Source: Pseudomonadota bacterium | GTDB taxonomy: Bacteria > Pseudomonadota > Alphaproteobacteria > Rhizobiales > Beijerinckiaceae | Length of the DNA: 64,000 nucleotides | Direction of reading: 5' to 3' | Assembly: GCA_021780435.1 (NCBI GenBank) | Contig: JAJXYV010000200.1 | Span: 1-64,000, forward strand | In this document: positions 1 to 64,000 of the stretch, piece after piece | Layout: each line of letters begins with the position of its first letter | Numbering within the stretch: position 1 is the stretch's first letter | Made by a program: the position numbers and the translations under genes | Notes under the pieces: model-generated | Seen by the model: only the letters and a program-made list of their open reading frames with translations | Database searches by the model: none | Told to the model about the DNA's origin: nothing

Positions 1-416
1 ACTTCGAGCTCCACGATCGGAAGACCGTAGGTGGCCGGACCAGCGATGGCCGCGCCGAGTGAGGCTGGATCGAACGCGCTCTTGTGGCACGGGCACACCA
101 AATTCGGGGTTGAATGACCTTCAATCTTCAATGAAGCATCGAGCTGGACGCTACAGCCCATGTGCGTGCAGACCGCGCTGTACGCGACGATCGACCGGTT
201 CGGCCCTACCCCGCCGATGGAACGCCCTACGTCGAGCAGTATGGCCGGAAAGTCGCCGGGAAAGGAAAAAAACAGCGGACGCCAGGGGGTAAGGTCCGCC
301 AGTCGGGCAATTGCCGTACGGCTCACGGCACCGCTGCATCCTGCTGCGACAACGGCGGCGGCTGCCGCGCTTGCAGCAATCATCTCTCTGCGCGAAATCG
401 CGATCGAAGCTACCAC
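1..416 (-). CDS. Rieske [2Fe-2S] protein, C-terminus beyond the window start
   Basis: Minus-strand translation ...SIVAYSAVCTHMGCSVQLDAS...NLVCPCHKSAFDP (CTHxGC / CPCHxS); N-terminal SRREMIAA resembles a Tat signal; GTG start overlaps the stop of the next gene. Confidence 0.75.
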   Translation of the reverse strand, partial: MVASIAISRREMIAASAAAAAVVAAGCSGAVSRTAIARLADLTPWRPLFFSFPGDFPAILLDVGRSIGGVGPNRSIVAYSAVCTHMGCSVQLDASLKIEGHSTPNLVCPCHKSAFDPASLGAAIAGPATYGLPIVELE

Positions 417-871
417 GTCACGACGCTCCTTGGGATTGCTTTCCAAGCCGCGTCAACCGCCGGTGGCAGGTGATGCACGCTCTTGATGAACATGACGGTC
501 TTCCAAACGACCTGGGAGGGAATGGTGTTCTGGAAGGCGGGCATTGGTGAGAAGCGGATGCCGTGCTCAGCCCACCAGTATAGCATGCCCTCTGGATACT
601 GTTCCATCTCGTCAGCAGCGACCTGCGGCGCCTTAGAGTAGAAACCTTGAGCCATGGGCGACGGCTGGCCGTCGGCGAGACCGTGACAGAGGCTGCAATT
701 GCCGACATAGAGACGCATCCCCTCCAGCAGAGTGTCTTCGTTCACGGGAAACGGCGCTTTGAGATTCTGGACTTGCCGCTCGGTGGTGACCGACATAAGG
801 CCGAGCCAGATCCCTACGACGATCGGTACGATCGTCAGCACCGCGACGACGCCTAGCAGGAAACCGCGCAT
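410..871 (-). CDS. c-type cytochrome
   Basis: N-terminal TM/signal, CxxCH (CSLCH) heme motif; start taken at MRGFLLG. Confidence 0.75.
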   Translation of the reverse strand: MRGFLLGVVAVLTIVPIVVGIWLGLMSVTTERQVQNLKAPFPVNEDTLLEGMRLYVGNCSLCHGLADGQPSPMAQGFYSKAPQVAADEMEQYPEGMLYWWAEHGIRFSPMPAFQNTIPSQVVWKTVMFIKSVHHLPPAVDAAWKAIPRSVVTW

Positions 872-1038
872 TGAGTGCTCTTGCCGCTCCCTTAAAGGCC
901 CCACCGGCTCCATTAGCCCTCTTCGCCGGAGAACGAACTAAAACAGATGATAACCGAAGAGCCAAGGGTTGGCCGGACTGCATGTAACCTCGGGCAAAGC
1001 TATAAGTGGCGCCTGCGCAGCGAAGGATCGGCGGCTGA

Positions 1039-1590
1039 TCATGTCGCGCCCGGCAGCATGCGCACCAGCGTGCGGTCGTGGAACACATAATGGTGAATCA
1101 GCGCGGCGCCGGCATGCAGTCCAGCGAGGATGAGAAGGCCGTTGGCAAGGACTTCATGCGCGTAGAGAATGCGCTCGGCGGCTTCGTGGTCGCGCGGCCA
1201 AGGCGATGCAAGATCACAGATGCCGAAAATCGGCAATGCTCTGCCTTCCTTCAGCTGCACGACCATGCCGACCACCGGGACGACTACGAGCAACCCATAA
1301 AGCGCATAGTGCGTGAGGCCGGAGGCAAAGTTCAAGAACGCCCCGAAGCGCGTCGGCTCCGGCGGAGGCGGCGGATTGACGGCGCGCCAGCCGAGCCGCA
1401 CAATGAGGAGGGTAATCACCAATTCGCCAAGCATCATATGTGCCGGAAGCGCGAAAGCGCGCGGCAGCCCTGTGGGGAAACCGTCGATCAGCTGGCCGAG
1501 CGACCAGGCGTTGCTCACGCAAATCACCGTCAGCCAGTGCAGCGCACGCGAGATTGCCCCATAGCGGGTAAGCGAGTTTGTCAATTGCAT
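1039..1590 (-). CDS. cytochrome b561-type membrane protein
   Basis: ORF 183 aa with several TM helices and conserved His (RALHWLTV, ALPAHMMLGE, YAHEVLANGLLILAGLHAGAALIHH). Confidence 0.75.
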   Translation of the reverse strand: MQLTNSLTRYGAISRALHWLTVICVSNAWSLGQLIDGFPTGLPRAFALPAHMMLGELVITLLIVRLGWRAVNPPPPPEPTRFGAFLNFASGLTHYALYGLLVVVPVVGMVVQLKEGRALPIFGICDLASPWPRDHEAAERILYAHEVLANGLLILAGLHAGAALIHHYVFHDRTLVRMLPGAT

Positions 1591-1860
1591 CGATGATGGG
1601 GACCGTTACGGAGCTGGCGTGAATGCTACGCGGCCTTCGCGGTTTGGTCAAGATGCTCGTTGGACGGGACGGCTTTCGCCTTGCGCTTTGCGAGCGCCGT
1701 CTTCAGAAGCGGAAGCCTCTCTTTCATGATCTCGATCATATATCCTGCGAACTCGCTGTGCGCAACGACCGCCTTTTTCTGCTCGGACGACCATCTCTCC
1801 GCCTGGCGCCTGGAACGTTCCGCCGACGAGCCGGGCTTCCGGCTGTCGATCGAGGAAGGA

Positions 1861-3927
1861 CTAGCCTGGATTTCCACGCACCGAGATTTGCCTAACGCGG
1901 ACGGCTGTCGCGGGGTCATTCGAGCAGTCGCAATGATCGGCCGGCCCACCAGGGTACGGCAACCGGTTTGTTGACGAGACCGGAGGCGAGAACGATGGGG
2001 AGGTGGGCGCGGCGGTGGAAGCGGAGGCGGATTTCGGCGGGGGTAACGGCGACCTCGGCGGACATGTCGATGAGGTCGCGGAAGATCTGCCGGGCCTGTG
2101 CGTCGTCGTATCCGCGCATGCGTCGGGCCATCAATCGATAGAAGCCGCTGGCCAGGACGAGGAGTGCCATGTCGAAGTCGACCTTGAGGCCGACGGCCGA
2201 GGAGAGCGCGTCGATGTGGAAGAAGCGCACCGCGTCGGAGAGGGCGTTTTCGATGAGCATGCGCCTGGCGTAACGAGCGACCAGCTGTCGGGCGGTGGCG
2301 TGGTTGTCGTTGCTGAGCAGGATGGTGGGCTGGTCGTGGCCGAGATCGGTGATGAAGAGCTGGCGGAAGGTGCGCCGGTGCAGACGGACTTTCTGCTCGA
2401 AGACACGTGGGGTTTGATATTTGCGCTGCGGCAGGTCGAGAGAGATGGTGCGCCAAGCGGATTGGGGCAGCGCTTGGACCTCGGCGAGGAGGCCGGCTGA
2501 ACGGCGCCGCAGCGTCATGAAGGTGATGCCGGCCTGATCGAGGCGGCCGAGCCCTTCATGGGTGGTGAGCTTCGAATCGAAGACGAGATGCTGCGGCGGG
2601 CGGCCGTGGTTGCGGCTCCAGAAGTCGACGAAGCGGAACACCTCGTCGGCCTCCTCCCCCTTGCGGATATTTGCGTTGGAGTAGCAGAAGACCTGCGTGT
2701 CGGCATCCTGGGCGAGGAAGGTGAGGATGCTGGGCTGGCGGCGGCTGCGCTTGGCGAGATAGTGCGATTGCACGACAGGATGCTCGCCGAAGTAGGGCAC
2801 GGTGTGGAAGTCGAGATTGAAGGACTGGCCCGGGATGAGCGCGTCGCCGGCGATGCGGGCGTGCCAGCCGCCGAGCAGGCGGGCGACTTTATCGGGGGTG
2901 ACGCGCGAGGAATACTCCGAGAGGAAGCTCTTCTTCGGCATGGCGTTGAGGCCGCAGAACAGCGCCAGGCCGGGGTCGGCGACCAGCGCCATGACATGGC
3001 TCTTGCGCTCGATCGACCACAGCTTGAGGGCGAGCGCCGCGCGCAAGGCATGGCCAGCCGAGATCATGCGCGAGCCCGGCAGCCTGGCCTGCCGGGCCAG
3101 GCCCTCGGCATCGAGGCGGACGAGATCGGCGACGAACAGGAACAGCCCGCCGAGCCGGGTGGTGAACTCGCGCGGGCTGAGCGAGAAGCGGCGCACATCG
3201 GCAACCGCCTCGGTGCTGGGGCCGATCCCCGCGGGGCGCTCCTCGTCGAGCCGGCGCGGCAGCGGCGCGAAGCCTTCGCCCCGCAGTACCTCGCGCACCG
3301 CGGTGGGGCTGAGCGGCGTTCCGGCTTCCTTGAGCGCGGCGCTGATGTCGTAGATCGAATAGTTGCGCTTTCTGAGGGCGATGATCTGCTCCTGTGCCCG
3401 ATCCTTCTGGGGTCGCGTGCGCGGCCCGCGACGCGACACGGCGAAGAACTCGGGCAGCCGGCCGTGGCGAAAGTCGTGGCAGAGGATGCGGAAGGCGCCG
3501 GGCGAGTAGCCGAACTGGCGGGCGACCTCGGCGGAGGGACGGGCTTGGAGGAAATAGGCGCGCAGGGCCTCGTACTGGCGCTGGCGCGCCGACGCCGGCG
3601 CGGCGAAGAAGCGGCGGCATTCCGTTAGGTCTTTTGGTGCTCCGATAGGCACATTTTCTAATCTCACATACCAGCCCTGGTGTCAAGCGCCGTTATGGGA
3701 GACAATCGCTTGAACTGCGATGAATCGGCCTCCCATCGACGCATCTGCCATCTCAGGGATTTTGCGGGAGAAAACGCGGTCGGCGGCGAGGTCAGCTGGT
3801 GACTTCGACAAAATCGCCTATCAGAACACCATTTGAGATAACAACTCTACCGCTAAATCGATTCTCGCGACTCGCTTGATAGAGCCGCTCCGTTAGGGGA
3901 ATCTCGGTGCGTGGAAATCCAGGCTAG
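1861..3927 (-). mobile_element. Insertion sequence with DDE-type transposase and ~37-bp terminal inverted repeats
   Basis: 1861-1897 CTAGCCTGGATTTCCACGCACCGAGATTTGCCTAACG is the reverse complement of 3891-3927 with 2 mismatches; transposase ORF lies between. Confidence 0.85.
1916..3667 (-). CDS. IS transposase (583 aa, family not resolved)
   Basis: Long ORF with HTH-like N-terminus and DDE-type core, flanked by TIRs. Confidence 0.75.
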   Translation of the reverse strand: MRLENVPIGAPKDLTECRRFFAAPASARQRQYEALRAYFLQARPSAEVARQFGYSPGAFRILCHDFRHGRLPEFFAVSRRGPRTRPQKDRAQEQIIALRKRNYSIYDISAALKEAGTPLSPTAVREVLRGEGFAPLPRRLDEERPAGIGPSTEAVADVRRFSLSPREFTTRLGGLFLFVADLVRLDAEGLARQARLPGSRMISAGHALRAALALKLWSIERKSHVMALVADPGLALFCGLNAMPKKSFLSEYSSRVTPDKVARLLGGWHARIAGDALIPGQSFNLDFHTVPYFGEHPVVQSHYLAKRSRRQPSILTFLAQDADTQVFCYSNANIRKGEEADEVFRFVDFWSRNHGRPPQHLVFDSKLTTHEGLGRLDQAGITFMTLRRRSAGLLAEVQALPQSAWRTISLDLPQRKYQTPRVFEQKVRLHRRTFRQLFITDLGHDQPTILLSNDNHATARQLVARYARRMLIENALSDAVRFFHIDALSSAVGLKVDFDMALLVLASGFYRLMARRMRGYDDAQARQIFRDLIDMSAEVAVTPAEIRLRFHRRAHLPIVLASGLVNKPVAVPWWAGRSLRLLE

Positions 3928-3957
3928 AAGCTGGTCGAGCCCTGTTCGGGCCGAGCC

Positions 3958-5226
3958 TTGCCGGACTCGATGCGGCGCCACGAAAGTCCGCCGATCCGGA
4001 ATCGAGGAGCCCGGCAATCGCGAACCGACCCTTCCGCGCCAACGGTCGCAACGGCGACACCCACGACCTCGTCGTCATCGGCGCCGGCTCGGCCGGCTTC
4101 TCGGCGGCCATCACGGCCGCCGATCAGGGCGCACAAGCAGCTCTCGTCGGCAGCGGCACCATCGGCGGCACCTGCGTCAATATCGGCTGTGTGCCATCGA
4201 AACGCCCGGGCCGCAGCCCGTTTCGCCGGGATCACGGCGGAGGCCGAACTGAGCGACTGGCGCGGAACCGTCCGTCAGAAGTACGCTTTCGCTTCCGAGC
4301 TGCGCCAGGCCAAGTATGTCGACCTGCTGCCGGCTTACAACGGCATCGCCTACCATGAAGGACCAGCACGCCTCATCGACGGCGGCGTCGAGATGGACGG
4401 CACGCGCATTGCCGCTGGCAGGATCATCATGGCGACCGGCGCACGGCCGGCAGTGCCCGCCATTCCCGGCATCGAGGCCGTGCCCTATCTGACCAGCACG
4501 ACCGCGCTCGATCTCGAGGAGCTGCCGCGCTCGCTGCTCGTCGTGGGTGGCGGCTATATCGGTACGGAGCTCGCGCAGATGTTCGCCCGCGTCAGTGTGA
4601 AAGTGACGCTGGTCTGCCGCTCTTGTCTGCTGCCCGAGGCCGAGCCGGAAATCGGCGCGGCCCTGACCGGGTATCTCGCGGAGGAAGGGATCACCGTGGT
4701 CCCGGGTATTGCGTATCGCGCGATCCGCAAAACGGAGAGGGGTATTTCTCTGACCGTCACGCGCGACGGCGAGGATATGGCGATAGACGCTGATGAGGTG
4801 CTGGTCGCCACCAGGCGCACCCCCAACATCGAAGGCCTCGGGCTTGCCGAACACGGCATCGCCGTCTCGCAGAAGGGCGGCATCGTGGTCGATGACCGTA
4901 TGCGCACGACCAAAGTCGGCGTTTATGCCGCCGGCGACGTCACCGGCCGCGACCAGTTCGTCTACATGGCCGCCTATGGCGCCAAACTCGCCGCCAAGAA
5001 CGCCCTCAACGGCGACAGCTTGCGCTACGACAACAGCGCCATGCCCGCGATCGTCTTCACCGATCCGCAGGTGGCGAGGGTCGGCTTGACCGAGTCTGCC
5101 CCGCGCGCAGCCGGACATGCGGTTCGCATTTCGACACTCGGACTCGACCAGGTGCTGCGCGCGCTCGCCGCACGGGACACTCGCGGGCTCATCAAGCTCG
5201 TGGCCGACGCCGATACCGGCCGTTGA
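3958..5226 (+). pseudogene. merA: Mercuric reductase remnant (frameshifted, C-terminally truncated)
   Basis: [16 protein letters not shown] in one frame, then [28 protein letters not shown]...LIKLVADADTGR* in another; C-terminal dimerisation/Cys-pair region missing. Confidence 0.8.
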
Positions 5227-5680
5227 TCCTCTCCTTCCGGAACAGCGTTTCGATGAGCGGGCATTCCGGGCCACTGCCGCCGTCATCGCAGTTCTGATGT
5301 CCTGGCCGGCTCACCCAGCGGACAAGACCGTCGTTCTCGATGTGAAAAACGCGCCCTTCTAGGGTAACCTGGTGGCCTGTGTTCCGATCAGTAAAAGGAT
5401 AGGCGCCGACGATCCGCTCGCCATCGAGAACAACCAGGTCGCGCCGGCGAAGCTCTTGAAGCAGAGGCCGAATGGCCGTCTCGCTTGAAGCTCGCTGCGC
5501 TCGGCTTTGCCAAGGATGTAGCAAAGTTATCATGCTGTGCCGGCTAAGATGGCGTTCACTTGAACGCGAAAGCGGATTGCGGCTCACGATCCTACGATAG
5601 CTATCGAGTACTTTTGCTGGGACCATGCAGCGGGAGGCTGACGGTAGTTTTGGCGACTGCGCCTGCGGTGTTGTGGTCAA
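5192..5680 (-). pseudogene. MerB-like organomercurial lyase fragment
   Basis: LVVLDGERIVGAYPFTDRNTGHQVTLEGR resembles the MerB region; rest not recognisable; lies tail-to-tail with merA. Confidence 0.45.
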
Positions 5681-6071
5681 CAGCGATATTGAAAATCTGA
5701 AAGTCGACCGATCGATGCTGATAGTTGCTGAAACCGAGGTGCCTACCGCGCGACCAGCGACCTCAATGCGGGCAATCTAATTGGTGACATGCGCTCGGCA
5801 AAGAACCGACTTCTGCCGCGCTGTGGCCGGCATAGAGCGCCGCCGCTGCGACGGAAAAAAGGTTACGCATGGGGCATTGCGCGTGGGGCATCTGTGCAAC
5901 TCTCGGCGAGATGCCCTGGTGGTGAAAGTCTACGGCACCTGCGCTAGTCTAAAGGTCCGGTCTCGACCGAGGACCTTCCGGGACTTGGCTGTCAAACCGT
6001 TGCGAGTTTTCTATGCACGGGATGTCAATATTTTCTGGTTCGGCATCCTCAAGCGTGTTCGGGTCTGAAGC

Positions 6072-6810
6072 ATGGGCGCCTCTCTCTACGAGCCGATCCA
6101 CGTCTACAAGCCCCTCGCGCCGGACATCGGAATCGTCGATGGCCCGTTCGAATACCTGACCGTACCCGGAATCAGGCTGCCGCTTCCGTTCACGACCAGG
6201 ATGACCGTGGTGCGCCTCACAAACGGCGACCTCTTCCTACATTCGCCGATCAAGTTCGATGAGAGACTGGCCAGGAAGCTGCAGGGGTTGGGGAGGATTC
6301 GTCACCTCGTGTCGCCCAACCAGTTCCATTATGCACACATCGGGGAATGGGCGAGAACGTTTCCTGAAACGATCTCCTGGGCGTCGCCTCATGTGCGCCG
6401 ACGGGCGCACGCCCGGCACGTGCACGTCGACTTCACGAGAGACCTCGACAGCGATGCGCCCGAAGAATGGAATCGCGAGATCGACCAACTGCTTTTTCCC
6501 GGCGGCTATTTCAAGGAGTTCATTTTCTTTCGTCGCGGACGCTGATACTCACTGACACGTCATCAACATCGAACTGGACAAGATTTCCGAGCCATGGCGA
6601 ACGGCCAGCAAGCTCGCCGGGATGTATCATCCCTACGGCCAAATATTCTTCGGTATGCGCCTGCCGTTGCTCGTCCAGCGACAAAAGGCGAAAGCGGTGA
6701 TCGAAAAGATCCACTGCTGGCAGCCGCAGCGAATTGTGCTCAGCCATGGCCGCTGCTTTGACGCGGATGCTGACAACGTCATCCGCAGATTTTCGGAGCA
6801 TGGCCTGCCA
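6072..6810 (+). pseudogene. DUF4336-like protein with frameshifts
   Basis: MGASLYEPIHVYKPLAPDIGIVDGPFEYL... continues as LILTDT and VINIELDKISEPWRTASKLAGMYHPYGQIFF...RIVLSHGR in other frames. Confidence 0.55.
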
Positions 6811-6826
6811 ACGACGAGCGACGCTT

Positions 6827-7447
6827 TTAGGTCTCCGGCCGGAACAGCCAGTCCGCGAGACGCCGCCCCGCTTCCGCTGCAATCACCATCCCAGCCGTTA
6901 CGATGAGTGATTGGACCAGTGGCCGATCGGCGCATGGTGACGCGATTGTCTGCGCCAGAAACCACGGAGCGTGGAAGAAGCCATAAAACGGCGCGATCCA
7001 GAAGAAGGCGAGGAAGATGAACAGCGACACTCGCTCCGTCGGCGCACGCAATGCAGCCGACCGAGCCAGCCAGGTCATGCCGAACGCACCGAACAGGGCA
7101 ATCGAGATACGCCACGGTACCAGCGGCTCGCATAGAAAGTCGCGGCTCGCGGGAAACGCCGAAACCACAGTCCACAAACCAATCGCGGCCACTGCGAAAT
7201 CCACACCGTGCCGCCACCAGTCGACCGATCGGGAGAAGCGCGCCTGGAACGGCGCCGGAACACGCAGCATCCCGACGGCGCCCCCGACGATTAGGGTCGA
7301 TACCAAGGCCAGAGCTAGGGTATTCGGTTGACCCAAGCGGCTGAGAAACCCGACAGATGCAACGGCTGCTATGAACGCGGCGGCCGAAGCCGCTCCTTCG
7401 ATCAAACGCATCTTCGTTGGCTGCTCTTGAATCACGGCGCGATCCAT
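6827..7447 (-). CDS. Polytopic membrane protein, unknown function
   Basis: 206-aa ORF with ~6 hydrophobic segments. Confidence 0.5.
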   Translation of the reverse strand: MDRAVIQEQPTKMRLIEGAASAAAFIAAVASVGFLSRLGQPNTLALALVSTLIVGGAVGMLRVPAPFQARFSRSVDWWRHGVDFAVAAIGLWTVVSAFPASRDFLCEPLVPWRISIALFGAFGMTWLARSAALRAPTERVSLFIFLAFFWIAPFYGFFHAPWFLAQTIASPCADRPLVQSLIVTAGMVIAAEAGRRLADWLFRPET

Positions 7448-7449
7448 AT

Positions 7450-7476
7450 TATTCGTATGTCGTCGATCAACGAATA
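7450..7476. promoter_or_regulatory. Inverted repeat TATTCGT-N13-ACGAATA upstream of arsR, operator candidate
   Basis: Perfect 7-bp arms 10 bp before the arsR start. Confidence 0.45.
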
Positions 7477-7486
7477 GGGTACTCCA

Positions 7487-7843
7487 GTGGCGGCTGTCAA
7501 ATTCCGAATGAGGAAGCGAGCCGAGACCACGGCGCCGACCGCCGCTCCCTCACATGAACAAGTGGCGAAAATCGCTAAGGCCCTCGCGCATCCGGCGCGG
7601 GTCCAGATTGTCGAGACCTTGCTGCGGCGAACGACCTGCATCGGCTGCGATCTCGTCGAAGAGATCGGGCTCGCAGCATCGACGACATCGGAGCACCTGC
7701 GCATCCTCAAGGAGGCCGGGCTCATCATCGGCGAAATCGCCCACCCGCGGATTTGCTATTCGCTCGATCCCCGGGCAATCGCTCCCCTCACATCCTTCCT
7801 CGAAGCCATCGAAGCCGGGCGACCTCCCGTGCTGCCGGAGTAG
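7487..7843 (+). CDS. arsR: ArsR-family winged-helix regulator
   Basis: IAKALAHPARVQIVETLLRR...LAASTTSEHLRILKEAGLI; directly upstream of ACR3. Confidence 0.85.
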   Translation: MAAVKFRMRKRAETTAPTAAPSHEQVAKIAKALAHPARVQIVETLLRRTTCIGCDLVEEIGLAASTTSEHLRILKEAGLIIGEIAHPRICYSLDPRAIAPLTSFLEAIEAGRPPVLPE

Positions 7844-7847
7844 TAAT

Positions 7848-8954
7848 ATGTCGACATTCGAACGTTACCTGACCATCTGGGTCGCGCTTTGCATCGTCGC
7901 CGGCGTCGCGCTCGGCCACTTTTTTCCGACTTTTTTCCATGCGGTCGGCGCGGCCGAAGTCGCCAAAGTTAATCTGCCCGTCGCGGTGCTGATCTGGCTG
8001 ATGATCATACCGATGCTGGTCAAGATCGACTTCGCGGCGCTCGGACAGGTGAAGGAGCACTGGCGCGGCATCGGCGTGACGCTGTTCATAAATTGGGGCG
8101 TCAAGCCGTTCTCGATGGCTCTCCTCGGCTGGCTGTTCATCGGCTGGCTGTTCATCGGCTGGCTGTTCAAGGCCTATCTCCCCGCCGACCAGATCAACAG
8201 CTACATCGCTGGCCTTATCTTGCTCGCCGCCGCGCCCTGCACCGCCATGGTGTTCGTCTGGAGCAATCTGTCGGATGGCGAGCCGCATTTTACGTTGAGC
8301 CAGGTCGCCCTCAACGACCTCATCATGGTCGTTGCCTTCGCACCGATCGTGGGGCTTCTGCTTGGCCTCTCCGCCATCACCGTGCCGTGGGAGACGCTGC
8401 TTCTGTCAGTCGTGCTTTACATCGTCGTGCCTGTCATCATCGCCCAAATCGTTCGCCGGTCGATCATGGCGGGCGGCGGCGAGCCTGCCTTGCTCCGACT
8501 TCTCAAGACCTTGCAGCCGCTCTCCCTCGTCGCACTGCTCATGACGCTCGTGCTGCTGTTCGGATTCCAGGGCGAGCAGATCCTGGCGCAGCCGCTGATC
8601 ATCGTGATGCTGGCGGTGCCGATCCTGATTCAGGTCTATTTCAACGCCGGCCTTGCCTATCTGCTCAATCGCGCGACCGGCGAAGCCCATTGCGTTGCCG
8701 CGCCTTCCGCGCTTATCGGCGCCAGCAATTTCTTCGAGCTCGCGGTCGCTGCCGCCATCAGCCTCTTCGGCTTCAATTCCGGAGCGGCACTGGCCACTGT
8801 GGTGGGCGTCCTGATCGAGGTTCCAGTGATGCTGTCGGTCGTGAAGATCGTAAACAGCACGCGCGGCTGGTACGAGGCGGGTCCGGCGGTCAAGCGGCGT
8901 GCCACAACGGATCCGGTTGCGCGGGCAGAAATGCAGGAGGCTGCCCGTGGCTGA
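7848..8954 (+). CDS. arsB: Arsenite efflux permease ACR3 (ArsB)
   Basis: ACR3 motifs (LAAAPCTAMVFVWSNLSDGEPHFTLSQVALNDLIMV); ATG 7848. Confidence 0.9.
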   Translation: MSTFERYLTIWVALCIVAGVALGHFFPTFFHAVGAAEVAKVNLPVAVLIWLMIIPMLVKIDFAALGQVKEHWRGIGVTLFINWGVKPFSMALLGWLFIGWLFIGWLFKAYLPADQINSYIAGLILLAAAPCTAMVFVWSNLSDGEPHFTLSQVALNDLIMVVAFAPIVGLLLGLSAITVPWETLLLSVVLYIVVPVIIAQIVRRSIMAGGGEPALLRLLKTLQPLSLVALLMTLVLLFGFQGEQILAQPLIIVMLAVPILIQVYFNAGLAYLLNRATGEAHCVAAPSALIGASNFFELAVAAAISLFGFNSGAALATVVGVLIEVPVMLSVVKIVNSTRGWYEAGPAVKRRATTDPVARAEMQEAARG

Positions 8955-9381
8955 GTCCACGAATGTGGTGATCCATCACAATCCCGGGTGCGGCACCTCG
9001 CGCAACGTGCTCGCGATCATCGAGGCTGCGGGCTATCGCCCGACCGTGATCGAATACCTCAAGACCGGCTGGACCAGGCCACAGCTTCTGGGCCTGTTCG
9101 CGGCAGCGGGTCTCACTCCTCGAACTGCACTGCGCGAGACCAAGTCACCAGCGGCCGAGTTGGGATTGCTGAACCCTTCCGTCGATGATGAAACCTTGCT
9201 GGCCGCCATGGTCGAGCACCCGGTCCTGGTCAACCGGCCGATCGTCTGCGCGGCAAAAGGTGTGAAGCTGTGTCGGCCTAGCGAGACGGTACTGGATCTT
9301 CTCGACCGTCTTCCGCCAGGGCCGTTTCGCAAGGAAGACGGTTCTCTGCTGATCGACGCGGAAGGGCGGCGAGTCGGCTGA
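8947..9381 (+). CDS. arsC: Arsenate reductase, ArsC/Spx type
   Basis: VVIHHNPGCGTSRNVLAIIEAAG...LVNRPIV; GTG 8947, overlaps arsB. Confidence 0.9.
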   Translation: MAESTNVVIHHNPGCGTSRNVLAIIEAAGYRPTVIEYLKTGWTRPQLLGLFAAAGLTPRTALRETKSPAAELGLLNPSVDDETLLAAMVEHPVLVNRPIVCAAKGVKLCRPSETVLDLLDRLPPGPFRKEDGSLLIDAEGRRVG

Positions 9382-9546
9382 TCCGCTCGGTCCTATGGCA
9401 TCTTCTGCAGGCTCCCAGAAAAAGGCATTCGCCCTGAATCTGCTCGGACCGCTCGCCGGGTATCCCGCCGCGTAGGACGAAAAGCCCGGTGAGTTTATTC
9501 TGTTAATGCGCTTGACCGCATATGCGCATGAGCTTATATTTCACCC

Positions 9547-9846
9547 ATGCAAACTGCGATAGACCTTCTCGCCGCTCTTGCGGAGCCCACGCGCCTCGCC
9601 GCTATCCGGCTTCTCTGGGATGGCCGCGAACATTGCGTCTGCGAGCTCATGCGCGACCTCGGTGCAACCCAGTCGCGCATGTCGAGGCATATGGCGATGC
9701 TGAAGCAGGCCGGTCTCGTCGTTGACCGTCGCGATGCGCAGTGGGTTCGGTATCGGCGCAACCCGGATCTCCCTGAGGCTTCTGCGGCCATCGTCGACGC
9801 GGTGCTCGCAAGCTTGCCAAAAGTACCAAAAAGGAAAGCAGCATGA
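9547..9846 (+). CDS. ArsR-family regulator
   Basis: LAALAEPTRLAAIRLLWDGREHCVCELMRDLGATQSRMSRHMAMLKQAGLV. Confidence 0.85.
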   Translation: MQTAIDLLAALAEPTRLAAIRLLWDGREHCVCELMRDLGATQSRMSRHMAMLKQAGLVVDRRDAQWVRYRRNPDLPEASAAIVDAVLASLPKVPKRKAA

Positions 9847-10907
9847 GCGCCGACGCGTCATTGATCCTGCGCAAACAGCCGCACGAACGGGCCACTTCCT
9901 GGTGGATTGCCGGCGCCGCTATTGGTATGGCGCTGTGGTTCGCCATCTACGGCCTGCTGGTGCCCATCTCCGACTGGATCGTGTCGCTCTTGCCCCTGGA
10001 GCGCGGCAGCCATCTCGAAGAGGCGATCAACTTCTTCGTCTACGATACGCCCAAAGTGCTGATGCTGCTGACGCTCGTCGTCTTCGCGATGGGCGTGGTG
10101 CGCAGCTTCTTCTCGCCTGAAAGGACCCGCGCGATTCTTGCAGGGCGGCGCGAAGGGCTTGGGAATATTGCAGCTGCGGGCCTGGGCATCTTCACGCCGT
10201 TCTGCTCCTGCTCGGCCGTTCCGCTCTTCGTCGGCTTTGTCTCCGCCGGCGTGCCCCTCGGCGTGACCTTCTCGTTCCTGATCGCCGCGCCGATGGTCAA
10301 TGAAGTTGCGCTTGGGCTCCTCTTTGCGATGCTTGGCTGGAAGGTCGCGCTCACCTATCTCGGCTTTGGACTCGGCGTGGCCATTGTCGCCGGCTGGGTG
10401 ATCGGCCGGCTGCACCTCGAGGGCTGGCTGGAGGAGTGGGTGCGCAACGTGCGCGCCGGCGCCGTCGATCTTCCGGCCGATCGGATGATGATCGTCGACC
10501 GCATAGAGGCCGGCATTGAGGCCATGCGCGACATCGTCGGCAAGGTCTGGGTGTGGATCATCGCGGGCATCGCCGCCGGAGCCTTCATCCATGGCTATGT
10601 GCCATCGGAACTCCTGGCCTCAATCATGGGCAAGGGCGCGTGGTGGTCGGTGCCTGCGGCGGTCGTGATTGGAATTCCGATGTACTCGAACGCCGCCGGG
10701 ATCATCCCCGTCGTCCAAGCCCTGCTTGGCAAGGGAGCCGCGCTCGGCACCGTGCTCGCCTTCATGATGTCGGTGATCGCGCTGTCGCTGCCCGAGATGA
10801 TCATCTTGCGCAAGGTACTGAGCGTGAAGCTGATCGCCGTCTTCGTCGGCGTCGTTGGCCTGGGCATCCTGGGCGTGGGCTTTCTGTTCAACTTGATCTT
10901 CACCTGA
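9843..10907 (+). CDS. DUF318/ArsP-type permease
   Basis: GIFTPFCSCSAVPLFVGFVSAGVPLGVTFSFLIAAPMVNEVALG motif; 354 aa polytopic. Confidence 0.8.
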   Translation: MSADASLILRKQPHERATSWWIAGAAIGMALWFAIYGLLVPISDWIVSLLPLERGSHLEEAINFFVYDTPKVLMLLTLVVFAMGVVRSFFSPERTRAILAGRREGLGNIAAAGLGIFTPFCSCSAVPLFVGFVSAGVPLGVTFSFLIAAPMVNEVALGLLFAMLGWKVALTYLGFGLGVAIVAGWVIGRLHLEGWLEEWVRNVRAGAVDLPADRMMIVDRIEAGIEAMRDIVGKVWVWIIAGIAAGAFIHGYVPSELLASIMGKGAWWSVPAAVVIGIPMYSNAAGIIPVVQALLGKGAALGTVLAFMMSVIALSLPEMIILRKVLSVKLIAVFVGVVGLGILGVGFLFNLIFT

Positions 10908-10921
10908 CGAGAGGAACGGCC

Positions 10922-11158
10922 ATGAAAGACGTGAAAGTGCTCGGCCCCGGCTGCAAACGCTGCGAGGCGACCGAAGCGATGGTCAAGAGTGCCGCATCGA
11001 AGCTCGGCATCGACATCAAGGTCGAAAAGATCACCGACTATGCGGAAATCGCGAAGTTCGGCATTGCCTCGACGCCGGGCATCGTCATCGATGGCAAGGT
11101 CGTCCATGCGGGCGGGTTGCCGAAGGAAGACGCCCTCGAGAAATGGCTGCAAGCGTGA
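10922..11158 (+). CDS. Small thioredoxin-like redox-active disulfide protein
   Basis: MKDVKVLGPGCKRCEATEAMVK... with CxxC. Confidence 0.85.
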   Translation: MKDVKVLGPGCKRCEATEAMVKSAASKLGIDIKVEKITDYAEIAKFGIASTPGIVIDGKVVHAGGLPKEDALEKWLQA

Positions 11159-11189
11159 TGCTGGAATATTCCGTAGAGGCCCACCGCAC

Positions 11190-11361
11190 CGAGGTCGTCG
11201 GCACTTTTCCAATGAAGCGGCGATCACTCGCTTCGTCGGCGCCATCCTGATCGAGCAGAACGAACGAGTGGGCGGTGCAACGCGCCAGGTACATGACGCG
11301 GGAAATCATCGCCCCACTCCGCGATGATCCCATCGTCAAGCTGCCGGCCGTGGCGGCCTGA
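11190..11361 (+). pseudogene. IS256-type transposase C-terminal remnant
   Basis: NEAAITRFVGAILIEQNE then, after a frameshift, EWAVQRARYMTREIIAPLRDDPIVKLPAVAA*. Confidence 0.55.
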
Positions 11362-11584
11362 TACTACCCCCGGCCAAGTTTGTCGGAGAGCACGACGGCG
11401 CCGCTGCTCTTACACCACGCACCGGAACACGATCGGAGCCCGCGTTTCTGATGCCCCAAGCCGGTCGGAATTGAGCACGTTCCAGCCGATACGCATCTAG
11501 CTTCAACATCTTTGCGCCGCCGCACCCCGCGAAATGATCCCGGCTAATCCGGGCATAGGATTGATGCGGATCAATGCTCTCGGG

Positions 11585-12088
11585 TTACTTTTGGAGTGCT
11601 TTGGCGATCGCGCAGATTGGCGGCATTGGCGCGATGTTCGCAACATCAATGGCTCGCGTCCGACGCGGTCCACCTATAGCCCGAGTGCGCAGGATCTTGT
11701 CGATGATGGGAATGAAGAAGCACAATGACTTGCCTGAGCCAGTGCCAGTGGTCACTACATAGCTGGCGCCCGAGGCGGCTCTCTGGATCGCTTCTACCTG
11801 GTGCTTATAGAGATCGAACGGCGGTTCAGGCTCTTCATGTGCAGGGCCTGGCTGTCGAAAGAATTTCGCCGTGTCGCTGTGCAGTAGGCCGCCTACGACG
11901 AGATCGCCGATCGACGCTCCGACCTGAAAGTGAGGGTTTAGTTGAAGGATAGGCTCCGGCCAGAACCGATCACTCGCGTACTGCTCATCGATACGCGCCC
12001 GAATATCCGGAGAACGCATTCTCGTAAATGATCGGGCGAAGTCACTGTACTCGCCGACAACGCGGCGATCTAGATCAAAGACATCCAT
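11585..12088 (-). pseudogene. N-terminal fragment of a large DEAD/DEAH-box helicase
   Basis: YKHQVEAIQRAASGASYVVTTGTGSGKSLCFFIPIIDKIL (Q-motif/Walker A); homology stops and ORF ends after ~130 aa. Confidence 0.65.
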
Positions 12089-12181
12089 CCGTCACCCACC
12101 CTCTTTCAACAAAGCGCCAAGCTCGGTAAACGGCCGCGATAAACCGGCCAATTTGCGCCTGATCCGCCTCTCCGCCCCGCA

Positions 12182-12376
12182 TCATTTTTTGCCGCCGGAA
12201 CCGACTGTCTTCGCCTGCTGCTCCGACTCTATTGTCTTCAACCGCTCGTATTCCTCGACTGCCAACACGACAACGACCGCCCGGCCGTGCTTTTCGACCG
12301 TCACGGGCTCAGCCCGAGCCATGTCAATAAGCCGACCGAAGTTGTACTTCGCATCTCTAGCCGATAGCGTTTGCAT
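12182..12376 (-). CDS. Phd/YefM-type antitoxin
   Basis: MQTLSARDAKYNFGRLIDMARAEPVTVEKHGRAVVVVLAVEEYERL. Confidence 0.8.
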   Translation of the reverse strand: MQTLSARDAKYNFGRLIDMARAEPVTVEKHGRAVVVVLAVEEYERLKTIESEQQAKTVGSGGKK

Positions 12377-12482
12377 GTCCGCGCTCGAAGAGCCAATTTA
12401 GGCTATTATGGCCAAAGTGGCCAAAACTTCAAGGTCTGTTTCCGCGGCTCGGCACGCTCATGTGCAGGATGGAGCGCGGCTA

Positions 12483-13748
12483 TCATCGGAACGGGGCGGC
12501 TTGCAGGAGATCGGCATTCTGCGCGACAATTGTGCACCAGCGTTGTGCGCGCGTGAGCGCATTGTAAAGCAGTCGCCGTTTGTGCTCGGCGTCTCCGCCA
12601 ATCTGATAGGGCCATAGGACAAAGACGCCCTCGAACTCGCGATTCTTAGCCTGCTGTACGGTCATGGCCACGAAATCGTGGTTGTCCGCCCCGTAGCGCT
12701 GGCGATGAACCGCCACCTGCCGTGTGATGACTACCTCGATATCGGCACGGCTGAACTCCGTCCGACCCCGAGCCCGCGCCTGATGTCTCACCCACGTGCA
12801 AGCTTCACGGACAGGGCCTGACCGCGGAAGAGCTTCAAGCGCTGCTAGGGCGTTGGTCACTGACGCCACACCGTCGAGTTGAAACCCTTGGATTAGAGCA
12901 GCCGTCTCATCCTGCTCCGATCGCTCCCATCGGATCGCATAGGGTCCGTTTCGTTGGGCCCCGCACGGATTCTCACAAACACGGCGCACCACGCTGTGCG
13001 CGAAGCCGCCTTGAAGCGACGGGGTGATCACGGCGACCCGCCCGCCTTGACGCCAACGAATGGCGCTGGCCAGCATAGCGGCCGCGACTGGCACGCCCTG
13101 CGCCGCCAAGATTCGAAATCCGTTTCCCGCGACCGGCGCAGCCCCGCCGCGAATTGCTATTGCGGCAGCCAGCAGGGCCGGCACGCTGGTACGGCGAACC
13201 TGATTCAAGACCTCCGGCTCGCAGGCGCCACGCATCCACCCGATCAGCGGGTTCGGGCGCAGTGCGACGTCGAGACACTGAAATTCGTCCGCAGCAATAA
13301 GCGTGCGCGCTGATTGAGCCAGCGCACACAGCATCCTCAGTCGCTGAGGCTTAAGATCCTGCGCCTCGTCCACCAGGACGATGGGGAAACTCGCCGCGGC
13401 CCAGCCACGCACTTCCGACTGCTCGAGCAGAAGGCCGGCGGCATCGCATTGCGCATCATACTGGTCCTCGCGCAACAGCTGCACACCAAGCACCGCGGCG
13501 AGACCGCGCCAACGGCGCAGGAGCCGCCAAGCGAAACTGTCGACAGTCACGCATTCGAAGTGTCCCTTGAGTCCTGGAACGCTCCGAAGCTTTTCGTTTA
13601 ACCGGCGTCGCGCGCCATGCATGAAGGTCAGCGCCAAGACGCGTTGTCCCTCTCTGAGGGGCGTCGCGCCGAGTGCTTCGCCCAAGGCCTCCATCAATCG
13701 AAAAGTCTTGCCGCATCCGGCCGCGCCCTCGACCGCAAAGAGCGTCAT
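12483..13748 (-). CDS. UvrD/PcrA-like helicase, GajB-like
   Basis: EGAAGCGKTFRL Walker A, VLVDEAQDLKPQ Walker B, C-terminal VQQAKNREFEGVFVLWP and LYNALTRAQ; 4-bp overlap with OLD nuclease gene. Confidence 0.8.
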   Translation of the reverse strand: MTLFAVEGAAGCGKTFRLMEALGEALGATPLREGQRVLALTFMHGARRRLNEKLRSVPGLKGHFECVTVDSFAWRLLRRWRGLAAVLGVQLLREDQYDAQCDAAGLLLEQSEVRGWAAASFPIVLVDEAQDLKPQRLRMLCALAQSARTLIAADEFQCLDVALRPNPLIGWMRGACEPEVLNQVRRTSVPALLAAAIAIRGGAAPVAGNGFRILAAQGVPVAAAMLASAIRWRQGGRVAVITPSLQGGFAHSVVRRVCENPCGAQRNGPYAIRWERSEQDETAALIQGFQLDGVASVTNALAALEALPRSGPVREACTWVRHQARARGRTEFSRADIEVVITRQVAVHRQRYGADNHDFVAMTVQQAKNREFEGVFVLWPYQIGGDAEHKRRLLYNALTRAQRWCTIVAQNADLLQAAPFR

Positions 13749-15574
13749 GGCTGAAAAATTCGGATGTGAGGATTTTGGCCTGCCGCGACCGTGAACCGCG
13801 CATTGTCGCCTCCAAGCAGGACGTCGGTCATGGCGTTCAGCAGCTCCCGGGCCCGCCGGCAGCAGGCGTCGGTAGAGCCGATAGCGTCGGCGACGGCCTC
13901 GTAAGCGATCTGGTCTTGCTTCAATCCATGCGCCGCGCGGTCCTCAGATTTCAGTCGAGCGACCAGCGCCGCGATCGTTGCGGGAGGCGGAGCCACCGAC
14001 TGCGCCAGGGCGGCGATCACTGCGGCTTGGTCGGCCTCCAAGATCCAACCGACGACGTCCTCTAATGTCCAGCCGTCCGGCCACCGTATAATGGCGGCCG
14101 GTCTCGCAACCGCGGCGGCTAGCGCTTGAGCGTATGCCACGCCAGGCCCGTCGCCATCGACCACGGCCGTGATACGTGGATGCAAGCGTGACAGCGCCGC
14201 TGTCGTCGCCTCAACCGCTGCATCGTGGGTCGGCACCACTCCGATATAGGACCCAAAGCGGCTTTCGTCCGCCGCGGCCCAGCTCTGTCGGAGATCAACC
14301 GCACGCACGAGCAGCTTCAGCCAATCGTGATCCGTTCGCCCCTCCGGGACGAGCACGACGTCGTGCATAATCGCGGCGATCGTGTCCACCCGGTTGAGCT
14401 GGAAGAGCTTTCGCACCGCATTTGGCGTTGCCGCCGGAAGTGCGACGGCAAGCAGCGGCACGCAGGACAACGCCCCACCCTCGTTACGCAGCACGGCCAC
14501 GGCTTGCGGGTCCGAAATGGCCGCGACCATCGGCGAGTGCGTCGAGACAAAAGTTTGGGTCGACAGTGCCTGGATGCGATGCACGAGCCGTCGCTGCAAC
14601 GGCGGCGGCACGTGAAGCTCCGGCTCTTCCAACGCCATCCAAAAGCCCTCGTGCACCTCCGCCCGCTGTCGCCCGAATTGCAGCAAAAGAAGGAGATGCT
14701 GCAGCGAAATGAGGCCGCTGCCATGACGGCGCGCGGGCAAGGCTAGCGCGGCGCCCGCCTGTGCATAGTGCGGAACGACCGCTTCGAGCAAACCGTCGCT
14801 GTCGGTCGCGGTCACGCGAAGGTGCAGCCTCGGCTGTGTGCGGAAGAATCCGGCAAGTTCAACGTTGAGCCGCGCAATGATCGGTTCAAGGTGCGCATCG
14901 GCTTCAAGGGGCTGTTGTGGCGCGCGCAGACGGTCGCGTTCTCCGAGCACCGACTCCGCTGGTTGACCCGCGCCCGAGGCTACCACGCGCCTAAAGAGTT
15001 CCGAGCCGAAGGAAACAACCCGATCCCAAGTTCGACTAGCCGGGACCAGGAAAAAGCCGATGTCTCGGATCAACCTGGCCGGCACTGCCGTCCAGACCTC
15101 ATCGACAAACACATCCGCCATCGCGTCGTCGTCGTGGAAGTATCGCGCCGTCTCTACTTCCAGCGAGGGACGATCAAACCGAGCGCTGAATCCGATCTGG
15201 CAGGCCAGCCGCCAAGCCGGATCGTCGCGCGTGGCGGCCGCCGAGCCAGTCGCTGGATTCCACCATTTGATGACGCCGCGGTCGTCTCTGAACCAATCGG
15301 TATGGTCAGCAGGCTCGTCGCCATCGAACCCGATGATTGTTGCGACGAGACGGATTCGGTCGGCGGGCTGGGGATCGCCCCCGAAGAAGTCGTGCTCGGT
15401 CAACGTCCGCACCATGCGGTCGCGACCAAAAAGCAGTGCCAGCGCCTCAACGACTGTTGTCTTGCCGCAGTTGTTGGGGCCAATGAATACGGTGTGCGGC
15501 CCGAACCGGATGTGTCCGGCTCTGATGCCACGAAAGTTCTCGATGCGCATATCGGCAATCTGCATCGCATTCAT
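13745..15574 (-). CDS. OLD-family ATP-dependent endonuclease (AAA ATPase + Toprim), GajA-like
   Basis: IENFRGIRAGHIRFGPHTVFIGPNNCGKTTVVEAL; ALEEPELHVPP; TFVSTHSP; C-terminal Toprim VVLVPEGRTDHDW...VVDGDG. Confidence 0.85.
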   Translation of the reverse strand: MNAMQIADMRIENFRGIRAGHIRFGPHTVFIGPNNCGKTTVVEALALLFGRDRMVRTLTEHDFFGGDPQPADRIRLVATIIGFDGDEPADHTDWFRDDRGVIKWWNPATGSAAATRDDPAWRLACQIGFSARFDRPSLEVETARYFHDDDAMADVFVDEVWTAVPARLIRDIGFFLVPASRTWDRVVSFGSELFRRVVASGAGQPAESVLGERDRLRAPQQPLEADAHLEPIIARLNVELAGFFRTQPRLHLRVTATDSDGLLEAVVPHYAQAGAALALPARRHGSGLISLQHLLLLLQFGRQRAEVHEGFWMALEEPELHVPPPLQRRLVHRIQALSTQTFVSTHSPMVAAISDPQAVAVLRNEGGALSCVPLLAVALPAATPNAVRKLFQLNRVDTIAAIMHDVVLVPEGRTDHDWLKLLVRAVDLRQSWAAADESRFGSYIGVVPTHDAAVEATTAALSRLHPRITAVVDGDGPGVAYAQALAAAVARPAAIIRWPDGWTLEDVVGWILEADQAAVIAALAQSVAPPPATIAALVARLKSEDRAAHGLKQDQIAYEAVADAIGSTDACCRRARELLNAMTDVLLGGDNARFTVAAGQNPHIRIFQP

Positions 15575-15658
15575 CTCCCTTGACCGCCGCCTTAGGGCAT
15601 TGGCGGCCTATTCATCCGACGCTCGTTCCCGACGGGATTTGGCCTTCCCAACGGGCAC

Positions 15659-16561
15659 TCATTGAAGCAGTCGCACCAGCGCGTCCGATTGTTCGGCGAA
15701 TTTTCGGGCGTTGGTCTTCCGAAGCCGTTCCAGGTTTTGCAGCTTCCAGCGCGGCCCGGGGAGCTGTTCCAGATGCGGCATATCCAGCAGCGCCCATTGG
15801 GGCTCTGCGGTGACCAGCGACAGCAGAAACCGGCGCTCATCGGCGCTCAGACCTTGCTGAAGCTCACGCATCATTCGCTCGCGCGCGGCCAAGAGCGCAT
15901 CAAGCTCCACAGGTTCGGCGGTCATGCCTGTGAAATTGTGCTCGAACTCCTGGCGGATGTCGCGCAGTGATGGAAACAGGACCTCATGCACCGGCCGGTT
16001 ATGGCTCGCTAGGTAGACGACGAAGGCGCGGCGAATGCCGTTGGTGATTCCCTCATGTGCGAAGAGCTGCAGAACGTCGAACAGATCGCGGGGATGCTGA
16101 CGGTCCATTGCCGCCACCAGCTTGCCGCCATACACGTCATCGAGCGACACGACGGGGATTTCGAGATCGGCCTGCAGCGTCTCGCGCGCATTCTGTTTCA
16201 GCGACGCCCTACGCACCGGAAGGACGGTGCCGCGCATGACGAAGTTGACCTCGATGTTGCCCCGCCGCACCAGCAGCTTGGTCTCGCCGGAATCCGCCGC
16301 AGCCGGCGCATGGGTCTGGAACCCTTGCTTCTGCAGACGAGCCGCGGACTGGCGAATGGCTTCGTTGATGCGCTTGAGCGCCTGCTCGCGCGGCAGCGTG
16401 TGGTCGGGAAACACCAGATCGAGATCGACCGAGAGCCGCGGCATGTCGCGCACGAAGAGATTGATCGCCGTGCCGCCCTTGAGCGCGAACGTGTCGTCAA
16501 CGAGCACGAGCGGCGCGACGCGCGTCAGCAGCCGTGCGCTGTCGAGATAGACCTGGTTCAT
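15659..16561 (-). CDS. abiEii: Nucleotidyltransferase, AbiEii/AbiGii toxin family
   Basis: FALKGGTAINLFVRDMPRLSVDLDLVFPD; start MNQVYLD overlaps abiEi stop by 4 bp. Confidence 0.85.
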   Translation of the reverse strand: MNQVYLDSARLLTRVAPLVLVDDTFALKGGTAINLFVRDMPRLSVDLDLVFPDHTLPREQALKRINEAIRQSAARLQKQGFQTHAPAAADSGETKLLVRRGNIEVNFVMRGTVLPVRRASLKQNARETLQADLEIPVVSLDDVYGGKLVAAMDRQHPRDLFDVLQLFAHEGITNGIRRAFVVYLASHNRPVHEVLFPSLRDIRQEFEHNFTGMTAEPVELDALLAARERMMRELQQGLSADERRFLLSLVTAEPQWALLDMPHLEQLPGPRWKLQNLERLRKTNARKFAEQSDALVRLLQ

Positions 16562-17295
16562 GGCTTCAGCACCAAGAGCCCGTCGCCAGAACGGGACACC
16601 CACGGCCGGTCGCTGCCTTTTGGCAACTGAGATGGATCGAGCTTGCCAGCCCAGGGCTGGGAGAGTTCACGGCCGAGCTGCAGGCACAGGCGCACGGTCT
16701 TGATGCTGGTGCAGCGCTTGAGCAGGTCGCGCAAGACGTCGGCGCGCAGGCTGTATGTGCTCTCGACCAGCTCGCGGGCTTCCTGTAGCGGCTGCCGGAC
16801 GCCGACTTCGCTCAGCACCTCCAGCAACGCGCGTTCCGGCGCCGAGACGAGCGGCCCGCCCTTGCGGTTTTCGAAGGGCCGGACATGCAGCAGCGCGCCG
16901 GGCTCCTCCTTGAAGAGCCGCTTGCGGCGGTACTCTGCCGGGAAGCGCTGGGTGAACCACTCCGGAAGGCGGCCCGCTTTCCAGCCGTAAAGGTCCAGGA
17001 CAGGCCGTTGCGACAGGTATTGGCGTATGCCATGCCAGTCGAGCGCGGATTTTCCGCCAACATGCAATCCGTCGAAGCTCCGCTGCAGCAGAGCGAGGCT
17101 CGGGTGCAAGGCGGGCGGATCGTTCGGTCGGCAATAGACGCCGCGCGCCAGCCGTTGCAGCCAGCCGGCACGGACGTAGTGGACGGCGAGATCGGCCGAT
17201 ATCCCAAGGGCGGCGAGGTCCTCGGAGGTCAGCGGCGTCCCCGGCGCCAGGCGGGTATAGAGCCGATTTAGCTTGTTCCTGTGAGTCGTAGGCAT
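16558..17295 (-). CDS. abiEi: AbiEi-family antitoxin/transcriptional repressor
   Basis: N-terminal winged helix, YVRAGWLQRLARGVYCRPND; start MPTTHRNKLNRL at 17295. Confidence 0.8.
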   Translation of the reverse strand: MPTTHRNKLNRLYTRLAPGTPLTSEDLAALGISADLAVHYVRAGWLQRLARGVYCRPNDPPALHPSLALLQRSFDGLHVGGKSALDWHGIRQYLSQRPVLDLYGWKAGRLPEWFTQRFPAEYRRKRLFKEEPGALLHVRPFENRKGGPLVSAPERALLEVLSEVGVRQPLQEARELVESTYSLRADVLRDLLKRCTSIKTVRLCLQLGRELSQPWAGKLDPSQLPKGSDRPWVSRSGDGLLVLKP

Positions 17296-17303
17296 ACTAC
17301 GAT
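17285..17303. promoter_or_regulatory. AbiE operator candidate 1: GTCGTAG-GCATA-CTACGAT
   Basis: Inverted repeat overlapping the abiEi start codon; same arms at 17351-17369. Confidence 0.65.
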
Positions 17304-17350
17304 TATAGCAACAATTCGAAGGCTTGGCCAAGTTTGGATTCAGCGTCACC

Positions 17351-17369
17351 GTCGTAGCCCTACTACGAT
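17351..17369. promoter_or_regulatory. AbiE operator candidate 2: GTCGTAG-CCCTA-CTACGAT
   Basis: Same arms and spacer length as site 1, 66 bp away. Confidence 0.65.
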
Positions 17370-17464
17370 AATTAATACTATCTCAAATGGACGGGGAAAG
17401 CCTTCCCCTACGGCCAAGCTCAGGGTCTCGGCCGACCCCTTCTGCGGGGGCACCCCGCAACGCC

Positions 17465-17548
17465 CCGAGAGGGAGAGTGCGGACGGGGTTTCCGTGACGG
17501 GTTGAAGACTGGGAGAGAGGCTCCCGGCGCCCGTCGCGGAGATCCGCG
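17465..17548 (+). promoter_or_regulatory. Structured 5' leader (family A, radC-RNA-like) upstream of ardC
   Basis: GACGGG(17496)...CTGGGAG-AGAGG-CTCCCGG...CCCGTC(17535) nested stems; matched at 22365-22404. Confidence 0.55.
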
Positions 17549-17603
17549 ATGCCCAGACACACCGCACGCGCCCGTTCCGGCTTCGACCGGACGAGCCTCT
17601 ACG
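17549..17603 (+). pseudogene. ardC: ardC 5' end, separated from the rest by the IS21-family element
   Basis: MPRHTARARSGFDRTSLY | DEITSKIITELEAGRVPWVQPW reconstructs when the IS and one target copy are removed. Confidence 0.85.
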
Positions 17604-17766
17604 TGCGTGTTTCGGTAATTCCCGGACACCGATTTCGGTAATTCGCGGACAGCGATTTCAGTAAATCCGGGACAAGGATTCCGCTAAATCGCGGACAGTT
17701 GCGGGGGTGGTTTTCGGGAGCGCCGTTCAGGCAATGTTCTCTCTCAAGCTGAATTTGAGAGGGGCA

Positions 17767-19317
17767 ATGCCGAGACGGAAGCAAGCGAAACGAACCACTG
17801 TGAAGGACCTACGATCGATCCTGAGGCTGACGTACGAGCAGGGCCTGTCGGTTCGGGCGATCTCGGAACGGCTGCAGATCAGCAAGACCTCGGTTGCCAC
17901 CTACCTGCTGCGGGCGCGTGAGGCGGGCTTGAGCTGGCCGCTGCCGCCGATTTACGAGAGCGAGGCGGCGTTACAGCGGGCCTTGTTCCGGCGGGTCGGG
18001 CGGCCGCCACAGGACTTGAGCGAACCCGAGTGGCCACGGGTGGCGCAGGAACTCAAGCGCAAGGGCGTGACGCTGACGCTGCTCTGGCAGGAATATCGGA
18101 CGGCTCACCCCGACGGCTATGGCTACACCTGGTTCTGCGAGAAGTTTGACGCCTATCGGCGCCGGGCGAGCCCCACTTTCCGCCACCACCACGCGGCGGG
18201 TGCGGCGATGCAAACCGATTATGCCGGCCCGACGATGGAGGTAATCGATCCGCAAACCGGCGAGATCCGTCAGGCGCAGATATTTGTCGCGGTGCTCGGG
18301 GCCTCGTCGCTGACCTTCGCTATGGCGAGCTTCGGTCAGCGACTGCCAGATTGGATCGAAGGCCAGACCCGGGCCCTGTCGTACTTCGGCGGGGTTCCCA
18401 AAGCGATCGTCTGCGACAATCTGAAGGCCGGGGTCGTCAAGGCGTTGTGGTTCGAGCCGACGCTCAACCAGACCTTTGCCGCCATGGCCGAGCACTACGA
18501 CACGACGATTTTGCCGACCCGCAGCCGCAAGCCGCGCGACAAGGGCAAGGTCGAAGGCGCGGTGCTGATTGTGGAGCGCTGGATTCTGGCCCGGCTGCGC
18601 CATCGGCGGTTCTTCAACCTGACCGATCTCAATGCCGCGATCGGCGGTTTGCTGGAGGAGCTGAACAATCGGCCGATGCGCCATATCGGCAAATCCCGCC
18701 GGCAGGTGTTCGAGGAGATCGAGCGCGCCGCGCTGGCGCCGCTGCCGAGCGAGCCATTCGAATACGCCGAGTGGAAAACGGCCAAGGTGCATCCCGATTA
18801 TCACGTCGAAGTCGACAAGACCTTTTACTCCGTGCCGCACCGTCTGATCGGCCGCCAGGTGGACGTCCGGCTCACCTATCGGGCTGTCGAGATCTTCCAG
18901 GATCATACGCGTGTCGCCAGCCATGTACGCCGCTCCCAGCGTGGCGGCCATGTCACCGTGAACGAGCACATGCCCAAGGCCCATCAGCGTTACGCCAATA
19001 TGACGCCGGCGAGCCTGATCAAGATGGCGGCCCGGATTGGCGCCAACGCCGCCACCCTGGTCGAGCGGATGATGCGTGAGCGCCCGCATCCCGAGCAGGG
19101 TTATCGCTCCGCCATGGGGATCATCGCCCTGGCGCGGCGCTACGAGCGCGATCGGCTGGAGGCGGCCTGTGAGAGGGCGCTCGCCATCAACGCGATCAAT
19201 TACTCCTCCGTGAGCGCCATCCTCAAATCCGGGCTCGACCGCGCGAGCCCTGCCGCCGAACCCGTCAAAGCCACGCCCTCACACGCCAACATCCGTGGCG
19301 GTGCCTATTATCAATGA
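17767..19317 (+). CDS. istA: IS21-family transposase IstA
   Basis: [36 protein letters not shown]...; DDE integrase core ([11 protein letters not shown]). Confidence 0.9.
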
Positions 19318-20111
19318 AGGAAAGGAAGATCCTGATGCTGACCCATCCGACCCTCGACCAGATGCAAGCCCTCGGCCTGCCCGGAATGGCGGCCGCCTAT
19401 CGGCAATTGGCCGAACAGGACAATGCCGCCGATCTCAGCCGCGACGAGTGGCTCGGCCTGATGCTCGATCGCGAAGCCGCCATGCGCGCCGACCGGCGCC
19501 TGACCAATCGGCTGGCCGCAGCCAAGCTGCGCTTTGTAGAGGCCTGTATCGAAGACATCGACTTCGCGTCCCGCCGCGGGCTTGACCGGCGCAACGTCCT
19601 GCAGCTGGCGCAAGGCGCCTGGCTGAAAGCCCATGAGAACCTCATCATCACCGGCCTGACCGGAACCGGCAAAACCTGGCTGGCTTGTGCCTACGGACGC
19701 CAAGCCGCCAGGCTGGACCATTCCGTCCTTTATTTACGGATGCCGCGCCTGTTCGAAGACCTCGCCATGGCCCGCCTCGATGGTCGCTTCCCACGCCTGA
19801 TCGACAAGCTTGCGCGAGTCCAGTTGCTCGTTTTAGACGATTGGGGCACCCACACGCTCAATGACCAGCAGCGCCTTGATCTTTTGGAGATCTTCGAGGA
19901 ACGCTACAGGCGCAAATCCACCTTGATTACCGCCCAGCTGCCTGTTGCCCAATGGCACGACATGATCGGCGAGCCAACCATCGCAGATGCCATCCTCGAC
20001 CGGATCATCCACAACTCCCACCGTATCGAGCTCGAAGGCGACAGCATGCGAAGGAAAAAAGCCGCGCGCCCCTTGACCGAAGCCGAAAACAGCGAAACGA
20101 ATACCAACTGA
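19314..20111 (+). CDS. istB: IS21-family ATPase IstB
   Basis: [18 protein letters not shown] Walker A, LLVLDDWG Walker B; overlaps istA stop. Confidence 0.92.
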
Positions 20112-20220
20112 CTTCAACAACCAGGCAACCGAAAACCAGCGCCGCCACGCTGTCCGCGATTTAGCGAAACTGCTGTCCGTCAGTTAGCGAAACCACTGTC
20201 CCGTTTTTGCGAAATACGCA

Positions 20221-21219
20221 CTCTACGACGAAATCACCAGCAAAATCATCACTGAGCTGGAGGCCGGCCGCGTGCCGTGGGTCCAGCCTTGGGGCACGGC
20301 GGCGGCGAAGGCGCCGCTCGCCATGCCGAAAAACGCTGCCACCAGCCGAAATTATTCGGGGATCAATGTGCTGATCCTCTGGGGGTCGGTGATCGAGCAC
20401 GGTTTTCCGGTTCAGGGCTGGGTTACTTTCCGCCAGGCGCTGTCGCTCGGCGGCAATGTCCGCAAGGGCGAGCACGGGACCACCGTCGTCTACGCCGATC
20501 GCTTCATTCCAGATGACGAGAAGAAGCGGGCGCGGGAGACCGGTGAGGAAGCGCAGGCGATCCCGTTCCTGAAGCGCTTCACTGTCTTCAACCTGGCGCA
20601 GTGCGAAGGGCTGCCCGGAGATCTCGCCGTTGACCGTCACTGAACGGCGCAGGGCGGAAAGATCGGTGAAGTAGAGCTGTGGCAAGGGACCTCCAAGCGG
20701 CGCCGAATTTTTTGCCGGGACGGGCTCGAGCCCGCCCCGGCAAAAAATTCACACCGGCATCACACGACGAGTCTGCGTCTTTGAATGTTGGCGATACTAA
20801 CCACCAACCCTGACACTGGTGAGACAGGTGCACAGAGTCTGGATAATGTGCAGGTGCCGCCGCCGCAAGCCTATTTCGAGCCGATCAACTGGCACCGCAC
20901 CGCACTACACGAGCTCGGTCACGCCAGCGGCGCGCCGCATCGGCTGAACCGCGATCTCTCCGGCTCCTTCGGCTCCAAGAAGTATGCGTTCGAAGAGCTG
21001 GTCGCGGAAATGAATGCCGCCTTCTGCTGCGCCTCGCTCGGCATCGTGCCGACCGTGCGCCACGCCGACTATATCGGCTCGTGGCTCGACGTGCTCCGCG
21101 AGGATAACCGCGCCATCGTCCGCGCCGCCTCGCAGGCGAGCAAGGCCGCCGACTTTCTCCTCGGCTTTCTTACGGGCGAAGAGCTCACGTCGCCGGCGGC
21201 TGGGCAACAAGCCGCGTAA
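20221..21219 (+). pseudogene. ardC: ArdC-type antirestriction protein (DUF1738 / metallopeptidase), disrupted
   Basis: DEITSKIITELEAGRVPWVQPWGTAAA...FNLAQCEGLPGDLAV, then FEPINWHRTALHELGHASGAPHRLNRD...YIGSWLDVLREDNRAI after a lesion at ~20640-20850. Confidence 0.85.
20705..20750. repeat. 46-bp near-perfect palindrome
   Basis: GAATTTTTTGCCGGGACGGGCTCGAGCCCGCCCCGGCAAAAAATTC, one mismatched pair. Confidence 0.9.
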
Positions 21220-21247
21220 TGCGGGCCTGCGCGGATCGTCGTGGGGT

Positions 21248-22243
21248 CTACGCGAGAACGAGACCCGTCTTCGCAGAGCAGTAGACCCGTTCGTAGCATT
21301 GCTCGATGACCCGCCTGTTGTACCGCGCCAGCATGTCCCGGTTGTTCCGAGTCATCGTTACATTGATCGTGGCCTGCGGGCGCTGCTTCCACGCATCCAG
21401 CGCGTTGGCCACGAAATCAGGCGACGCCCGTCCCTGAACGAGCGTGGCGGCGTCGGCAAAGATGTAATCGACAAACGCGGTCGAGCAGAGATTGAACGAC
21501 ATCGCCATGTGAACGCCATCGGGAATCGGCTGGCTGAAGCCGCGGTCCGACAGCAGACAGTGGTCGTCGTCATACGCCCATACAAAGGCAGCGGCCTGTG
21601 TCGTCCGGTTTTCCATCAGTCCCTTGATCAGCCCCTCGAACAGGTTCGGCCGATCGCTGCCGGTGTGCATCAGCAGGATGAACAGCAGACGCAGCCATTC
21701 AACGTATGTTTGGTCGGAGATGCCGAGCTGGGCGCAAAGATAGGCTTGATGCGGCTTCCGTCCGGTGACGATCTTACGGTACGTCGCCAAAAGCTCGGGA
21801 TCGGTCGGCTCGTAGGACGCAACGCCCGGGAAGCTGTTCAGTACCTTTTCGATGCAGAAGGGGTTGCGGATGAAATTGAGGAGCTTCGCCGCAAACAGAT
21901 CGATGATCTCGGCCTTTATGTCAGCATCGCGCACCGCGAGCTTTGCCAGGAGACCCCTGGTGTGGGATTCCACATTCACCTCGTACTTGTGAAACAGCTC
22001 CTCCAGATTCACACGGAGCCGGCTACCCCCTGGCACGTCGAAGCTGAACAGATCGAGCATAGAAAGCGTTGCGTCGATCGAATGGCCGCGTGGATTTTCG
22101 AGGGCGATCTCGTACGTCTGTCGATCGACCAGCCGAAACGAATAGATTCTGAATTTCCCGCTTGTGCTGCCGGGATTGAGCGCATTGAGCTTCTGCTCCA
22201 CCCGCGGCAGGAAATGCTGGTTGCGTGTCGCGTTTCCTCGCAT
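21248..22243 (-). CDS. Hypothetical protein, DUF4238-like N-terminus
   Basis: 331-aa ORF; N-terminal NQHFLPRVEQKLNAL. Confidence 0.45.
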   Translation of the reverse strand: MRGNATRNQHFLPRVEQKLNALNPGSTSGKFRIYSFRLVDRQTYEIALENPRGHSIDATLSMLDLFSFDVPGGSRLRVNLEELFHKYEVNVESHTRGLLAKLAVRDADIKAEIIDLFAAKLLNFIRNPFCIEKVLNSFPGVASYEPTDPELLATYRKIVTGRKPHQAYLCAQLGISDQTYVEWLRLLFILLMHTGSDRPNLFEGLIKGLMENRTTQAAAFVWAYDDDHCLLSDRGFSQPIPDGVHMAMSFNLCSTAFVDYIFADAATLVQGRASPDFVANALDAWKQRPQATINVTMTRNNRDMLARYNRRVIEQCYERVYCSAKTGLVLA

Positions 22244-22329
22244 GCGCCGATCCGACCACCTTTCACGACGAGGATAGCATAGGCGAACGTGTCGGCGTGG
22301 CTGGCGCGGCGCCCGCTACGGGAAAGTCC

Positions 22330-22419
22330 GGGAGAGAGAGCAAGAGGGCTGCGCCGGTCTTCGTGACGGGTTGAAAGCCGAGAGAGAGCCTTTCGGCGCC
22401 CGTCGCGGAGACCATCCCG
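22330..22419 (+). promoter_or_regulatory. Structured 5' leader (family A) upstream of parB
   Basis: GACGGG(22365)...CCGAGAG-AGAGC-CTTTCGG...CCCGTC(22404), same 40-nt architecture as the ardC leader with compensatory stem changes. Confidence 0.6.
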
Positions 22420-24534
22420 ATGGCCACTACTGTTCAGAAGATCACCCTGTCGTCGTCGCGCGACATTCCCTTCAACAAGCTTGTTCTCTCCCAATCGAAC
22501 GTCCGGCGCGTGAAGGCCGGCGTTTCGATCGAGGAGCTGGCCGAGGACATCGCCCGGCGCACGCTCCTGCAAAGCCTCAGCGTCCGGCCGGTCCTCGATG
22601 CCGAGGGCGCCGAGACCGGCATGTTCGAAGTTCCAGCCGGCGGGCGGCGCTACCGGGCGCTCCAGCTTCTCGTCAAACAGAAGCGTCTCGCCAAGACCGC
22701 GCTGGTGCCCTGCGTCGTGCGCGATCCCAGCATCGCCATTTCGGCGGAGGAAGATTCGTTGGCCGAAAATGTCCAGCGCGCCGCGCTTCATCCGCTCGAT
22801 CAGTTCCGCGCTTTCCTGGCATTGCGCCAGAAGGGTCAGTCCGAGGAGGACATTGCCGCGGCATTCTTCGTCGGCGTGAACGTGGTGAAGCAGCGTCTGC
22901 GCCTCGCTGCCGTGTCGGAGAAATTGCTCGACATCTATGCCGAAGACGGCGTGTCGCTCGACCAGCTCATGGCGTTCACCGTGACGAACGATCACGCGCG
23001 CCAGGAGCAGGTCTGGGAAACGCTCCAGCGCTCCTACAGTCAGGAGCCCTATCAGATCCGCCGCATGCTGACGGAACGCACGGTGCGCGCGTCCGACAAG
23101 CGCGTCCTGTTCATCGGCCTCGACGCCTATGAGCAGGCGGGCGGCATTGTCATGCGCGACCTCTTCCAGCAGGACGACGGCGGCTGGCTGGAGAATGTCG
23201 GCCTGCTCGACAGCCTGGTCGCCGAGAAGCTGAAGGCCGAAGCGGTGCAAATCGCCGGCGAGGGCTGGAAGTGGATCGAGGTGAATGTCGATTTCCCGTT
23301 CGGTCACACCCATCATTTGCGCGAACTCGACGGCGCGCCGACGGACCTTACCGCCGAGGAACAGGCGACGATCGAGGCGCTGCAAGCGGATTACGCCAAG
23401 CTGGAGGCCGAATACGAAGGCGCAGACGAGTTGCCCGACGAGGTCGATGCACGCCTCGGCGAAATCGAGACCGCGCTCGCCACCTTCGAGAGTCGGCCCG
23501 TCATCTACGATCCCACCGAGATCGCCCGCGCTGGCGTCTTCGTCAGCATTGGCTCGGACGGCGGCCTGTCGGTCGATCGCGGCTATGTCCGGCCGGAGGA
23601 CGAGGCGCCGGCCGCGACTGATACCGACGGCGAACCCGAGTGCGACGGAGACGCCGAAAATGGCGGTGAATTGTCCACGCCCGCCGTCCAGTGTGCCGTC
23701 ATCACGATTGGCGGCCAGCCCGAAGCCGAGGAGGACGAGGACGATACCCTCAAGCCGCTTCCGGACCGACTGATGAGCGAGCTGACGGCCTATCGCACGC
23801 TCGCGCTGCGGGACGCCGTGGCGAACAATCCGCAGGTCGCGATGACGGCTTTGCTGCACAAGCTCTGCCTCGACACCTTCCAGCACGGCACGGCCGGCGG
23901 CTGTCTGGAAGCCTCGGTCCGCCACATCTTCTTCTCGATACAGCCGACGGACCTGAAAGACAGTCCGTCCGCCAAGGCGGTCGCGGAACGGCATGAGGCC
24001 TGGAAACTCGACCTACCGAAAGATGACGCCGCGCTCTGGGACTGGCTCGCAGCTCTTGACGAGACCAGCCGCCACGCGCTCCTCGCGCATTGCGTCTCGT
24101 TCGGCGTCAACGCGCTCTACGAGAAAGGAGACCGCTATGGCGGCCCTGGCGTCTCAGTTCATGGCGTCCAGCACCGTCTCATCCAGGCAGACCGTCTCGT
24201 GTGCGCGGTTGGACTCGACATGGTCGAAGCCGGCTGGCGGCCGACGGTCGACAACTATCTCGGCCGCGTTACCAAACCTCGCATCCTCGAGGCCGTGCGC
24301 GAGGCGAAGGGCGAGCAGTCCGCTCAGCTCATCGACCACCTGAAGAAGGCCGACATGGCGAAGGAGGCCGAACGGCTGCTCGACGGCACAGGATGGCTGC
24401 CCGAACCGCTGCGCACGCTGGATGCCGCGATAGCCGAGTCGACCGGTGGTGATCCCGCCGGAGACGATGACGCGCTGCCGGCCTTTCTCTCCGACGACGA
24501 AGAGGATGAGCCGGCCGTGATCGCGGCCGAGTGA
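22420..24534 (+). CDS. ParB/RepB/Spo0J-domain protein (704 aa)
   Basis: IPFNKLVLSQSNVRRVKAGVSIEELAEDIARRTLLQSLSVRP...FEVPAGGRRYRALQ...LAENVQRAALHPLDQFRAF. Confidence 0.85.
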   Translation: MATTVQKITLSSSRDIPFNKLVLSQSNVRRVKAGVSIEELAEDIARRTLLQSLSVRPVLDAEGAETGMFEVPAGGRRYRALQLLVKQKRLAKTALVPCVVRDPSIAISAEEDSLAENVQRAALHPLDQFRAFLALRQKGQSEEDIAAAFFVGVNVVKQRLRLAAVSEKLLDIYAEDGVSLDQLMAFTVTNDHARQEQVWETLQRSYSQEPYQIRRMLTERTVRASDKRVLFIGLDAYEQAGGIVMRDLFQQDDGGWLENVGLLDSLVAEKLKAEAVQIAGEGWKWIEVNVDFPFGHTHHLRELDGAPTDLTAEEQATIEALQADYAKLEAEYEGADELPDEVDARLGEIETALATFESRPVIYDPTEIARAGVFVSIGSDGGLSVDRGYVRPEDEAPAATDTDGEPECDGDAENGGELSTPAVQCAVITIGGQPEAEEDEDDTLKPLPDRLMSELTAYRTLALRDAVANNPQVAMTALLHKLCLDTFQHGTAGGCLEASVRHIFFSIQPTDLKDSPSAKAVAERHEAWKLDLPKDDAALWDWLAALDETSRHALLAHCVSFGVNALYEKGDRYGGPGVSVHGVQHRLIQADRLVCAVGLDMVEAGWRPTVDNYLGRVTKPRILEAVREAKGEQSAQLIDHLKKADMAKEAERLLDGTGWLPEPLRTLDAAIAESTGGDPAGDDDALPAFLSDDEEDEPAVIAAE

Positions 24535-24585
24535 CAACCAGAAGCGGGGCGGCGTTAGTCGCCCCGCTCGACTCTTTCTCGACAC

Positions 24586-24608
24586 GCCCGGCCATGCGCC
24601 GGGCTTTT
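24586..24608 (+). terminator. Rho-independent-type terminator downstream of parB
   Basis: GCCCGGC-CATGC-GCCGGGC-TTTT; preceded by hairpin GCGGGGCG...CGCCCCGC at 24544-24567. Confidence 0.65.
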
Positions 24609-24626
24609 CCATTTCTGGAGACCATC

Positions 24627-25052
24627 ATGGCTGATTTCTTCACGCACTTCTCGTGCGTGCTCGATGTCGGCACGCCCGACAACGCAGCGCGCGCTCTCGA
24701 GCTCTACCAAGCCTTCATGGAGGACGCTGCTCATGAGGACGTCCCGCCCGACGGTTTCCTCCTTTCGATCGAGCCGGAGCACGGCGCGACCAGACTCTGG
24801 ATTCGCGACAACGTCACCGGTGATCCCCAGCAGGTGATCCTCTTTGTCCAGCGCTGCGCGGAGTCTTTCAGTCTTACCGGTCGCTGGGGCTTCCAATGGG
24901 CGAACTCCTGCTCGCGGCCGCGCGTCAACGCCTTCGGCGGCGGCGCCCATGCGCTCGATCTGGAGACCGGCGAGATGATCGCCTGGATCGACACCAGCGG
25001 CTGGCTGACGCGCACCCTCGCAACTTCGCGCGCCGAGCGACGTCGCCGCTGA
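24627..25052 (+). CDS. Conserved hypothetical protein of conjugative elements
   Basis: ORF MADFFTHFSCVLDVGTPDNAARALELYQAF...; position between parB and the Strawberry-notch gene. Confidence 0.6.
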   Translation: MADFFTHFSCVLDVGTPDNAARALELYQAFMEDAAHEDVPPDGFLLSIEPEHGATRLWIRDNVTGDPQQVILFVQRCAESFSLTGRWGFQWANSCSRPRVNAFGGGAHALDLETGEMIAWIDTSGWLTRTLATSRAERRRR

Positions 25053-25084
25053 GCATCCAATACGGCGCGTGCGGGCGGCGGCGT

Positions 25085-25183
25085 GAAGAGAGCGAGAGGC
25101 CTGCCGGGACAGGTTTGAGCCGGTCGGGTCGAGAGAGAGCGCCCATTGGCTCGGCCCGTTCCTGCTCTCCCGAGGTCCTCTTC
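25085..25183 (+). promoter_or_regulatory. Structured 5' leader (divergent family A)
   Basis: GAGAG-rich; stem CGGGTCGAG (25125) / CTCGGCCCG (25158), outer CAGG/CCTG (25110/25164). Confidence 0.4.
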
Positions 25184-28100
25184 ATGACGAATCCTTCCAG
25201 CTCCGCGGCCGCCCGCTCGGCTGTGCCATCGCTCGCGCCTGCGTCCGCCGCCATCGCTCAGGCCGCGTGGCTTCTTCTTCCCGATCTCGAACGCGGGCGC
25301 CGGATCGACGCCGGCATCTTGCGCGCCGCTATGGAGTCCGCCTTCGGCGCCTCCGATGCGGCTGGCGCCTGGGATTGGAAGACCGCTTATGACGCCTGCG
25401 AGGTGGCGACGGTCCTGCTCCTGCGCAAATACGGCAACGCGCTTTTCCGCAAAGCCGGGTCTCCGGTCGCAGCGCTACCGATGCTGGCGAAGATCGCGAG
25501 CCTTCTCCCCACCCATACGCGGCGCTCCGAGGAGAGCCAGGCGCTCCAACAATTCTCGACGCCCATCCCGCTCGGGGTCGCGGCGTGCGCCGCGGCGGCC
25601 ATCACGCCCGCCGATCGGGTGCTCGAGCCTTCTGCCGGCACCGGGCTGCTCGCCATCCTCGCCGAACTAGCCGGCGGCTCGCTGATTCTGAACGAGCTGG
25701 CCGAGGCCCGCGCGGCGTTGCTCGATCGCCTCTTCCCGGGCATCGCCGTCACCCGCTTCAACGCGGCGCAGATCGACGATCATCTCGACGTCGCCATCGC
25801 GCCGAGCGTGGTTCTGATGAACCCGCCCTTCTCGGCAATGGCGAATGTCGATCGGCGCATGGCGGACGCGGCCCTTCGCCATGTCACCTCTGCCTTGGCG
25901 CGGCTGTGCGAAGGCGGGCGTCTCGTCGCGATCACCGGATCGAGCTTCGCGCCCGGCAATCCAGCTTGGACCGACGCCTTCGCTTGCCTGCAGGAGCGCG
26001 GTCAGCTCGTGTTCTCCGCCGCCATCGACGGCGTCGTCTATGCGAAGCATGGCACTACCATCGACACGCGACTGCTCGTCATCGACAAGCAACCCGCCGT
26101 CGATCCGGGCGTGTTCCCTGACTCTCCGGGTGTCGCGCCGGATGCAGCCACCCTGCTCGCCTGGGTGATCGAGCGCGTTCCACCGCGCTTGCCGATTGAA
26201 GCGTCCATCGCCGTCACCGGTGCGCGCCCGGCCATCCCGCGCACGGTGCGCGCCTCCGCAATGCGTCCGTCCTCCGTTCCGGCGCTCCCTGAACCGGACG
26301 CGGTGGAGCTCGCTTACGAGACCGTCGACTGGACGCCGCCGGAGGGCATGCGCCTCACGGATGCGCTTTATGAAGAATACGGATTGCAGTCGATCCGTAT
26401 TCCCGGTTCTCCGGCGCATCCCACCAAGCTGGTCCAGTCGGCGGCGATGGCCTCGGTCGCGCCACCCAAACCTTCGTACCGGCCGCATCTCCCGGCGAAC
26501 GTCATCACCGAAGGCTCACTGTCAGACGCCCAGCTTGAATCCGTCATCTATGCCGGCGAAGCCCACTCCGGCTTCCTCACCGACTATTGGTCGGTCGACG
26601 CGACCTTCGATGTCGTCACCGCGGCGCGGGACGATACCGAGAATCGCGTTCGCTTTCGTCGCGGGTGGTTTCTCGGCGACGGCACCGGCGCCGGCAAGGG
26701 CCGCCAGGTCGCCGGCATCCTGCTCGACAACTGGCTGAAGAGTCGCCGCCGCGCCGTTTGGATCAGCAAATCCGACAAGCTGATCGAGGACGCCCAGCGC
26801 GACTGGTCAGCGCTCGGCATGGAGCGGCTGCTCGTCACGCCGCTCTCCCGCTTTCGTCAGGGCACGCCGATCCGGCTGGCGCAAGGCATCCTATTTACGA
26901 CCTACGCCACGCTGCGCACCGATGAACGCGGCGAGAAGCTTTCGCGCGTCCGGCAGATCGTCGAATGGTTGGGCTCCGACTTCGACGGAGTGATCATTTT
27001 CGACGAGAGTCACGCCATGCAAAACGCGGTTGGCGGCAAAGGCGAACGCGGCGACCAGGCCGCCTCGCAACAGGGCCGCGCGGGATTGCGACTTCAGCAC
27101 GCCTTGCCGAACGCCCGCGTGGTCTACGTCTCCGCCACCGGCGCCACGACGGTCCATAACCTCGCCTATGCCCAGCGTCTCGGCCTCTGGGGCGGCGAGG
27201 ACTTCCCATTCGCGACTCGCGCCGAGTTCGTGGAAGCGATGGAGGATGGCGGCGTCGCGGCGATGGAGGTGCTGGCGCGCGATCTCAAGGCGCTCGGTCT
27301 CTATGCGGCTCGCTCGCTTTCCTACGAAGGCGTCGAATACGAGCTGGTTGAGCACCAGCTCACGCCTGAGCAGGTCCGCATCTACGACGCCTATGCCGGC
27401 GCGTTCACGATCATTCACAACAACCTCGATGCGGCGATGCGGACCGCCAACATCACCGGCGAGACGGGCACGCTGAATGCGCAGGCCAAGTCCGCCGCCC
27501 GGTCCGCCTTCGAATCCGCCAAGCAGCGCTTCTTCGGGCATCTGCTGACGAGCATGAAAACGCCCTCGCTGATCCGCTCGATCGAGCACGATCTCGAGAC
27601 AGGGCATGCCGCCGTCATCCAGATTGTCTCGACCGGTGAAGCGCTGATGGAACGTAGGCTGGCGGAGATTCCGACGGAAGACTGGAATGACGTCCAGGTC
27701 GACATCACGCCGAGGGAGTACGTTCTCGACTATCTCGCCCATTCCTTCCCGGTGCAGCTCTACGAGCCCTTCACCGATAGCGAGGGTAATCTCTGTTCCC
27801 GGCCTGTCTATCGCGACGGCCAGCCTGTCGAGAGCCGCGAGGCCGTCGCCCGCCGCGACCGCTTGATCGAGAAACTCGCCTCGCACCCGCCGGTCCCCGG
27901 CGCACTCGACCAGATCGTCCAGCGCTTCGGCGCCGACGTGGTGGCCGAAGTGACCGGACGCTCGCGCCGCATCGTCCGCAAGGGCGATCGGCTGATGGTC
28001 GAGAACCGTGCCGGCTCGGCCAACCTCGCGGAGACGGCCGCCTTCATGGATGACGCCAAGCACATCCTCGTTTTCTCGGAAGCGGGCGGCACGGGACGCA

Positions 28101-29497
28101 GCTACCACGCCGAGCTGTCAGCGCGGAATCGGCGCCTGCGCGTCCACTACCTGCTCGAACCCGGCTGGAAGGCCGATGCGGCGATCCAAGGTCTCGGCCG
28201 CACCAACCGCACCAACCAGGCACAACCGCCGCTCTTCCGTCCGATCGCCACCGACGTGAAGGCGGAGAAGCGTTTCTTGAGCACGATCGCGCGCCGCCTC
28301 GACACGCTCGGCGCGATCACCCGCGGCCAGCGCCAGACTGGCGGCCAGGGCTTGTTCCGGCCGGAGGACAATCTCGAAAGCCACTACGGGCGCGACGCGT
28401 TGCGGCAGCTCTACATGCTGCTGGTCCACGGCAAGGTGGACGGCTGCTCGCTTCAGACCTTCGAGGACGCCACCGGCCTGAAGCTGATGGACGCCAACGG
28501 CATCAAGGACGAGTTGCCGCCGATCACCACCTTCCTGAATCGCCTGCTGGCGCTGACCATCGATCTGCAGAACGTGCTGTTCACGGCGTTCGAGCAGTTG
28601 CTGACCGCACGCATCGAAGGCGCTGTCGCGTCCGGGACCTACGATGTCGGGCTGGAGACGCTGCACGCCGAAAGCTTCGCGGTCACTGACCGGCGCGCGA
28701 TCTACACCCATCCCGGCACCGGCGCGGAGACGCGCCTGCTGACCATCATCCAGCGCGAGCGCAATCGTCCTGTGACACTGGACGATGCCCTGGATCGGCT
28801 TTCCGATCCGCGCGCCACGCTGCTGATCAACGAGCGCTCCAGCCGTGCGGCCGTGCAGGTCCCAGCGCCGAGTCTGATGCTCGACGACGGCGAGATCGAG
28901 CGGCGCGTGCGGCTGATCCGGCCGATGGAGCACCATCGCCTCCCCTTGAAGATGATGGCGGAGAGCCATTGGATGGAAGCCGATCGGGAGCGCTTCGCCG
29001 CCGCCTGGCAGGCCGAGCTCGCCGAGGTTCCCGCGTTCACCGACAGCACAATCCACATCGTCGCCGGCCTGCTCCTGCCGATCTGGAAGCGCCTGCCCAA
29101 CGAGTCGACGCGCGTCTATCGGCTTCAGACCGATACAGGCGAACGCATCATCGGCCGAAAGGTCTCGCCCGCCTGGGTGGCGAGCGGGCTCGCAACCGAC
29201 ACACCGGCGCTGACACCGGATGCCGCCTTCGCCGCCCTCATGGACGGGCGGACGGTCCTCGACCTTGCCGAAGGCCTGCAGCTCCGCCGCGTCCGCGTCA
29301 TGGGTGCGAACCGCATCGAGCTTACCGGATTCAACGACACGATGCGCGATCGGCTGAAGGCCTTTGGCCTCTTCCATGAGATCATCTCCTGGAAGCTGCG
29401 CATGTTCGTGCCGACCGACGCGAGCGGCATCGAGGCTCTGACGAAGGTGCTCGATCGCTATACGGTCGAACGCATCGGCGAGCGCGAGGCCGCGTGA
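25184..29497 (+). CDS. Strawberry-notch-type helicase with N-terminal methyltransferase-like domain (1437 aa)
   Basis: VLMNPPFSAMANVD (NPPF methylase motif), GDGTGAGKGRQVAGILLDNW, VIIFDESHAMQNA, VYVSATGATTVHNLAYAQRLGLWG. Confidence 0.85.
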   Translation: MTNPSSSAAARSAVPSLAPASAAIAQAAWLLLPDLERGRRIDAGILRAAMESAFGASDAAGAWDWKTAYDACEVATVLLLRKYGNALFRKAGSPVAALPMLAKIASLLPTHTRRSEESQALQQFSTPIPLGVAACAAAAITPADRVLEPSAGTGLLAILAELAGGSLILNELAEARAALLDRLFPGIAVTRFNAAQIDDHLDVAIAPSVVLMNPPFSAMANVDRRMADAALRHVTSALARLCEGGRLVAITGSSFAPGNPAWTDAFACLQERGQLVFSAAIDGVVYAKHGTTIDTRLLVIDKQPAVDPGVFPDSPGVAPDAATLLAWVIERVPPRLPIEASIAVTGARPAIPRTVRASAMRPSSVPALPEPDAVELAYETVDWTPPEGMRLTDALYEEYGLQSIRIPGSPAHPTKLVQSAAMASVAPPKPSYRPHLPANVITEGSLSDAQLESVIYAGEAHSGFLTDYWSVDATFDVVTAARDDTENRVRFRRGWFLGDGTGAGKGRQVAGILLDNWLKSRRRAVWISKSDKLIEDAQRDWSALGMERLLVTPLSRFRQGTPIRLAQGILFTTYATLRTDERGEKLSRVRQIVEWLGSDFDGVIIFDESHAMQNAVGGKGERGDQAASQQGRAGLRLQHALPNARVVYVSATGATTVHNLAYAQRLGLWGGEDFPFATRAEFVEAMEDGGVAAMEVLARDLKALGLYAARSLSYEGVEYELVEHQLTPEQVRIYDAYAGAFTIIHNNLDAAMRTANITGETGTLNAQAKSAARSAFESAKQRFFGHLLTSMKTPSLIRSIEHDLETGHAAVIQIVSTGEALMERRLAEIPTEDWNDVQVDITPREYVLDYLAHSFPVQLYEPFTDSEGNLCSRPVYRDGQPVESREAVARRDRLIEKLASHPPVPGALDQIVQRFGADVVAEVTGRSRRIVRKGDRLMVENRAGSANLAETAAFMDDAKHILVFSEAGGTGRSYHAELSARNRRLRVHYLLEPGWKADAAIQGLGRTNRTNQAQPPLFRPIATDVKAEKRFLSTIARRLDTLGAITRGQRQTGGQGLFRPEDNLESHYGRDALRQLYMLLVHGKVDGCSLQTFEDATGLKLMDANGIKDELPPITTFLNRLLALTIDLQNVLFTAFEQLLTARIEGAVASGTYDVGLETLHAESFAVTDRRAIYTHPGTGAETRLLTIIQRERNRPVTLDDALDRLSDPRATLLINERSSRAAVQVPAPSLMLDDGEIERRVRLIRPMEHHRLPLKMMAESHWMEADRERFAAAWQAELAEVPAFTDSTIHIVAGLLLPIWKRLPNESTRVYRLQTDTGERIIGRKVSPAWVASGLATDTPALTPDAAFAALMDGRTVLDLAEGLQLRRVRVMGANRIELTGFNDTMRDRLKAFGLFHEIISWKLRMFVPTDASGIEALTKVLDRYTVERIGEREAA

Positions 29498-29796
29498 TGC
29501 CGCGCGACGCTTCCGTACTGGCGCACCGTCTCGCGCACGAGGCCGAGGCGGTATGCCGCCACTATCTCTCCAATGGCCGGCGCGAGGGCCGCTATTGGCT
29601 GGTCGGCGACGCGCGCAACACGCCGGGCCGTTCCATGTTCGTCCGGCTGAAAGAGTCACCCAAGGGACCAGCCGGCAAATGGACCGATTATGTTGCGCCG
29701 CGAGTTATGTTGCGGCCCCGCGCCGGGCGGCCGTTTTGCGAGGGATCGGCGGCTTCTGCGCAACATAATCTCATCACGTCGGGGAGGGTCGCGTGA
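29494..29796 (+). pseudogene. Toprim-domain protein copy 1, 5' part, truncated by the RIT-containing element
   Basis: MPRDASVLAHRLAHEAEAVCRHYLSNGRREGRYWLVGDARNTPGRSMFVRLKESPKGPAGKWTD then IR-encoded tail; 3' part resumes at ~35279. Confidence 0.8.
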
Positions 29797-30839
29797 TGCC
29801 CCGCGACGCTTCCGAGCTGGCGCGGCGTCTCGCCCGCGAGGCCGAGGCGGTCTGCCGCCATTACCTGTCGAAGGGTCGACGCCAGGGCCGCTACTGGATG
29901 GTGGGCGACGTCCGCAACACGCCCGGCCGATCGATGTTCGTGCGGCTGAGCGGGCCGGACTCCGGCCCCGGCGCCGCCGGGCGCTGGACCGATGCCGCCT
30001 CGGCCGAGCATGGCGACCTGCTCGACGTGATCCGCGAGAGCTGCGGGCTCGTGGAGTTCCGCGAGATTGCCGAGGAGGCGCGACGCTTTCTCTCGCTGCC
30101 CCGCGCCGAACCGCCGGTCGCGCCAAGACCGCCAGGGCCGCAGGGCTCGGCCGAAGCGGCGCGCAAGCTCTGGGCCATGGCCAAGCCGCTCGCCGGCACC
30201 TTGGCCGAGACGTACCTCCGCGCCCGCGGGATCACGACCGTCCATCATGCGGGCGCATTGCGGTTTCATCCGCGGTGCTATTATCGCCCGGACGAGCATG
30301 CACCGACCGAGATCTGGCCGGCGATGATCGCTGCCGTCACCGATCTTTCCGGCGCGATCACCGGCGCGCATCGCACCTGGCTTGCCCCGGACGGCTTGGG
30401 CAAGGCGCCGATCGACACGCCGCGACGAGCCATGGGCGGCCTTCTTGGCCACGCCGTCCGGTTCGGCGTGGATGCTGACGTCCTCGCCGCCGGCGAAGGC
30501 ATCGAGACGATGCTGTCGCTGCGATGTGCGCTACCCGCCATGCCCATGGCCGCAGCGCTGTCCGCGAGTCATCTTGCCGCCTTCCAGTTCCCCTCGACGC
30601 TCCGCCGTCTTTACATAGTCCGCGACGCCGACGTTGCGGGCGATACGGCGGTCGCGGTGCTCACCGAACGAGCCGAAGCCGCTGGAATCGAGGCATTGGT
30701 TCTCTCCCCGCGCCTCGGAGACCTCAACGAGGATCTGCAAGCGTTCGGCTCCGGCGCCATTCGCGCAACCGTGCGCAACCAACTCGCCCATGAAGACGCG
30801 GTTCGCTTCATGCGCCGGAGGATGGTCAGGACAGGGTGA
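29793..30839 (+). CDS. Toprim-domain protein copy 2 (intact, 348 aa)
   Basis: MPRDASELARRLAREAEAVCRHYLSKGRRQGRYWMVGD...VLAAGEGIETMLSL...LYIVRDADVAG. Confidence 0.85.
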   Translation: MMPRDASELARRLAREAEAVCRHYLSKGRRQGRYWMVGDVRNTPGRSMFVRLSGPDSGPGAAGRWTDAASAEHGDLLDVIRESCGLVEFREIAEEARRFLSLPRAEPPVAPRPPGPQGSAEAARKLWAMAKPLAGTLAETYLRARGITTVHHAGALRFHPRCYYRPDEHAPTEIWPAMIAAVTDLSGAITGAHRTWLAPDGLGKAPIDTPRRAMGGLLGHAVRFGVDADVLAAGEGIETMLSLRCALPAMPMAAALSASHLAAFQFPSTLRRLYIVRDADVAGDTAVAVLTERAEAAGIEALVLSPRLGDLNEDLQAFGSGAIRATVRNQLAHEDAVRFMRRRMVRTG

Positions 30840-30864
30840 CCGAAGCCGGCACGCCGTCGCCGAT

Positions 30865-31878
30865 TCACAAGGCCTTCAAGAAGGCCATGAGGTCCTTGTC
30901 CTCCTTCCATGAGCGAGCCGGCCGCGGCTGCCCCACCTCGCAGAGTGCGACGGCGTTGGCCTTCAGCGTAAGGTCGATCTCGGCGTAGATGTTGGTCGTG
31001 CTGATCGAGACGTGTCCGAGCCAAGCGCGGATGGTGTTGATGTCCACGCCGGCGAGGACCAGGTGGCAGGCCGTGGTGTGCCGGATCACGTGCGGAGTTA
31101 TCGTCCGATTGGCCAGTTCCGGGACCTGGGCCGCACAACGCTCGATCAGTCGATAGACCCCGAAGCGGGTGAACGGCGTCCCGAGCCGGCTGACGAACAC
31201 GGCGTCTTCGCCAGCGCGACCGGTGATCTCGTCCGCCAGAACGCGCTCGGTTTCCGGCCACAGTGGGCACTGGCGCGTCCTGCCGCCTTTGCCGAGTAAG
31301 GTGGCGAGATCGTGCCCGCCGTTCCGCGACCCGATCTGCAGATCGCGCACCCTCAGCTGGGTCGCTTCGGAGACCCTTGCGCCGGTGTTGTAGAGGAAGA
31401 GCAGAAGCGCGTACTCGCTCCGGCCGCGCCGCGTCTTGCGGTCGGGCGTCGCCAGCACCGCCTCCATCTCCGCCCTGGTCAGCCATCCGACCGGCGGCGG
31501 CATGGACCTCTTCGACGCGATGGCCCGGATGTGACCGCACCATTCAACATGGGTCGGATCCCGGCTGCCGACGAAGCGCGCGAACGCCCGGATGGCCGCC
31601 AGCCGCTGGTTGCGGGTCCGTGCGGTGCAACCTCGATCCGTCTCCAGATGGGTGAGGAACTCCAGTACGTGTCCAGACGTGAGGTCCCATACGGCCAGCC
31701 GGTCCACGGGCTTGCGCACCTTCCGGCTGACGAAGGGCAGCAACAGGCTGAAGGTGTCGCGGTAGCTCTTGCGTGTGTTCCGGGCGAGATTGCGTTCGGT
31801 AACGATGTGCTCGCACAGGAACCGGCGGAGCCACGGGCCGAGGGTTGCGAGGTCAGCCATGCCGACCTCCCGCCGCAT
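30865..31878 (-). CDS. Tyrosine recombinase (third gene of trio)
   Basis: LLFLYNTGARVSEATQLRVRDL...TPHVIRHTTACHLVLAGVDINTIRAWLGHVSISTTNIYAEI. Confidence 0.9.
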   Translation of the reverse strand: MRREVGMADLATLGPWLRRFLCEHIVTERNLARNTRKSYRDTFSLLLPFVSRKVRKPVDRLAVWDLTSGHVLEFLTHLETDRGCTARTRNQRLAAIRAFARFVGSRDPTHVEWCGHIRAIASKRSMPPPVGWLTRAEMEAVLATPDRKTRRGRSEYALLLFLYNTGARVSEATQLRVRDLQIGSRNGGHDLATLLGKGGRTRQCPLWPETERVLADEITGRAGEDAVFVSRLGTPFTRFGVYRLIERCAAQVPELANRTITPHVIRHTTACHLVLAGVDINTIRAWLGHVSISTTNIYAEIDLTLKANAVALCEVGQPRPARSWKEDKDLMAFLKAL

Positions 31879-32803
31879 AATGGGCGAACCGGAGCGACGC
31901 CTGTTCCAGCAGCTCCGGCGTCATCGACAGATAGACCTTCGTGCCCTCCAGATCGGCGTGACCGAGATAGGTGGAGAGCACCGGCAGCAGCCGTTGCACG
32001 TCGGCGCCCTGCCGATACCAGTTCGTCAGGCGATGGACGGCGAAGCTGTGCCGAAGGTCATGCATCCGCGGGATTGTCCTGCCGCCTGCCATGCGGTGGA
32101 CCCCGGCGACACGCCTGAGCGTGTCGAACGCGGCCTGCACGGTACTGCTGGCGAGCTGCGTGCCGTCCTGATTCGCCAAGAGCAACGCGCTCTGTCCTTC
32201 CACAAGGCCGGCTTGCCGGCGCTGGGACACGTGGCGGTCCAGCACCGCGGCAAGCTGGGGGCCGACCGGGACCATCCGGCTCTTGTAGAACTTCGTGGCC
32301 CGGATGGTCAGGACGGCGTTCGCCAGATCGACGTCGGTCAGTGTGAGGCGGGTCGCTTCGCCGAAGCGTAATCCCGCCCCGTACAAGAGGAGAAGCAGCG
32401 TCCGGAACGTCACCGCATCCAGCTGGACCGCGCCGCGCCGGCTCGCCTCCACGGTCGCGGGATCGAAGAGGCGCGCAAGCTCATCGCGCGAGTAGATGTA
32501 GGGCGGCGCCCGGACGGGCGATCTCGGCGCATCGTGCGGTATCGGCGAGTGGGTAGTGTGGCCACGGCTGATCGCGTGACGCCAGAAGCCGGCAAGCACA
32601 TAGTACCTATTCTCGCGATGACGCGTCGGCGGGCCGTCGCCCGCCAGGTAGGCCAGGACTTGCCCCGTGGTGACCGCATCGCAGGCAGCGTCGCCATCGG
32701 CATGGTCTAGGAAGCGGCGAAGTAAGTTCGCCCCGGTCGTGAACTTGGCGCCATGAGCTCGTTGCCAGAGCACATAGCGTTCGATCGCCTCGCGCAGGAT
32801 CAT
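31853..32803 (-). CDS. Tyrosine recombinase (second gene of trio)
   Basis: LLLLYGAGLRFGEATRLTLTDV...RMHDLRHSFAVHRLTNWYRQGADVQRLLPVLSTYLGHADLEGTKVYLSMT; start MILREAIERYVLW. Confidence 0.9.
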   Translation of the reverse strand: MILREAIERYVLWQRAHGAKFTTGANLLRRFLDHADGDAACDAVTTGQVLAYLAGDGPPTRHRENRYYVLAGFWRHAISRGHTTHSPIPHDAPRSPVRAPPYIYSRDELARLFDPATVEASRRGAVQLDAVTFRTLLLLLYGAGLRFGEATRLTLTDVDLANAVLTIRATKFYKSRMVPVGPQLAAVLDRHVSQRRQAGLVEGQSALLLANQDGTQLASSTVQAAFDTLRRVAGVHRMAGGRTIPRMHDLRHSFAVHRLTNWYRQGADVQRLLPVLSTYLGHADLEGTKVYLSMTPELLEQASLRFAHYAAGGRHG

Positions 32804-34059
32804 GCCAGGCCCTCCAGGTCGAGAGCGGCCACCTCGCGAAGCGCGGCGAGGTCGACCTTGGCGTAGATCGTGGTGGAGGACGGATCGCTGTGGCCGAGGA
32901 AGTCCCCGATCACCTTCATCGGCGTGCCCTGATCCAGGAGGTGCTGGGCCGCGGCATGCCGCAGGGCGTGGGCGCCGCGTCGGCCGGTGACGACGCCGAT
33001 GCTCGCCAGCCGGGCGCGGACCATCTTGCCCAAGGCTTTTCGGTCGAGCGGCCGGATGGGTGCGAGCGTCGTGAAGAAGAGACTGCGCCCGAAGCCGGAC
33101 GGCCGCGCCTCCCTTATGTAGCGCAGGATGGCATGGCCCACGCCCTGTGACAGCGGCCACAGATGGGTCCGGCCCGGTTTCGGGCAGCGGACCCGAAGCA
33201 TGGCGTTCTCCCAGTCCAGATCGTCTAGCCGCAGCCCGCCGACCTCTCCGGTCCGGAGCCCGTACCCGATGAACAGCATCAGGATCGCCCGATCGCGCTT
33301 GTCGACAGGGCGGTCGCCCTCAACCGACGCCAGCAGGCGCACGACATCCTCGCGCGGCAGCCCCTTGGGCACGGTCTCGTCGGCCATGAACCGGGGCGCC
33401 ACGATGCCCGCGGCCAAGCCCGCTCGGCACCAGCCGCGCATCTCGGCGAACAGGAAGAACGGCCTCAGACGCTGTGCATAATCATGTCTCGTCCGGCGGC
33501 TCCAGGCGCCCCGCTTGTGCTCAGCCGCTACGGCATCGTCGATGTCGGTCATGCCGACGTCAACCAGCGGCGTGCCTCTTCCCTCCAGCCATAGGAAGAA
33601 GCGGTCGGCGGCACGGCAATAGTCTTGTATGGTCGCCGTGGAGAGACCGCGTTCCTCGCGCATCCATCGCTCGAAGGCGCTGACCTCGGCGCCATGCGGA
33701 TGGCGATGGTCGTGGGGTTGATTGAGCCAACCCAGAAAGGCCAGCCATCGGAGACCGTGGTTGACGAAGTGGCTGATTGTATTGGGTGATGCGGCCCGGT
33801 CGCACCTACGCCCTTTCGGCTGCGACCAAGTTGCGGCCGCAGCCTCAACCTGTGACCGGTTCACCCGATCGCCAGCCTTCAGGTCCAAGAGGCGGACCAA
33901 GCTCAGTTGATCATTGGCGCATTTTCGCAAGGTCGATCGCCTCGCGCCGGTCTCTTTGAGATGAACGAGGTATCGTTCCCGCTGCTCCGGGAGCGGCGCT
34001 GCGCGGTACCTCTCGGCGGTGTGTGGGAAGAAGATGTCGTCGAACATTTTGGCCTCCAT
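32800..34059 (-). CDS. Tyrosine recombinase (first gene of trio)
   Basis: LFIGYGLRTGEVGGLRLDDLDWEN...GAHALRHAAAQHLLDQGTPMKVIGDFLGHSDPSSTTIYAKVD; 4-bp overlap with next gene. Confidence 0.9.
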   Translation of the reverse strand: MEAKMFDDIFFPHTAERYRAAPLPEQRERYLVHLKETGARRSTLRKCANDQLSLVRLLDLKAGDRVNRSQVEAAAATWSQPKGRRCDRAASPNTISHFVNHGLRWLAFLGWLNQPHDHRHPHGAEVSAFERWMREERGLSTATIQDYCRAADRFFLWLEGRGTPLVDVGMTDIDDAVAAEHKRGAWSRRTRHDYAQRLRPFFLFAEMRGWCRAGLAAGIVAPRFMADETVPKGLPREDVVRLLASVEGDRPVDKRDRAILMLFIGYGLRTGEVGGLRLDDLDWENAMLRVRCPKPGRTHLWPLSQGVGHAILRYIREARPSGFGRSLFFTTLAPIRPLDRKALGKMVRARLASIGVVTGRRGAHALRHAAAQHLLDQGTPMKVIGDFLGHSDPSSTTIYAKVDLAALREVAALDLEGLA

Positions 34060-34104
34060 GTTGTTGGAGGCGCTAGCTTCCCGACGAAGCGGGGGCGACG
34101 GAAG

Positions 34105-35145
34105 CTATGTTGATCGAACGAGAGGCCTATCGTCCGGCGCGAGCTGAGCGCACAGCCCGTTCCGCAGCACCTCGGCGCCGAGCTGGCGCAGGTCCTCGTT
34201 GAAGTCGTCCAGCGCGGGCACGAGCGTCAGCGCCTCGACCCCGGCGGCCGCCGCGCGGGCAGCCAGGCTCTCCGCTGCACCGCGTCCTGCGGCATCGTCG
34301 TCTCGCGCGAGGTAGAGCCGTCGTAGGCCGGTGGGCAGTTCGAGCGCGGTGAGGTGGTTGGCCGAGAGCGCGGCCGCTGCCGGCATCGAGGGCATAATCT
34401 GTCGAAGCGAGAGGATCGTCTCCAGCCCTTCTCCTGCCATCATGACGTGGAACGCGTGGCCGAACCGGACGGCGTTGCCGAGAAGCAGGCCCATGGCGCG
34501 GCGCGGCGTCGAGACCGGCGCTTTGCAGGCCGATGCCGGATCGAGCCAGGTGCGGTGGACGCCCGTGATCGTGCCATCGAGCGCCGTGACCGCCGAGATC
34601 AGCGCGGGCCAAGCGTCCCGAGACCGATCGCGAGGGTCGTCATCGTCGCCGCGATACCAGCAGCGCGGGTGGAAGCGGAGCGCTTCGCAGCCCCTCAGAT
34701 CCTCGATCCCGCGAGCGTGAAGATACGCCTCGGCCAATGTGCCGGCGAGAGGCTTGGCGATGGCCCAGAGTCTGCGCGCAGCTTCGGCCGAGCCCTGCGG
34801 GGCGGGCGGTCTTAGCGCAGACGGCGGTTCGGCGCGGGGCAGCGAGAGGAAGCGCCGCGCCTCCTCGGCAACCTCGCGGAACTCCACGAGCCCGCAGCTC
34901 TCGCGGATCACGTCGAGCAGGTCGCCGTGCTCGGCCGAGGCGGCATCGGTCCAGCGCCCGGCGGCGCCGGGGCCGGAGTCCGGCCCGCTCAGCCGCACGA
35001 ACATCGATCGGCCGGGCGTGTTGCGGACGTCGCCCACCATCCAGTAGCGGCCCTGGCGTCGACCCTTCGACAGGTAATGGCGGCAGACCGCCTCGGCGTC
35101 CCGCGCGAGACGCCGCGCCAGCTCGGAAGCGTCGCGGGGCATCAC
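34105..35145 (-). CDS. Toprim-domain protein copy 3 (intact, 346 aa, inverted)
   Basis: N-terminal ~145 aa nearly identical to copy 2, C-terminal half divergent (VMMAGEGLETILSLRQ...LYLARDDDAAG). Confidence 0.85.
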   Translation of the reverse strand: MMPRDASELARRLARDAEAVCRHYLSKGRRQGRYWMVGDVRNTPGRSMFVRLSGPDSGPGAAGRWTDAASAEHGDLLDVIRESCGLVEFREVAEEARRFLSLPRAEPPSALRPPAPQGSAEAARRLWAIAKPLAGTLAEAYLHARGIEDLRGCEALRFHPRCWYRGDDDDPRDRSRDAWPALISAVTALDGTITGVHRTWLDPASACKAPVSTPRRAMGLLLGNAVRFGHAFHVMMAGEGLETILSLRQIMPSMPAAAALSANHLTALELPTGLRRLYLARDDDAAGRGAAESLAARAAAAGVEALTLVPALDDFNEDLRQLGAEVLRNGLCAQLAPDDRPLVRST

Positions 35146-35278
35146 GCGACCATCCCCGACGTGCGGAGATTATGTTGCACAGAAGCTGCCGATCCCGCGC
35201 AAAACGGCCGCCCAGCACGGGGCCGCAACATAATCTCCGGCGCAACATAATCGGTCTTATGTTCAACTGCACATAAGA

Positions 35279-36138
35279 CGGACGCCGCCACGGGCGAGCA
35301 CGGGGACTTGCTCGACATCATCCGGGAAAGCTGCGGCCTTCTCGACTTCCACGATGTCGCCGATGAGGCGCGACGCTTCCTAAGCTTGCCCCGCTCGGAC
35401 CCGGAGCCAGCGCCGAAACCTGCACGTCTGCCGGCGCAGACAGGATCGTCGGAAGCCGCGCGGCGGCTGTTCGCTATGTCACAGCCAATCGCACGGACCC
35501 TCGTGGAAACGTATTTGCGCAATCGCGGCATTACGGCTTTGCACGAAGACGGCGCGCTGCGCTTTCACCCGCGCTGCTACTATCGCCCGGACGAGGACGC
35601 GCCGACCGAAACCTGGCCCGCGATGATCGCCCGCGTCACTGATCTCGACGGCCGGATGACCGGCGCACACCGGACTTGGCTCGATCCGTCAGGCCGTGGC
35701 AAGGCGCCGATCGACACGCCGCGACGGGCGATGGGCAACCTTCTCGGTAACGCAGTCCGCTATGGTGTGGCGAACGACGTGCTCGCGGCCGGCGAAGGCA
35801 TCGAGACCATGCTGTCACTGCGACGCGTGCTGCCGACCTTGCCGATGGCCGCGGCGCTTTCCGCCAACCACCTCACCGCCATGCTGCTCCCGCCGACGTT
35901 GCACCGTCTCTATATCGCGCGAGACGACGATGCGGCCGGTGACGCGGCGGTGACGGCTCTGACCGAACGTGCCGAGGCGGCCGGCATCGAGGCGATTGCA
36001 TGGTCCCCCAGGCTCGGCGACTTCAACGAGGATCTGCGCACATTCGACATCGATGGACTCCGGGCAGCCCTGCGCACCCAGCTCGCACCGCAGGACATCA
36101 TCCGCTTCATGCTGTGCGCGACCGCCGAGACGGGATGA
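35279..36138 (+). pseudogene. Toprim-domain protein copy 1, 3' part
   Basis: DAATGEHGDLLDIIRESCGLLDFHDVADEARRFLSL...VLAAGEGIETMLSLRR...LYIARDDDAAG. Confidence 0.8.
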
Positions 36139-36262
36139 GCGTCGGCGGTTCGAGCATCTCCATGGCCGGTCAGGCGAGGACCACCCCGCCGGACAGAGTC
36201 GCGCCCTTGGCCTTCTAGAGGGCGATCGGACGGCAGGCGGCCCGGCCCGGCAATGGGGCTGC

Positions 36263-36446
36263 GCCCGGCTATTTTCCGCCGGCCCTGCGGGCCTTTGCAG
36301 CGCGAAACAAAATAGCCGGGCTTCGCCATCCTCCGCTGGCGCTCCGGCCCTGCGCTGCGCTCCGGGTTCTGGCCCGTTCCGCCCGCCGTCTGGTGATCGC
36401 CACGAAGGCCGCGATGGGCGCGGTCGATCCGGCAAAGGACCTCACC
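36263..36446 (+). promoter_or_regulatory. Structured 5' leader (family B) upstream of DUF2493 gene
   Basis: GCCCGGCTATTTT(36263)...AAAATAGCCGGGC(36321) 13-bp perfect arms, then CATCCTCCGCTGGCGCTCCGGCCC and GATCGCCACGAAGGCCGCGATGGGCGCGG. Confidence 0.5.
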
Positions 36447-37385
36447 ATGACGACCGACCACGACGACACCGAATTCGAACCGCCGCACACCTCCTCCCCG
36501 ACCGATCACGTCCTCAACGAACTTCAGCTCTATGGCTACCGTCCCTTCCACGACGAGCCCGATCCGAGGCCACTTCCGGAAGGCGATGCTGTCTCGAGCG
36601 CCGTCTCCGACATCTTCGACGCCCTGGTCTCGACCCTGATCGACACGCGGCTCGAACCCGACCTCGAAGACCTGCTGTGGTCGACAGTCAACCTGTTCCA
36701 CCGCGCCACCGGTCGCATCGAACGCGAGCTCGACGACAACGAGCAGGCGCAGCAGAGGAGTCAGCGGGAGCAGAACGGCTCGGAGGTGCGCTCGGTCGAA
36801 CTCGAGCGTCTCACGGCCGAGGGCATCACGCTGATCGAACGCCGCAACAGCCTGGAGCTCTTCCGCGACCAGGCCGCCGAGCGCTTCGAGGTCCACACCG
36901 GCTCCCCCTGGCGTCCCCGCTCCGGATCGACGGTCAACCACCGCACTCTGACTTCGGCAATGATCGACAGTCGCGATTTCCTCGCCGCCAAGCGCCGCGC
37001 GGAGACCGAGGTGTTGCTGCCCGCAGGACCGAAAATCGCTTTCACCGGTGGGCTCGACTTAAACGACCACCGGCTGATCTGGGATCGGCTCGACAAGGTC
37101 CACGCGAAGCATCCCGACATGGTGCTGCTGCACGGCGGCTCGCCGAAAGGCGCCGAACTGATCGCCGCCAAATGGGCAACCAACCGCAAGGTGCCGCAGG
37201 TCGCGTTCAAACCCGACTGGACGAAGCACGCCAAAGCCGCACCGTTCAAGCGCAACGACGCGATGCTGGAGGTGCTGCCGATCGGCGTCATGGTATTCCC
37301 CGGCACCGGCATCCAGGGCAACCTCGCCGACAAGGCGAAGAAGTTCGGCATCCCGGTGTGGAGGTTCGGCGAGGGCGGCGCGTAA
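36447..37385 (+). CDS. DUF2493 (SLOG-like) domain protein
   Basis: KIAFTGGLDLNDHRLIWDRLDKVHAKHPDMVLLHGGSPKGAELIAAKWA...VFPGTGIQGNLADKAKKFGIPVWRF. Confidence 0.8.
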   Translation: MTTDHDDTEFEPPHTSSPTDHVLNELQLYGYRPFHDEPDPRPLPEGDAVSSAVSDIFDALVSTLIDTRLEPDLEDLLWSTVNLFHRATGRIERELDDNEQAQQRSQREQNGSEVRSVELERLTAEGITLIERRNSLELFRDQAAERFEVHTGSPWRPRSGSTVNHRTLTSAMIDSRDFLAAKRRAETEVLLPAGPKIAFTGGLDLNDHRLIWDRLDKVHAKHPDMVLLHGGSPKGAELIAAKWATNRKVPQVAFKPDWTKHAKAAPFKRNDAMLEVLPIGVMVFPGTGIQGNLADKAKKFGIPVWRFGEGGA

Positions 37386-37403
37386 GCGCCGCTACTTGCT
37401 TAC

Positions 37404-37970
37404 TCACGTATCGAGCAGCTCCGGCCGGAACAGCCTTCGCCGGCTGATGATCTTGCCGGAGACCATGAACACGCCGTCGCCCGTGTAGTGCAGCGTCTCG
37501 GGACGCTTCGGCGACTTGGCGACGTGTGCCTTCACCACCTCGAAGATGAAAAAGTTGTACTTGTCGACCAGGGCATCATCGACAAGACGACATTCGAAGC
37601 TGGCGTGACATTCCGCGATTAGCGGCGCCGTCACGCGCGTCGCCGGCTGCGCCGTCAGACCGAATTTCTCGAACTTGTCGATTTCCGCGCCCGTCGTGTT
37701 GCCGACTCCGACCACGATGTCAGTCAGCGACGTCGTCGGCAGATTAATCACGCACACGCGGCTCTTGCGAATCAGCTCGAAACTGTAATTGCCGCCAGCG
37801 ATCACGCAGCCGACCAGTGACGGCGTAAACTCCATCACCGTGTGCCAGCCCATCGTCATGATGTTGCGCCTGTCATCAAGCGCCGACGAGACGAGAACTA
37901 TCGGGCCAGGTTCAAGATAGCGCCGGATCTGCGATACCGGGAAGTCAGCCTTTTCCGCACGCTTTGCCAT
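37404..37970 (-). CDS. Flavin reductase-like domain protein
   Basis: GPIVLVSSALDDRRNIMTMGWHTVMEFTPSLVGCVIAGGNYSFELIRKSRVCVINLP. Confidence 0.8.
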   Translation of the reverse strand: MAKRAEKADFPVSQIRRYLEPGPIVLVSSALDDRRNIMTMGWHTVMEFTPSLVGCVIAGGNYSFELIRKSRVCVINLPTTSLTDIVVGVGNTTGAEIDKFEKFGLTAQPATRVTAPLIAECHASFECRLVDDALVDKYNFFIFEVVKAHVAKSPKRPETLHYTGDGVFMVSGKIISRRRLFRPELLDT

Positions 37971-38142
37971 CGTCTCGTCCTCTACTTTCGGCGTCGTTCA
38001 TCGGACACCCGCGGTCGCCGTGGCGCGTGGCGAGGATGGATTTCCCCTCCCATCCCCACCGGCTTTTGGCTATACTTTGGATCGCGCCGCGGTGGTGGTG
38101 GAAGGCGCGACCGTCACAGCTTATGTCACGGAGGCTACCACC

Positions 38143-38625
38143 ATGCTTGTCATCGGACTCATCCTCAGCATGTTCGGGATCGGCCTGTTCTGCTGGCTGA
38201 TCTTCACGCTAGCTGTCTACGCTTTGCCGTTCTTCGTTGGACTGACGGCTGGCATGGCGGCGTTTCATGGCGGTGCAGGCGTCATCGGCGCGCTGCTTGT
38301 CGGCATTATCGCCGGCGCTCTCACCCTCGGCATCGGTCAGATCGCGTTCGCGGCCGTTCGCCCGCAGCCTCTGCGCGCCGCCATCGCCGCCGCCTTCGCA
38401 ATTCCGGCGGCGATCGCCGGCTATCATGCGGTTCTCGGACTCTCGCAGATCGGCGTTCCGTCGCTCGTCTGGCGCGAAGTGTTCGCTTGGATTGGCGCGC
38501 TCTTCATCGGCGGCACGGCTTGGGCGCGGATGACAGTCTTCGTGGAACCCCTTCCGTTGCGGTCGGGCGGAGCGCCGCAGAACGAGCCCCAGCCACTTTT
38601 GACCTCCGCGACACAAAAGTGGTGA
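38143..38625 (+). CDS. Small membrane protein
   Basis: MLVIGLILSMFGIGLFCWLIFTLAVYALPFFVGLTAGMAAF...; several TM segments. Confidence 0.65.
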   Translation: MLVIGLILSMFGIGLFCWLIFTLAVYALPFFVGLTAGMAAFHGGAGVIGALLVGIIAGALTLGIGQIAFAAVRPQPLRAAIAAAFAIPAAIAGYHAVLGLSQIGVPSLVWREVFAWIGALFIGGTAWARMTVFVEPLPLRSGGAPQNEPQPLLTSATQKW

Positions 38626-38736
38626 GCCCTAGTGGATCGGGTCTGACGGTTGAATCCCCTTCAGGATTTCCGGCGGACTCGCGGCGTGCGAGTCTGCGGC
38701 ATGGAAACGCCACCGTGATCGAAAGGATGTGAGACC

Positions 38737-39195
38737 ATGCCGAAGATCGACGTCACCGCTCTACCGTTCGTCGCGCGCGGCGGCTATCCGCCGCCGCACG
38801 ACAAACTGGTCGCCGGTCGTTCGCGCAAGCGTCTCGGCGATGAAGCCGGCCTGACTCAGTTCGGCGTCAACCTGACGATGCTCACGCCCGGCGCTTTCTC
38901 GTCGCTGCGCCATTGGCACGAGAACCAGGACGAGTTCGTCTTTCTCATTGAAGGCGAGCTGACGCTGATCGAGGACGAAGGCGAGACCGTGCTGCGGCCG
39001 GGCGACGCAGCCGGCTTCAAGGCGGGCGTTGCCAACGGCCACCATCTGGTCAACCGCTCCAACAGCGATGCAGTCTATCTCGAGATCGGAACGCGCACGC
39101 TGCCCGAACGCGCACACTTTTCCGACGTTGATCTCGCCGTCGTCGCCGACGAGGCCGGCGTCCACTACAGCCGCAAGGATAGAGGGCGGCTGTGA
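38737..39195 (+). CDS. Cupin-domain protein
   Basis: SSLRHWHENQDEFVFLIEGELTLIEDEGETVLRPGDAAGFKAG. Confidence 0.85.
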   Translation: MPKIDVTALPFVARGGYPPPHDKLVAGRSRKRLGDEAGLTQFGVNLTMLTPGAFSSLRHWHENQDEFVFLIEGELTLIEDEGETVLRPGDAAGFKAGVANGHHLVNRSNSDAVYLEIGTRTLPERAHFSDVDLAVVADEAGVHYSRKDRGRL

Positions 39196-39700
39196 ACGCC
39201 GTCGTCGCGCCCAGCCGTGGATCGAGCCGACGCCCGCTTCGCGCCGGTCCGTCACGATCAAGCGCCTCCGCTTCGCGTCAAAAGGCCTTCGAAGCAGCGA
39301 TCCCACCGGGTACCAAACGAAAGATTCAGTCCACTAGCCTCTTCGATCAAGGTTTCACTGACGATCGTGTGTTGACGGATCTCGCGATGAAGTCGCGAAG
39401 CAAACGGCCCTTTTTGGAAATGCCCTTTGTCAGCCGCCCTCCGATCACTTGCCGGCCCGCAGCCCGCAAAGAAGAGCGTTGTGTCGTGGCTATTTCCCAG
39501 CAGACGATCCCGCCTTTTCCTACGCTACGGTTTCTTTCTCTACGCCCGGACTGGCCGACATCTTGCCCGGCACAACCAACATCCGCCACGTCTTCTCCCG
39601 AGGATGCTGTTCAAGCACGGACGCACCTGGCCTCGTGATGGCCTGATCTGGCCGAAGACCGGCTGCGCCTCGATCGCCTGAGCCGCAACACCGTCGGTTC

Positions 39701-39873
39701 GACTTTCTTCCCCTGGGCTAAAGCCCATTCCTCGCGAGGCAAGAAAGTCTCACCGCCGTCATCCTCCGCTGCGCTCCGGCCCGCGAGCGGGTGCGTCGTC
39801 GATCGTCCCCGGCCTGTCGATCGCCATCGAGGCCGCGGTGGTCGCGGGCTCGAAAACAGCAAGGAGAAGTGAC
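39701..39873 (+). promoter_or_regulatory. Structured 5' leader (family B) upstream of DUF736 gene
   Basis: GACTTTCTT(39701)...AAGAAAGTC(39749) enclosing GGGCT/AGCCC and CCTCGCGAGG hairpins, then CATCCTCCGCTGCGCTCCGGCCC and CGATCGCCATCGAGGCCGCGGTGGTCGCGG. Confidence 0.5.
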
Positions 39874-40197
39874 ATGGCTAACATCGGTTCTTTCAAGAAG
39901 GTCGGCAGCGACTTCCAGGGCGAGATCGTCACCCTCAGCCTCCAGACCAAGGGCGTGCGCATCGTGCCTGAGACCAACCGCTCCAACGACAACGCTCCCA
40001 GCCACCGGGTTTACGTGGGCCGGGCCGAGATCGGGGCCGCCTGGTCGAAGCGCTCCAACGAAGGCCGCGACTACCTCTCGCTCAAGCTCGACGATCCGAG
40101 CTTCAACGCGCCGATCTTCGCCAACCTTTTCGACGACGAGGACGGCGAGGGCTACACCCTCATCTGGTCGCGCCCCAGCAAGCGCAGCGGCGATTGA
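39874..40197 (+). CDS. DUF736 family protein
   Basis: MANIGSFKKVGSDFQGEIVTLSLQTKGVRIVPETNRSNDNAPSHRVYVGRAEIGAAW. Confidence 0.9.
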   Translation: MANIGSFKKVGSDFQGEIVTLSLQTKGVRIVPETNRSNDNAPSHRVYVGRAEIGAAWSKRSNEGRDYLSLKLDDPSFNAPIFANLFDDEDGEGYTLIWSRPSKRSGD

Positions 40198-40425
40198 GCC
40201 TGCCCGTTCGCAACGCCCCGCCCGGTCTCTCCCGGGCGGGGCTTTTGCGCCAAACCCTTCGGACCGCCCAGGGCAATTTGCGGGCCGCCGACTCTGTTTC
40301 TTGCATCCGCTAAACCGTCGTGGACACGCGAACAGCCAGTCCGCGAATCACTCGACTCGCTGAGCGCCGCCGACCCTCGCGGATCGGCTTTTCCGCTCTC
40401 ACAGGGCGGTTGCAGCGCCACAAAG

Positions 40426-40440
40426 CGACTATTATAGTCG
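40426..40440. promoter_or_regulatory. Perfect palindrome CGACTAT-T-ATAGTCG, operator candidate
   Basis: 7-bp arms, 43 bp upstream of the XRE gene start. Confidence 0.5.
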
Positions 40441-40464
40441 TATTTCTGGTGCGCGCAGATCGTC

Positions 40465-40499
40465 TGTCGGAGGTGATCATGAATGATCACCGGCCGACA
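40465..40499 (+). promoter_or_regulatory. 35-nt inverted repeat covering RBS and start codon of the XRE gene
   Basis: TGTCGG-a-GGTGATCAT-ga-ATGATCACC-gg-CCGACA. Confidence 0.6.
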
Positions 40500-40761
40500 A
40501 GTTCGGGCCGCGCGAGCCTTGCTGAATTGGAAGCAGGAGATGCTCGCCGAGAAAGCCCTGGTGGCGCTGACCGCCCTGAAGCGTCTGGAGTCCGAAAGGC
40601 AGCTCCAGGTGCACGAGGGCACGCGCGACCAGGTGCGCCGTGTTCTGGAAGCCGCTGGGATCCTGTTCGTCGAATCCGACCGTGGCCGCGGCGTCATGCT
40701 CCTCCATGAGGCAGAGCCGGCAACGCGACCAGCGAGAAAACCGGCGACCTTGAAACGATGA
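40483..40761 (+). CDS. XRE-family HTH regulator, QseC-like by context
   Basis: MITGRQVRAARALLNWKQEMLAEKALVALTALKRLES. Confidence 0.7.
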   Translation: MITGRQVRAARALLNWKQEMLAEKALVALTALKRLESERQLQVHEGTRDQVRRVLEAAGILFVESDRGRGVMLLHEAEPATRPARKPATLKR

Positions 40762-40809
40762 AGCCGGTTCGTGTTAACGTTTAGGAAACCGTATCGCTGA
40801 GGAGCCTTG

Positions 40810-41088
40810 ATGCAGTCGCCACCCTTGGATCCGCCGGTGGACGATGTCGCCCCAACCGCCGCAGTCCTGACCGGTTACGACGAGCGACATGCCATCACCT
40901 ATATCCGTCTGCTCGACGCGGAAGCTGACGGCGCCGATTGGCAGGAAGTTGCAAAGATCGTCCTGCATATCGACCCCGCGCGGGAACATGATCGCGCTCG
41001 GCGGGCTTGGGAGAGCCATCTCGCGCGCGCCCGGTGGATGACCGAGAAGGGATATCGGCATCTTTTGCAAGGCGGCGCTCCTCATTGA
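40810..41088 (+). CDS. Short DUF2285 protein, QseM-like by domain and context
   Basis: MQSPPLDPPVDDVAPTAAVLTGYDERHAITYIRLLDAEADGADWQEVAKIVLHIDP...WMTEKGYRHLL. Confidence 0.7.
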   Translation: MQSPPLDPPVDDVAPTAAVLTGYDERHAITYIRLLDAEADGADWQEVAKIVLHIDPAREHDRARRAWESHLARARWMTEKGYRHLLQGGAPH

Positions 41089-41208
41089 AAATAGTTCCCT
41101 GCTGATTCGGCAACGCACGTTGCTCTTTCTCTCTGTTTCGGGGCGCTACCCCAGCGTGCATCCTCTAGCGAGCCGACCTCTTGCTTTTGACACGAGGAGA
41201 CGTTGCCC

Positions 41209-41980
41209 ATGGCTCGCGCCGATTGGCGATCGGCGGGCGCGTATGAGGGTCTGCGAACGCTCGACGCGCCTGCCTTCGCCTATGAGTTCCTCTGCCGCAA
41301 TCCTGACTTTCTGAGCGACCACGCGCGCCTGGCGCGCAGCAGCCGAAAGCGAACACTTGATGCCGTCGAGGCCGAGGCGTTCGCCCGGCGCTGGGGGGTG
41401 CGATTTCAAGCGAGATTTAGATCCCGCGCGGCACGGCGCCGTTCTCTGGACGCCACGGACGCTTCCGAGCGTGGTGACCCTGACGAAACTCCCGGACGGC
41501 CTCGCTGATACTAGACTTGGCCTCGACGCGCGAAGCCTCCAATCCATTCTCACGGTCGAAGACGAAGATCAGGTCGTCACGTTGCGCGGCGCGCGCCTAC
41601 GGCTTCACCGCGAGGATAAGGTCGAGGCACCCGTCGCTGTTCTCCTTCCGCTCGACCAACTTTTCGACATCCGCATCGCAGCCGCGCTCAGGATGTGGCG
41701 CGGACTGACCGGTCGCACGCCGGGCCCCGACCTCGGTATGCTCACACCCGAGCGGCGCAACCGGCTCATCCACGCATTGCGCGCGCTGGACGGTCGGCTT
41801 GAGCGCGCGACCTATCCCGAGATCGCCGCCATTTTGTTCGACACCGAACCAATCTCCAAGCGTGACTGGATTTCGCACGAGCTGCGGGATCGGACCGGCC
41901 GCATCATCCGGCTCGGATTCTTCATGATGCGTGGCGGCTACCGCCGCCTTCTCCTGCATCCCTATCGCCGCCGCGTGTAG
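41209..41980 (+). CDS. FseA-like excision activator (DUF6499 + DUF2285) predicted to require +1 frameshift at TTT-C 41404-41407
   Basis: Frame 1: MARADWRSAGAYEGLRTLDAPAFAYEFLCRNPDF...FARRWGVRF; frame 2 after slip: KRDLDPARHGAVLWTPRTLPSVVTLTKLP...GGYRRLLLHPYRRRV. Confidence 0.75.
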
Positions 41981-42031
41981 CGCTCAGCCCGTCTGGATGC
42001 GCTTTCGCCACCCTCCGAGATCGCGCTATTT

Positions 42032-42112
42032 CGGACGGGGTCCCGTCCGCCACCGTGATCGCTGACAGCCGCCGTCATCCGACGGCCTTCCACGCGATCA
42101 CGGAGGTATCCC
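42032..42112 (+). promoter_or_regulatory. Structured leader immediately upstream of the AlpA/RdfS-like gene
   Basis: CGGACGGG-GT-CCCGTCCG (42032-42049); CCGTGATCG(42053)/CGATCACGG(42103) enclosing GCCGTC-ATCC-GACGGC; 3' strand abuts GGAGG. Confidence 0.55.
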
Positions 42113-42397
42113 ATGTCCACCAATCTCGCAGGTTTGCCGCCGCGCTACCTGCGCACGCCAGAGGCGTCGCGCTTCGTCGGCCTCTCCATCCGCACGCTCG
42201 AAAAGCACCGCATCTACGGCACCGGCCCACGCTATTCGAAGCTCGGCGGGCGCGTCGTGTACCGCATCGAGGACCTGCAGGCCTGGGTCGACGCCGCCGC
42301 CAAGGCGTCGACATCCGACCCCGGCAAGGTCGTCGTGCTGCCAGCGCGGCGCCATACGGCTGCCGAACTTGAACAAGCCCGCCAGCCGCGCCGCTGA
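42113..42397 (+). CDS. AlpA/HTH_17-type DNA-binding protein, RdfS-like excisionase candidate
   Basis: RYLRTPEASRFVGLSIRTLEKHRIYGTGPRYSKLGGRVVYRIEDLQAWVDA. Confidence 0.75.
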   Translation: MSTNLAGLPPRYLRTPEASRFVGLSIRTLEKHRIYGTGPRYSKLGGRVVYRIEDLQAWVDAAAKASTSDPGKVVVLPARRHTAAELEQARQPRR

Positions 42398-42405
42398 CGT
42401 CGCTC

Positions 42406-43461
42406 ATGTCGGCGCGTCACCGCACCCGTTCCGAACGCGAGCAGCTCGAATTGTTTCGGGCGCTGCCAGGCGATCTCGCGCCGCGCGACGCGCAGGATCT
42501 CATGGCCTACCCGTTCTTCTCGCTCGCTAAGACGCACCGCACGACGCCGATCGACTACCGGATGAACGACATCGCCATCCGCGTCGAAGCGGTTCCCGAG
42601 CACGGCATGGCCACCATCTGGGACGCCGACGTGTTGATCTGGGCCGCCAGCCAAATCGTCCAGGCGCGTGACGCCGGCCTGCGCACCTCGCGTTTGATGG
42701 CCGCCACACCCTACGAGATTCTCACCTTCATCGGGCGCGGTGTGAGCGTGCGCGACTACCACCGGCTGAAGGCCGCGCTCGACCGGCTGCAATCGACCAC
42801 CGTCGCCACCTCGCTGCGCCAGACCGCCGAGCGGCGCATGCACCGTTTCTCCTGGATCAACGAATGGACCGAGCGCGCCGACGTTCATGGACACGCCGAC
42901 GGCATCGATCTCATCGTGCCGGACTGGTTCTATCGTGCCGTCCTCGACGACGCGCTCGTGCTGACGATCGACCGTGAATATTTCGCGCTGACGGGTGGTC
43001 TCGAGCGCTGGCTTTACCGCCTCGTGCGCAAGCACGCTGGCAAACAGCCGGCAGGCTGGCGGTTCGATTTCCGACATCTCTACATGAAATCGGCGAGCCT
43101 CTCGCCGTTCAAGCGCTTCGCCTTCGAGCTGCGCGATATCGCACGGCGCCAGCCTTTGCCCGGTTATCGCCTCGGTGTCGATCGCGGGAGCGGCGGCCGC
43201 GAGTTGCTTGCCTTCGTCAATGAGACGTCCCCGTCCACGACGGCCTGTGGACAAGCTGTAGAAGCGGTCGTGCTATCGGGAACCGCGAGGCACGTGCCAT
43301 CAGGAACCGCATCCTCGTGCTATCAGGAACCGAAAGCGGCCTTTTCTCCAAGCACATCAAATGCTTCGGAGCCGCCTAACTTAGACTCTAACGAAGAGTC
43401 TAACTCTTCTGTTGTTGGCGGCGCGCTCGACCGGGGGAAACCCGGGAGGGAAGAGCGATGA
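42406..43461 (+). CDS. repA: Replication initiator protein A family
   Basis: RHRTRSEREQLELFRALPGDLAPRDAQDLMAYPFFSLAKTHRTTPIDYRMNDIAIRVEA...MATIWDADVLIWAASQI. Confidence 0.85.
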   Translation: MSARHRTRSEREQLELFRALPGDLAPRDAQDLMAYPFFSLAKTHRTTPIDYRMNDIAIRVEAVPEHGMATIWDADVLIWAASQIVQARDAGLRTSRLMAATPYEILTFIGRGVSVRDYHRLKAALDRLQSTTVATSLRQTAERRMHRFSWINEWTERADVHGHADGIDLIVPDWFYRAVLDDALVLTIDREYFALTGGLERWLYRLVRKHAGKQPAGWRFDFRHLYMKSASLSPFKRFAFELRDIARRQPLPGYRLGVDRGSGGRELLAFVNETSPSTTACGQAVEAVVLSGTARHVPSGTASSCYQEPKAAFSPSTSNASEPPNLDSNEESNSSVVGGALDRGKPGREER

Positions 43462-44096
43462 TCGTCGCCCTCCTCAACCAGAAGGGCGGCGTCGGCAAGA
43501 CCACGCTCGCCCTGCACCTAGCGGGCGCTTGGGCAGACCAGGGAAAGCGCGTCACAGTTATCGACGCCGATCCCCAAGGCTCGGCTCTCGACTGGTCCGC
43601 GCAGCGCGCCAAGGAGGCCGTGCCCCGCCTCTTCGGCGTCATAGGCCTCGCCCGCGACACGCTGCATCGTGAAGCGCCCGAGCTCGCCCGTGACGCCGAC
43701 CATGTCGTCATCGACGGTCCGCCGCGTGTCGCGGGCCTGCTGCGCTCGGCCCTGCTCGCCGCCGATCTCGTCCTGATCCCCGCGCAACCATCTCCCTTCG
43801 ATGGCTGGGCTTCGGCCGAGATGCTGAGGCTGCTGGAGGAAGCACGCATCTTTCGCCCGGAGCTCGTGGCGCGCTTCGTGCTCAATCGCTGCGCTGCGCG
43901 CACTGTGATCGCACGCGAGACCGCAGACGGCCTCGCCGATCACGATCCGCCGGTCCTCTCGTCCCGCATCGGCCAGCGTGTCGCCTTCGCCGATACCGCG
44001 CGCACCGGTCGTCTCGTCTTCGACATCGACACCGCACGTCACGCGGTGCGCGAGATCGTCGCGTTGGCGGCCGAAGTCGATCGGGTGACGCGATGA
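43458..44096 (+). CDS. parA: ParA-family partition ATPase
   Basis: MIVALLNQKGGVGKTTLALHLAGAWADQGKRVTVIDADPQGSALDW. Confidence 0.92.
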   Translation: MIVALLNQKGGVGKTTLALHLAGAWADQGKRVTVIDADPQGSALDWSAQRAKEAVPRLFGVIGLARDTLHREAPELARDADHVVIDGPPRVAGLLRSALLAADLVLIPAQPSPFDGWASAEMLRLLEEARIFRPELVARFVLNRCAARTVIARETADGLADHDPPVLSSRIGQRVAFADTARTGRLVFDIDTARHAVREIVALAAEVDRVTR

Positions 44097-44347
44097 GCCC
44101 GCGCCCATCCAACCGCCGCTTCGCAGCGCGCCCGCGCGATCCAGAGTCCTGGGTCCGCGCGCCCGAGCCTTCGGCCACGGCGCAGAGCGCCGGCGACCTC
44201 TTCTCCGCGCGGCTGACCGTCGATGTGACGCCCGAGTTGCGCGCCCGGATCAAGATTACGGCCTTCCAGCGTGGCCAGACCGTCGCCGACATGCTGCGCG
44301 ACCTCCTCGCCCGCGAATTCCCCGCAACCGATGGAGGACAGACATGA
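44093..44347 (+). CDS. Small ParG/RHH-like protein
   Basis: LTVDVTPELRARIKITAFQRGQTVADMLRDLLAREF; ATGA overlap with parA. Confidence 0.65.
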   Translation: MSPRPSNRRFAARPRDPESWVRAPEPSATAQSAGDLFSARLTVDVTPELRARIKITAFQRGQTVADMLRDLLAREFPATDGGQT

Positions 44348-44850
44348 TGGCAAACCCCGCCTTCGCGCAGGCGCCGCCGTGTTCGCCCGACGCGCTGACA
44401 GCCGTCGAGCTCACCTGGCTCGAGAAGCGCGTCGAGCATTGGATCAGGTTCGGCCGCGATGTCGACGAGACGATCATCGATCGCCGCCGCCGTGTGCTGA
44501 GCTTCGCACCGAACACCATCTTCGCCTTCGTCCGCTGGGCCTCGAATGACTTCGGCACCGTCGTCTCACGCATCGACATCGTGCGCACGGTCATGCCAGG
44601 CGAAGCCTATCAGACGCTGCCCTTCGTCCGTCCCGGCGGCGAGATCCTGCTGCGCATCAGCGGCTGGCCGAAGGTCGAGCGCGTGCTGCTGGCGATCGAC
44701 GCCATCGAGGCGCTCGGCCTCGATCCAGCCGACGCCGCACCCGATCACTGGCGGCACATCCACAATCGCCTCGGCGCCGGATACGAGCCGCGTCCTTATG
44801 GCCCCGACCAGCATCGCGCCTGGCTCCTGCGGCGGCGGGTGCTGTCATGA
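44344..44850 (+). CDS. DUF2840 family protein
   Basis: LTWLEKRVEHWIRFGRDVDETIIDRRRRVLSFAPNTIFAFVRWASNDFGT. Confidence 0.8.
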   Translation: MMANPAFAQAPPCSPDALTAVELTWLEKRVEHWIRFGRDVDETIIDRRRRVLSFAPNTIFAFVRWASNDFGTVVSRIDIVRTVMPGEAYQTLPFVRPGGEILLRISGWPKVERVLLAIDAIEALGLDPADAAPDHWRHIHNRLGAGYEPRPYGPDQHRAWLLRRRVLS

Positions 44851-45359
44851 CGCGCTTCGGCTACGTCATGACGACATATTTCGCGCTGCTGGGTTTCGTC
44901 TGGGCGGCCATCTTTCCCGTCTCGCCGAGATTCATCTGGAACGCCAGCGCCAGTGTGCCGACCGGACTCTACGCCATTCATTCGGCTGGCACGCTTCACG
45001 TCACCGAACTGGTGGTGGTCCGGCCACCCACGGCGCTCGCGGCCTTCCTCGACGAGCGCCACTACCTGCCTAAAGGCGTGCCGATGCTGAAGCGCATCCT
45101 CGCCCTGCCTGGACAAACAGTTTGCCGCACAGACCGCACGATCACCGTCGATGGCGTCGCCATGGGCGAGGCGCTCGACCGCGACAGAATTGGCCGGCTG
45201 CTACCGACCTGGACGGGCTGCCATGTCGTTGCCGGCAACGAAGTCTTCCTCATGAATTGGCAGTCCGGGGATTCCCTCGATGGCCGCTACTTCGGCCCGC
45301 TTCCCGCCAGCGCCATCGTCGGTCGGGCCGATCCCCTCTGGACGCGCGAGGAGGATTGA
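44847..45359 (+). CDS. traF: TraF-type S26 signal peptidase
   Basis: FIWNASASVPTGLYAI...PMLKRILALPGQTVCR...VFLMNWQSGDSLDGRYFGPLP. Confidence 0.85.
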   Translation: MTRFGYVMTTYFALLGFVWAAIFPVSPRFIWNASASVPTGLYAIHSAGTLHVTELVVVRPPTALAAFLDERHYLPKGVPMLKRILALPGQTVCRTDRTITVDGVAMGEALDRDRIGRLLPTWTGCHVVAGNEVFLMNWQSGDSLDGRYFGPLPASAIVGRADPLWTREED

Positions 45360-45361
45360 CC

Positions 45362-46189
45362 GTGCCCAACCGTCACCCGCCGATCGCCATCCTCCCGCGC
45401 TCGCCCCGCGAACACCCTTCCTCCTTTCCGGCCATGTCCGTTCCGATCGTCGGCAGGCCACAGAAAAGATACCGTCGCTGCCACCGCGTTTCGGCGTGCA
45501 TCGGACTGGCAATCCTCACGATGATCGGCTGTCGTGCGGCCGACGCCGAGCCTGCAACGGTTCGTCCCATGACGTTGCGATCGGCTTATGCGCCATTGGC
45601 AGCTTTCGTTGCCGAAGCCTCGCACCGCTTCGGCATTCCGGCGACGTGGATACGCGCCGTTATGCGCGCCGAGAGCTTTGGCGATGTGCGAGCCGTCTCA
45701 CCGAAAGGCGCCATCGGCCTTATGCAGATCATGCCCGAAACCTGGGCCGGCCTGCGTCAGCGCTACCGGCTGGGCGCCAATCCGTTCGATGCGCATGACA
45801 ACATCATCGCCGGCGCGGCGTATCTCCGTGAGCTTCACGACCGCTACGGCATCCCCGGTTTCCTCGCGGCCTACAACGCCGGTCCCGCGCGCTGGGAAGA
45901 CCATCTCGCGACCGGCCGGCCGCTGCCTGCGGAGACGCGCGCCTACCTCACTCGTCTCGCGCCGATCATCGGCGGAAGTTCAGCCGACGATACGGCCATA
46001 CTCGCCGCCGTGGTGAAGTCCTGGAGCGAAGCGTCGCTGTTCCCAGCGCGCCCGGCACGTCCGCCAAGCGACATGCCATCAGCATCGCCGCAGCCATCGA
46101 CCGACCGTTCGGCGCAGGATTGGACGGGTCTCGCGCCGCAGTCCGATGGACTGTTCGTCGCTCTGTCGAACCGGGAGCGGTCGCAATGA
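45362..46189 (+). CDS. Lytic transglycosylase
   Basis: IRAVMRAESFGDVRAVSPKGAIGLMQIMPETW...NIIAGAAYLRELHDRYG...AAYNAGP; GTG 45362. Confidence 0.88.
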   Translation: MPNRHPPIAILPRSPREHPSSFPAMSVPIVGRPQKRYRRCHRVSACIGLAILTMIGCRAADAEPATVRPMTLRSAYAPLAAFVAEASHRFGIPATWIRAVMRAESFGDVRAVSPKGAIGLMQIMPETWAGLRQRYRLGANPFDAHDNIIAGAAYLRELHDRYGIPGFLAAYNAGPARWEDHLATGRPLPAETRAYLTRLAPIIGGSSADDTAILAAVVKSWSEASLFPARPARPPSDMPSASPQPSTDRSAQDWTGLAPQSDGLFVALSNRERSQ

Positions 46190-46436
46190 GTGCGATCGGT
46201 GGCCATCGTGCTGTGGAGGGCTGTGGCGGCGGTTTGTGTGTGAGGGACAGTCAGCACAGGAACCCAGCCCACGGACGGCAAGGGAAAAGGCCGGCCCTCG
46301 GCGCGGCTTATGTGGTTGGGGAGATTGAGGAATTCACCAATTTCCCCGACACCCCCTGCTGGCGCTTTCCGCAAATAGTCAAACGATTTCAAGCATTCGA
46401 GCGCCGTCGGCTTACTTTGCGTCAGGGCCTCGCGCC

Positions 46437-48188
46437 GTGACAACCCGCGACGACGACCTGCGCATCCGGCCTGGGCGCATCCAGCACGGCAACCGCGGCG
46501 GCAAGCGTCCCCAGACCTTCGTTGGCGAAGTCATGCGGGCCGCGAAGAAGGCCGGGCATGTCGGCAGCAGCTTCCGGTCGAGCCAGGGCCGCAGCCGCTC
46601 GCGGTTCGGCCGCGGGCGCCGGGCAGCAGTCTCGATCCGGTTGCGCTCGAACGCTCGCCGGGTAGTGATGAAGGCGCGCGTCGTCCGCCATCAGGGCACG
46701 CGCTTCCGTTCGGCCCCGCTGCCGAAGCATATGGCCTATCTGAAGCGCGAGGGCGTAACGCGCGACGGCGAGAATGCCCGCATGTTCGACGCCGCTTCCG
46801 ATACGGCGGATGAACGCGCCTTCGCCGAGCGGTGCGAAGATGACCGCCATCACTTCCGCTTCATCATCTCGCCCGAAGACGGGGCAGAGCTTGGTGACCT
46901 CAAGACTTTCACCCGCGAGTTGATGCAGGACGTCGAGAAGGACCTCGGCACCAAGCTCGACTGGGTCGCCGTCGACCATTGGAACACCGACAATCCCCAT
47001 GTCCACGTCCTCATCCGCGGCCGCGCCGATGACGGTCAGGACCTGGTCATCAGCCGTGAATACATCAGCCGGGGTTTTCGCGATCGCGCGGCCGAGCGTG
47101 TGACGTTGGAGCTCGGTCCGCGCAGCGAGCGGGAGATCCGCACCTCCCTGGAGCGGGAGGTGAGCGCGGAACGCTGGACCAGCCTTGATGGCGCGTTGCG
47201 CGACATCTCCGATGAATGCGGCGGGGTCGCCGATCTGAGACCCGGCCCGAATGCCGAGGACCCGGAGCTGCGGCATCTGTTGATCGGCCGGGCCACGAAG
47301 CTGGAACGCCTCGGCCTTGCCGACCCGGTTGGCTCTGCATGTTGGACGCTGAAGCCGGGCCTTGACCAGACCCTGCGCCAACTCGGGATCCGGGGCGACA
47401 TCATCAAGACCATGCACCAGGCAATGAGCACCGGCGGAACGGAACCCGACGTCAGTACCTTTGCTCTGCATGGCGACGAACCGTCCGATCCGGTGCTCGG
47501 CCGGCTGGTGAAGCGGGGCCTCGACGATGAGCTGAAGGGGACGGCCTACGCTATCGTCGCCGGCGTCGACGGACGCACCCATCACCTCAGGTTTTCCGAT
47601 CTCGAGATGACCGGCGACGCGCCAGCGGGGGCCATCGTCGAGGCGCGGGCCTATGACGATGCCAAAGGTCACCGCCGCCTATCTCTCGCTACGCGCTCCG
47701 ATCTCTCGATCGAGGCGCAGGTGACGGCGTCGGGCGCGACCTGGCTTGACCGCCAGCTTCTCGCCAAGGACCCGCCGCTCAGCGGCGGCGGCTTCGGCGC
47801 CGAAGTGCGCGATGCCATGGACGCGCGCGTCGACCATCTCGCCGCGGAAGGGCTTGCCCACCGGCAAGGGCAACGCATGGTCTTTGCCCGGGATCTTCTC
47901 GCCACCCTGCGGCGGCGGGAATTGGATGACGCGACGTCGAAGCTGTCGACCGAGACTGGGCTGGCCTACCAGCCATCCGCTGAAGGAGAGCACGTCGCCG
48001 GGGTCTATCGCCAGCGCGTGAATCTCGCCACCGGCCGCTTCGCCATGATCGACAACGGGCTCGGCTTCCAACTCGTGCCGTGGCGCCCGGCGCTGGAGAA
48101 GGATCTCGGCCGCGAAGTGCGTGGCGTCATGGCACCGGGCGGCAATGTCGAGTGGAGCCTCGGCCGGAAACGTGGGCTCGGCCTATGA
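46437..48188 (+). CDS. Relaxase/mobilisation nuclease, VirD2-like (DUF3363)
   Basis: HHFRFIISPEDGAELGDLKTFTRELMQDVEKDLGTKLDWVAVDHWNTDNPHVHVLIRG (HxHxH-type motif). Confidence 0.88.
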   Translation: MTTRDDDLRIRPGRIQHGNRGGKRPQTFVGEVMRAAKKAGHVGSSFRSSQGRSRSRFGRGRRAAVSIRLRSNARRVVMKARVVRHQGTRFRSAPLPKHMAYLKREGVTRDGENARMFDAASDTADERAFAERCEDDRHHFRFIISPEDGAELGDLKTFTRELMQDVEKDLGTKLDWVAVDHWNTDNPHVHVLIRGRADDGQDLVISREYISRGFRDRAAERVTLELGPRSEREIRTSLEREVSAERWTSLDGALRDISDECGGVADLRPGPNAEDPELRHLLIGRATKLERLGLADPVGSACWTLKPGLDQTLRQLGIRGDIIKTMHQAMSTGGTEPDVSTFALHGDEPSDPVLGRLVKRGLDDELKGTAYAIVAGVDGRTHHLRFSDLEMTGDAPAGAIVEARAYDDAKGHRRLSLATRSDLSIEAQVTASGATWLDRQLLAKDPPLSGGGFGAEVRDAMDARVDHLAAEGLAHRQGQRMVFARDLLATLRRRELDDATSKLSTETGLAYQPSAEGEHVAGVYRQRVNLATGRFAMIDNGLGFQLVPWRPALEKDLGREVRGVMAPGGNVEWSLGRKRGLGL

Positions 48189-48297
48189 AGGTCGCGGCGC
48201 CGTCCATCCGATTGCTGCGCCAGCGTGTCCGGGTTCCCGACGCCTCGCAGTCAGAGCTTGCGTCCCCCTCGCGAGACGCTGCTGATTTGGTGTCACC

Positions 48298-50280
48298 ATG
48301 AACGCGACCAAGATTCTCTGGGGCCAAATCCTCCTCGTCTGCACCGTTGTCCTCGCCTTCATATGGAGCGCAACGGAATGGACAGCCTGGCAGCTCGCCT
48401 TTCAGCCGCAGCTCGGTCACCCCTGGTTCGTGCTGTTCGGCTGGCCGATGTACCAGCCGCCCGCCTTCTTCTGGTGGTGGTTTGCCTACGACGCTTACGC
48501 CCACGACATCTTTGTCACCGGCGGGTTCATCGCGGGAGCTGGCGGCGTCGCCGCAGTAGTCGTGGCGGTCGCCATGTCGGTGTGGCGCGCGCGCGAAGTG
48601 AAGAAGGTCACGACCTATGGATCCGCGCGCTGGGCCGAGGCGCGCGAGATTCGGAAGGCTGGGCTTCTTCATCCCGATGGCGTTCTGCTGGGCCGATGGA
48701 AGGATGCCTATCTTCGCCACCACGGCCCGGAGCACGTGCTGTGCTTCGCACCAACGCGGTCCGGCAAGGGTGTCGGCCTGGTGGTTCCGACGCTACTCAC
48801 CTGGCCAGGCTCGGCCATTGTCCATGACATTAAGGGAGAGAACTGGGGACTGACCGCCGGCTGGCGTGCCCGCTTCGGTCGGGTGCTGCTGTTCGATCCG
48901 ACCAACACAAAGAGTTCGGCTTACAACCCGCTGCTCGAGGTCCGTCGCGGCGAGTGGGAAGTCAGGGATGTTCAGAACATCGCCGACGTGCTGGTCGATC
49001 CCGAAGGCGCGCTGGAGAAAAGGAACCATTGGGAGAAGACGAGCCACGCGCTCCTTGTCGGCACGATCCTGCACGTCCTCTACGCCGAGAGGGACAAGAC
49101 CCTCGCCGGCGTCGCCAACTTCCTCTCCGACCCCAAGCGGCCGATCGAGACGACGCTGCGAGCGATGATGACGACGCCCCATCTGGGGAAGAACGGCGTT
49201 CACCCCGTCGTGGCCAGCGCCGCGCGCGAGCTGCTCAACAAGAGTGAAAACGAACGCTCCGGCGTGCTGTCGACAGCCATGTCGTTCCTTGGGCTCTATC
49301 GAGATCCAGTCGTCGCCGCCGTTACGCAGCGTTGCGACTGGCGCATCCGCGATCTCGTCGAGGCCGAGCATCCCGTGACCCTCTACCTCGTCGTGCCGCC
49401 GTCGGACATCAGCAGGACCAAGCCTCTGATCCGCCTGATCCTCAACCAGATCGGTCGGCGCCTCACCGAGGAGTTGGGATCGAAGCGCCGCCGGCATCGG
49501 CTGCTGCTCATGCTCGACGAATTTCCCGCACTCGGCCGTCTCGACTTCTTCGAGAGCGCATTGGCCTTCATGGCGGGCTACGGGCTGAAGAGCTTTCTCA
49601 TCGCCCAAAGCCTGAACCAGATCGAAAAAGCTTACGGGCAGAACAATTCCATTCTCGACAACTGCCATGTGCGCGTGAGCTTCGCCACGAACGATGAGCG
49701 CACCGCCAAACGCGTCTCCGACGCGCTCGGCACCGCGACCGAAATGCGCGCCATGAAGAACTACGCTGGCAGCCGCCTAAGTCCATGGCTCGGTCATTTG
49801 ATGGTCTCGCGCCAGGAGACGGCGCGGCCACTCCTCACGCCCGGCGAGGTCATGCAGCTCCCAGCGGATGACGAGCTGGTTTTGATGTCCGGCTGCGCGC
49901 CCATTCGGGCAAAGAAAGCGCGCTACTACGAAGACCCTGAGATGAAGGCGCGGATCCTTCCGCCACCAGCGCTTACCGATCCGAAATCGCTCCCGGCCGA
50001 CAAACGTCCTCCCGTTCCGCCCGGTGGCGACTGGGCTGGCGCCGTCGTTGCCCCAGCGGCATCCGAGACCGAAGACCCCGCCAACGCCGGTATCCGGCGC
50101 GAACCGGAATTGCCGGAACACGAGGAGATCGTGCCCCAGCCGCCAAAGCCTGTTCATGAGTTCGAGCCCGCGGACGAGGAGCCGGACGATGACGTTCGGC
50201 GCCAGCGCATCATGCAGCGAACCTTCGGGACGGTCGCCCGCCAAGTCTCGCTCGATCCCGGCGATGATATGCAGATGTGA
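48298..50280 (+). CDS. traG: Conjugal transfer coupling protein TraG/VirD4
   Basis: FAPTRSGKGVGLVVPTLLTWPGSAIVHDIKGENW; LLMLDEFPALG. Confidence 0.92.
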   Translation: MNATKILWGQILLVCTVVLAFIWSATEWTAWQLAFQPQLGHPWFVLFGWPMYQPPAFFWWWFAYDAYAHDIFVTGGFIAGAGGVAAVVVAVAMSVWRAREVKKVTTYGSARWAEAREIRKAGLLHPDGVLLGRWKDAYLRHHGPEHVLCFAPTRSGKGVGLVVPTLLTWPGSAIVHDIKGENWGLTAGWRARFGRVLLFDPTNTKSSAYNPLLEVRRGEWEVRDVQNIADVLVDPEGALEKRNHWEKTSHALLVGTILHVLYAERDKTLAGVANFLSDPKRPIETTLRAMMTTPHLGKNGVHPVVASAARELLNKSENERSGVLSTAMSFLGLYRDPVVAAVTQRCDWRIRDLVEAEHPVTLYLVVPPSDISRTKPLIRLILNQIGRRLTEELGSKRRRHRLLLMLDEFPALGRLDFFESALAFMAGYGLKSFLIAQSLNQIEKAYGQNNSILDNCHVRVSFATNDERTAKRVSDALGTATEMRAMKNYAGSRLSPWLGHLMVSRQETARPLLTPGEVMQLPADDELVLMSGCAPIRAKKARYYEDPEMKARILPPPALTDPKSLPADKRPPVPPGGDWAGAVVAPAASETEDPANAGIRREPELPEHEEIVPQPPKPVHEFEPADEEPDDDVRRQRIMQRTFGTVARQVSLDPGDDMQM

Positions 50281-50285
50281 CGCGC

Positions 50286-50723
50286 ATGAGGACCAAACAC
50301 ACCTTTCGCCTCCCGCCCGATTTGGCGGGGAAGCTCGCCGATTATGCCGCCCGCAAGCGCGTGCCACAGGCTCTGGTCGTAGAAGCGGCGCTCGCCTCGC
50401 ATCTGTCTCCCGATGGCGCCGATCGATTGGAGGCCGCGCTGGCGCGGCGGCTCGATCGCATGACGCGGCAGATGGAACGGATCGAGAGGCACGTCACAAT
50501 CTCGAATGAGGCGTTGGCCGTGTTCGTGCGCTTCTGGCTGACCAGTACGCCGGCTTTACCTGACACCGCTCTCGCCGCCGCGCAGACCAAAGGGCGCGAG
50601 CGCTACGATGGATTCGTCGAAGCCCTCGGACGCCGTCTGGCGCGTGGACGAAAGCTCGCAGACGAGGTGAGCCAGGACGTCGCTTTCGAGTCGGAACAGG
50701 ACGCGACGGCGAAGAGCTCCTGA
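50286..50723 (+). CDS. RHH/CopG-family protein
   Basis: TKHTFRLPPDLAGKLADYAARKRVPQALVVEAALASHL; between traG and trbB. Confidence 0.75.
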   Translation: MRTKHTFRLPPDLAGKLADYAARKRVPQALVVEAALASHLSPDGADRLEAALARRLDRMTRQMERIERHVTISNEALAVFVRFWLTSTPALPDTALAAAQTKGRERYDGFVEALGRRLARGRKLADEVSQDVAFESEQDATAKSS

Positions 50724-50867
50724 TAGCCGACCATCCCGGCGACCTGTCTTTCTATCCCAGAGCCCTCCCGCCTCATCGCCGTTGTTGCAGAGACCCATTT
50801 CCGGCTCTTTCTAATCAACCCCGCTGACACATGCGCCTCCGAGTGAGGCGAACTTGCGGGGTTCGCA

Positions 50868-51833
50868 GTGACGACGATCTCTCTTCGGTCTGAAGCTTTC
50901 GCCCGCGGCGCGCGCATGCTGCGCACCGCGCTCGGGCCGGCGATCTCCGCCTATCTGGAAGATCCCAGCATCGTCGAGGTGATGCTCAATCCCGACGGTC
51001 GCTTGTGGATCGACCGGTTGTCTGGCGGCCTCGAAGACACCGGCTGCCGCGTTACGCCCGCAGACGCCGAACGCATCGTGCGCCTCGTCGCGCACCATGT
51101 CGGCGTTGAGGTGCATGCGGGCAGTCCGCGGGTCTCGGCGGAGCTGCCGGAAAGCGGGGAACGGTTCGAGGGCCTGGTTCCCCCGGTGGCCGCTGCGCCG
51201 TGCTTCGCGATCCGGCGTCCTGCTGTCGCCGTCTTCACCCTCGGCGATTATGTGGACGCCGGGATCATGTCGGACGCGCAGGCCGAGCTGCTGCGCGCGG
51301 CAGTCCGCGAACGCAAGAACATCCTCGTCGCCGGCGGCACCTCGACCGGCAAGACCACGCTCGTCAATGCTCTGCTCGCGGAGGTCGCCAAGACCGGCGA
51401 CCGCGTGGTGCTGATCGAGGATACGCGCGAGCTGCAATGCGCCGCACCGAATCTTGTGGCGCTTCGCACCAAGGACGGCGCCGCCTCGCTGTCCGATCTT
51501 GTGCGCTCGGCCCTTAGGCTGCGGCCAGATCGCATTCCCATCGGTGAGGTCCGTGGGGCCGAAGCGCTCGACCTGTTGAAGGCCTGGGGCACGGGGCATC
51601 CGGGCGGCGTCGGCACCCTTCACGCAGGCTCCGCCATCGGCGCACTACGACGCCTCGAGCAGCTCATCCAGGAAGCCGTCGTCACCGTCCCGCGCGCGCT
51701 CATCGCCGAGACTATCGACCTCATCGCGGTCCTCGCCGGCCGCGGCTCCGCGCGACGGCTCGCCGAGCTCGCCACGGTCAAGGGCCTCGGCCCGACCGGC
51801 GATTACGTCCTCACCCCCGCAGGAGAACCATGA
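50868..51833 (+). CDS. trbB: TrbB T4SS ATPase
   Basis: [46 protein letters not shown]. Confidence 0.92.
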
Positions 51834-52159
51834 TGATGATGCTTTCTCGCATTCGCGATCGCATGACCGCGGCGACGGCCTTTGCCGTCGTCGCGTTGAT
51901 GACGGCGCCGGCCTATGCCGCCGGCTCCAACATGCCGTGGGAACAACCGCTCAATCAGATCCTGGAGTCGATCCAGGGTCCGGTCGCCAAGGTGGTTTCG
52001 GTGATCGTCATCATCGTGACCGGCCTCACGCTGGCCTTCGGCGAGACCTCCGGTGGCTTTCGCAGACTGATCCAAATCGTCTTCGGTCTGTCGATCGCCT
52101 TCGCCGCATCGAGCTTCTTCCTGACCTTCTTCCAGTTCGGCGGCGGGGTGCTGGTCTGA
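51830..52159 (+). CDS. trbC: TrbC pilin-like protein
   Basis: Small two-TM protein (MPWEQPLNQILESIQGPVAKVVSVIVIIVTGLTLAFGE) in trb order. Confidence 0.88.
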   Translation: MMMMLSRIRDRMTAATAFAVVALMTAPAYAAGSNMPWEQPLNQILESIQGPVAKVVSVIVIIVTGLTLAFGETSGGFRRLIQIVFGLSIAFAASSFFLTFFQFGGGVLV

Positions 52160-52428
52160 TGGAGCACGATGAGCCCATCGGCGGCTTCTACGCGCCCGTT
52201 CATCGCGCGTTGACCGACCCGATCCTGCTCGGCGGCGCGCCGCGTGCGGTGGCGATCGTCAACGGTACGCTCGCCGCCGCCGTCGGGCTTGGACTGCGCC
52301 TCTGGATCGTTGGCGGCTTGATCTGGCTGATCGGGCACGTCGCCGCCGTTTGGGCCGCCAAGCGCGATCCCGCGTTCGTCGACGTCGTTCGGCGCCACCT
52401 GCGGTATCCGCAGCATCTGGTCTCGTGA
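52159..52428 (+). CDS. trbD: TrbD
   Basis: PIGGFYAPVHRALTDPILLGGAPRAVAIVNGTLAAAVGLGL. Confidence 0.88.
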   Translation: MEHDEPIGGFYAPVHRALTDPILLGGAPRAVAIVNGTLAAAVGLGLRLWIVGGLIWLIGHVAAVWAAKRDPAFVDVVRRHLRYPQHLVS

Positions 52429-52438
52429 GGTTCGACCG

Positions 52439-54871
52439 ATGATGAACCTCGCCGAATATCGCCATCGCACGCAGAGCCTCGCCGACTTTCTGCCTTGGGC
52501 GGCGTTGGTCGAGAAGGGCGTAATCCTCAACAAGGACGGTTCGTTTCAACGAACCGCAAAGTTCAGGGGGCCCGATCTCGATTCCGCGACGCCAGCCGAG
52601 CTAGTCGCGATCACGTCGCGTCTCAACAACGCGCTGCGGCGCCTGGGCACCGGCTGGGCGGTCTTCATCGAGGCGCAGCGCGTGCCCGCCCATCGCTATC
52701 CGGTAGGGCTGTTTCCCGATGCCACGTCCGGCCTGGTCGACGCCGAGCGGCGTGCGCAGTTCGAGGAGGAAGGCGCGCATTTCGAGAGCCGCTATTTCCT
52801 GACGCTGCTGTGGCTGCCGCCCGCCGATGACGCCGCGCGCGCGGAGAGCTGGCTCTATGAGGGCCGCTCGCATGCCGGCGCGGATTGGCGCGCCGCACTG
52901 GAAGGCTACATTGATCGCACCGGCCGCGTGCTCGCGCTGATCGAGGGCTTCATGCCCGAAGTCGATTGGCTGAATGACGGCGAGACGCTGACCTACCTGC
53001 ATTCCTGTGTCTCGACCCGTCGCCAACGCGTGCGCGTGCCCGAGACGCCGATGTATCTCGATGCCATCCTGGTCGACGAGGACCTCACGGGCGGGCTCGA
53101 ACCACAGCTCGGCCGCGCGCATCTGCGCACGCTGACGATCATGGGTTTCCCGTCGCAGACCTGGCCGGGCCTGCTCGACGACCTCAATCGTCTCGCCTTT
53201 CCCTATCGCTGGGCGACGCGCGCCGTCTGCCTCGACAAGACCGACGCCACCAAGCTCCTCGCGAAAATCCGCCGCCAGTGGTTCGCCAAACGCAAGTCGA
53301 TCATGGCGATCCTGAAGGAGGTGATGACCAACGAGTCATCGGTCCTGATGGACTCCGATGCCGCCAACAAGGCGCTCGATGCCGACCAGGCTTTGCAGGA
53401 ACTCGGCACCGACCTCGTGGGCGAGGCTTACGTCACGGCGACCGTCACTGTCTGGGATGAAGATCCCCGCGTCGCGGACGAGCGCCTGCGCCTGGTCGAG
53501 AAGGCCATCCAGGGCCGCGACTTCACCTGCATGCGCGAAGGCGTCAACGCCATCGAGGCGTGGCTCGGATCGCTCCCCGGCCATGTCTATGCCAATGTCC
53601 GCCAGCCGCCCGTCTCGACGCTCAATCTCGCCCACATGATGCCGTTCTCGGCCGTGTGGGCCGGGCCGGAACGGGATGAGCATTTCAAGGCGCCGCCGCT
53701 GTTCTTCGCGCGGACCGAGGGGTCGACGCCGTTCCGGTTCAGCCTTCATGTCGGCGATGTCGGCCACACTCTGATCGTCGGCCCGACCGGCGCCGGCAAG
53801 AGCGTGCTGCTGGCCCTGATGGCCCTGCAGTTTCGGCGCTATGCGGGCGCGCAGGTCTTCGCCTTCGACTTCGGCGGATCGATCCGCGCCGCCGCGCTCG
53901 CCATGGGCGGCGACTGGCACGATCTGGGCGGCGCACTGGCCGACGACGCCAGCGCTCCCGTCGCCTTGCAGCCGCTGGCTCGCGTTGATGACGCCGGCGA
54001 GCGCGCCTGGGCCGCCGAATGGGTCGCGACGCTCCTCGCCCGGGAGTCCGTCACGGTCACGCCTGAACTGAAGGAGCATCTATGGTCAGCCCTGACCTCG
54101 CTCGCCTCCGCGCCGGTTGCGGAGCGGACGATCACCGGCCTTTCGGTGCTCTTGCAGTCCAACGCGCTCAAGCAAGCGCTACAGCCCTACACGGTGGCCG
54201 GACCTTGGGGCCGTTTGCTCGACGCGGAAACGGAGCGCCTTGGCGAAGCGGAGGTGCAGGCTTTCGAGACCGAGGGCCTGATCGGCGCAGGCGCGGCGCC
54301 AGCCGTGCTGTCCTACCTTTTCCACCGCATCGAAGATCGCTTCGACGGCCGGCCGACCTTGCTCATCGTCGACGAGGGCTGGCTTGCGCTCGACGATCCC
54401 GGCTTCGCCGGCCAGCTTCGCGAATGGCTGAAGACGCTGCGGAAGAAGAACGCCTCCGTCATCTTCGCCACGCAGTCGCTCGCCGATATCGATGGCAGCG
54501 CCATCGCGCCCGCGATCATCGAGAGCTGCCCGACACGGATTCTTCTGCCGAATGAACGCGCGCTGGAGCCGCAGATCGCGACGATCTACCGGCGCTTCGG
54601 TCTCAACGATCGGCAGATCGAGATCCTGAGCCGGGCGACGCCGAAGCGCGAATACTACTGCCAGTCTCGGCGCGGCAATCGCGTGTTCGAGCTCGGCCTC
54701 TCCGAAGTCGCGCTCGCCTTCACCGCCGCATCGTCGAAGACGGACCAGACCGCCATCGACGAGATCCTCACCATCCACGGCCGCGACGGCTTCGCCGCCG
54801 CATGGCTGCGCAGCAAGGACCTTGATTGGGCGGCCGACATGCTCACCCGCAATCAGGAGGTTTCGTCATGA
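52439..54871 (+). CDS. trbE: TrbE T4SS ATPase (VirB4)
   Basis: IVGPTGAGKSVLLALMALQFRRY; LLIVDEGWLALDDP. Confidence 0.93.
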   Translation: MMNLAEYRHRTQSLADFLPWAALVEKGVILNKDGSFQRTAKFRGPDLDSATPAELVAITSRLNNALRRLGTGWAVFIEAQRVPAHRYPVGLFPDATSGLVDAERRAQFEEEGAHFESRYFLTLLWLPPADDAARAESWLYEGRSHAGADWRAALEGYIDRTGRVLALIEGFMPEVDWLNDGETLTYLHSCVSTRRQRVRVPETPMYLDAILVDEDLTGGLEPQLGRAHLRTLTIMGFPSQTWPGLLDDLNRLAFPYRWATRAVCLDKTDATKLLAKIRRQWFAKRKSIMAILKEVMTNESSVLMDSDAANKALDADQALQELGTDLVGEAYVTATVTVWDEDPRVADERLRLVEKAIQGRDFTCMREGVNAIEAWLGSLPGHVYANVRQPPVSTLNLAHMMPFSAVWAGPERDEHFKAPPLFFARTEGSTPFRFSLHVGDVGHTLIVGPTGAGKSVLLALMALQFRRYAGAQVFAFDFGGSIRAAALAMGGDWHDLGGALADDASAPVALQPLARVDDAGERAWAAEWVATLLARESVTVTPELKEHLWSALTSLASAPVAERTITGLSVLLQSNALKQALQPYTVAGPWGRLLDAETERLGEAEVQAFETEGLIGAGAAPAVLSYLFHRIEDRFDGRPTLLIVDEGWLALDDPGFAGQLREWLKTLRKKNASVIFATQSLADIDGSAIAPAIIESCPTRILLPNERALEPQIATIYRRFGLNDRQIEILSRATPKREYYCQSRRGNRVFELGLSEVALAFTAASSKTDQTAIDEILTIHGRDGFAAAWLRSKDLDWAADMLTRNQEVSS

Positions 54872-55611
54872 TCACGCGTCGCCTACGCGCCGGTCTCATC
54901 GCCGGCGTCGCCGCCTTGTCCTTTGTCGTCGCCGGCGCGCCCGCACACGCGCAATGGATCGTGTTCGATCCGACCAACTACGCGCAGAACATCCTGACCG
55001 CCGCGCGCGAGCTTCAGCAGGTCAACAACGAAATCCAGATGCTGGAGAACCAGGCCACGTCCCTGATCAATCAGGCGCGAAACCTGGCGAGCCTGCCCTA
55101 TTCCTCGCTCGCCCAGCTCCAGCAGCAGATCACGCAGACCCAGCAGCTTCTCGCGCAGGCGCAGCGCATCGCCTACAGCGTGAGCACGATCGATCAGGCC
55201 TTCACGCAGACCTACCCGCAGGCCTATTCCGGTTCGACCTCCTCGCAGCAGCTTCTCACCGATGCCCAGACCCGCTGGCAGAACGCGCTTGTGGGCTTTC
55301 AGGACACGATGCGAGTGCAGGCCGGCGTGGTCACGAACCTCAACAACACCCGCACGCAGATCAACGCCCTTGTGTCATCGAGCCAGTCAGCGACCGGGGC
55401 GCTTCAGGCCGCGCAATCCGGCAACCAGCTCGTCGCGCTTCAGACCACGCAGCTTGCGGATCTCACCGCCCTGACGGCGTCGATCGCGCGGGCGCAGAGC
55501 CTTGAGGCCGCGCGCGCGCTCGAAACCCAGGCGCAGGCGCAAGCGCAGACCAGCAATTTCCTCAACTACGGATCTGGATATCAGCCCGGCTCCGCGCAGA
55601 TGTTCCACTGA
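54868..55611 (+). CDS. trbJ: TrbJ
   Basis: QWIVFDPTNYAQNILTAARELQQVNNEIQMLENQATSLINQARNLASLP. Confidence 0.9.
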   Translation: MITRRLRAGLIAGVAALSFVVAGAPAHAQWIVFDPTNYAQNILTAARELQQVNNEIQMLENQATSLINQARNLASLPYSSLAQLQQQITQTQQLLAQAQRIAYSVSTIDQAFTQTYPQAYSGSTSSQQLLTDAQTRWQNALVGFQDTMRVQAGVVTNLNNTRTQINALVSSSQSATGALQAAQSGNQLVALQTTQLADLTALTASIARAQSLEAARALETQAQAQAQTSNFLNYGSGYQPGSAQMFH

Positions 55612-55928
55612 TGCGCGGCCGTCTCTTCAACATGCCGGCGATCGGCCGTGCCGTCGGCTTCGCCCTGGTCGCCGTCGCGATCGTCGCCGCGGCGCTGCAC
55701 TTTCGGACAAGCGAGCCGCACGTCCAGGGCCTGCATGTGAGCCCGGCGGCAGCCTCCGATCCGCTCACGGAGGAATTGCAGCGGTGTCAGGCGCTCGCCA
55801 CGCAAGCGAAGGACGACGCGGCGTGCGAAGCGGCCTGGACCGAGAGCCGCCGCCGCTTCTTCACCTATCAGCCTGCGCTGAGCGCCACGACCACGCCCGC
55901 CGCATCACCGAAATCCTCCGACAGGTAA
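55611..55928 (+). CDS. TrbK-alt-type entry-exclusion candidate
   Basis: Short protein with one N-terminal TM and LQRCQALATQAKDDAACEAAWTESRRRFF; located trbJ-trbL. Confidence 0.75.
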   Translation: MRGRLFNMPAIGRAVGFALVAVAIVAAALHFRTSEPHVQGLHVSPAAASDPLTEELQRCQALATQAKDDAACEAAWTESRRRFFTYQPALSATTTPAASPKSSDR

Positions 55929-55933
55929 GCGCA

Positions 55934-57214
55934 ATGGGCGGCACCGGCGTCATCGACAATTTCCTGGGGACGTTCACCCAATACATCGATTCCGGCTTCG
56001 GCCTCGTTCAGGGCGACGTGCGCTGGCTGGCCGGCGTGCTGATCGCCATCGACATCACGCTCGCCGGTCTGTTCTGGGCGATGGCTCCCGACGAGGACGT
56101 ACTCGCGCGGCTGATCAAGAAGACGCTCTACATCGGCGTCTTCGCCTTCATCATCGGCAACTACAACAACCTCGCACAGATCATCTACAACTCCTTCGCC
56201 GGTCTCGGCATCGAGGCCGGCGGGGGCACAATGACCGCCGCCCAACTTCTGCAGCCAGGCAAGATCGCCGAAGTCGGTATCGACGCCGGCAAGCCCATCC
56301 TGACGGCGATCTCCGGCATGATGGGCTTCACCAGCGTCTTTGCAAACCTGGTGCAGATCGTCATCCTGTTGGTGGCCTGGCTGATCGTCGTCATCAGCTT
56401 CTTCGTGATGGCCATCCAGCTGTTCGTCAGCCTGATCGAATTCAAGCTGACCACGCTAGCTGGCTTTGTCCTCGTGCCCTTCGGACTCTTCGGCCGGACG
56501 GCGTTCCTGGCCGAGCGCGTGCTCGGCAACGTGGTGTCGTCCGGCATCAAGATTCTGGTGCTCGCCGTCATCATCGGAATCGGCTCGACGATCTTCAATC
56601 AGTTCACCAGCGGCTTCAACAATCCGCCCACCATCTCCGACGCGTTGACGCTCATTCTCGCGGCTCTGTCTCTGCTCGGCCTCACCATCTTCGGCCCCGG
56701 CATCGCCAACGGCCTGATCGCCGGCGGTCCGCAATTGGGTGCGGGCGCCGCAGTCGGCACAGGACTCGCGGCCGCCGGCATCGGCGCCGCCGGAATTGCG
56801 GCGACAGCTGGTGGCCTTGCCGCGGCGGGTGGCGCCATCGCCGGAACAGCTCGCGCGGGTGCTTCCGTAGTCGGCGGCGCAACTGCCGCCTATCGGGCCG
56901 GCGGCGCGGCCGGTGTTGCCCAGGCGGCGGGATCGGCGGCGATGAGTCCGCTTCGCCGCGCCGCGGCCGGCCTGAAAGAGAGCTTCGCCTCCGGGGAGCG
57001 CGCCGTGATGAGGGGTGGTGCGCCCCAAGGCTCCGCCGGCGGCACGAGCCCTTCCGCTGCGTCCGGCGGCGGCTCCGACGGGCCGCCGGCTTGGGCCCAG
57101 CGCATAAAGCGCAGCCAGACCGTCAACCGCGGCGTGACCGCCGCCGACCATGCCATCCGCTCCGGCGACCGGCCGAGCGGCGGCAGCCAGGTCGATCTTT
57201 CCGAGGGGGAGTAA
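55934..57214 (+). CDS. trbL: TrbL
   Basis: MGGTGVIDNFLGTFTQYIDSGFGLVQGDVRWLAGVLIAIDITLAGLFWAMAPDEDVLARLIKKTLYIG. Confidence 0.9.
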   Translation: MGGTGVIDNFLGTFTQYIDSGFGLVQGDVRWLAGVLIAIDITLAGLFWAMAPDEDVLARLIKKTLYIGVFAFIIGNYNNLAQIIYNSFAGLGIEAGGGTMTAAQLLQPGKIAEVGIDAGKPILTAISGMMGFTSVFANLVQIVILLVAWLIVVISFFVMAIQLFVSLIEFKLTTLAGFVLVPFGLFGRTAFLAERVLGNVVSSGIKILVLAVIIGIGSTIFNQFTSGFNNPPTISDALTLILAALSLLGLTIFGPGIANGLIAGGPQLGAGAAVGTGLAAAGIGAAGIAATAGGLAAAGGAIAGTARAGASVVGGATAAYRAGGAAGVAQAAGSAAMSPLRRAAAGLKESFASGERAVMRGGAPQGSAGGTSPSAASGGGSDGPPAWAQRIKRSQTVNRGVTAADHAIRSGDRPSGGSQVDLSEGE

Positions 57215-57217
57215 CCC

Positions 57218-57898
57218 ATGTTTCGACGATCCGCCGTGCGCTACGGGAAGACGCCTGAGCCTGAGACGCCCTACCAAAGAGCCGGCCAGGTCTGGGATGA
57301 GCGCATCGGCTCGGCGCGCGTGCAGGCGAAGAACTGGCGCCTTGCCTTCTTCGGCATGCTCGTTCTCAGCGGCGGCCTTGCTGGCGGGCTCGTCTGGCAG
57401 TCAGCGCGCAGCACAATCACGCCGTGGGTGGTGCAGGTCGACAAGCTCGGCCAAGCCCAGGCGGTCGCGCCGGCCGCCGCCGACTATCGCCCTACCGATC
57501 CGCAGATCGCATGGCATCTCGCGCGCTTCATGGACGAGGTCCGAAGCATCCCGGCCGACCCCGTCGTGCTGCGACAGAACTGGCTCGACGCCTACAACTA
57601 CGTCACGGATAAAGGCGCGCTCGCGCTCAACGACTACGCACGCACCAACGATCCGTTCTCGAGAGTCGGCAAAACCCAGGTCTCGATCGACGTGTCGAGC
57701 GTGATCCGCGCCTCCGACGACAGCTTCCGCGTTGCCTGGACCGAGCGCCGATACGTCGACGGTTCGCTCGCCGCGACCGAACGGTGGAGCGCCATTCTCA
57801 CCGTCATCGTGCAGACGCCGAGCGACGCCGATCGGCTGAAGAAGAATCCGCTTGGCGTCTACGTCCACGCCCTCAACTGGTCCAAGGAGCTCGGCTGA
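57218..57898 (+). CDS. trbF: TrbF (VirB8)
   Basis: PETPYQRAGQVWDERIGSARVQAKNWRLAFFGML; FRVAWTERRY. Confidence 0.9.
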   Translation: MFRRSAVRYGKTPEPETPYQRAGQVWDERIGSARVQAKNWRLAFFGMLVLSGGLAGGLVWQSARSTITPWVVQVDKLGQAQAVAPAAADYRPTDPQIAWHLARFMDEVRSIPADPVVLRQNWLDAYNYVTDKGALALNDYARTNDPFSRVGKTQVSIDVSSVIRASDDSFRVAWTERRYVDGSLAATERWSAILTVIVQTPSDADRLKKNPLGVYVHALNWSKELG

Positions 57899-58881
57899 TG
57901 CGCCATTTTGCTTTCGCAACTCTTCTGCTCATTTCAGTCTCGCTCGGCGCCTGCTCGACCTGGAAGCCACCCGAGATCAGCTATGACGACACGCCAAAGC
58001 AAGCAGTGCTTCAGCCCGATCCGCCCAAGCCCGTGCAGATCGTCGAGCTACCGAAGCTGTTGCCCCTCCCAGGACAGCTCAAGCCGCTACCTGCGGGACG
58101 GACGGCGCCGCCCGAACCAGTCGATCCGCACGCCCGTGTTGATCAGGCCAATGGGGCGGCACGGATCCAGCCGACGCGGGCGGGCTATCTCAACGCCATC
58201 CAAGTCTATCCATTCTCCGATGGCGCGCTCTATCAGGTCTACGCAGCGCCGGGCGAAATCACCGACATCGCGCTCGAGCCGGGCGAACAGCTTGTCGGCT
58301 CGGGCCCCGTCGCCGCCGGTGACACCGTGCGCTGGATCATCGGCGACACCGAGAGCGGGACAGGTCCGACCAAGCGTGCCCACATCCTGGTCAAGCCGAC
58401 GCGGCCGGACCTCATCACCAATCTCATCATCAACACCGATCGACGCACCTATCACCTCGAGCTGCGCTCGACCGAGAAGACCTACATGGCCTCGGTGTCC
58501 TGGGCCTATCCCGGCGACCAGCTCATCGCGTTGCGCCGTCAGAATGCCGCCGCCGATGCGGCAGCCCCGGTGGCCGCCGGCGTCGACATCAACGCGCTCA
58601 ACTTTCGCTACCGGATCGAAGGAGACGATCCCGCCTGGCGGCCGCTGCGCGCCTTTGACGACGGCAGACAGGTCTTCATCGTGTTTCCACGTGGCATCGG
58701 CCAGGGCGAGATGCCGCCGCTCTGGGTCATTGGCGCCGAAGGCGGCGCGGAACTGGTCAACTATCGCGTCCAAGGCAATCACATGATCGTTGACCGCCTG
58801 TTCGCGGCGGCCGAGCTGCGGCTCGGCGGCGAGCATCAGAAGAAGGTGCGCATCGTCCGCACCGACGGGAGGCCCCAGTGA
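57898..58881 (+). CDS. trbG: TrbG (VirB9)
   Basis: NAIQVYPFSDGALYQVYAAPGEITDIALEPGEQLVG; lipoprotein-like N-terminus LGACS. Confidence 0.9.
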   Translation: MRHFAFATLLLISVSLGACSTWKPPEISYDDTPKQAVLQPDPPKPVQIVELPKLLPLPGQLKPLPAGRTAPPEPVDPHARVDQANGAARIQPTRAGYLNAIQVYPFSDGALYQVYAAPGEITDIALEPGEQLVGSGPVAAGDTVRWIIGDTESGTGPTKRAHILVKPTRPDLITNLIINTDRRTYHLELRSTEKTYMASVSWAYPGDQLIALRRQNAAADAAAPVAAGVDINALNFRYRIEGDDPAWRPLRAFDDGRQVFIVFPRGIGQGEMPPLWVIGAEGGAELVNYRVQGNHMIVDRLFAAAELRLGGEHQKKVRIVRTDGRPQ

Positions 58882-60071
58882 CCGACGCGCCGCGAGAAGG
58901 ACCCATAGAGTCCGGAGCGGGCAGGCGGATCGAACACGAAATGCGGCTGCGGCCCAGCCGATCCCCTGTGACCCGGCTGTCGCGCAAAGTGCTGACGGGG
59001 CTCGCGGTGATCGTCGCTCTTGGCATCGCCGCCGCTTTATTTTTCGCGCTGCAGACCCGTCGCCAGACGGCCGGGTCCGAGCTCTACAACACCAACAACC
59101 GTTCGACGCCAGATGGTCTCGCCAACTTGCCGCGCGACTATACGGGTTTGCCGCGCAACGCCCCTCAGCTCGGCCCACCGCTGCCCGGAGATCTCGGCCG
59201 CCCCATCCTCAACGCAGGTGCGCCGGCACCGGGCATGCCGACACCAGCGGCGCCAGTCGATCCCGAACAGCAGCGCATCGCACAGGAACTTGAGGCGGCG
59301 CGCGTCAGCCATCTCTTTGCAACAACGAATGTCCGGCAAACATCCGGCACGCTCGTTCCCGCATCTCCTACGTCCCCCGCCGCGCCGACGTTTCCCGCCG
59401 CAGCCGCAGGCTCGACAGACTTGGCGTCGCAAGACCACAAGCTCGCTTTCCTGAATGGCGCGGTAGACCGGCGAACGGTCAGCCCCGATCGCGTCCAAGC
59501 GCCGGCAAGCCCCTATGTATTGCAGGCGGGCGCTGTGATTCCGGCCGCGCTGCTCACCGGCCTACGCTCAGATCTGCCCGGCCAGGTCACCGCCCAGGTG
59601 ACGGAGGATGTCTATGACAGTCCGAGCGGCAAATTCCTCTTGATCCCGCAAGGCGCGCGGCTGGTCGGCCAATACGATGCCCAGGTCACGTTCGGCCAGT
59701 CGCGCGCGCTCCTCGTCTGGAACCGCCTGATCATGCCAAACGGTCGGTCGATCGTGCTGGAGCGCCAACCCGGCGCCGATCCCGAGGGCTACGCTGGCCT
59801 TGAAGATGAGGTCGACAACCACTGGGGCATGCTGTTCAAGGCAGCGGTTCTGTCGACGCTGTTGAGCGTGGGATCCGAGGCCGGCACCAGCAACAACGAG
59901 AACTCCCTCGTGCAGGCCATTCGTCAAGGCGCCTCGCAAAGCTTCAACCAGACCGGCCAGCAGGTCGTCGGGCGCTCACTGAATATCCAGCCAACGATCA
60001 CCATTCGACCCGGGTTTCCGGTGCGGGTGCTGGTTACGCACGATCTCGTCCTCGAACCGTACCGAAGCTGA
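58878..60071 (+). CDS. trbI: TrbI (VirB10)
   Basis: LQAGAVIPAALLTGLRSDLPGQVTAQVTEDVYDSPSGKFLLIPQGARLVGQYDAQV. Confidence 0.92.
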   Translation: MTDAPREGPIESGAGRRIEHEMRLRPSRSPVTRLSRKVLTGLAVIVALGIAAALFFALQTRRQTAGSELYNTNNRSTPDGLANLPRDYTGLPRNAPQLGPPLPGDLGRPILNAGAPAPGMPTPAAPVDPEQQRIAQELEAARVSHLFATTNVRQTSGTLVPASPTSPAAPTFPAAAAGSTDLASQDHKLAFLNGAVDRRTVSPDRVQAPASPYVLQAGAVIPAALLTGLRSDLPGQVTAQVTEDVYDSPSGKFLLIPQGARLVGQYDAQVTFGQSRALLVWNRLIMPNGRSIVLERQPGADPEGYAGLEDEVDNHWGMLFKAAVLSTLLSVGSEAGTSNNENSLVQAIRQGASQSFNQTGQQVVGRSLNIQPTITIRPGFPVRVLVTHDLVLEPYRS

Positions 60072-60081
60072 GGAGAAGACC

Positions 60082-60351
60082 ATGGCAAAACTGAAGCTGC
60101 CCGCGATCGAAGACGACAAGCCGGTGAAGGTGACAGTCGAACTGCCTGCGACCCTTCATCGCGATCTCGTCGCCTACGGCAGTGCGCTTGGACGCGAAAC
60201 CGGCCAAGGAGTCGTCGATCCCGCGAAGCTAATCGGTCCCATGCTGGCGCGGTTCATGGCGACCGACCGCGTCTTCGCGAAATTGCGGCGGACGGAGTCA
60301 ACTTCGAAAATAGCTCACCCTGAGAAGTCCAGATCAGAACAAACGGCGTGA
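60082..60351 (+). CDS. DUF2274 family protein
   Basis: MAKLKLPAIEDDKPVKVTVELPATLHRDLVAYGSALGRETG; downstream of trbI. Confidence 0.8.
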   Translation: MAKLKLPAIEDDKPVKVTVELPATLHRDLVAYGSALGRETGQGVVDPAKLIGPMLARFMATDRVFAKLRRTESTSKIAHPEKSRSEQTA

Positions 60352-61221
60352 GCGTGCCTCGTCGCGCATGAAGGCAACGAACCGGCCGACGACTGAATCT
60401 TCGGCGTCTGGACACCATACAAGCTCAATCTGCAGCCAGGCGTTCTCCTCACGGATCGGCCGGTACACGACGCCCGGGAACACGACCTCGGACTGGCTCC
60501 TCGTGGCGAGTGTGATCCCGAACCCAGCTCCGACTAGTGCGAACACACACTGCTTGCTTGCGGCGTGCGTGTGAAACCTGACGCCGCTGCCCATGAACGA
60601 GGCATAGAACTCGCGGGCGGACTGACTGTTGTCCCAGCCCTGAACGAGGAAGGTTTCATTCCGCAAGCCTTTCCAATCGAGCGCCTCTTGCTCCGCGAGC
60701 GGGTGTTCGCAGGGAAGCGCCGCGATCAGCCTCTCGCGGTACAGCGGCACCGTCACGGCGTCGGGCCACAGCGTATGGCTCGTCATCAGGGCAACATCGA
60801 TGCGACGCTCCTGTATGGCTGTCTGGATCTCCCACTCGTTCAATTCATAGACGGTGAGCCCGACCTCCGCATGCCTTTCTCGCCATTCGAATAGAAGGTT
60901 GCGCAGGGGTTCGCCGATTGGCGGCATTCGCACTGCAAGACGGACTTCACCCACTATACCGTTGCCGTTTTGGTCCCCAGCATGTCTGATCGCATCGAGT
61001 TCGGCGAGAGCGCGCCGGATATGCGGCAGTACCGCTTTGCCGCCGTTGGTCAACCGAACCCCGGCATGACCGCGTTCGAACAGGGCGAGACCCAGCTCGT
61101 CTTCAAATCGTCCTATGCGCCGGCTGATCGTGGACGCATCGATTCGAAGGGTTTTGGCGGCCCGCGTGAAGTTGCCTGCGGCCGCCGAAGCCTCCAGATA
61201 CATGAGATCACGGATATCCAT
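60334..61221 (-). CDS. LysR-family regulator
   Basis: DLMYLEASAAAGNFTRAAKTLRIDASTISRRIGRFEDELGLALFERGHAGVRLT. Confidence 0.9.
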   Translation of the reverse strand: MDIRDLMYLEASAAAGNFTRAAKTLRIDASTISRRIGRFEDELGLALFERGHAGVRLTNGGKAVLPHIRRALAELDAIRHAGDQNGNGIVGEVRLAVRMPPIGEPLRNLLFEWRERHAEVGLTVYELNEWEIQTAIQERRIDVALMTSHTLWPDAVTVPLYRERLIAALPCEHPLAEQEALDWKGLRNETFLVQGWDNSQSAREFYASFMGSGVRFHTHAASKQCVFALVGAGFGITLATRSQSEVVFPGVVYRPIREENAWLQIELVWCPDAEDSVVGRFVAFMRDEARSRRLF

Positions 61222-61255
61222 ATTCCGACAGGCCTTGCAAATTTTACTCTGCGCC

Positions 61256-61939
61256 TCACACGCTGGAATCGGCAGCCGCGGTGCGGTCGATCGGCGACGC
61301 GGCGGGCCGAGCGATTAAGTCGCGTGCGCTTGCGGCGATCGCCGGGCTGGCGAGACCGCCGGCCTCCCGGACACACCGAAGCACCTCATCAGAAACTTCG
61401 AGGTAGCCGGCGACAGCGATCGTTTTTCCAATCGGCCGCGGCGCGCCGAGACGTTTCAGAGGCCAGCGAGCGCGGCAAAGAATCCGCTCCATACGGGCGT
61501 CCGTCACGGTGACGATATCGGTAAGTTGCCGCATCAAGCCGAACTCGATCATGCCGGCGAAAAGTTCGTACGTCGCTCTCGCGATGCTGCCGGCGGCCTT
61601 CGCGTGGCTCGTGCAGAGATCCACGCCAAAGCGGCTGCTTTCCCAAATGGAATCGGACGCCGGCGCAGCCTGTCCGTCCAAGAGCGCAGGGAACGTCTCT
61701 CCGAGCATGGTGGTGCCCGTCGTCGGCAAGAGCCGCACGCAGCCCTGAACCCGGCCGTCGTCGTCCTTCTGCAGGAGATACACAGGCCGGCACGCATCGA
61801 ATTCGTCGACTTCCATGTCGCCGCTGACCTGAACGTCCCAGCCGAGCCGTTCTTTGAAAATCCGGTAACGAAGCCGATGCATCTCGGCGAGGTCGTCGAC
61901 GAACGCACCGTAGCGATCAGGGTTGATGAGTTGGATCAT
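61256..61939 (-). CDS. Acyl-homoserine-lactone synthase (LuxI/TraI family)
   Basis: LAEMHRLRYRIFKERLGWDVQVSGDMEVDEFDACRPVYLLQKDDDGRVQGCVRLLPTTGTTMLGETF. Confidence 0.92.
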   Translation of the reverse strand: MIQLINPDRYGAFVDDLAEMHRLRYRIFKERLGWDVQVSGDMEVDEFDACRPVYLLQKDDDGRVQGCVRLLPTTGTTMLGETFPALLDGQAAPASDSIWESSRFGVDLCTSHAKAAGSIARATYELFAGMIEFGLMRQLTDIVTVTDARMERILCRARWPLKRLGAPRPIGKTIAVAGYLEVSDEVLRCVREAGGLASPAIAASARDLIARPAASPIDRTAAADSSV

Positions 61940-62000
61940 GTTCGCCTCCTGGCAGGATTGGTCCTGCGCGATAGAAGGCGATTAGCCGGGGTGTTCTCAT

Positions 62001-62018
62001 CCTGTGCAGTTGCACAGG
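62001..62018. promoter_or_regulatory. lux/tra box CCTGTGCA-GT-TGCACAGG
   Basis: Perfect 8-bp arms, between luxR stop and luxI start, 62 bp upstream of the luxI ATG. Confidence 0.8.
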
Positions 62019-62034
62019 GGTCGAGAGGCGGAAC

Positions 62035-62760
62035 CTATTTGCTGGTGGATTTAGAGGCAGCCAACTTTGCGACTGCCTGACAGATCGTGCGGACACCGAA
62101 TTTCATCTTTGCATTGTCGAGATGAAACGCTGCCGTCCGGCGCGAGATATTCAGAAGGCGTCCGATTTCCCAAGCGGACTTTCCCCGCGCCGACCATTCG
62201 AGGCACTCAAATTCGCGCGGAGACAACGCAACACCATCGACGACGCGATCCGGTACGAGTCTCCGCCGCGCATGTGCATGAAAGTACATCGCCATGAGCT
62301 GGAGGACGTGCCTGTTGTGCTCCACGCAGCGCTGGAAGGTCGCGCGCCGTTCGTCTGCCGCGAACGTGATCGCCGCGATCGGACCGCGCGGATCATGGAC
62401 CGGCACGGTGAAGCCACAGCGGATTCCGAATTGTGCCGCCTCGTCAAGCAATGCGCGCTGAGACTTTGACAGGGGCTTCGAAGAAAATTCGTGTCCCCAT
62501 TCGAAAGGCTCGGGGGTTGCTAGCGCCTCAACGATTACCGGGTCGACCCGTTCATAGCGTTGGTGGAGGTAGTGGTCGGTCCACTTCATCGGATACGTCG
62601 AAATAAGCTGGGGTCTGTCCAATCGACGAGATGGCAGGGACAGATAGGCAAAGCAGCTCAGATCGAGTGCAGCGCTGGCCTCGGAGAGAACGGTTCGGAG
62701 ATTTTCAGCATCACCGCTCGCGGCGAGACCGTCGATAAAGGATTGGAACACACGATGCAT
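62035..62760 (-). CDS. LuxR-family quorum-sensing regulator (TraR-like)
   Basis: Autoinducer-binding domain (WTDHYLHQRYERVDPVI) and C-terminal HTH (LSPREFECLEWSARGKSAWEIGRLLNISRRTAAFHLDNAKMKFG). Confidence 0.9.
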   Translation of the reverse strand: MHRVFQSFIDGLAASGDAENLRTVLSEASAALDLSCFAYLSLPSRRLDRPQLISTYPMKWTDHYLHQRYERVDPVIVEALATPEPFEWGHEFSSKPLSKSQRALLDEAAQFGIRCGFTVPVHDPRGPIAAITFAADERRATFQRCVEHNRHVLQLMAMYFHAHARRRLVPDRVVDGVALSPREFECLEWSARGKSAWEIGRLLNISRRTAAFHLDNAKMKFGVRTICQAVAKLAASKSTSK

Positions 62761-62892
62761 GCGGCATCTCCGCGTTACCCCCTCGTTATCGAAATCGGCT
62801 CAACCGGGCGCGGGATCTTGTGACCCGGCAAGATGGGGCATGACTTTCGGTAAGGGGAACCGCATCGAAACCCATCCAGGGAAAGCGTGGGA

Positions 62893-63705
62893 TCATTTGT
62901 GACGCCAGACTTTGACTGCCGAGGCGAGCAGGAGAACCACGAGCAGCGGAATCAAAATGCCGGTTGGCACGATGCCTAGCAATTGCCCGCCGAGGAACGT
63001 CCCGACAACCGAGCCCGCCGCCATGACCACGACAAACGCGCGGTTGCGCCCAAGCGTCGCGAAGCTCGGATCGCGGCTGTAGCGGGCGAAGCCGACGATC
63101 ATCGTCGGCAGGCTCACCGCCAGCGACAGACTGCCCGCAAGCTTTATGTCAGCGCCGAACAGCAGGATCAGCGTCGGAATTAGCAACTCACCTCCGGCGA
63201 CGCCAAGCAGCGCGGCCACGACACCGATCACGAACCCGGCGAGCACGCCGCCCACCGCCTGCGTCACGCCGGTGAATGGCGGCGCGCTGGCCGTCACGTG
63301 ATGGTCGAGCACGAGCACCATCGCGATCACGGCAAGCATCACGGCGATGACGCGATAGAGTGTGCCTGAGCGAAGCCGGACGACCCATCCCGCGCCTAGC
63401 CACGCTCCCAGCAAGCTTCCGGCCAACAGATTGACGATGACGGACCAATGCGCCGCGACTTCGCTCCACGGCACCGCACCGGTTCGAAACGGCAGCGCCG
63501 TCGCCACCACGACGAGGCTCATGGCCTTGTTTAAGATCACCGCTTCCAGCGCGCCGAAACGGAAGACGCTGATGAGCAGCGGTAAGCGAAATTCCGCGCC
63601 ACCTAGTCCGATCAATCCGCCGAGCGCGCCGATGAGCGCCCCGCCGGCGAAAGCCGCCGGCGCGCTACGCGGCGCCGTGCTGCCCGATACCGCGGGAGTT
63701 GTCAT
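62893..63705 (-). CDS. TSUP (TauE/SafE) family permease
   Basis: FAGGALIGALGGLIGLGGAEFRLPLLI; GVVAALLGVAGGELLIPTLILLFG. Confidence 0.85.
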   Translation of the reverse strand: MTTPAVSGSTAPRSAPAAFAGGALIGALGGLIGLGGAEFRLPLLISVFRFGALEAVILNKAMSLVVVATALPFRTGAVPWSEVAAHWSVIVNLLAGSLLGAWLGAGWVVRLRSGTLYRVIAVMLAVIAMVLVLDHHVTASAPPFTGVTQAVGGVLAGFVIGVVAALLGVAGGELLIPTLILLFGADIKLAGSLSLAVSLPTMIVGFARYSRDPSFATLGRNRAFVVVMAAGSVVGTFLGGQLLGIVPTGILIPLLVVLLLASAVKVWRHK

Positions 63706-63792
63706 GGCGGCGCGGCCAGCAAGCTCGCACCGCCGCTTCCGACAACCCCCGCCGAAAGCGAGCTCCGCGTTCCTGCTGCCGAAGAAAGCTCG

Positions 63793-64000
63793 CTAGTCAT
63801 TGCGGCCACCGCGCAGTACGCTGAACGCCTTTGCTCCCCACCAGATCAGCAGCCCGCCGACCAGCGCAATCGCGAGGTTGCTGAGGAAACCTGTCACGCC
63901 GACGGCAATGGCCAGCGCCCAGTGGGAGGGACGGTCCAAATCCTTGAGCAGCGCGATGTGCAGCAGGCCCGCGACGGTGAGCAAGCCAGCCAAAATCGGC
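63793..64000 (-). CDS. Small membrane protein, truncated at window end
   Basis: AIAVGVTGFLSNLAIALVGGLLIWWGAKAF; ORF reaches the edge. Confidence 0.4.
   Translation of the reverse strand, partial: PILAGLLTVAGLLHIALLKDLDRPSHWALAIAVGVTGFLSNLAIALVGGLLIWWGAKAFSVLRGGRND

Follow-up and report, generated by a model that had tools for sequence, protein, structure and literature searches.

Within positions 41209-41980 of the window (the whole 64,000-nucleotide stretch of DNA analyzed here), one reading frame holds a DUF6499 (PF20109) half and another a DUF2285 (PF10074) half, raising the question of whether these are the remains of one gene, two genes, or a single gene that is read through a ribosomal frameshift. 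The obvious precedent is the excision circuit of ICEMlSym-R7A, in which TraR leads to the activator FseA by way of a low-frequency +1 frameshift, FseA acts at the FseA box and on rdfS, and QseM binds the DUF6499 domain (PMC10359603, PMC5882170, PMC11963761). The family-wide +1 site is not new and has already been published (PMC10359603; PMC5009743): Jowsey et al. 2023 described 4709 FseA homologues, about 61% of them split by a conserved +1 site that spans alpha-, beta- and gammaproteobacteria (PMC10359603). Taken as a whole, our observations are best explained, with high confidence, by an fseA gene whose +1-frameshifted DUF6499-DUF2285 activator belongs to an R7A-like excision circuit. Against the published set of 4709 homologues (PMC10359603), the locus is an ordinary split member with no known difference.

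The split gene and its predicted joined product

Frame 1 starts at ATG 41209, behind a ribosome-binding-like GAGGAG at 41194-41199, begins with MARADWRS and reaches FARRWGVRF at the slip site. There, TTT (41404-41406) is followed by C 41407, and the halves join by a +1 shift at TTT-C (41404-41407). Without the shift, frame 1 runs for 33 more codons to TGA 41506-41508. An open +1 frame extends from 41315 to its stop at 41978-41980 and, from AAG 41408, translates as KRDLDPARHGAVLW...HPYRRRV. With TTT read, a slip to TTC (41405-41407) and reading resumed at AAG 41408, the joined fseA product would be 256 aa long. The parts of the gene are as follows.

41209-41406 (+): fseA N-terminal part (DUF6499 / PF20109), 66 codons including the slip Phe, equivalent to Msi172; from the PF20109 match and dN/dS
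41392-41407 (+): frameshift motif TGG GGG GTG CGA TTT C, with slip tetramer TTTC at 41404-41407; from the family consensus TGGGGGTTGCGATTTC and codon skew
41407-41508 (+): 0-frame tail read without the shift, 33 codons plus stop, outside FseA; from sequence, dN/dS and variable length
41408-41980 (+): fseA C-terminal part in the +1 frame (middle domain and DUF2285 / RovC_DNA-bd, PF10074), equivalent to Msi171; from PF10074 and dN/dS

On the joined protein, PF20109 matched residues 5-66 (E 6.6e-17) and PF10074 matched residues 145-248 (E 4.9e-29), both above the curated Pfam cut-offs, and the PF20109 match ended exactly at the slip phenylalanine. Open reading frames, translation and these matches agree with the coordinates and frames first assigned to both halves in the initial annotation and bear out the domain pair it had named. 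The pair, the +1 direction and the UUU to UUC slip are those of FseA (msi172-msi171) of ICEMlSym-R7A in Mesorhizobium japonicum. Among solved structures, a single-sequence search with the fused protein gave no match, whereas a profile search matched the DUF2285-family DNA-binding domain of Yersinia RovC (PDB 6xz5, E 2.1e-9), a distant protein that differs in activating type VI secretion genes rather than rdfS.

The slip motif and its codon choice

We compared codon choice at the motif with the background of the same genes in 54 divergent split homologues (less than ~80% alike). Motif codons were skewed to rare synonyms: the slip Phe was TTT in 52/52 cases (24% elsewhere), the Gly was GGG in 43/52 (background 14%), the Arg was CGA in 28/40 (background 11%), and TTG stood in the motif in 31/46 (background 11%); the p-values are 1e-18 or smaller but take no account of shared ancestry, so they are descriptive only. 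The family consensus is TGG GGG TTG CGA TTT C. Slip tetramers were TTTC in 47 homologues, TTTT in five and TGTC in two, so that the following base was C in 49 and T in five; tRNA-Phe requires one of these two bases for re-pairing after a +1 step. Counting against the fseA reading, the next 0-frame codon past the slip reads CAA at this locus and otherwise only in three relatives (L066, L067 and L076), most homologues having CGN or CCN there. We see in the codon skew evidence that the whole 16-base motif, beyond the slip codon, is constrained at the nucleotide level. Plasmid pGDIPal5II (NC_010123) of Gluconacetobacter diazotrophicus carries an fseA, 46.6% identical over the match, that is likewise split at TGGGGGTTGCGATTTC, with WGL where our locus has WGV and CGA after the slip where it has CAA.

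The codon data also bear on the possibility that the halves are two separate proteins, a DUF6499 stub and a DUF2285 protein with their own starts, acting as a heteromer. Automatic annotation does list them as separate genes, and the +1 frame offers a TTG at 41357, but this start lies upstream of the slip, inside the frame-1 coding sequence. Separate translation would leave the rare-codon skew at the slip site unexplained, and R7A makes one fused FseA (PMC10359603). We consider such a pair of proteins quite improbable.

Within the frameshift reading, homologues that carry TGTC provide a natural test of the re-pairing model. TGT-C replaces TTT-C in L015, L122, L128, L129 and L130 (Bradyrhizobium for the named ones) and in L070. 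In these loci the +1 frame is still open for ~186-195 codons, and a comparison of five TGT carriers, with L015, L128 and L129 identical to one another, gave it a dN/dS of 0.16-0.21. Re-pairing on GUC would be impossible for tRNA-Cys, so the TGT-C loci either use a different slip mode or have an impaired fseA. The UGGGGGU before the slip could pair with the anti-Shine-Dalgarno CCUCC. In prfB, an internal Shine-Dalgarno sequence pairs with the anti-Shine-Dalgarno at a spacing of three bases to the P-site codon; at our locus six bases separate GGG from UUU, a wider spacing. We can offer only as a speculative and rather unlikely extension that UGGGGGUUGCGAUUUC is more than a slip codon, its SD-like GGGGGU and CGA serving as cis stimulators as in prfB, and that the Bradyrhizobium UGU-C lineage frameshifts without tRNA re-pairing, its +1 frame being under purifying selection.

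Conservation of the split and selection on the frames

Scanning 85,488 species genomes with an alignment as the query, we recovered 66 loci that encode relatives, up to 84% identical; a single-sequence scan of the genome contigs had returned nothing. In all 66 relatives the gene is divided at the same W-G-x-R-F motif and in the same +1 direction, with TTT as the slip codon in 60 and in L126, and TGT in five. In three relatives (L069, L116 and L131) the +1 frame is shortened by disruption or by the end of a contig. The 0-frame tail varies in length from 3 to 85 codons among the relatives. Another 38 split loci, drawn from the window's relatives and class, show the +1 split too, as do four annotated plasmids, which are not independent evidence because they were located by the TTT pattern. 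Single-frame homologues do exist (L018, L020, L026, L047, L050, L051 and L054) but are remote; those sampled have lost TTTC and carry other codons at the slip position. In the tree a supported branch (97/92) sets them apart along with three split sequences, and the window's lineage sits well inside the split sequences.

Both halves of fseA are under purifying selection, and the alternative 0-frame tail mostly not. The N-terminal part gave dN/dS of 0.18-0.46 against eight relatives and the C-terminal +1 part 0.18-0.38 against relatives; with the four closest (L066, L067, L068 and L076), we obtained 0.20-0.35 upstream of the slip and, in the +1 frame downstream of it, 0.18-0.24. Values for the 0-frame tail were 0.33-1.67, mostly near or above 0.8, and 0.41-1.61 against the four closest relatives; these estimates come from a short stretch on which the overlapping frame imposes constraint of its own.

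These data weigh directly on the idea of a pseudogene, in which a one-base indel broke a once single-frame activator whose halves are now decaying. A frame split alone would look the same, and the assembly is fragmented (276 contigs). Yet an identical split in 66/66 relatives is incompatible with decay or a sequencing slip, and because dN/dS lies well below 1 in each of the two frames we reject decay; moreover, nothing interrupts the +1 frame before its stop, and the sampled single-frame forms belong to a remote branch. Shared split and purifying selection on both frames refute the pseudogene reading in practice, and we regard it as very improbable. A sequencing or assembly error is conceivable in that a single assembly of the genome was examined, but its probability is negligible, as relatives from other assemblies, including the isolate Afipia sp. 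1NLS2 (L076), have the same frames and the same TTTC.

What had been proposed from the window's letters thus held up for the frameshifted gene. The +1 direction and the slip from TTT to TTC are upheld by the relatives' shared split and the codon skew, and the view that the split is functional rather than decayed gains support from that shared split and the low dN/dS of both halves. The initial annotation had asked whether TTTC and the frame-1 motif are conserved among homologues, and the alignment found them so in the counts given above; single-frame homologues in related elements, named there as evidence to the contrary, number 0/66 among the relatives.

The surrounding element and the proposed circuit

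The neighborhood of fseA contains the following features.

40810-41088 (+): lone-DUF2285 protein, QseM-like, candidate FseA antiactivator; PF10074 E 1.5e-9, no DUF6499
41998-42025 (+): candidate FseA box TGCGCT-N16-ATCGCG, 115 nt before the rdfS-like start; from a position model, weak
42113-42397 (+): rdfS-like recombination directionality factor (winged HTH, HTH_17); PDB 8dgl RdfS E 2.9e-9 (phmmer), PF12728
42406-45359 (+): backbone operon of replication initiator A, ParA, a small ORF, DUF2840 and S26 peptidase (TraF-like); Pfam, gene calls
46437-60071 (+): conjugation genes for DUF3363 relaxase (RlxS-like), coupling protein and trb-type secretion; Pfam DUF3363, T4SS-DNA_transf, CagE_TrbE_VirB, CagX
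61256-61939 (-): acyl-homoserine-lactone synthase (TraI-like); PF00765 E 6.6e-53
62035-62760 (-): LuxR/TraR-type autoinducer-binding regulator; PF03472 E 4.5e-33 at 62272-62709, ORF bounds

In gene content, these surroundings reproduce the ICEMlSym-R7A circuit: as there, a conserved slip motif and an rdfS target are linked to qseM-like, traI, traR, relaxase and trb genes, and relaxase, trb T4SS and regulators stand together on one unit, as in ICEMlSym-type elements. The arrangement differs, however. In ICEMlSym-R7A, fseA follows traI2 in one operon, whereas here it is preceded by the QseM-like gene, which lies directly upstream and has the lone DUF2285 without DUF6499 expected of QseM; and in ICEMlSym-R7A traF and msi107 follow rdfS, whereas here rdfS and traF are separated by repA, parA and DUF2840 genes. 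The order DUF2285 - DUF6499 - DUF2285 - HTH - repA recurs in annotated plasmids, and pGDIPal5II shares the lone DUF2285 just upstream of fseA.

The downstream RdfS-like gene named in the initial annotation was borne out by its match to the solved RdfS of ICEMlSym-R7A (8dgl). It lies 132 nt downstream of fseA, and such a gene comes after fseA in most homologous loci examined. An insertion of 0.7-1.6 kb separates the two genes in Acetobacteraceae and some other relatives (L060, L073, L075 and L085), where an FseA-box-like repeat remains with rdfS; in pGDIPal5II (L060, NC_010123, 4877-6136), which differs from our locus in this respect, the insertion is an antiporter gene.

We searched for the FseA box with a model of two hexamers trained on other loci, the window excluded, which placed boxes at 113-117 nt in most loci. 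The window's candidate scored a modest 6.8, a score reached by 1.2% of shuffles at the conserved position and 6.3% over a wider range; its sequence is kept in L066, L067, L068 and L076. A plain hexamer search (>=5/6 symmetry) missed this candidate, and no convincing tra-box palindrome was found in 40691-41212. By the sequence-level tests applied, the locus fits FseA, with the FseA box as the one weak point.

The choice of partner integrase is a point against the R7A-like reading: the nearest downstream candidate on the contig, a tyrosine integrase at 66284-67564 (-), stands 24 kb off, beyond the window, and has an AlpA-like ORF of its own. It adjoins guaA (67860-69476), a known ICE site in Mesorhizobium (PMC8627217). 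When the contig was searched for a second copy of the guaA 3' end as an att repeat, nothing rose above chance. The AlpA-like ORF, at 66040-66351 (+), is convergent with the integrase, as rdfG is with intG in published tripartite ICEs (PMC5882170), so the element could use a second directionality factor.

Separately, the window holds three consecutive tyrosine recombinase genes on the minus strand at 30865-34059 (a RIT-like trio), flanked by inverted DUF7146/Toprim gene segments (29682-30233 and 34705-35256, 93% matching). A third, diverged Toprim copy (about 70%) lies at about 35277-35994, and a direct repeat of 163 nt (29488-29650 and 29787-29949; 84% alike) is located just upstream of the first Toprim copy.

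From R7A we infer slippage, DNA binding, rdfS activation, antiactivation and excision control at this locus. Ribosomes on the DUF6499 ORF would reach UGG GGG GUG CGA UUU, where a minority, with tRNA-Phe (anticodon GAA) on UUU, would slip one base forward to UUC, turning a wobble pair into a Watson-Crick pair. Those that slip would stay in the +1 frame and make the 256-aa DUF6499-DUF2285 activator; the others would stop 33 codons later, leaving a non-activating DUF6499 stub. Making the activator here very probably depends on the +1 frameshift. The joined protein would bind the inverted repeat that precedes the neighboring rdfS-like gene, turning on rdfS and downstream transfer genes. The upstream QseM-like protein would counter it by binding DUF6499, and as a QseM it would be expected to bind TraR too; quorum sensing, through the linked AHL synthase and LuxR-type protein, probably stands above the circuit.

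Automatic annotation of this locus would give two unrelated hypothetical proteins and miss the activator. The mechanism is already described in rhizobia and common in proteobacteria, and the locus is a well-conserved new example: a well-supported added case of a conjugative-element activator that is probably frameshift-dependent, with its quorum-sensing and transfer circuit intact around it.
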